DNA of 21,868 nt from a virus, in IMG/VR virus record IMGVR_UViG_3300027782_003632, positions 1 through 21,868 of that record. One strand, given 5' to 3'. Below, piece by piece: positions 1 through 21,868 of the stretch; the first letter of the stretch is position 1; each line of letters opens with the position of its first letter. The position numbers were made by a program, and so were the translations under genes. The notes beneath the pieces are model-generated. The model was not told the DNA's origin, did no database searches, and was given only the letters and a program-made list of their open reading frames with translations.

Positions 1-180
1 TGCTTTTGTCCAATTATTTGCTACTGATATGTCACAACGATTTGCAACAAGTTTATATGGATTCATACTATACAACTCTTTAGAATCAACAAAATAAATG
101 TATTTTCCAACAACCTTTTGTGGTTGTGTGGCTTCATTTATTGTTTCTCTGATTAGTTGTTTTAGTTCCGACTTTTTCAT
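1..180 (-). CDS. Partial small phage protein with CTS-like N-terminus
   Basis: An open frame begins at ATG 180-178 and runs off the left edge without a stop (60 codons visible). I do not recognise the family. It begins MKKSELKQLIRETINEA, an amphipathic helix closely similar to the start of the preceding gene (MTKSQLKQLINEVISEM). The segment contains INE followed by Ala, which fits the (I/L)xE cleavage rule of T4 prohead protease gp21 and recalls the short capsid-targeting sequence of T4 internal proteins. The rest (YIYFVDSKELYSMNPYKLVANRC) shows no motif I can name. The start sits one base after the upstream stop (TAA-T-ATG), so the two genes are probably translationally coupled. The coding call is fairly secure; the packaging role is inference. 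Confidence 0.7.
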   Translation of the reverse strand, partial: MKKSELKQLIRETINEATQPQKVVGKYIYFVDSKELYSMNPYKLVANRCDISVANNWTKA

Positions 181-181
181 A

Positions 182-505
182 TTATTGTGTTTGAATTCCG
201 TTTTTTTCCAACAATTCGACAACATCTTCAATATCAATGCCACCGGGAACCATTATCATTAAGTCTATATCTACCCAGTTTTTTCTATCCAGCTTGTCAG
301 CACGAACCGAATCGTCATTTAGATACGGATCAGTCAATCCATACTTTTTGTTCTTGGATAACTTTTGAATCATTTCAAATGCTTTTTTAGCATGAACCTT
401 GGGAACAGCTATAGCATACTCTTCCGGACCTGGTTTACGTGGAATATACGGCATCATTTCCGAAATCACTTCATTGATTAGTTGTTTTAGTTGTGATTTT
501 GTCAT
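182..505 (-). CDS. Small hypothetical phage protein, CTS-like N-terminus
   Basis: A 107-residue protein of unknown function. The first ~17 residues (MTKSQLKQLINEVISEM) form a predicted amphipathic helix nearly the same as that of the next gene downstream. It contains ISE, compatible with a T4-type prohead protease site. After it come a Pro-rich turn (YIPRKPGPEE) and a compact alpha/beta-looking domain with acidic clusters (KNWVDIDLMIMVPGGIDIEDVVELLEKNG). No catalytic motif is visible. It starts 5 nt after the stop of the 291-residue gene and ends 1 nt before the next ATG, so it is part of the portal transcription unit. In T4 the corresponding place holds scaffold-core and protease genes, so a head-related role is plausible but unproven. 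Confidence 0.75.
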   Translation of the reverse strand: MTKSQLKQLINEVISEMMPYIPRKPGPEEYAIAVPKVHAKKAFEMIQKLSKNKKYGLTDPYLNDDSVRADKLDRKNWVDIDLMIMVPGGIDIEDVVELLEKNGIQTQ

Positions 506-510
506 AAATT

Positions 511-1386
511 TTATTTTAGGTTTTTTAGTTCTTTTACAAGTTCATAGCTCAACATTAGAGCCATAATTTGATTTTCTTTGACTAAGGTACCCTTGGATAT
601 TTTATCCAATTGATTCAATGTTTCATCCAATTTGATGCGAACAACATCATTGCTCACATATGATTTGAGTTCATTGATTTCTTTGCGAACAATCGGAACT
701 TCATTGTTGATATATTGACGCAACGAGTTTGTGTTGCTGATATTATTGATATATTCACGAATAAGAATTTTTTGCTTTTCATCCAATCCTTTATATTTTT
801 CATTGAATGAATCAACAAGCAATTTATAAGCAAGCAAACGAACATCTTCATTTTGTTGCTGATATACTTTGACCAAATCTTTCTTTTCATCTTCACTAAC
901 CAAACGAGTTGGTGTTTTTGGTGCAGCAATACTTTCTACAATACATGTACGAGCTTTAAAAATTTCACGAGGATCACAATCAACCGAATTTACACTTTCT
1001 TCAAATACTTTATAAATACTAGCAAGCAATTTATAGTTTGAAATACTGCCTTTGAGAAAATCATCCAATGGATAGTTTTCACGAATTTCTTTTATCAAAT
1101 TATACTTTTGTAAATTTAATGCGCGTTCATCCAACTTTGTTCTGGTGCGAATAATTTGTTCAAGTAGTCTATCAGCAGAAGTTTGATCCTTGGTCCTATC
1201 TTCCATTATAATACGATATAATCTATTTTCTCTACCAAGTTCAGTAGATTCTGAAAAATAATCACGCAATATTGCATTAGCTTTTGAATCTTCCTGACCA
1301 TTTAGAATGTCGGCGGTTACTTGACGCACCAACAGTTCAAATAGTATTCCGGCATTCTTATACTTAGAGTGTTTCAGCTTCTTCAT
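511..1386 (-). CDS. Conserved-type hypothetical protein downstream of portal
   Basis: A 291-residue, highly charged, largely helical protein (start MKKLKHSKYKNAGILFELLVRQ). I see no enzymatic motif, signal peptide or membrane segment. Its place directly after the portal gene corresponds in T4 to small prohead core genes 67/68 and protease 21, but it has no Ser-protease signature and is too long for gp67/68. Long helices with repeated Leu/Ile spacing in the C-terminal half (YINNEVPIVRKEINELKSYV onward) suggest a scaffold, core or connector partner. I recall proteins with similar starts near the portal in marine T4-like phages, but this is memory and not a search result. The start is supported by a TATAAATA octamer ten bases upstream and by the tight junction with the next gene. 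Function unknown. Confidence 0.8.
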   Translation of the reverse strand: MKKLKHSKYKNAGILFELLVRQVTADILNGQEDSKANAILRDYFSESTELGRENRLYRIIMEDRTKDQTSADRLLEQIIRTRTKLDERALNLQKYNLIKEIRENYPLDDFLKGSISNYKLLASIYKVFEESVNSVDCDPREIFKARTCIVESIAAPKTPTRLVSEDEKKDLVKVYQQQNEDVRLLAYKLLVDSFNEKYKGLDEKQKILIREYINNISNTNSLRQYINNEVPIVRKEINELKSYVSNDVVRIKLDETLNQLDKISKGTLVKENQIMALMLSYELVKELKNLK

Positions 1387-1396
1387 ACGGTTTTAT

Positions 1397-1404
1397 TATT
1401 TATA
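1397..1404 (-). promoter_or_regulatory. Candidate T4-type late promoter (TATAAATA)
   Basis: The minus strand reads TATAAATA exactly, ten bases before the ATG of the 291-residue gene, in the 49-nt gap after the portal gene. It matches the T4 late -10 consensus used with the gp55-type sigma factor. The site lies in a near-palindrome (TATTTATAAATA), so the plus strand also carries the octamer at 1401-1408. With the usual late-promoter spacing the transcript would start only a few bases before the ATG, which weakens the case. Confidence 0.35.
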
Positions 1405-1435
1405 AATATGTGTGTGGGTAATAAAAACTCATATT

Positions 1436-3397
1436 TTAGAGTGGTTTATCATCATCAATTATATTAGACTCATCCATAATAGATTTTTTTTCGGTTATTA
1501 TTTTCTTGTTTTTATTATTATACTTGTCCATCAATGACTTTTTTATACGTTTCAAATCTTCGTCCATGCTCAAAGCGCCTCCTCTATATATATGAGTCGC
1601 TCTGCGATCAGATTTAGACTTTTCTTTGTTTTGTCCGTTGCCAAGAATATCTTCGCCGCGTGTTTTTGTGAATGTGTCACTATATTCTTCTTTTTTTCCG
1701 TCCTGACTTGGACGAATTCCGAGTTCGCGCTCTTTGCGAGTTTCTTCGTCCAGAACTGGTTCATCTGCGTTCTTTTCTTCTTCCAAAGGTGGCAAACCAC
1801 CGGCTTCTTCACCACCAGCGTTTTCGCCGCCAGAGTCTCCACCTCCACCACCAGAGTCTTCACCACCGCCGAGGTCTGGAAGTTCACCACCCCCACCGCC
1901 CATATCTCCACCGTCACCCCCACCACCTTCTTCACTTGAGGCAAATGCTGGATCACTTCCTTCTTCCTCAATTTGTTTAAATCTCCAAATATCTTTTTTA
2001 TCCTGCACAACATCTTTTTTGATATATTCAATCTCATCCTCAGACAGTTTGAATACATTTTCATATATCCAATTTCTACTAAACATGGTACTTTCCATCA
2101 TGTCCGTGGACAGATTAATTTTATTTTTCCAAATCTCCAACTTTTCTTGTTCAAAAATTGTGGATGGATTACTTAGTTCTAGTTCAAAATCAACAAGCGA
2201 TGAATCTTGATATCCTTGTACATACAAATGTACAATGGCAATTTTAGTAAGTTCTGAAACTAAAATGCGCTGTATACGACCAATGGTGCGTGAGAATCGA
2301 ACATCTTCAGCAGCCAACGTGGCTTTGCCAGATAATCCTTCTTCATATCCCAGAAACGCCTTTGGAATCTTTAGCGCCGCCATCATTTTATTACGAACAT
2401 ATTCCAAGTCATCTATACCAGTAAATTCCATACCTGGCAATGTATCGATTTTTGTTCCACTGTCGCTGCCACGAACCGGTAGATAAAAATCTTCAACCAT
2501 GTTGTTTAAATTGAAACGAAGATTATAATCTCCAGTTCTCTCGTCAATATACGGCATCTTTTTTACCTGTCCCATTATTTTTTGCATCGTGGCATCAATA
2601 TCCGCCGGTGGAATATTACCTACGTCTATGGAAAAAATACGCTTTTCTGGCGCACGCATGATACGATGAATCAACATGGCATCTTCCATGAGGCTCAATT
2701 GCTTCCACACACGACGTGCTGGCTCAATCATACTCTTACCATATGGTAAGAAATTACTATCGCTCAATAATCTAAAATGAGCAATTTCAAAGTTTTCATA
2801 TTCCATGCCACCACCCATACCATCATGTTGATATTTGACATAGTTTAGATTTTTTGGATCGCTACCTTCAATGCGAGTCAATTCATATGGACTGATTGGA
2901 TGTACAAGAAATACACCATATTCTGGTGATATTTCCAACCTCAAGAAAAAATCTCCATACTTACACATGTTTCTTGTCCAACTCCACATGTTGAATTCAA
3001 CATTCAAAATATCATAAAACAAATTTTCTAAAATCTTTTTAATATTTTCATTATTAGATTTAATGGTGAGAACTTTGCCATATTCTGACGGGACGAGGCA
3101 CTCATCTGAGTAAATGTCCAATGCAGAAGCAATGATTGGGTCCATGTCCATAACATCATAATCTCTGAACAGTTCCAAACGACTTGCTTGATATGCCATA
3201 GACATATCGCGATTATGCAAATTGTATGTACTGCTTCTTAATCTATTAAAACGATCACGCAAACTATTCCTATCCGTTGCATACTGAATTTCATCGGTAT
3301 CTATTATCTTAAGCTTCTTGCCACCCACATTACGAACGATAACGTCCGTGCTGAACATTTTCTTCAGTCTACCAAATAAATCTTTTGTGTTTGCCAT
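1436..3397 (-). CDS. 20: Portal vertex protein, T4 gp20-like
   Basis: A 653-residue portal protein, the dodecameric ring at the unique capsid vertex through which DNA enters and leaves and which nucleates prohead assembly. Recognisable gp20-type stretches are residues ~70-105 (YQASRLELFRDYDVMDMDPIIASALDIYSDEC), ~140-175 (WTRNMCKYGDFFLRLEI...HPISPYELTR), ~205-255 (HFRLLSD..LPYGKSMIEPARRVWKQLSLMEDAMLIHRI.RAPEKRIF) and ~325-375 (DDLEYVRNKMMAALKIPKAFLGYEE...FSRTIGRIQR). It is longer than T4 gp20 (about 520 aa). The extra length is a Gly/Asp/Glu-rich low-complexity segment (residues ~488-534) plus a charged tail. It lies 61 nt after the terminase gene. The start is set by the conserved N-terminus and a TATATATA element four bases upstream. 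The family call is very secure. Confidence 0.95.
   Translation of the reverse strand: MANTKDLFGRLKKMFSTDVIVRNVGGKKLKIIDTDEIQYATDRNSLRDRFNRLRSSTYNLHNRDMSMAYQASRLELFRDYDVMDMDPIIASALDIYSDECLVPSEYGKVLTIKSNNENIKKILENLFYDILNVEFNMWSWTRNMCKYGDFFLRLEISPEYGVFLVHPISPYELTRIEGSDPKNLNYVKYQHDGMGGGMEYENFEIAHFRLLSDSNFLPYGKSMIEPARRVWKQLSLMEDAMLIHRIMRAPEKRIFSIDVGNIPPADIDATMQKIMGQVKKMPYIDERTGDYNLRFNLNNMVEDFYLPVRGSDSGTKIDTLPGMEFTGIDDLEYVRNKMMAALKIPKAFLGYEEGLSGKATLAAEDVRFSRTIGRIQRILVSELTKIAIVHLYVQGYQDSSLVDFELELSNPSTIFEQEKLEIWKNKINLSTDMMESTMFSRNWIYENVFKLSEDEIEYIKKDVVQDKKDIWRFKQIEEEGSDPAFASSEEGGGGDGGDMGGGGGELPDLGGGEDSGGGGGDSGGENAGGEEAGGLPPLEEEKNADEPVLDEETRKERELGIRPSQDGKKEEYSDTFTKTRGEDILGNGQNKEKSKSDRRATHIYRGGALSMDEDLKRIKKSLMDKYNNKNKKIITEKKSIMDESNIIDDDKPL
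1790..1940 (-). repeat. Gly/Asp/Glu-rich low-complexity segment in portal gene
   Basis: This part of the portal gene encodes residues ~488-534, dominated by runs such as GGGGDGGDMGGGGGELPDLGG. The DNA is locally GC-rich with imperfect repeats of GGT/GGC/GAA-type codons, unlike the AT-rich surroundings. It generates a long proline-rich frame on the plus strand (1734-2210) that I regard as a shadow. Confidence 0.7.
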
Positions 3398-3401
3398 AGT
3401 C

Positions 3402-3409
3402 TATATATA
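3402..3409 (-). promoter_or_regulatory. TATATATA element four bases before portal ATG
   Basis: The minus strand carries TATATATA followed by exactly four bases (GACT) and the portal ATG. The same element at the same distance precedes the 128-residue gene (5498-5505) and the 709-residue gene (21618-21625). A second AT-octamer, TATTTATA, lies 13 bases further upstream (3430-3423). No Shine-Dalgarno is present. It could be a promoter -10 or a translation-initiation context; AT-richness alone could produce some of this. Confidence 0.3.
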
Positions 3410-3458
3410 TGAGAGCATAAAGTATAAATATAAAGCCATTATATTTTATAAAAATATA

Positions 3459-5114
3459 TTAATGCAATAACCATGTGAGATCTTCTGCCTTTGAACCATG
3501 AATACTGGGTCCGCCAATATGCATTTGCCACGGATTGTTGTATACTCCAAATGGATTGACACTTTTTCCTGCATTTATAAGCTTTATGTTATTGTATGCC
3601 TGTTGCGCTTGGCTGGTGCCTATTCGATCAACAATTGCCATGGTTGCGGCATTTGATTCTTTTCTGAGACGCAATGCAACATCTCTGATCCACAATCCAA
3701 TTCCAATTGCCATTACAAGATCGTCATTATATCCGTCCATTGCTTCGGCTTTTGCGGAAACAGCACCAGACTTCCATATAAAGACCTGAAGTTCCTCAAT
3801 AAGACGCTTGCTGTGTACGATAACTTCTTTATTTCTAAAATAACTTTCTAACTTTGATATAACAAGTGGTCTGGTTTTATTTGATGTCGTAAATCCGGGA
3901 GTCATTTTTTTCTCCAACGCGTTTATTTTGTTGGTCATTTGCGTTTCTACATCGACATATTGCAAATCTGAAGAACTATAAAATAAGTTTGGATAATTAT
4001 TATCTAACACTTCTTGTATCACAGCCCATCCAACATTGGCATTTTCTATAACAAGTAGCGCGTTGTTGTACTCGGTTGCCATCGTCATCAATGCTCTGGC
4101 ATATTCCTTTGTTGGAATTTTTCCTTTATATTCTGCAACTTGTTCCATTGTTTCTATATCAAATATCTGGGCGGCACTAAAGTCCGACGCATCTCCACGA
4201 GCAACGTCCGCACTAACCATATATGATTTACCGGCAACTGGATACTTGAATATCCAATAACCTTTGTCGATTCCACGCTTTTCTATTGGATCAATTGCGT
4301 GATTTTTTTCATACCATTGAAGTAGTGAAATATCAATAACGGTATTACCTGATGTGCTAAATTCACAATCGCATTCTTGTGCTGCACCTTTTTCTCCAGA
4401 CAACTTTGTTTGATCGTCACGCCATTTTTGGTTGCGTTCTGGATGATGATGCCAAGGCAAACTGATACGATTCATGTTGTTTAGTCCAGATTCGCTTTCT
4501 GTCCACATTTTGTGAAACCAATTACCTACGCCATTTGGTGTAGATAGCACAACCGCTTTACCACCAGTAGCCAAAGTGTATTGAGAAGACAACCATATTT
4601 CGTCAATATTGTCGATGAACGCGGCTTCGTCGATTATCAACAAAGATGCGGCACCTGAACGACCGGCTGTACCTGCCGATGAAATAGCAACAATCTTTGA
4701 ACCGTTGGATAGTTTCAATGACAGTCGATTGTCTTCTGATTCTTTCAGTTTCAACCAACTTGGTAGATTGTCATTGGCAAAACGAACCTTGGTTACAATT
4801 GATTTGGATGTTTCTTGCGTGATACTTAAACAAATGATTTCTTTGTTTTCATGAAACGTCATGAGCCACAATGAATACGCAGCAACCAGTGTAGTAATAC
4901 CCATCTGACGACTTTTGAGAATAATGTTTTGATCATACTTGATCAAGTCAGACAAAGTTTTGTCTTGAAATAGATAAGTAAGAAATGGCAGTGTGCCGCG
5001 AATAGGATGTTGAATTTTCACATACTTCTTCATGAAGTATATCGGATCTTTCAAGCACTTGACATATTCTATCTTGATTATGTCCTTTAAATTTTGAGTG
5101 CTAGACTCAGACAT
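3459..5114 (-). CDS. terL: Terminase large subunit, T4 gp17-like packaging ATPase/nuclease
   Basis: A 551-residue motor that cuts concatemeric DNA and pumps it through the portal. The N-terminal ATPase has a Walker-A-type loop at residues 67-75 (KSRQMGITT), in which the usual lysine before T/S is Ile and a lysine sits at the loop start, as in several terminase families. Walker B plus catalytic Glu is at 158-163 (LLIIDE), and the coupling motif is STPN at 191-194. The C-terminal RNase H-like nuclease keeps its three acids: D303 (SADVARGD), E357 (VIENAN) and D464/D465 (YNDDLVMA). Length is slightly below T4 gp17 (610). The ATG overlaps the end of the 128-residue gene by 8 nt and has a good GGAG seven bases upstream. 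The portal gene follows, without the tail sheath and tube genes that separate 17 and 20 in T4. Confidence 0.96.
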   Translation of the reverse strand: MSESSTQNLKDIIKIEYVKCLKDPIYFMKKYVKIQHPIRGTLPFLTYLFQDKTLSDLIKYDQNIILKSRQMGITTLVAAYSLWLMTFHENKEIICLSITQETSKSIVTKVRFANDNLPSWLKLKESEDNRLSLKLSNGSKIVAISSAGTAGRSGAASLLIIDEAAFIDNIDEIWLSSQYTLATGGKAVVLSTPNGVGNWFHKMWTESESGLNNMNRISLPWHHHPERNQKWRDDQTKLSGEKGAAQECDCEFSTSGNTVIDISLLQWYEKNHAIDPIEKRGIDKGYWIFKYPVAGKSYMVSADVARGDASDFSAAQIFDIETMEQVAEYKGKIPTKEYARALMTMATEYNNALLVIENANVGWAVIQEVLDNNYPNLFYSSSDLQYVDVETQMTNKINALEKKMTPGFTTSNKTRPLVISKLESYFRNKEVIVHSKRLIEELQVFIWKSGAVSAKAEAMDGYNDDLVMAIGIGLWIRDVALRLRKESNAATMAIVDRIGTSQAQQAYNNIKLINAGKSVNPFGVYNNPWQMHIGGPSIHGSKAEDLTWLLH

Positions 5115-5493
5115 AACCCATCTCCGTGTAATATTTATATAATGGATCTGAGTATCTTATATATACTACATTTGGTATATTTTGATTTACGTACTTTTTA
5201 AATTGATCGGCGGATATGTCTAATATTTTTCCTTCCACATTTACCCAATCATGATTAACTTGATACTCATCAAATTCTTCATCCTCTTCTGATCTGTATT
5301 TCCATGCACCGGGTTCATCAAGTGTGAATATTCCCATTACATGATTGGATCGTATTCCTTTTTTATTCAAATCAGAAACCAGTTCTTGCGACATAAATTC
5401 ACACTTGCCATTTGAGGACGGAAATTTTTTTTTAACTTTTTCGGCAATAGCTAAAATAATTTGATCTGACGGTATAAACTGCTGCAATTCCAT
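5107..5493 (-). CDS. Small protein with papain/transglutaminase-like Cys-His-Asp pattern
   Basis: A 128-residue protein with a layout typical of small papain-fold or transglutaminase-like proteins. C31 lies at the start of a helix (NGKCEFMSQELVSDLNKKG), H81 is in NHDWVNVEG, and D93 is in ILDISADQF, giving a candidate Cys-His-Asp triad with the common 'H-W-V ... G ... lDis..QF' spacing. If active it could be a peptidase, deamidase or amidase; the sequence does not show which substrate. No signal peptide or membrane segment is seen. Its stop (TGA) overlaps the terminase start by 8 nt, so the two are translationally coupled. It occupies the place where a small terminase might be expected, but it looks nothing like gp16. 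Coding is secure, the fold is inferred. Confidence 0.75.
   Translation of the reverse strand: MELQQFIPSDQIILAIAEKVKKKFPSSNGKCEFMSQELVSDLNKKGIRSNHVMGIFTLDEPGAWKYRSEEDEEFDEYQVNHDWVNVEGKILDISADQFKKYVNQNIPNVVYIRYSDPLYKYYTEMGYV
5122..5125 (-). promoter_or_regulatory. Shine-Dalgarno GGAG for terminase
   Basis: GGAG on the minus strand, seven bases before the terminase ATG and inside the end of the upstream gene. It is one of only two well-placed Shine-Dalgarno sequences seen in the window and confirms the overlapping start. Confidence 0.6.
5132..5139 (-). promoter_or_regulatory. Candidate T4-type late promoter before terminase
   Basis: An exact TATAAATA on the minus strand, 17 bases before the terminase ATG and within the 3' end of the 128-residue gene. 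Spacing allows a transcript start upstream of the GGAG ribosome site, so this is the best-arranged late-promoter candidate in the window. It rests on match to the T4 late consensus only. Confidence 0.45.
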
Positions 5494-5497
5494 ATCC

Positions 5498-5505
5498 TAT
5501 ATATA
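5498..5505 (-). promoter_or_regulatory. TATATATA element four bases before 128-residue gene
   Basis: TATATATA on the minus strand, then GGAT and the ATG. It lies in the 19-nt gap between the island's last gene and the packaging genes. Spacing is identical to that at the portal and 709-residue genes. It may be where a packaging transcript starts, apart from the glycosylation operon. Confidence 0.3.
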
Positions 5506-5512
5506 TTGCGTA

Positions 5513-7633
5513 TCAAATTATTTTGTCTATCATTTTTATAACATCCTCTGGATATATCTCTTTAGTACATTCAAAATCTTTATTTCTGGGGCACCAGTTC
5601 CAATCGGATTTGTCAAATATACAACTTGCATCATTCCAACATCCATGACATACGTTTTTATTGATAACTCTATAAGGATTTTTGAATTCGGCAAACTCCT
5701 CGCTAAATCCACTGATAAGTATAACTTTTTGATGAACTCCCCATGCCAGCCAAGATAATCCAGATCCAAGTCCAATAAAAAACTCCGCACCCGCAACCTG
5801 AGACATTCTTTCTTCCAACGGGAATTTTCCAGTCTTATCGATGGCACCCGCTGGCATATAATTCATTTTACCACCAGACCCAAAACTGTTGTGTAAATCT
5901 ATGCACCACACTTCATATCCTTTGGATTTGATATAATCCACAACAAGGTTCCAGCCATTTGGATTGTTCCAATATTTTGCCTGTGTGGTGCTTTGTGTTG
6001 CAATACATACATATTTTTTATTATGCTTCAAAGGGTTTATATTCAAAGATGGTGGAATTTCCACCTCTGGCAATCCCAGTATATTTGCCGCCACCAACGC
6101 AAGTGATAAATGCTTTGGATTTTTTTTCATATTACCGTCCCAATTTTCTTGATCATAATAACCAATATAATACGTGGAGTAATAATTGTCATCGCCGTCG
6201 TTTGTTCTTGAGAACTTTATATTTTTGTAATTTTTGCTGAATAATTCAACTAGTTCCGTATTAAAAACAACACACGTAAGTTCGCAATTGTGTTTTTTCT
6301 GGAAGGCATCGGTTGTGCCAATATATGAAATAATATCTCCCAAGCTATTGGTATCAAATACCACTTTTATCGACTTTTTAGCTAAATCCAAAACGCGGGT
6401 TTCAATAAGCATTTCCCAATTTTCATTCACAACTTCATAAACTTCAATTTTCCATTTTACAAAATATCTTTTATTTGAAACGGACCACATATTATTTCTG
6501 AGTGTCGTTTCGTATATGACACTATTTGTATCCATATCATAAAACTTGACTTTATATTTTTTATTGACTGGTCCAAGTATTTCTACTTTTGGTCCACGCA
6601 AAAACGATATATTTATTTTATTTTTTGGTTCTTTTAGTGTTTGTTGAGAAGTTTGATAATGATTTATTATTCCATTGGCAAATATCTGTTCGCGATATTC
6701 ACTATACAATTTTGCAAGTTCATTTACTCTGATTCCATATGAATTGGAATTTGCAGTATTTAAAGCATCCTGTTGATATTGGTCAAAACTACCCACTACA
6801 GTTTTTATTCCGGCGACTGCATTATCAAGATTTCTATCAGTCACATACATTCCTTTATACGATGCGTCCTCGAACGTACCAACAATCGGCAAACCGCATG
6901 ACATTGCCTCAAGCAGTGTTAGGTTTGGATGTCCGGCCTCTAATTCTGAAAAATGGAGGAATATGTCATTTTCGTTATAAAGATCAACAAGCCATTTTTC
7001 ATCAAGGTCGAATAACTTTGTGAGACCTGTATATCCGTTAATTTCCGGAGACATTGTTTTAAAAAAATTCTTGTTGTTGCTGGGTCCGGCTATAGTAATA
7101 GGCAACGCCAGTTTCATTGCCGACTCAATAGCTATTTTGAAACCTTTTCGGTCTATGCTTTGATCATATGCATATCCGTTATTTGCAACACACAACAGTC
7201 TTGGCACATGTCGTCTCTGATGACCATTGAACTTAAATATGTCCGTGTTAACAGCGTGACTGAAGTAACGAAGCTTCTTGCTTCCAAAATATGGAATAAG
7301 ATATTTGCAAGGCGACAATGAAAATACGCTGTTTTCAATTGCTTGTAAATTTTTTCTAAATACATCGGAATCTTTACCATACAAATATGCATGATGATCA
7401 TGAATACTAAAAATATAAGGAATGCCGCGCTCATGGCATATAATTGCCAAATTGGCGACGTGCACATGAACAACCATACTTTCGTCATATTTTATATCAT
7501 CGAGATATTTGATTTCGCTGCGAATGCCAACTTTTAAAATTTCTTGGTGATAGTCCCAAATTATCTTTTCAACAGCGCCCCAACCATTTGGTGGAATAGG
7601 AAGTATGCCAGGATTTACATTAATTACTTTCAT
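5513..7633 (-). CDS. GT4 glycosyltransferase fused to TibC-like (BAHT) O-glycosyltransferase
   Basis: A 706-residue two-enzyme protein. Residues 1-~320 are a GT-B fold GT4-type glycosyltransferase with the acceptor-side GAVEKIIWDYH motif, a typical D(R)KG loop (~161) and a donor-side EAGHPNLTLLEAMSCG (232-247). Residues ~345-415 form a beta domain (GPKVEILG...KFYDMDTNSVIYETTL..NMW). Residues ~420-706 match the bacterial autotransporter heptosyltransferase (BAHT) family: SLGD (430-433), QSTTQAKYWNNPNGW (547-561), GLGSGLSWLAWG (621-632), LISGFS, and the cysteine cluster C662/C665/C671/C681/C689. In TibC, four cysteines hold an iron that supports assembly. BAHT enzymes attach sugar (heptose in TibC/Aah) to Ser on repetitive beta-structures, so a protein acceptor is likely here. 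Last gene of the island. Confidence 0.9.
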   Translation of the reverse strand: MKVINVNPGILPIPPNGWGAVEKIIWDYHQEILKVGIRSEIKYLDDIKYDESMVVHVHVANLAIICHERGIPYIFSIHDHHAYLYGKDSDVFRKNLQAIENSVFSLSPCKYLIPYFGSKKLRYFSHAVNTDIFKFNGHQRRHVPRLLCVANNGYAYDQSIDRKGFKIAIESAMKLALPITIAGPSNNKNFFKTMSPEINGYTGLTKLFDLDEKWLVDLYNENDIFLHFSELEAGHPNLTLLEAMSCGLPIVGTFEDASYKGMYVTDRNLDNAVAGIKTVVGSFDQYQQDALNTANSNSYGIRVNELAKLYSEYREQIFANGIINHYQTSQQTLKEPKNKINISFLRGPKVEILGPVNKKYKVKFYDMDTNSVIYETTLRNNMWSVSNKRYFVKWKIEVYEVVNENWEMLIETRVLDLAKKSIKVVFDTNSLGDIISYIGTTDAFQKKHNCELTCVVFNTELVELFSKNYKNIKFSRTNDGDDNYYSTYYIGYYDQENWDGNMKKNPKHLSLALVAANILGLPEVEIPPSLNINPLKHNKKYVCIATQSTTQAKYWNNPNGWNLVVDYIKSKGYEVWCIDLHNSFGSGGKMNYMPAGAIDKTGKFPLEERMSQVAGAEFFIGLGSGLSWLAWGVHQKVILISGFSEEFAEFKNPYRVINKNVCHGCWNDASCIFDKSDWNWCPRNKDFECTKEIYPEDVIKMIDKII

Positions 7634-7634
7634 A

Positions 7635-7736
7635 TTATTTTAATTTTATAAAACTTTTATTTGAATCTGCAAATATTTCTAATTTATCATGATGAAACTT
7701 ATTTGACCCAATTTCAATCAAAAACTTATCATTTTC
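7635..7736 (-). other. Out-of-frame coding remnant continuing the 587-residue GT gene
   Basis: The 95-nt gap before the 706-residue gene is not empty. In the +1 frame relative to the upstream gene, 33 sense codons (ENDKFLIEIGSN... to ...NKSFIKLK) run to a TAA exactly one base before the next ATG, the same TAA-T-ATG junction as at 184-178. The frame has no ATG start. Removing one A from the A4 run (7732-7735 on the plus strand) joins it to the upstream protein as ...NLIRNDKFLIEIGSN..., giving ~618 residues. A one-base indel (mutation or homopolymer sequencing error) or a +1 frameshift at AAA-UGA are the explanations. Confidence 0.55.
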
Positions 7737-9492
7737 TTATTAGATTGATATATGATATACAATCCGCAACATGCTCTCTATATAAAAACTTATCATCTTC
7801 ATATACAGAAATGGATTTAACATCCGAAAAAACTTCATTCCACGCCCAGCCATTCGCTACTTCTGTATTGTGAATAAATTCGTATTTTCCACCATCAATC
7901 TTTTCTACAACTATTTTTCTAAACGTAGATCCGGAGTGATATGAGTGCGTGTAAACGGCATACGATGATCCGCGATTGAATGTATTAGTTTCTTTATTGT
8001 GTTCGTTGATATAATAAAGTCGAGTAGTACACTTTCCGTATTTGGGATCAAAACTGCTGATAGATGTTTCTGTATTCCAACGTGTGTCTGGAAAGTCCAA
8101 TGTCATGGCATTTTCATCAAACTTTATTAAAAACTTTGAGTCATTATTTCTTTTTAAACTTTCATATACATAAACCTCAACTATACGGAACTTATTGTCA
8201 TCGTGATATTGTCTTAGATAATTTACATAATCTTGCTCGTTGGATAATCTCGGAACTTTGGATAAAAATTCATCTATGTTGCAATAAAAATAATGAAACG
8301 ACATATCCGGTGGATTATTACCTTCGTTGTAATAGAACAACCCGTGTTTATTTTCATTTGCGCACACATATGGAACCTGCTTTATATATTCTCTCGATTT
8401 TTCTCCAAATAGATCATCAACTTCAAATCTTTGAAAATGTGTATATCCTTGCGACTTTGCGTATAATAATGCATTAAAAAGATTTATCATCACAGACAGT
8501 CCGTGCTTTTGTAATACTGGAACAACGTCGTGTATATAAAATCCATCGGCGAGAGATTTCCAAAAATCTACAATACCAACATCGTCATACTTTTCTTGAA
8601 ATAGTTGATTGCGACTATCATACAAATAAAACTTTACATATTTTAAAATCTCCTTGTCTACCATGGTATTGGATACAAGCAATACTTCGTGACCATCTTC
8701 TTTCATCCAATTTATTGTATTCAATAATTTGGATCTAATTGAGTCGTTGTATACAAAACTATCAACTATGGTAATAACCTTGTGTTGAAATCTTGCATAT
8801 CTTTTTTTCAACTCCGATTTAATAATATTTTTATTTTCCAACTTTTCTTCGGCTGGCGTCATAGAAAACATTCCATTTTTATGTATTCTATACATTCCCG
8901 CGCAATGATTGACATCGCAATAACCTTTACCGTATTTTAATATTTCAAAGTTAAAAACCCAGTCGGGATATATAATGTCTTTGAATATCTCTCTTCTGAA
9001 TTCCGTTTTTTTAAATACTCGCGCAAATGACACATAGTTTTCAACAAGTAAATCTTTTAACTCAATATCTGGTTTGGCACTCACTATCCAATGGTTTTCG
9101 GGCGACACAACTCCATTTTCAAGATATCTACAACCGGAGCAGTATAAGGCATATGATGGATTTTCATCCAAATAATTAATAGAACGCTGATAATATCCAT
9201 CGTCTGTGAGATAATCGTCGCCATCTATATGTGCGATATATTTACCCTTGGCTTCATTGACCAATATAAGAAGATTTTCGACTGCACCCACATTCGTGGA
9301 AGAGTCCAATATTCTGACATTGGTATTTGCTTTGTATTTCTCATTTAACAATTCAAATGTACCATCATTTGTGCCGTCATCTCTGATCAACACTTCAAAT
9401 CCAAAGTCGGTTTTTTGTGACAATATACTATCAATACATTGTGAAATGAAATCTTTAAACTTATATGATGTGATTATGACGGATAGTTTCAT
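7729..9492 (-). CDS. Multidomain glycosyltransferase, GT2 N-terminus
   Basis: A 587-residue protein. Residues 1-~215 are a family-2 GT-A glycosyltransferase: VIITSYKFKDFISQCIDSILSQ, then RDDGTNDGT (37-45), GAVENLL and the metal-binding HIDGDDYLTDDG (88-99). Residues ~237-445 look like a second transferase-like domain (KVITIVDSFVYND..., then FEVDDLFGEKSREY at 356-369, a possible DxD-type site). The C-terminal ~140 residues are beta-rich and may bind glycan. It overlaps the upstream 435-residue gene by 4 nt (ATGA). The frame ends in TGA within an A4 run, and 33 more codons follow in another frame, so the C-terminus may be truncated by a frameshift. Soluble, no membrane segment, so a cytoplasmic transferase of the island. 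Donor and acceptor sugars cannot be read from sequence. Confidence 0.85.
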   Translation of the reverse strand: MKLSVIITSYKFKDFISQCIDSILSQKTDFGFEVLIRDDGTNDGTFELLNEKYKANTNVRILDSSTNVGAVENLLILVNEAKGKYIAHIDGDDYLTDDGYYQRSINYLDENPSYALYCSGCRYLENGVVSPENHWIVSAKPDIELKDLLVENYVSFARVFKKTEFRREIFKDIIYPDWVFNFEILKYGKGYCDVNHCAGMYRIHKNGMFSMTPAEEKLENKNIIKSELKKRYARFQHKVITIVDSFVYNDSIRSKLLNTINWMKEDGHEVLLVSNTMVDKEILKYVKFYLYDSRNQLFQEKYDDVGIVDFWKSLADGFYIHDVVPVLQKHGLSVMINLFNALLYAKSQGYTHFQRFEVDDLFGEKSREYIKQVPYVCANENKHGLFYYNEGNNPPDMSFHYFYCNIDEFLSKVPRLSNEQDYVNYLRQYHDDNKFRIVEVYVYESLKRNNDSKFLIKFDENAMTLDFPDTRWNTETSISSFDPKYGKCTTRLYYINEHNKETNTFNRGSSYAVYTHSYHSGSTFRKIVVEKIDGGKYEFIHNTEVANGWAWNEVFSDVKSISVYEDDKFLYREHVADCISYINLIRK

Positions 9493-10796
9493 GGTCGTTT
9501 ATATAATTTTGGATCAAAGTAATGCATATACCAATCCGATACATTTTCATTATATAGGCTGGCCCAGCGATGTGGTTTTCTACCTAGCCATCTTTCAGCT
9601 TCGGCTCTTTCCATATTTACTTCTATCATTTTTGCGGTGATATTGTCAAGTGTATTTATATACTTTGCACTTGCCCACCAGAAATTGCCAGAATAATAGT
9701 TTGTAAGTACTTTATCCAAAAACTCAAATTTATCAACATGCAATGCTCCACACACATCGTGTTTTCCTGTAATAATTTCAGTGTGACATTTTTTCCATTG
9801 TTCTATGTTAAAATATTCAAGACATTCTCTCCAAGACTCTATGTTGCGATCATACGAGCGAGATGTTCCTTTTGCGTGATAATACACTACGGATGCATTT
9901 GGATTGTTGGCGCAATAATTCTGTAGATGAATAAGTGTGGGAAACTCATACATGTTTTTTGTATAACGATATACTTCTATCTTTCTGTCTATATCATATT
10001 TGTCCAACAGCCCAATAAAACTACGATATACGTCATCCTTATCAACATTGACTCCATAAACAATTTTGTCCGCTCGCTTGTATAGACCAGAATTGCTCAG
10101 TTTTAAAAGCTGGCTATTAACAATGTCATACCAATGATTGGTAAGATAGTTATGAGAAAAAACTCCAATTGGTGTATTTTTTAATACTCCAATACCTCCC
10201 CATTGAGAATAATCGTTTTTTCCAACTATTTCATGAAATTCATTCTGCCTGCTATAATCAGAGTGTTTTGATGTAGCCACAAATTCGTGAACATCGTTGT
10301 ATGTGTCTTTTATTTCTTTCCAAAGAATGTCCACATTTATGTCGTATTGGCGATTAAGGTCGCTTGAGATGATGTCATGAAATCCTATATGCCCATCATA
10401 TGCCAAAAATTGCTTATATTTGTCATAATCATTTTTTGCCCCATTGTATGAATGGTCGCCATCAATAAAGATGAAATCAAATTTAATTCCAAGACTTTTG
10501 ATATATTCCAATGTATCATTGCTCTTAGAATCCGAAATAATATATTGGTATGTGGGATGCTTCTGTTTAAGTCTATCAAAATTGATATGGTGTTTGATGT
10601 CTATTGTTATTACCGTATCAAATAACTGACAAAATCCAGCAGTGGTTCCGCCATAATTTGAGCCTATTTCAAGAGCATAACGCTTGTTCTTTCTATCATC
10701 AAGCAGTGAAAGCAGCTGTTTATATTCTTCTGGCTTTTGTTCAATATTGAACCCAAGGCATTCTGTCCATATATTTTGAAATGTTTGTTCGTTCAT
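9489..10796 (-). CDS. SAM methyltransferase fused to glycan-associated domain
   Basis: A 435-residue fusion. Residues ~20-205 are a class I methyltransferase of the Methyltransf_24/CmcI-like type: YALEIGSNYGGTTAGFC (40-56) is the SAM-binding motif I, VITIDIK the motif II acid, and FIFIDGDHSYNGAKNDY (108-124) the characteristic IDGDHSY block, followed by DGHIGFHDI. Residues ~210-430 are a separate domain with VVYYHAKGTSRS (303-314), WRECLEYFNIEQWKKC (322-337), SGNFWWASAKYI (369-380) and HRWASLYN. I have seen this pattern in uncharacterised glycosyltransferase-associated proteins but cannot name it. It probably methylates a sugar while the second domain transfers or recognises one. It overlaps both neighbours by 4 nt (ATGA), central to the island operon. 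Confidence 0.85.
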   Translation of the reverse strand: MNEQTFQNIWTECLGFNIEQKPEEYKQLLSLLDDRKNKRYALEIGSNYGGTTAGFCQLFDTVITIDIKHHINFDRLKQKHPTYQYIISDSKSNDTLEYIKSLGIKFDFIFIDGDHSYNGAKNDYDKYKQFLAYDGHIGFHDIISSDLNRQYDINVDILWKEIKDTYNDVHEFVATSKHSDYSRQNEFHEIVGKNDYSQWGGIGVLKNTPIGVFSHNYLTNHWYDIVNSQLLKLSNSGLYKRADKIVYGVNVDKDDVYRSFIGLLDKYDIDRKIEVYRYTKNMYEFPTLIHLQNYCANNPNASVVYYHAKGTSRSYDRNIESWRECLEYFNIEQWKKCHTEIITGKHDVCGALHVDKFEFLDKVLTNYYSGNFWWASAKYINTLDNITAKMIEVNMERAEAERWLGRKPHRWASLYNENVSDWYMHYFDPKLYKRP

Positions 10797-11593
10797 CTTG
10801 CTGAGTTGTTGATTTTGTATGCGCTAAGTTCTGGATCTTGACCAGTGTGTAGAGAAGTAAAATACTTGCACATCATGCTTTTGTACCCCATATTTTTCCA
10901 TCGTATGGCAAACTCCAACTCAACGCTGGTTTTTTCACGGTCATATGTTGTGGAAAAATCTCCTACGGATAGTAGCTTCTTGACATGATGTACTCCAGGC
11001 CGCAAAGAAAAATACGGCCAATTAATATAATACATCCACCAATCTAGTCCAGTATGCATAGCCATAACATCATCCAAGAATAATAAATCATTCATTGGCC
11101 TGTTGTCAAGATAAATCGTCTCCCAAAAGTTCCCTATTATTTTCTTTGGCATCATATCAACTGGAAAATTTTTCCAACTTTGACAATAGCCCATATAAGC
11201 ATACTCTGGATATTGTTCCATAATATCTATAGCTTCACCTATATTAAACATATTATAAAACTGATGATCATCTTCCAGATGAAATACATAATCGGCATTT
11301 GAACTTTCTATACCATTTCTCCAGAAGTTCAATACTCTCGCATGTCTATAGTTGTCTGGAAATGTCTCCTTCTCAAAAAATCTGAATATCAAATTGGCAC
11401 TTGGTATATGCTTATGATAATACTCAATCGCCGTTGATCTTTCGTGTGGCTGCGAAGAGTCGTCATAATAGTGTATTTCATCTATTATATTCTTATCTTG
11501 GCAGAATATACCAAAACTTTGTATTGCGACTTTAAGAAGATTTATTCTTTTGCACGCTGTCGTAGTAAGTATTACTTTTTTTCCTTTATACAT
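10793..11593 (-). CDS. GT-A type glycosyltransferase
   Basis: A 266-residue protein with a GT2-like start (KKVILTTTACKRINLLKVAIQSF), an early acidic pair (YYDDSSQ, 42-48) and a metal/nucleotide-sugar motif in YVFHLEDDHQFY (102-113). Length is usual for a single-domain GT-A transferase. The region after ~150 is rich in Trp/Tyr (GLDWWMYYINWPYF, 182-195), as expected for a sugar-acceptor pocket. No signal or membrane segment. It overlaps the 185-residue gene by 8 nt and the next gene by ATGA. Specific sugar unknown. The transferase call is good; the family number is a best guess. Confidence 0.82.
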   Translation of the reverse strand: MYKGKKVILTTTACKRINLLKVAIQSFGIFCQDKNIIDEIHYYDDSSQPHERSTAIEYYHKHIPSANLIFRFFEKETFPDNYRHARVLNFWRNGIESSNADYVFHLEDDHQFYNMFNIGEAIDIMEQYPEYAYMGYCQSWKNFPVDMMPKKIIGNFWETIYLDNRPMNDLLFLDDVMAMHTGLDWWMYYINWPYFSLRPGVHHVKKLLSVGDFSTTYDREKTSVELEFAIRWKNMGYKSMMCKYFTSLHTGQDPELSAYKINNSAR

Positions 11594-12143
11594 CTGTCAA
11601 ATAAACATTTTTTCTTTTCTTTATAAATTTAGCTGGGCAACCCGCCACAACATCAAAATGAGAAGTAGACTTTGTAATCAGCGAGTGTGCGCCCACAGAC
11701 GTGGCATGCTCCAAAACAACATTTGGAAGTATTACTGTATAACATCCAACCAACGCATGTTTTTTTAACTCTATGTTTCCAGTAACCACCTTTTTGTACT
11801 TATCATCTATCACAGAATTGGCCATATAGCCGTCTGTATAATCATCATTTGCTGTATAAAGAATGCAGCGACCGGAAGTGCAACAACAATCTCCCAGAGT
11901 TATATTTCCGGAATTGCCATAAAAATAACATCCTGCCGAAATATGTACGCTATTTCCAATTTTTATTTTGTGATTTTTTCCAGCAATCAATACACATTGA
12001 GTATCTATGCGAACATTGTCTCCTATGATTATATTCTGGGCATTATGAATGATGACATCATTGGCAATATATACATTTTTGCCAAAAGTCATACCAGACT
12101 CATTCATTTCATCCTCTGTATAGTTTTGGAATTTTCTAATCAT
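11586..12143 (-). CDS. Hexapeptide-repeat (left-handed beta-helix) acyltransferase
   Basis: A 185-residue protein with repeating [I/V/L]-G-x-x-x-x units from residue ~38 to 150 (IIIGDNVRIDTQCVLIAG, KIGNSVHISAGCYFYG, ITLGDCCCTSGRCILYT, GCYTVILPNVVLEHATSVGAHSLI). The standard C-terminal cap is AGCPAKFIKKR (167-177). These enzymes are usually trimers that move acetyl or another acyl group from acyl-CoA to a sugar or amino sugar. An insert (TANDDYTDGYMANSV, 97-111) lies where related O-antigen acetyltransferases form the active-site loop. A C-C-C run at 86-88 is unusual. Next to the DegT-type gene it would fit N- or O-acetylation of the island's sugar. It overlaps both neighbours (4 and 8 nt). 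Confidence 0.9.
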   Translation of the reverse strand: MIRKFQNYTEDEMNESGMTFGKNVYIANDVIIHNAQNIIIGDNVRIDTQCVLIAGKNHKIKIGNSVHISAGCYFYGNSGNITLGDCCCTSGRCILYTANDDYTDGYMANSVIDDKYKKVVTGNIELKKHALVGCYTVILPNVVLEHATSVGAHSLITKSTSHFDVVAGCPAKFIKKRKNVYLTDV

Positions 12144-12769
12144 TGCTTATACACATCAAATTTGGATAAGTCTGGATATGGTAGCTCCAAATCTTCATTA
12201 TGCTTTGGTGTACCATCCATGTTATAAAATTGATTCATAAGAAGAACTCCACGCGCTGCCAATTCTGGCATCATATAAAAATTCCAACCTAGCATATCCA
12301 GATTGTCATCATGATATGAACATTCTCTTCTGCCGCTGTATCTGGCACGCTTAAACCAATGATATGCATGAAGATCGTCTGTAAGAATAGCACCACCCTT
12401 GCTTAATTTGAAGTGCTTATATGGACCGGTAAAAGATATGCACATGAACGAATTTGGAATATACATGTTGGCAGTAAAGCGCAATGCGCTATCCCACGTG
12501 CGCGTGGGCTTGAGCTGATATGCACCCTTGATGGTCTTGCCTTCAACCGGTTCAAAGTTTACCTTTCCGCCAGCATGTATGATCTCACATGGTACACTCG
12601 GGTACGTGCGGGAAGGAATGCTAATAGACTGTCCTTTTATATTTTGATAATATAATGATAAAAACAAAGCATTGCTTTGATTATCCACGGTGACTACATA
12701 TGGAGCACCAGTATATTTTGCTAATTTTTCCTCAAACTCTTCTGTTATTCTGTATACTCCGTTTGCCAT
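12140..12769 (-). CDS. Short DegT/DnrJ/EryC1-type PLP aminotransferase-like protein
   Basis: A 209-residue protein resembling only the N-terminal part of sugar aminotransferases (usual length ~370). Visible elements are YRITEEFEEKLAKYTGAPYVVTVDNQSNALFLSL (6-39, cofactor-phosphate region), SISIPSRTYPSVPCEIIHAGGKVNFEPVE (48-76), an Asp at 93 (TWDSAL, probable pyridine-N partner), and SFTGPYKHFKLSKGGAILTDD (112-132), in which K118 aligns with the PLP lysine. After ~180 it ends in PYPDLSKFDVYKQ and the small domain is missing. The protein looks intact and compact, so I read it as a minimal family form rather than a broken gene. Whether it is a true transaminase, isomerase or non-enzymatic is open. 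Six-nt gap after the GT4/FkbM gene. Confidence 0.82.
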   Translation of the reverse strand: MANGVYRITEEFEEKLAKYTGAPYVVTVDNQSNALFLSLYYQNIKGQSISIPSRTYPSVPCEIIHAGGKVNFEPVEGKTIKGAYQLKPTRTWDSALRFTANMYIPNSFMCISFTGPYKHFKLSKGGAILTDDLHAYHWFKRARYSGRRECSYHDDNLDMLGWNFYMMPELAARGVLLMNQFYNMDGTPKHNEDLELPYPDLSKFDVYKQ

Positions 12770-12775
12770 AATATT

Positions 12776-14710
12776 TTATTTGGTTGCAACTATAAACCCA
12801 CCGCCAGAGTGTTGATGCTTTATGGTGTATTTGAATCCAGACCCGCGCAACAATGCCAATAATATTGCAACTTCTTTGTCTATGGTTTGACCACCTTGCA
12901 TGTGATATTCAACCAATATTGTTCCAATTTTATCCAGATCTTCTTTCTGCATGCTATCAAAAAATGGATATTCGCCACCTTCTATGTCCATTTTCATCAA
13001 ATCTATATGATCAATATTATTTTCCTTGATAAAAGTGCGAAATGAAATTCCTTGTATTTTGTGAGAAACAACCAAACTATTTTGATGATTTTTATTGATT
13101 GATCCTATGGTAGAATTGCTGGGATCTATGAAAAACTCCAATTCACCATCTTTATCACACAATGCTTTGTCTATTATGGTCAATTCATCCGATGTATATG
13201 TATCTCTCAATGTTTTTAATGCTTGTGTGTTTGGTTCTATTGCATATATCTTTTTGCATTTGGCTACATACTTGATATATTCAACCCAAATACCAGCGTT
13301 GGCACCAACATCAACAACGGTATTAAACTCTTTTCCTTTCAAATATTCATTATATTCACCGTCTACAAAAAACTCCATATAGTTATTATATGTTGGGGTG
13401 ATATTATTCTTTGTTTTCAGTACTGGCTTTTCTACATTGACAGTTCGTATTCTGAAATCTTTGGAGTGTAATAAATTTTCTCCACTATATACCTCAACAG
13501 TCATTCCACCAAAAAGAATATCTGTTTCAAAATCTCTATAACTCTTGTGTACAGGAATAATCCAATAAGTTATATTGGCGTTCAAAATTTCATGTTGTGC
13601 TGCATACAACACCGTTTTTGAGTCTATGTCCTTTACAGACACAATTGCATTTTTAATATCGTGTTTGGACAGATATTCAATCTTGTTTTCCGAACGGTCG
13701 TATCCTATCTTGATATCTTCTTGTTTTTCTATAAATTCTGGCATAATATTGTTTGGTTTAATTTTCAGAGAGTTTAGTATTTTTGAGCAGTTGTCTTGCA
13801 TACTTTCAAAATTGAGATAGTTTATATTTTCGTATTTGTCATACATTCCAAGATACACTGGTAGATTATATATCAACGACGTAACATTGAACGATATAGC
13901 TTCTCTAATCACAAGAGGACTTGTTTCTTTATCATGTATGGTTCCTCGCGAAGTGAATAGAAAAAGATCCGCAATTTGATAAAAATTTTCAACATCTTTA
14001 CGTTCGTTCCACCACACACAATTGCTCGGAAAATCTTTCATCAATGGTTCCCAATAAAACTTAAAATTATCCGCCTGATTGCCGATGAAATGAAACTGGA
14101 CTGGATAGTCCTTCAACATCTTAGCATACCTAATTATCTCAGCTTGATTTTTTCTTGGAGTAAATAATCCAACATTTATAATATGTTTCTTATTTGGGTC
14201 AAGTCCAAGTACCTTCAACGCTTCCGCCCGAGGCTTTCTTGGCTTAATTACTATTGGATATTCACACACATCCATTGCTACATCCAGTGATTTCAAAGAT
14301 TCAAGTTGATACTTGCTTACGAACAGTATCTTATCAGGGAAAAATGTTTTATTTCTTGCGTCGAAACTGCTGTCGTGGGATGTTTCAATTATTTTATATT
14401 TTCTGTTTTTGTCATACAATTTTACTGCCAAATTGCCATCCATGAAATATTCTGGCATTTCTTCCAAATGAACAATTTCCGGATTTATTCGGTCTATGAT
14501 ATTCGGAAGATTCATTTTATCTTCACCAAGTTCTATGAATCTGTTTCCAAGAATCTCCTTTATTTGGTTTCTTTGAACAGTAAAGCCGCCATGATTTGAG
14601 TATTCAACACAATAAATTTCATGATCTTTGTGTAAAACTTGTATTTTCTTGAGCAAGAACTGGGGACATCCACCGGTTGAAAGGTGAGGTGCTATATAAA
14701 GAATCTTCAT
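12776..14710 (-). CDS. GT4 glycosyltransferase fused to FkbM-type methyltransferase
   Basis: A 644-residue fusion and the first gene of the island. Residues 1-~330 are GT-B/GT4-like: MKILYIAPHLSTGGCPQFLL (glycine loop), INVGLFTPRKNQ (178-189, donor-domain start), HFIGNQ, and a donor-site segment KETSPLVIREAIS (261-273). Residues ~340-430 are a beta-rich linker domain. Residues ~440-644 are an FkbM-type SAM methyltransferase with VVDVGANAGIW (465-475), AIEPN (490-494), ALCDKDGELEF and LMKMDIEGGEY (571-581). FkbM enzymes O-methylate sugars in several glycan pathways. No membrane or signal segment. It starts after an A/T leader without Shine-Dalgarno, 30 nt after the zinc-ribbon gene. Both domain calls are secure; substrates are not. 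Confidence 0.9.
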   Translation of the reverse strand: MKILYIAPHLSTGGCPQFLLKKIQVLHKDHEIYCVEYSNHGGFTVQRNQIKEILGNRFIELGEDKMNLPNIIDRINPEIVHLEEMPEYFMDGNLAVKLYDKNRKYKIIETSHDSSFDARNKTFFPDKILFVSKYQLESLKSLDVAMDVCEYPIVIKPRKPRAEALKVLGLDPNKKHIINVGLFTPRKNQAEIIRYAKMLKDYPVQFHFIGNQADNFKFYWEPLMKDFPSNCVWWNERKDVENFYQIADLFLFTSRGTIHDKETSPLVIREAISFNVTSLIYNLPVYLGMYDKYENINYLNFESMQDNCSKILNSLKIKPNNIMPEFIEKQEDIKIGYDRSENKIEYLSKHDIKNAIVSVKDIDSKTVLYAAQHEILNANITYWIIPVHKSYRDFETDILFGGMTVEVYSGENLLHSKDFRIRTVNVEKPVLKTKNNITPTYNNYMEFFVDGEYNEYLKGKEFNTVVDVGANAGIWVEYIKYVAKCKKIYAIEPNTQALKTLRDTYTSDELTIIDKALCDKDGELEFFIDPSNSTIGSINKNHQNSLVVSHKIQGISFRTFIKENNIDHIDLMKMDIEGGEYPFFDSMQKEDLDKIGTILVEYHMQGGQTIDKEVAILLALLRGSGFKYTIKHQHSGGGFIVATK

Positions 14711-14740
14711 AACCGTATATTGAGATATTTATTTATTATG

Positions 14741-15382
14741 TCAATTTTTTTCTTTTAAAATTTCATTTATTTTTTCGTTCACTTTTTTCAATTCTTTTTC
14801 GGCAGTTTTTATTTTTTTAAGGCAAGTGGACCAATCTTTTTGAATACGTTCTTTCAATTCTCCTCTCGCTTCATTGCTCCATTCCTCCACCATGCCGGTT
14901 TGGTTTGCCCACGTGAGAATTTTTGAATCATCGCTTTCAAGATAATCCTTACTTTCTCGTAGTTTTTGTTTAATGTCGGCTAAATATGAAATTTCGTTCT
15001 CAATCATTTTTTTAGTTTCATACAATTTAAATTGTCCTTTTATTCTAAGAGACGTTTCTTCTTCGGAAACACAATCAAGACATTTTTTGGTTTTATGAAA
15101 CATCTTTCTGTCTTGCTTAGTACCCCATCGTATTTCTCTTCCACAGCAAGAGCATTTATCATCAACCTCATCTCGTATTATATCCATTACTCGCGTAACA
15201 GAGCGTGGGCCGGTCGCAGTTTGTATCCACTGCTTGCCGCTCGAATCGGACCATTTTTCTCCCTCTTTACGGATTATATATTTGTCATGATCTCCGGTAT
15301 ATCCGACTTGTAAAAATGGTCGCTCATTATTCAAATATGAGCGAACTATATCTATGTTTGATGTATTTTTTGCGTGTTTCAT
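14741..15382 (-). CDS. Zinc-ribbon/coiled-coil phage protein
   Basis: I chose ATG 15382 (213 residues) because AAAAGG lies six bases upstream. An in-frame GTG at 15418 would add 12 residues without such a site. N-terminal third: FLQVGYTGDHDKYIIRKEGEKW and KQWIQTATGPRSVTRVMDIIRDE, unknown fold. Residues 77-104 form a likely zinc ribbon, C77-x2-C80 ... C101-x2-C104 (KCSCCGREIRW...KKCLDCVSEEE). Residues ~108-150 and ~168-213 are long charged helices, probably coiled coil. Nothing indicates catalysis. It could bind nucleic acid or act as a structural or regulatory adaptor. It stands between the multi-enzyme gene (58-nt gap) and the island (30-nt gap). I do not recognise a named family. Confidence 0.78.
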   Translation of the reverse strand: MKHAKNTSNIDIVRSYLNNERPFLQVGYTGDHDKYIIRKEGEKWSDSSGKQWIQTATGPRSVTRVMDIIRDEVDDKCSCCGREIRWGTKQDRKMFHKTKKCLDCVSEEETSLRIKGQFKLYETKKMIENEISYLADIKQKLRESKDYLESDDSKILTWANQTGMVEEWSNEARGELKERIQKDWSTCLKKIKTAEKELKKVNEKINEILKEKN

Positions 15383-15388
15383 ATATAA

Positions 15389-15394
15389 CCTTTT
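15389..15394 (-). promoter_or_regulatory. Shine-Dalgarno AAAAGG deciding the 15382 start
   Basis: AAAAGG on the minus strand, six bases before ATG 15382. It favours this start over the in-frame GTG at 15418. Confidence 0.5.
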
Positions 15395-15439
15395 ACATAT
15401 ATATGCGGAAACTCGCACAATAATTGGCCAAGAATATTA

Positions 15440-18400
15440 TTATATGGATATTCCCAATATAGTTTTAGCCGCTTTTTGAATTGGAGCATATTCTGCTGGT
15501 TCCAATCCGGCTTGAGCAAGACCTTCCTTGGCTCTTTCCATTGCTTTGACTTGAACATCTTTTGGTAGAGTCTTCATGAGTGTTAGCAATCCAACATAAC
15601 TTCTGAAATTTTCAATATCTTGACCACTTGGCTTGCGTTTAAAAATTAATTCAAATACTTTATTTACGCTGTTGATACGGTCTTCTGGTTTGCTTTCACT
15701 GGCAGCAATGTCGGTATAAACATCTACTTTTTTACCTTGATAGTCCATATTCTTGGCTACAAGACGATATGCCTTGCGCACACCAGCATGACCAGAACCG
15801 CTTGTATTGAGGGTATATTCTGCTGGTAGAGCATGTGTAGCATTGACTGATACAACACTCTTGCCTTTGGCATCAACCAAACTCTTCAACTGACCAGATT
15901 GTATCTTGAGTGCAGTTGAGTTGGTGACATACACTGCATTTGGTAGTGCGGTTGCTGCTCGTGTCAAACCGCGTAATAAAATAGCTCCTGCCAATCCTTT
16001 GATGCCAGCTATCAAATCTTGCCATGGAGAATCTTTGATGAATTTGTTCCATTCAGATGGCTTTTCATAGCCTTGCGGGTCCAATGTCATTTCATCTCCT
16101 TCAAAGTCGATTTGAACAACCTGTTTTACTGGAGCATAATACCACAATGTGACTGTTTGACCGGCCAAGGCACGTTGATTTTTTGTACGACCAACATAAT
16201 AAAAATTCTTGCTTACTTTATTTTTTGGTGTTGCTTTCCATTCAACTTGCTTGTCATCAATGCTGTCCAAATATGCTTCCATAGCATCCAACTTTTCTTT
16301 TGGAACAATAACATCAACATCACCAAATCCAGATTTATATTTAGCCAAATCTTTATATTTTTCATCGCCGCTCATTAGATACTGGGAACTTCCATTAAAA
16401 ACAAAACCATTTTCAATATATGGATTATTTTTCTTCCAAAAACCCACCTTACTATTTAGTGCATAAACAAGTTCTTTCACATCACCAGATACAGCAGAAC
16501 GAATGTCTTTGCCTTGTGGATCAACAATCCTGAGTTTTGTGGTGGCTTGGGCTGGTTGACCATTTACGGTCTTTGACGTTTTGTCATCTATAGCAGCAAC
16601 AGATTGACCAGACTCGGTCAATAATGCAATTTCTTCACGAATAAGTTGCTTGGCTAGTTCTATACCAAGATTTGCGTCACGTTTTATCTTTTCAATATTT
16701 TTCATAGCTTCTGGTGTTGCTGCTTTTTCTAATTTTTTTGCAGTGCTTGCTGATTTCATATTTTTTATGAATGTATCTAGCACATATTTTACAAATTCTT
16801 CTCTGGATTTAAATGTTGTTCCATTCTTTGATACAACAACTCCTTTATCAAATGCTCTATTATTATCAAGTGCTTTACTCAAAGCAACCACGGTTTCGCA
16901 TTTTTTCTTTAATGATGGATCATTTGCATCCAATCCATAATAGCCTTGTAATGCCGATGAATTTATTTTTGAAACACCAGCAAGGTTGCCATAGAACTTC
17001 AATATATCCAAAAATACTTGATTTGGATTAAAGAACACATGCTTTGAGTTTGTTTTTATTAGCGACGAAGCAACACTACCATCCACAGTATTTACATACG
17101 GATTGGTATTTGATCCCAACACAACATTAAGAGCATCGGATAATGCACTCAATAGATTTCCAGTAACAAATCCTTTTAGTCCTTTTTCTGGAGTTGTTCT
17201 AATTTTTGTCCAGTCCGATGATACTTTATACGACAAAACCAAATCAACTTGAATTTTTTCACCACCAACGTTGAATATTAAATATCCTGTACCAAAGTCT
17301 TCGTCTTGAAAGTTTGGATATATATAACTTGGTTTTTTTTCTTGAATAAACTGGATAATCTTTTCTGAATATTTTTTATTAGATGCTAGTTGTGATGTTC
17401 TATCATTGGTTTCTTCTGGTAATATAATTTGAATATCTATATCACCATATTCTACATCATCTTTTTCCAAATCTTGTTTATAATACATTGCTGAACCTAC
17501 TAGTCCATTGGATTCTATTGGAGGAAGATTTGAATATGAATTGAATTCTGATACAAATTTATCCATTGCACTCAAAATATTTGATACTTTTTTTGGAGTT
17601 ATAATAGTTAATTGTGTAGCAGTGGATCTCCAACCACCTTCATTAAACATTTCTTTTTCCATTTCATTTATAACTTCCTCAGCAAATTTTATATATGGAT
17701 TAACTTCTGATACCGGCTCTGGCTTGTTTTTTATCAGCGTATTCCAAATTTCTTCTTTGTCTTTGTTGCCGACCGGTGGAAGATTTTTCAAGAATAATTC
17801 TTTATCATTGTTCATCAAAAATTCACGCATTTTTGTGCCACTTACATTCGCTGTGGTAGTTCTTTCAACACCAATTTTTTTAATTTTATTAGCAGCCAAC
17901 AACTCTGGATACTTTTTTAAATCTTCGTCTTTGAAGTTTATTTCAACATCATCTTTGTCAGAATACAAATTTATGGTTGGTATATCCGCTGCGTCTTGAG
18001 TCAATCTTTGTTCCAACCATCCAAGTTCATGCATAATAGCTCGAACAGGAGAATCAACAAACTTTACTTTTACATTTTTTGGCAAAGATGGAATAAACAC
18101 ATCACTCCATAGTTTTACAAAGTCATCGCCCTTTATAGGAAACTCACCCTTCTTTATTCTATCAGAAGATGATGTATAAACAATGACTCGATCATTTTCA
18201 TTGGCTGCTTTTTCAATAAGCTTCCAATGACCAATGTGCAATGGCTTGCCAGCAATTGGAATAAGACCAAGATTTTTGTTGGTTGATCCCAACAAACCTT
18301 GTTTGGATGTCATCAAACGAATTGTATCATGAATATCATCTTTGATTTGAACAATATTCTTTTTGTCACCAGCAATCTGTTTTAGAGCATCAAAGAACTT

Positions 18401-19360
18401 TTTTAACTTTGGTTGATTCTTGGCAACATAAAAATTTGAATCTGAAATAACGTCTTCTTCGGATTTTCCTTCAGTACCAATTGCAGCAAAAATATTTTGT
18501 ATCAATGCTCTGATTTGTTGAAAGTATGCTGAAGCGGCTTCTGGTTCAAGTTTATATGCGTCCTTCTTTGCACCACGAACTCCAGCATCATATTGATCGG
18601 CTTGCACCAACTTGAAGAACTCTCCATTATCAAGCTTCATTACCACACCTTCTGTTGTGCCACCCAATGTAGATGGAACAGCCAGAATAGCTTCCGAAAA
18701 TTTTGTTACAACATCAGTCGGATTAGTCCAATCAACATTTGTTAGTTTTGATCCAAACAAAGGATTCTTCAGCAGATTTTCCTTGCTGAGTTTTCCTTGA
18801 AAGAAGATAGGAAATGCTGATATTTCCAACAAGTCTGCCATCTTGTTCACAGACTTGTAGTCTGTTATTTCTTGTTTCGGAATGGTATGCAAATCTCCAC
18901 CAACCACACGATACTGCACTTCACCATAACTTCTCAAAAACAAGCCACCCTTGTTGACATATGTACGAGTCAAAGTGTCTTTGTTTTGAGCAAACTCAAC
19001 GCTAAACTCAGTGCTTTTTGGAATACTGTTAATCTTGTTGTTTATCTTGGACAAATGATCAAATATCATGGAATATTGACCAATACCAACAGAAGATTGA
19101 GATATATCACCTTTTTCTTTATCATTCAAATGAGCAAACTCTTTGGCATACAACACAGTTCCTTTATATGCCACAATCCAATTCTTGGTATAATCTGCTT
19201 TATCAACTTGCTGTGTACGTACCAATGTTAGTTTTGTTCCATCCACCTTTTCGGTGATGACCATGTTCTGACTTAGTATTTCATTGGCTCTTTTTAGACG
19301 CAGTGACTCTGTTTTTGGTTCAAAAATATACTTTTTTAGGTTTTTTATAGAAATGTCCAT
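15440..19360 (-). CDS. Multi-enzyme protein: ligase-like, HxGH nucleotidylyltransferase and two Pol-beta NTase domains
   Basis: About 1306 residues from ATG 19360; a GTG eight codons upstream is less likely. Numbering is from that ATG. Module 1 (~1-270): covalent nucleotidyltransferase (RNA/DNA ligase superfamily), KVDG 38-41 (motif I lysine), EFSVEFA 118-124 (III), EGVVMK 237-242 (IV), FFKLVQ (V). Module 2 (~360-530): HIGH 375-378 and VSGTKMR 506-512, as in NMN/pantetheine-phosphate/glycerol-type nucleotidylyltransferases. Module 3 (~575-880): Pol-beta NTase, GS 622-623, D640/D642 (YGDIDIQI), D706 (IQVDLVLS). Module 4 (~960-1150): second Pol-beta NTase, GSS 990-992, D1014/D1016 (FGDVDVIV), D1085 (VQIDF). 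Segments EEVINEM and QLIREEI lie at the 2/3 and 3/4 junctions. RNA or cofactor repair is a fair guess, not shown. A TATATATA lies nine bases before the ATG. Confidence 0.88.
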   Translation of the reverse strand: MDISIKNLKKYIFEPKTESLRLKRANEILSQNMVITEKVDGTKLTLVRTQQVDKADYTKNWIVAYKGTVLYAKEFAHLNDKEKGDISQSSVGIGQYSMIFDHLSKINNKINSIPKSTEFSVEFAQNKDTLTRTYVNKGGLFLRSYGEVQYRVVGGDLHTIPKQEITDYKSVNKMADLLEISAFPIFFQGKLSKENLLKNPLFGSKLTNVDWTNPTDVVTKFSEAILAVPSTLGGTTEGVVMKLDNGEFFKLVQADQYDAGVRGAKKDAYKLEPEAASAYFQQIRALIQNIFAAIGTEGKSEEDVISDSNFYVAKNQPKLKKFFDALKQIAGDKKNIVQIKDDIHDTIRLMTSKQGLLGSTNKNLGLIPIAGKPLHIGHWKLIEKAANENDRVIVYTSSSDRIKKGEFPIKGDDFVKLWSDVFIPSLPKNVKVKFVDSPVRAIMHELGWLEQRLTQDAADIPTINLYSDKDDVEINFKDEDLKKYPELLAANKIKKIGVERTTTANVSGTKMREFLMNNDKELFLKNLPPVGNKDKEEIWNTLIKNKPEPVSEVNPYIKFAEEVINEMEKEMFNEGGWRSTATQLTIITPKKVSNILSAMDKFVSEFNSYSNLPPIESNGLVGSAMYYKQDLEKDDVEYGDIDIQIILPEETNDRTSQLASNKKYSEKIIQFIQEKKPSYIYPNFQDEDFGTGYLIFNVGGEKIQVDLVLSYKVSSDWTKIRTTPEKGLKGFVTGNLLSALSDALNVVLGSNTNPYVNTVDGSVASSLIKTNSKHVFFNPNQVFLDILKFYGNLAGVSKINSSALQGYYGLDANDPSLKKKCETVVALSKALDNNRAFDKGVVVSKNGTTFKSREEFVKYVLDTFIKNMKSASTAKKLEKAATPEAMKNIEKIKRDANLGIELAKQLIREEIALLTESGQSVAAIDDKTSKTVNGQPAQATTKLRIVDPQGKDIRSAVSGDVKELVYALNSKVGFWKKNNPYIENGFVFNGSSQYLMSGDEKYKDLAKYKSGFGDVDVIVPKEKLDAMEAYLDSIDDKQVEWKATPKNKVSKNFYYVGRTKNQRALAGQTVTLWYYAPVKQVVQIDFEGDEMTLDPQGYEKPSEWNKFIKDSPWQDLIAGIKGLAGAILLRGLTRAATALPNAVYVTNSTALKIQSGQLKSLVDAKGKSVVSVNATHALPAEYTLNTSGSGHAGVRKAYRLVAKNMDYQGKKVDVYTDIAASESKPEDRINSVNKVFELIFKRKPSGQDIENFRSYVGLLTLMKTLPKDVQVKAMERAKEGLAQAGLEPAEYAPIQKAAKTILGISI

Positions 19361-19417
19361 GCTTATAAGTATATATAAATACACAAATATAGCTTCAAAA
19401 ATAAAGGATACGTTATA

Positions 19418-19483
19418 TTAGTAAGGATAATAATTTAGCGGATTCCGTGTTGGATAGAGTGGGTTGGTCGGTTTGGTGCCATA
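19418..19483 (-). other. In-frame 21-codon extension after the TGA of the 709-residue gene
   Basis: After TGA (19486-19484) the same frame continues for 21 sense codons (YGTKPTNPLY...RNPLNYYPY) to TAA at 19420-19418. The composition (Pro, Tyr, Asn, Thr) is protein-like and continues the ending FTPSIIDGGYP smoothly. A TGG-to-TGA change, a sequencing error, or UGA read-through would each explain it. It fills most of the gap before the next gene. Confidence 0.45.
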
Positions 19484-21613
19484 TCATGGATATCCACCGT
19501 CAATAATACTTGGCGTGAATGAAGTGCCGCTCGTCACCAATCCAGTCGGATCAATAAATACATTATTCTTGAGCGGCATGAATTTTTTATTATAAGTAAA
19601 TGTATATGAATTTTCTCCATATGCTAGACCACCTTTGACATCATACAACTCAGCTTCTATTTCATACAATTCGTTTGCCGTGGACGGTTTTATAGGAACC
19701 TTGATTGCAAAACTGTCCACCGAATAATCGATATTCATATGTGGTTTTAAATCAATTGAAGATATATACCAATTTCCATACGAAGGCACCAGTATTATTG
19801 TTCCAAAAGTTTCTGTGTCCGAAAAGAACGTATTCTCATACAGCTCATTTGCGCCATAACTATATGAATTATCCACACATCCAATCAAAGTTTTGTTTTT
19901 TCCACTAATATAATAAACATAAAGTTTGGATGAATCCACGTTGGTTGGAAATGCTTTCACTTTCATACTAAATCTATAAAGTGAATTGGCACGCAGTTTG
20001 ATAGAATTGCTGTCATGCGCAGTTCCACTCAATAGATTTTCTTGAGAATTGGTATATGCAGAAAGTGGTGATATTCCCGTTATTCCCATATATGACGCCG
20101 TTGGAATAGGCGCATAATTTATGAAGGCATCTGCGTTGCCATACCAATATGAACTTGGCAGTAGATTATAAGAAACATATGTAGAATTTAAAGACGCGGC
20201 GTCTGTATTATCTTTGTATATGACATAATCGAAAAGATTGGAATTATCACCATGTCCTATGACAGCACCATCTATCAAAAGAGTATTGTCCTGGTAAAAT
20301 GTACATCCACCAGAAATAAACCAGTGCTTGTTCATAAACGCTTGACTATAAAATCCAGCGGGATTTCCCCTGACCGCATTATCAAATTTATTGGATATTA
20401 TAGAACTATCGGCATATATCCTACCCTGTGTTAAAAGTCGCTTGGATTCTGGCGTATCAAGTTTTCTACCATATATCTTGTATGAATCCAATGCACCACA
20501 CAAAACTCTGGTATTGTTAAACTCTATATTTACCAACGATGCCATATAAGTTGAACCAGATATCGTAGCTCTTGGAAGCTCTATGGGAATGTTGTTATAA
20601 AATATTTCAAATTCACCATCAGTGATACTCAGTGCATAAAAATTATTTTTATGAAAAACTGTTTGTTTATAAGGATTGTCATTTACTGCAAATCCTTTAA
20701 TTTTTACCAAATTATTTTTTGAATACGGAGAATCTTCATTTGTTCTATTAATAAGTTCAAATACGGTGGTGAATGGTATATTAATCAACAATGAATTTTC
20801 ATTAACTACTTTTTTTATTGTGGCTATAAAGTCTGTATTTAATGTTCCTTGATATGGATCTTGATATTCGTCATATTTAAATTTTGTAATTGTTGGATTT
20901 TTTAAACGAATTGATTGTCCTTCCATCGATGAACTAAACTTGGTTCCCGATTTCCAATGAAGTTGATATATGGCGTCATCAAACTGATAATCATAATCTC
21001 CATTATCATTGTGCTTTGGAGATACTGCTACAGAAGAAAAATTTCCGAATGCCAGTGAGTATGATAATGTTGGATATTTTGCCACCGCATATATTTCCGA
21101 ACGAATTCGGGTATATGGAGAATCAAAAAATCTGACTTCCGAATCAGTTTTTCTTGTTGTGTCTATCAAGAAATTTCTATTCCAAATTACCTCGGAAGTT
21201 GTCAGCAATCCCATAGACGGTGCAGACACGAGTGGGAGTTTTTGGTCCACGCTCACTTTGTATGCTTGATCTTTGTAATAAGCAACACTGCCCGTGTAAT
21301 CAGCCAAATCTACCCCAATAGCTCGTATTTTTATATTTCCTATTCCATTTAACGTTGCTTTTTCTATATTTACAAAATAAAGCTTTCCTGTATTGGTTTG
21401 TTCAAAAAACCTGGCATTTGTGGGTTTTATTTCACTGCAATGAAGCTCGTTTCCATTCGGATCATATGCTTTTACAAATATAGGTTTATTTGGAACAATT
21501 AAATTCGTGGGGTTTATTGTGAACGAATTCCGCCCAGCATTCAACGTTTCGCTGATGTTTGTCAGGAAAAAATATGAATTTGAGTTATATTCCGAATCTA
21601 ATATTTGTGACAT
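19484..21613 (-). CDS. Putative beta-rich virion/tail-associated structural protein
   Basis: A 709-residue protein of mostly beta sequence, rich in Asn, Ser, Tyr and Thr, with no enzyme motif. The N-terminus (SYFFLTNISETLNAGRNSFTINPTNLIVPNKPIFVKAYDPNG) and following ~100 residues look like an Ig-like/attachment module (GNIKIRAIGVDLADYTG). Residues ~325-395 resemble a LamG/concanavalin-type fold (YALSITDGEFEIFYNN, VLCGALDSYKIYGRKLD). Residues ~545-625 resemble a carbohydrate-binding jelly roll (LRANSLYRFSMKVKAF...WYISSIDLKP). This is usual for phage fibres, neck appendages or baseplate decorations. No signal peptide. It follows gp46 by 34 nt, with TATATATA four bases before its ATG. Its Ser/Thr-rich beta structure makes it a candidate acceptor for the island's BAHT enzyme. 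Structural role is inferred from composition. Confidence 0.75.
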   Translation of the reverse strand: MSQILDSEYNSNSYFFLTNISETLNAGRNSFTINPTNLIVPNKPIFVKAYDPNGNELHCSEIKPTNARFFEQTNTGKLYFVNIEKATLNGIGNIKIRAIGVDLADYTGSVAYYKDQAYKVSVDQKLPLVSAPSMGLLTTSEVIWNRNFLIDTTRKTDSEVRFFDSPYTRIRSEIYAVAKYPTLSYSLAFGNFSSVAVSPKHNDNGDYDYQFDDAIYQLHWKSGTKFSSSMEGQSIRLKNPTITKFKYDEYQDPYQGTLNTDFIATIKKVVNENSLLINIPFTTVFELINRTNEDSPYSKNNLVKIKGFAVNDNPYKQTVFHKNNFYALSITDGEFEIFYNNIPIELPRATISGSTYMASLVNIEFNNTRVLCGALDSYKIYGRKLDTPESKRLLTQGRIYADSSIISNKFDNAVRGNPAGFYSQAFMNKHWFISGGCTFYQDNTLLIDGAVIGHGDNSNLFDYVIYKDNTDAASLNSTYVSYNLLPSSYWYGNADAFINYAPIPTASYMGITGISPLSAYTNSQENLLSGTAHDSNSIKLRANSLYRFSMKVKAFPTNVDSSKLYVYYISGKNKTLIGCVDNSYSYGANELYENTFFSDTETFGTIILVPSYGNWYISSIDLKPHMNIDYSVDSFAIKVPIKPSTANELYEIEAELYDVKGGLAYGENSYTFTYNKKFMPLKNNVFIDPTGLVTSGTSFTPSIIDGGYP

Positions 21614-21617
21614 AGGA

Positions 21618-21625
21618 TATATATA
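21618..21625 (-). promoter_or_regulatory. TATATATA element four bases before the 709-residue gene
   Basis: TATATATA on the minus strand, then TCCT and the ATG, as at the portal and 128-residue genes. A TATTTATA octamer lies ten bases further upstream (21643-21636), an arrangement similar to that at the portal gene. It lies in the 34-nt gap after gp46. Confidence 0.3.
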
Positions 21626-21647
21626 CGCCTATGGCTATAAATATGAC

Positions 21648-21868
21648 TTAGATGCTATTATCAATCTTGCTAAAACCGTTTTCCTTCTTGATTTCCAGTT
21701 GTTTGTCTACCATGTCTCTCATGGCATCAAGATGGCTTATTATAATAATGAAATCGAAGCTGCTCTTTAGATAGTCAAACAATGTATGTAGCATAGGAAG
21801 ATTTGACGCATCCAAAGCCGACATTCCTTCGTCAACTACCAAAAAGTTGGAACGCGGTAGATTGCTGA
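21648..21868 (-). CDS. 46: Recombination endonuclease subunit gp46-like (SbcC/Rad50 family), C-terminal part
   Basis: Open from the right edge; the last ~73 residues are visible. The end of an SMC/Rad50-type ATPase head is clear: Walker B plus catalytic Glu and D-loop in FLVVDEGMSALD, then a helix (NLPMLHTLFDYLKSSF), and the switch/H-loop IIIISHLDAM. The ending VDKQLEIKKENGFSKI resembles T4 gp46. With gp47 it forms the Mre11/Rad50-type nuclease that makes recombination intermediates for phage DNA replication. The true start lies outside the window. Stop TAA at 21650-21648, then 34 nt to the structural gene. Confidence 0.88.
   Translation of the reverse strand, partial: SNLPRSNFLVVDEGMSALDASNLPMLHTLFDYLKSSFDFIIIISHLDAMRDMVDKQLEIKKENGFSKIDNSI

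Follow-up and report, generated by a model that had tools for sequence, protein, structure and literature searches.

The window analyzed here is a stretch of viral DNA of 21,868 nucleotides (positions 1 to 21,868 of IMG/VR record IMGVR_UViG_3300027782_003632). Its minus strand carries a gene of 1306 amino acids (15440..19360), with an ATG at 19360 and a stop codon at 15440-15442, which corresponds to residues 9-1314 of the longest open reading frame (15440-19384, minus strand, 1314 open codons); residues are numbered along that frame. The start at M9 (nt 19360) is shared with homologues and agrees with the end coordinate of the original prediction. That prediction, made from the sequence alone, described a single reading frame holding four nucleotidyl-transfer modules, and profile searches, fold searches, and hhalign bore it out. 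The four-module gene was found, whole or partial, in 28 viral loci, and of 20 module estimates of dN/dS, 19 lay between 0.05 and 0.25 while one could not be computed, so the frame is not a product of chance. For both dN/dS and structure models, the protein was split at 583/584, one residue past the predicted cut E582|G583. No cellular relatives were found in one scan of genome contigs. The literature titles and abstract openings searched did not contain this architecture, nor any phage protein with cut sites separating its enzyme modules.

The gene lies in a late-gene context, with a portal protein gene (1436..3397, minus strand) and a terminase large subunit gene (3459..5114, minus strand) on its own strand. 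Near the portal gene, two further minus-strand ORFs have N-termini resembling capsid-targeting sequences (CTS): the start of an ORF at 1..180, which begins MKKSELKQLIRETINE|A and runs off the window, and a small ORF at 182..505, which begins MTKSQLKQLINEVISE. The window ends before the protease and capsid genes. The T4 late promoter TATAAATA was not found upstream of the four-module gene; over both strands of the window it occurred 8 times against 3.5 expected, a count that 4 shuffles reached.

The four enzyme modules

Module 1 (18485..19360, minus strand; residues 9-300; K46xDG, E245G, K258) is a T4 Rnl2-like ligase, in which motifs I and IV of the ligase superfamily and the ligase fold are present, as the original prediction had proposed. 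T4 Rnl2, with which it has the KxDG and EGVV motifs and the fold in common, was its best fold match (2hvr, Foldseek E 4.1e-7), and the matches also included a tRNA ligase. It differs from Rnl2 in its fusion to a HIGH adenylyltransferase and in its score against Pfam RNA_ligase (PF09414; E 5.8e-4, 20.5 bits), which is below the cut-off of 27; a profile search of PDB sequences found no ligase. Module 2 (17705..18292, minus strand; residues 365-560) is a HIGH-superfamily adenylyltransferase, combining HIGH (383-386) and SxT (SGTKMR, 515-520) motifs with an adenylyltransferase fold, and it is matched by phrog_395 (E 6.9e-7). The model of residues 9-583 (pLDDT 90.8) matched both T4 Rnl2 and NMNAT/PPAT. 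K46, D48, G49, E245, G246, K258, and H386 were invariant across 39 sequences and S515 nearly so; the expectation that all key residues are kept thus held for the ligase residues, as it did for the catalytic triads described below, but not for the first His of HIGH (H383), which is lost in split relatives. The cyanophage S-SSM7 'cytitidyltransferase' is likewise a HIGH adenylyltransferase, with a CTS-like start (VKSFGQFLTE|A), but unlike the window protein it showed no ligase or NTase module by eye.

The NMNAT/NadD/PPAT fold likeness of module 2, and a Nudix protein whose start is CTS-like, encoded by a 297-kb relative, would suit a role in cofactor metabolism, in which module 2 would convert NMN to NAD and so feed the ligase or restore NAD depleted in the host. 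However, module 2 scores far below the NMNAT equivalog cut-offs, the fold search likens module 1 to RNA ligases, and NadV (PF04095) was present in 3 of the 41 records bearing these genes, many of which are fragments, and in none of four fusion, two Vibrio, and three Campylobacter records. The canonical NAD salvage raised in the original prediction is weakened by the finding of NadV in 3/41 records, and we regard a cofactor role as improbable.

Module 3, or NTase A (16700..17638, minus strand; residues 583-895; GS 630-631, D648, D650, D714), gave no match in family profile searches, and a tblastn search with it found nothing in named phages. Its modeled fold matches that of Pol beta/mu (Z 10.2, rmsd 3.7, 182 aligned). 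Module 4, or NTase B (15443..16612, minus strand; residues 925-1314; GS 998-999, D1022, D1024, D1093), belongs to the phrog_19290 family (E 9.5e-23), to which no function is assigned. The alignments show no variation in the catalytic triad of either NTase, and hhalign, run on non-overlapping alignment parts, aligned NTase B to NTase A (E 9.2e-6). Residues 584-1314 were modeled with a pLDDT of 87, from an alignment in which each stand-alone NTase B row had 12-26 residues out of place; another alignment, which placed stand-alone NTase A on the NTase B half, was excluded from folding. The proposed Pol-beta fold is supported for module 3 by the model and fold search, and for module 4 by motifs, profile match, and hhalign; all PDB fold rows fall on NTase A, so module 4 has no separate fold match, an absence that excludes nothing. 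A profile search of solved structures with the NTase alignment gave nothing useful. In Pfam, residues 865-949 weakly matched an auxiliary capsid protein of crAss001, below the cut-off (E 0.0035).

RlaP (PF10127) is a Pol-beta NTase said to work alongside RNA ligases in large phages (PMC7824862). NTases A and B differ from it in having no PF10127 match, and their identity with RlaP was rejected: PF10127 occurred in 3 of the 41 records and never at NTase A or B, the true RlaP of the 297-kb relative being located elsewhere (G001:101913-102542).

Gene architectures and N-termini of relatives

Among 133 non-redundant ORFs, the enzymes are also encoded by separate genes, joined in fusions of three modules, or fused in inverse order, the arrangements being lig-nmn-nta-ntb, lig-nmn-ntb, ntb-lig-nmn, and split genes. 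In 39 of the 41 cases where a ligase gene and an NTase B gene share a locus, the NTase B gene lies upstream, with both on one strand; in Campylobacter phages the two genes are ~65 kb apart. The ligase-adenylyltransferase and the Pol-beta NTase are an unnamed, widely shared enzyme pair. Cultured phages of Campylobacter and Vibrio have it, and Xanthomonas phages have it in the form of separate genes. One locus, L028, lacks NTase A as a clean unit. Since NTase A is missing there and the order is reversed elsewhere, a fixed module geometry is not needed, and one enzyme with four coordinated sites is not favored, as module order and content vary.

The gp21 head protease of T4 recognizes the motif L/I-x-E, and capsid-targeting sequences have been described along with it (PMC9026906). 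Many stand-alone relatives of the modules share with the T4 proteins IPI, IPII, IPIII, and Alt, which carry a CTS and are cut by gp21, a short N-terminal segment with L/I-x-E before A/S/G. Of the 53 non-redundant ORFs in which NTase B heads its own chain, 11 of them long inverse-order fusions that are all of the E type, 51 show GGN; it is preceded by E in 27 and by the start Met in 24, with no other residue in that position. The GGN N-terminus is a predicted head-protease product in some phages and a direct M-GGN start in others: NTase B starts as MKLSELMFILE|GGN in CP220, which like IBB_35 is a Campylobacter phage of the propeptide type, and as M|GGN in pv27. Of the 27 E|GGN proteins, 25 have L or I at P3. 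Outside fusions, NTase A shows E|GGW in 17 of 18 cases, the remaining one being truncated, with I (8), L (6), or V (3) at P3 in the 17 visible starts. The propeptides of stand-alone relatives resemble, in their sequence, T4 capsid-targeting sequences with the gp21 L/I-x-E rule. No propeptide is present in the 24 NTase B ORFs of the M|GGN type or in 11 of 32 scored ligase-bearing ORFs.

The motif [LI]xE[AGS] was found at the N-terminus of 10/11 NTase A, 17/37 NTase B, and 10/25 ligase proteins, compared with 48/465 N-termini of other genes and 68/1395 internal windows. Over all genes of G001, it was mildly enriched at N-termini (16/249 vs 48/1245 internal windows). In the T4 control, 7 of 10 head-maturation proteins carried it vs 22 of 245 ORFs overall, the match in gp23 differing from gp23's known site.

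Module junctions and the head protease

The window protein has no terminal propeptide, and its ligase start is bare; the corresponding signatures are internal (FNE|G and LTE|S). Junction 1 is a CTS-like helix (17639..17704, minus strand; residues 561-582) that ends in FNE582 and is followed by GGW, giving a predicted cut at E582|G583. Junction 2 is also a CTS-like helix (16613..16699, minus strand; residues 896-924), ending in ELAKQLIREEIALLTE924 before SGQ, with a predicted cut at E924|S925; model confidence is low at 921-926. The NTase B of the window aligns at the stand-alone N-terminus as LLTE|SGQ. Over 1306 aa, [LIVMF]xE[AGS] occurs three times, twice at the junctions. As the module borders carry the signatures of stand-alone propeptide ends (E|GG, E|SG), a precursor of three proteins is likelier than one enzyme with four activities.

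Like the T4 internal head proteins, close relatives of the window come with a gp21-type protease (PF03420) and Gp23 (PF07068): the search found both in each of the four fusion records it covered (G001, G004, G005, and G010), of which two carry four modules and the other two carry three. Across the 41 records, PF03420 was over the cut-off in 19 and PF07068 in 21. The capsid protein of a relative has a candidate cut site, LIDE|A, recognized by eye. By type of NTase B N-terminus, PF03420 was detected in 4 of 18 propeptide-type records and in 8 of 14 of the M|GGN type, which is the reverse of what packaging in the head predicts. The 14 propeptide-type records without PF03420, many of them fragments, were also without Gp23 over the cut-off, and PF04586, another prohead protease family, was found in none of the 18.

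This lack of tracking between PF03420 and propeptide type would fit a single uncut multifunctional enzyme made during infection, its junction helices being ordinary linkers and E|GG a functionless leftover of fusion. The modules are indeed in one continuous frame, whole or partial, in the 28 loci, and junction 1 both departs from the L/I-x-E rule (P3 is F in the window protein, and likewise in 13 of 18 fusions) and evolves fast (dN/dS of the helix 0.07-1.04). However, the E that precedes GG or SG is conserved at junction 1 in 18/18 fusions having that junction and at junction 2 in 25/26, while parts of the helices vary, and the uncut enzyme sits poorly with L028 and with the fusion lineage of reversed order. 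We consider it distinctly unlikely.

A proposed head-cargo polyprotein and its possible role

We lean slightly toward the gene encoding a head-cargo polyprotein of a T4-type phage, which the prohead protease would cut into three proteins that are then injected, RNA repair being their likeliest task. The modules would once have been separate proteins, several of them individually tagged as head cargo, and fusion would have kept the tags and cut sites internally. Made with the late genes, the precursor would be drawn into the prohead core by the CTS-like helices (~561-582 and 896-924), and the gp21-type prohead protease would cut after E582 and E924, yielding a ligase-adenylyltransferase of 574 aa, an NTase A of 342 aa starting with GGW, and an NTase B of 390 aa starting with SGQ. 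The enzymes would exit the head together with the DNA and already be active ahead of phage gene expression. What we know of the window protein suggests, by comparison of sequences, such packaging, cutting, and injection. In CP220 virions, neither enzyme is among the names given for the 11 identified gel bands, and the authors of the IBB_35 study infer that most of its identified virion proteins are uncut (PMC3322345). Also counting against the head-cargo reading are the distribution of PF03420 by N-terminal type, the fast-evolving junction 1 with its F at P3, the ORFs that lack a propeptide, the distance between the two genes in Campylobacter phages, the mild N-terminal enrichment of the motif over all G001 genes, and the lack of an upstream T4 late promoter.

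T4 internal head proteins and polyvalent proteins come close to this proposed polyprotein. T4 cargo consists of single proteins with terminal propeptides, whereas the window protein joins several enzymes with internal tag-like helices and cut-like sites. Polyvalent proteins, known from phages and conjugative elements (Iyer 2017, PMC5512222), similarly unite a number of unrelated enzyme domains within a single chain; they are proposed to be injected, and the authors of that study liken them to polyproteins. Embedded peptidase domains are described for them, while the sites of the window protein instead resemble those of a separate phage head protease; its four modules fill most of the chain, and no peptidase family was found in it up to E 0.1 (Pfam).

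Injection could also serve host takeover, with NTases that modify host proteins or tRNAs, like Pol-beta NTase toxins, and a ligase-adenylyltransferase serving a related end. T4 Alt is a packaged and ejected modifying enzyme (PMC9026906), Pol-beta NTases are listed among the protein-modifying domains of polyvalent proteins (PMC5512222), and a GNAT acetyltransferase is fused to NTase A in one relative. On the other hand, the Rnl2-like ligase, a frequent neighbor or fusion partner of NTase B, suits nucleic acid rather than protein substrates. Such effectors, which we judge unlikely, differ from the head-cargo polyprotein in function only, and the probabilities of the two overlap at the packaging step.

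For the polyprotein, the likeness of module 1 to RNA ligases makes RNA end repair the likeliest role, for example on tRNAs that host ribonucleases have cleaved, where the ligase would seal and the NTases would restore end nucleotides. The repair or anti-defense role of the original prediction is still plausible. More tentatively, tailed-phage heads may use a polyprotein strategy like that of RNA viruses, in which a fused RNA-repair set is packaged through internal helices, cut by the maturation protease, and injected to mend RNA damage from host defenses before expression; the conserved GGN/GGW termini would matter for activity, and cutting might activate the enzymes.

If true, the packaging rule known for single T4 proteins would extend to whole enzyme sets, and a CTS-like helix with L/I-x-E before GG, SG, or A could predict virion-borne proteins among the uncharacterized ones of T4-type phages. 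Function and packaging can be tested together in the cultured Campylobacter, Vibrio, and Xanthomonas phages that have the enzyme pair. Should the enzymes repair RNA, these phages would carry a pre-made answer to RNA-cutting defenses.

The four-module protein and its folds

The window is a 21.9-kb record of an uncultured virus; its minus strand carries a terminase gene and a portal gene, both of T4 type by family matches. The four-module gene occupies a frame of 1314 open codons (15440-19384, minus strand) and, as its relatives start at M9, its product is taken as 1306 residues, numbered 9-1314. Between this gene and the terminase (5513-14710, minus strand) lie glycosyltransferase, FkbM methyltransferase, aminotransferase and hexapeptide-repeat genes, with others assigned by eye.

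Module 1 (residues 9-300) carries the motifs K46xDG and E245G and a weak Pfam RNA_ligase match below the cut-off, and module 2 (residues 365-560) matches the cytidyltransferase and NMN-adenylyltransferase phage families. Module 3 (NTase A) had no match among the families searched, and module 4 (NTase B) matched phrog_19290, a family of unknown function. In an alignment of modules 1-2 (39 sequences), K46, D48, G49, E245, G246, K258 and H386 are invariant, as are the triads of both NTases in the alignments made. The original prediction that all key residues are kept stands for the catalytic ligase residues, H386 and the NTase triads, but not for the first His of HIGH, which split relatives lack. 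The dN/dS of the modules was 0.05-0.25 in 19 of 20 estimates (the remaining one, module 2 against locus L017, was not computable), that of junction 1 (residues 561-582) was 0.07-1.04, and that of junction 2 (896-924) was 0.03-0.23 with one estimate not computable.

AlphaFold2 models were built from the window protein and viral homologues (9-583, pLDDT 90.8; 584-1314, pLDDT 87.0, pTM 0.55). Structure prediction bore out a ligase fold for module 1, which matched T4 RNA ligase 2 (2hvr, E 4.1e-7) and tRNA ligase 6n0t, and gave NMNAT, NadD and PPAT as matches of module 2 (best Z 12.8, rmsd 2.9, 152 aligned). The sequence profile of modules 1-2 recovered PPAT and NMNAT, with no ligases among its matches. 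Both NTases had been predicted to be of the Pol-beta type: NTase A was upheld by its fold match to DNA polymerase beta (Foldseek E 1.4e-3; Z 10.2, rmsd 3.7, 182 aligned), while the fold-search rows cover NTase A only and NTase B is placed by its motifs and by hhalign to NTase A (E 9.2e-6, probability 83, spanning GS, GDxD and QxD). Among viral structures, the NTase model was matched best by BFVD A0A6J5TD12, a protein of 1096 aa from an uncultured phage that bears the name ParB/Sulfiredoxin (25% identity across 343 columns) and may be a further NTase A fusion.

Module arrangements in other viruses

Four scans of viral contigs (at least 80 matches in the NTase B scan) and other loci yielded at least 252 matching ORFs, or at least 133 once ORFs contained in another were removed. 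The domain order of the window protein recurs: among the 252 matches listed, 88 were ligase-adenylyltransferase-NTase A-NTase B, 70 NTase B, 41 ligase-adenylyltransferase, 19 NTase A, 10 NTase A-NTase B, 9 ligase-adenylyltransferase-NTase B, 9 ligase, 3 NTase B-NTase B and three odd singles, many ORFs being cut by contig ends and contigs recurring. When one locus carries separate NTase B and ligase genes, the NTase B gene lies upstream of the ligase gene and shares its strand in 39 of 41 cases (several loci come from a single contig); CP220, a Campylobacter phage, has the two ~65 kb apart. NTase A is cleanly missing in locus L028, and most of it is lost in frame in L022:2013-5159, a variant or an assembly fault.

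A third lineage (11 ORFs, L105 among them) runs from NTase B through a ligase-like region, read from motifs only, to an adenylyltransferase (hhalign E 1.8e-5, probability 78); from L121:7036-8769 onward, such a protein extends into an HD phosphohydrolase-like stretch (by eye). Among named phages, 23 of 50,697 records matched the window protein (Campylobacter 17, Vibrio 6), their genes being split. A different query turned up Xanthomonas phage X1, in which NTase B, ligase-like (read from motifs) and adenylyltransferase-like genes stand apart.

Other fusions, with joints read by eye, link a GNAT domain to NTase A (L199:5575-7008, MVIE/GGW, the slash in such sequences, here and below, marking the border), NTase A to a GH19 glycosidase (L214:4118-5821, ALTE/G) and a P-loop domain (weak match) to a ligase relative (L149, IIE/S); in L203:5806-7008, a KOW-like segment (weak match) precedes NTase A. 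The joints of NTase A with the GNAT, GH19 and KOW-like parts read L/I/V-x-E.

Module borders and a proposed role as head cargo

According to PMC9026906, gp21 of T4 cleaves after L/I-x-E, and capsid-targeting sequences of 10-19 residues steer internal proteins to the core of the prohead. The window protein has three instances of [LIVMF]xE[AGS], two of which fall at the borders E582 and E924; residues 921-926 are the sole run of at least three residues with pLDDT below 50 in the model of 584-1314. Across fusions, Glu precedes GGW at the NTase A border in 18 of 18 where the place is present, but the residue two before it (P3) is F in 13, unlike the T4 rule, and L in 5. At the NTase B border, 25 of 26 fusions have Glu directly before SG(Q/K)S (P3 L in 25), the exception being L146 (LSE/AEGKS).

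Similar borders are seen at chain starts. Where NTase B comes first in its chain, it begins with GGN in 51 of 53 non-redundant ORFs, the other two being truncated or partial, and the preceding residue is either Glu (27, including 11 inverse-order fusions; P3 L 17, I 8, M 1, F 1) or the start Met (24). CP220 NTase B starts MKLSELMFILE/GGN and that of pv27 M/GGN with AAGGA ahead; LLTE/SGQ of the window aligns at this position. NTase A outside fusions, where the start is visible, reads E/GGW in 17 of 17 (P3 I 8, L 6, V 3), preceded by 8-18 residues in 14 and by a longer extra part in 3. In ligase-bearing ORFs with a scorable start, [LIVMF]xE plus A/G/S/T precedes the conserved DISI start in 21 of 32 and is absent in 11, a rule kept to these rows and apart from others such as the four-module fusions (start MDISI).

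As a T4 control, [LI]xE[AGS] near the N-terminus was found in 7 of 10 head-maturation proteins (IPI, IPII, IPIII, gp24, gp22, gp68 and gp23, the last not at its known site; Alt, gp21 and gp67 had no N-terminal match) and in 22 of the full set of 245 ORFs. Across a choice of 48 loci, the motif heads NTase A in 10 of 11, NTase B in 17 of 37 and the ligase in 10 of 25, compared with 48 of 465 other genes and 68 of 1395 internal 30-residue windows. On the strand of its four-module gene, the 297-kb relative G001 encodes a Gp23 capsid protein (E 1.8e-77) and a protease of the gp21 family (PF03420, E 3.3e-25); where T4's site would fall, this capsid protein reads AKQLIDE/A (by eye), close to AKQLIREEIALLTE/S of the window. 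The cytitidyltransferase of cyanophage S-SSM7 starts VKSFGQFLTE/A.

Starts resembling capsid-targeting sequences also head a Nudix protein (L037:9998-10387, MIKLKDLLPE/S) and an RNase_T-type exonuclease (L038:571-1422, MIKLKDILAE/A), which from their sequences are candidates for further head cargo. The C-terminal part of L117:8600-10100 repeats GVAE before G, A or S (by eye), perhaps more head-protease sites.

Several results count against head cargo. PF03420 was found in 19 of 41 records with these enzymes and Gp23 over the cut-off in 21. Both occur in 4 of 4 fusion records and 3 of 5 NTase A records, but PF03420 is no commoner with propeptides, at 4 of 18 propeptide-type NTase B records (Gp23 4 of 18) against 8 of 14 M/GGN records (Gp23 10 of 14), and this tally counts against the reading. 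The 14 propeptide-type records without PF03420 also lack Gp23 over the cut-off, so a T4-type head block may lie off the contig or be too distant; PF04586 was found in 0 of the 18. The 24 NTase B ORFs without a propeptide and the F at P3 of junction 1 in 13 of 18 fusions likewise weigh against head cargo, and the 11 gel bands identified from CP220 virions include neither enzyme by name. For IBB_35 virions, PMC3322345 gives 25 proteins without homology, and the authors infer no cutting for most of the virion proteins identified.

RNA repair and NAD metabolism

The possible NAD-salvage role agrees with the NMNAT/NadD/PPAT-like module 2, but NadV was found in only 3 of 41 records, none of them a fusion record. 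A true RlaP is encoded elsewhere in the genome of G001; in L038:1838-6997 (minus strand), the RlaP gene lies near macro domain-, metallophosphoesterase- and cRec-like ORFs (these three by eye), a possible RNA-repair cluster. We infer RNA end repair as the favoured role of the four-module protein, because the frequent partner of NTase B resembles Rnl2 and tRNA ligase, because repair by a ligase plus an NTase is described for large phages in excerpts of PMC7824862, and because G001 carries 36 tRNA genes and one phage-borne tmRNA (L037:5822-18596; L038:204-280 and 7795-8185; L042:16133-18156).
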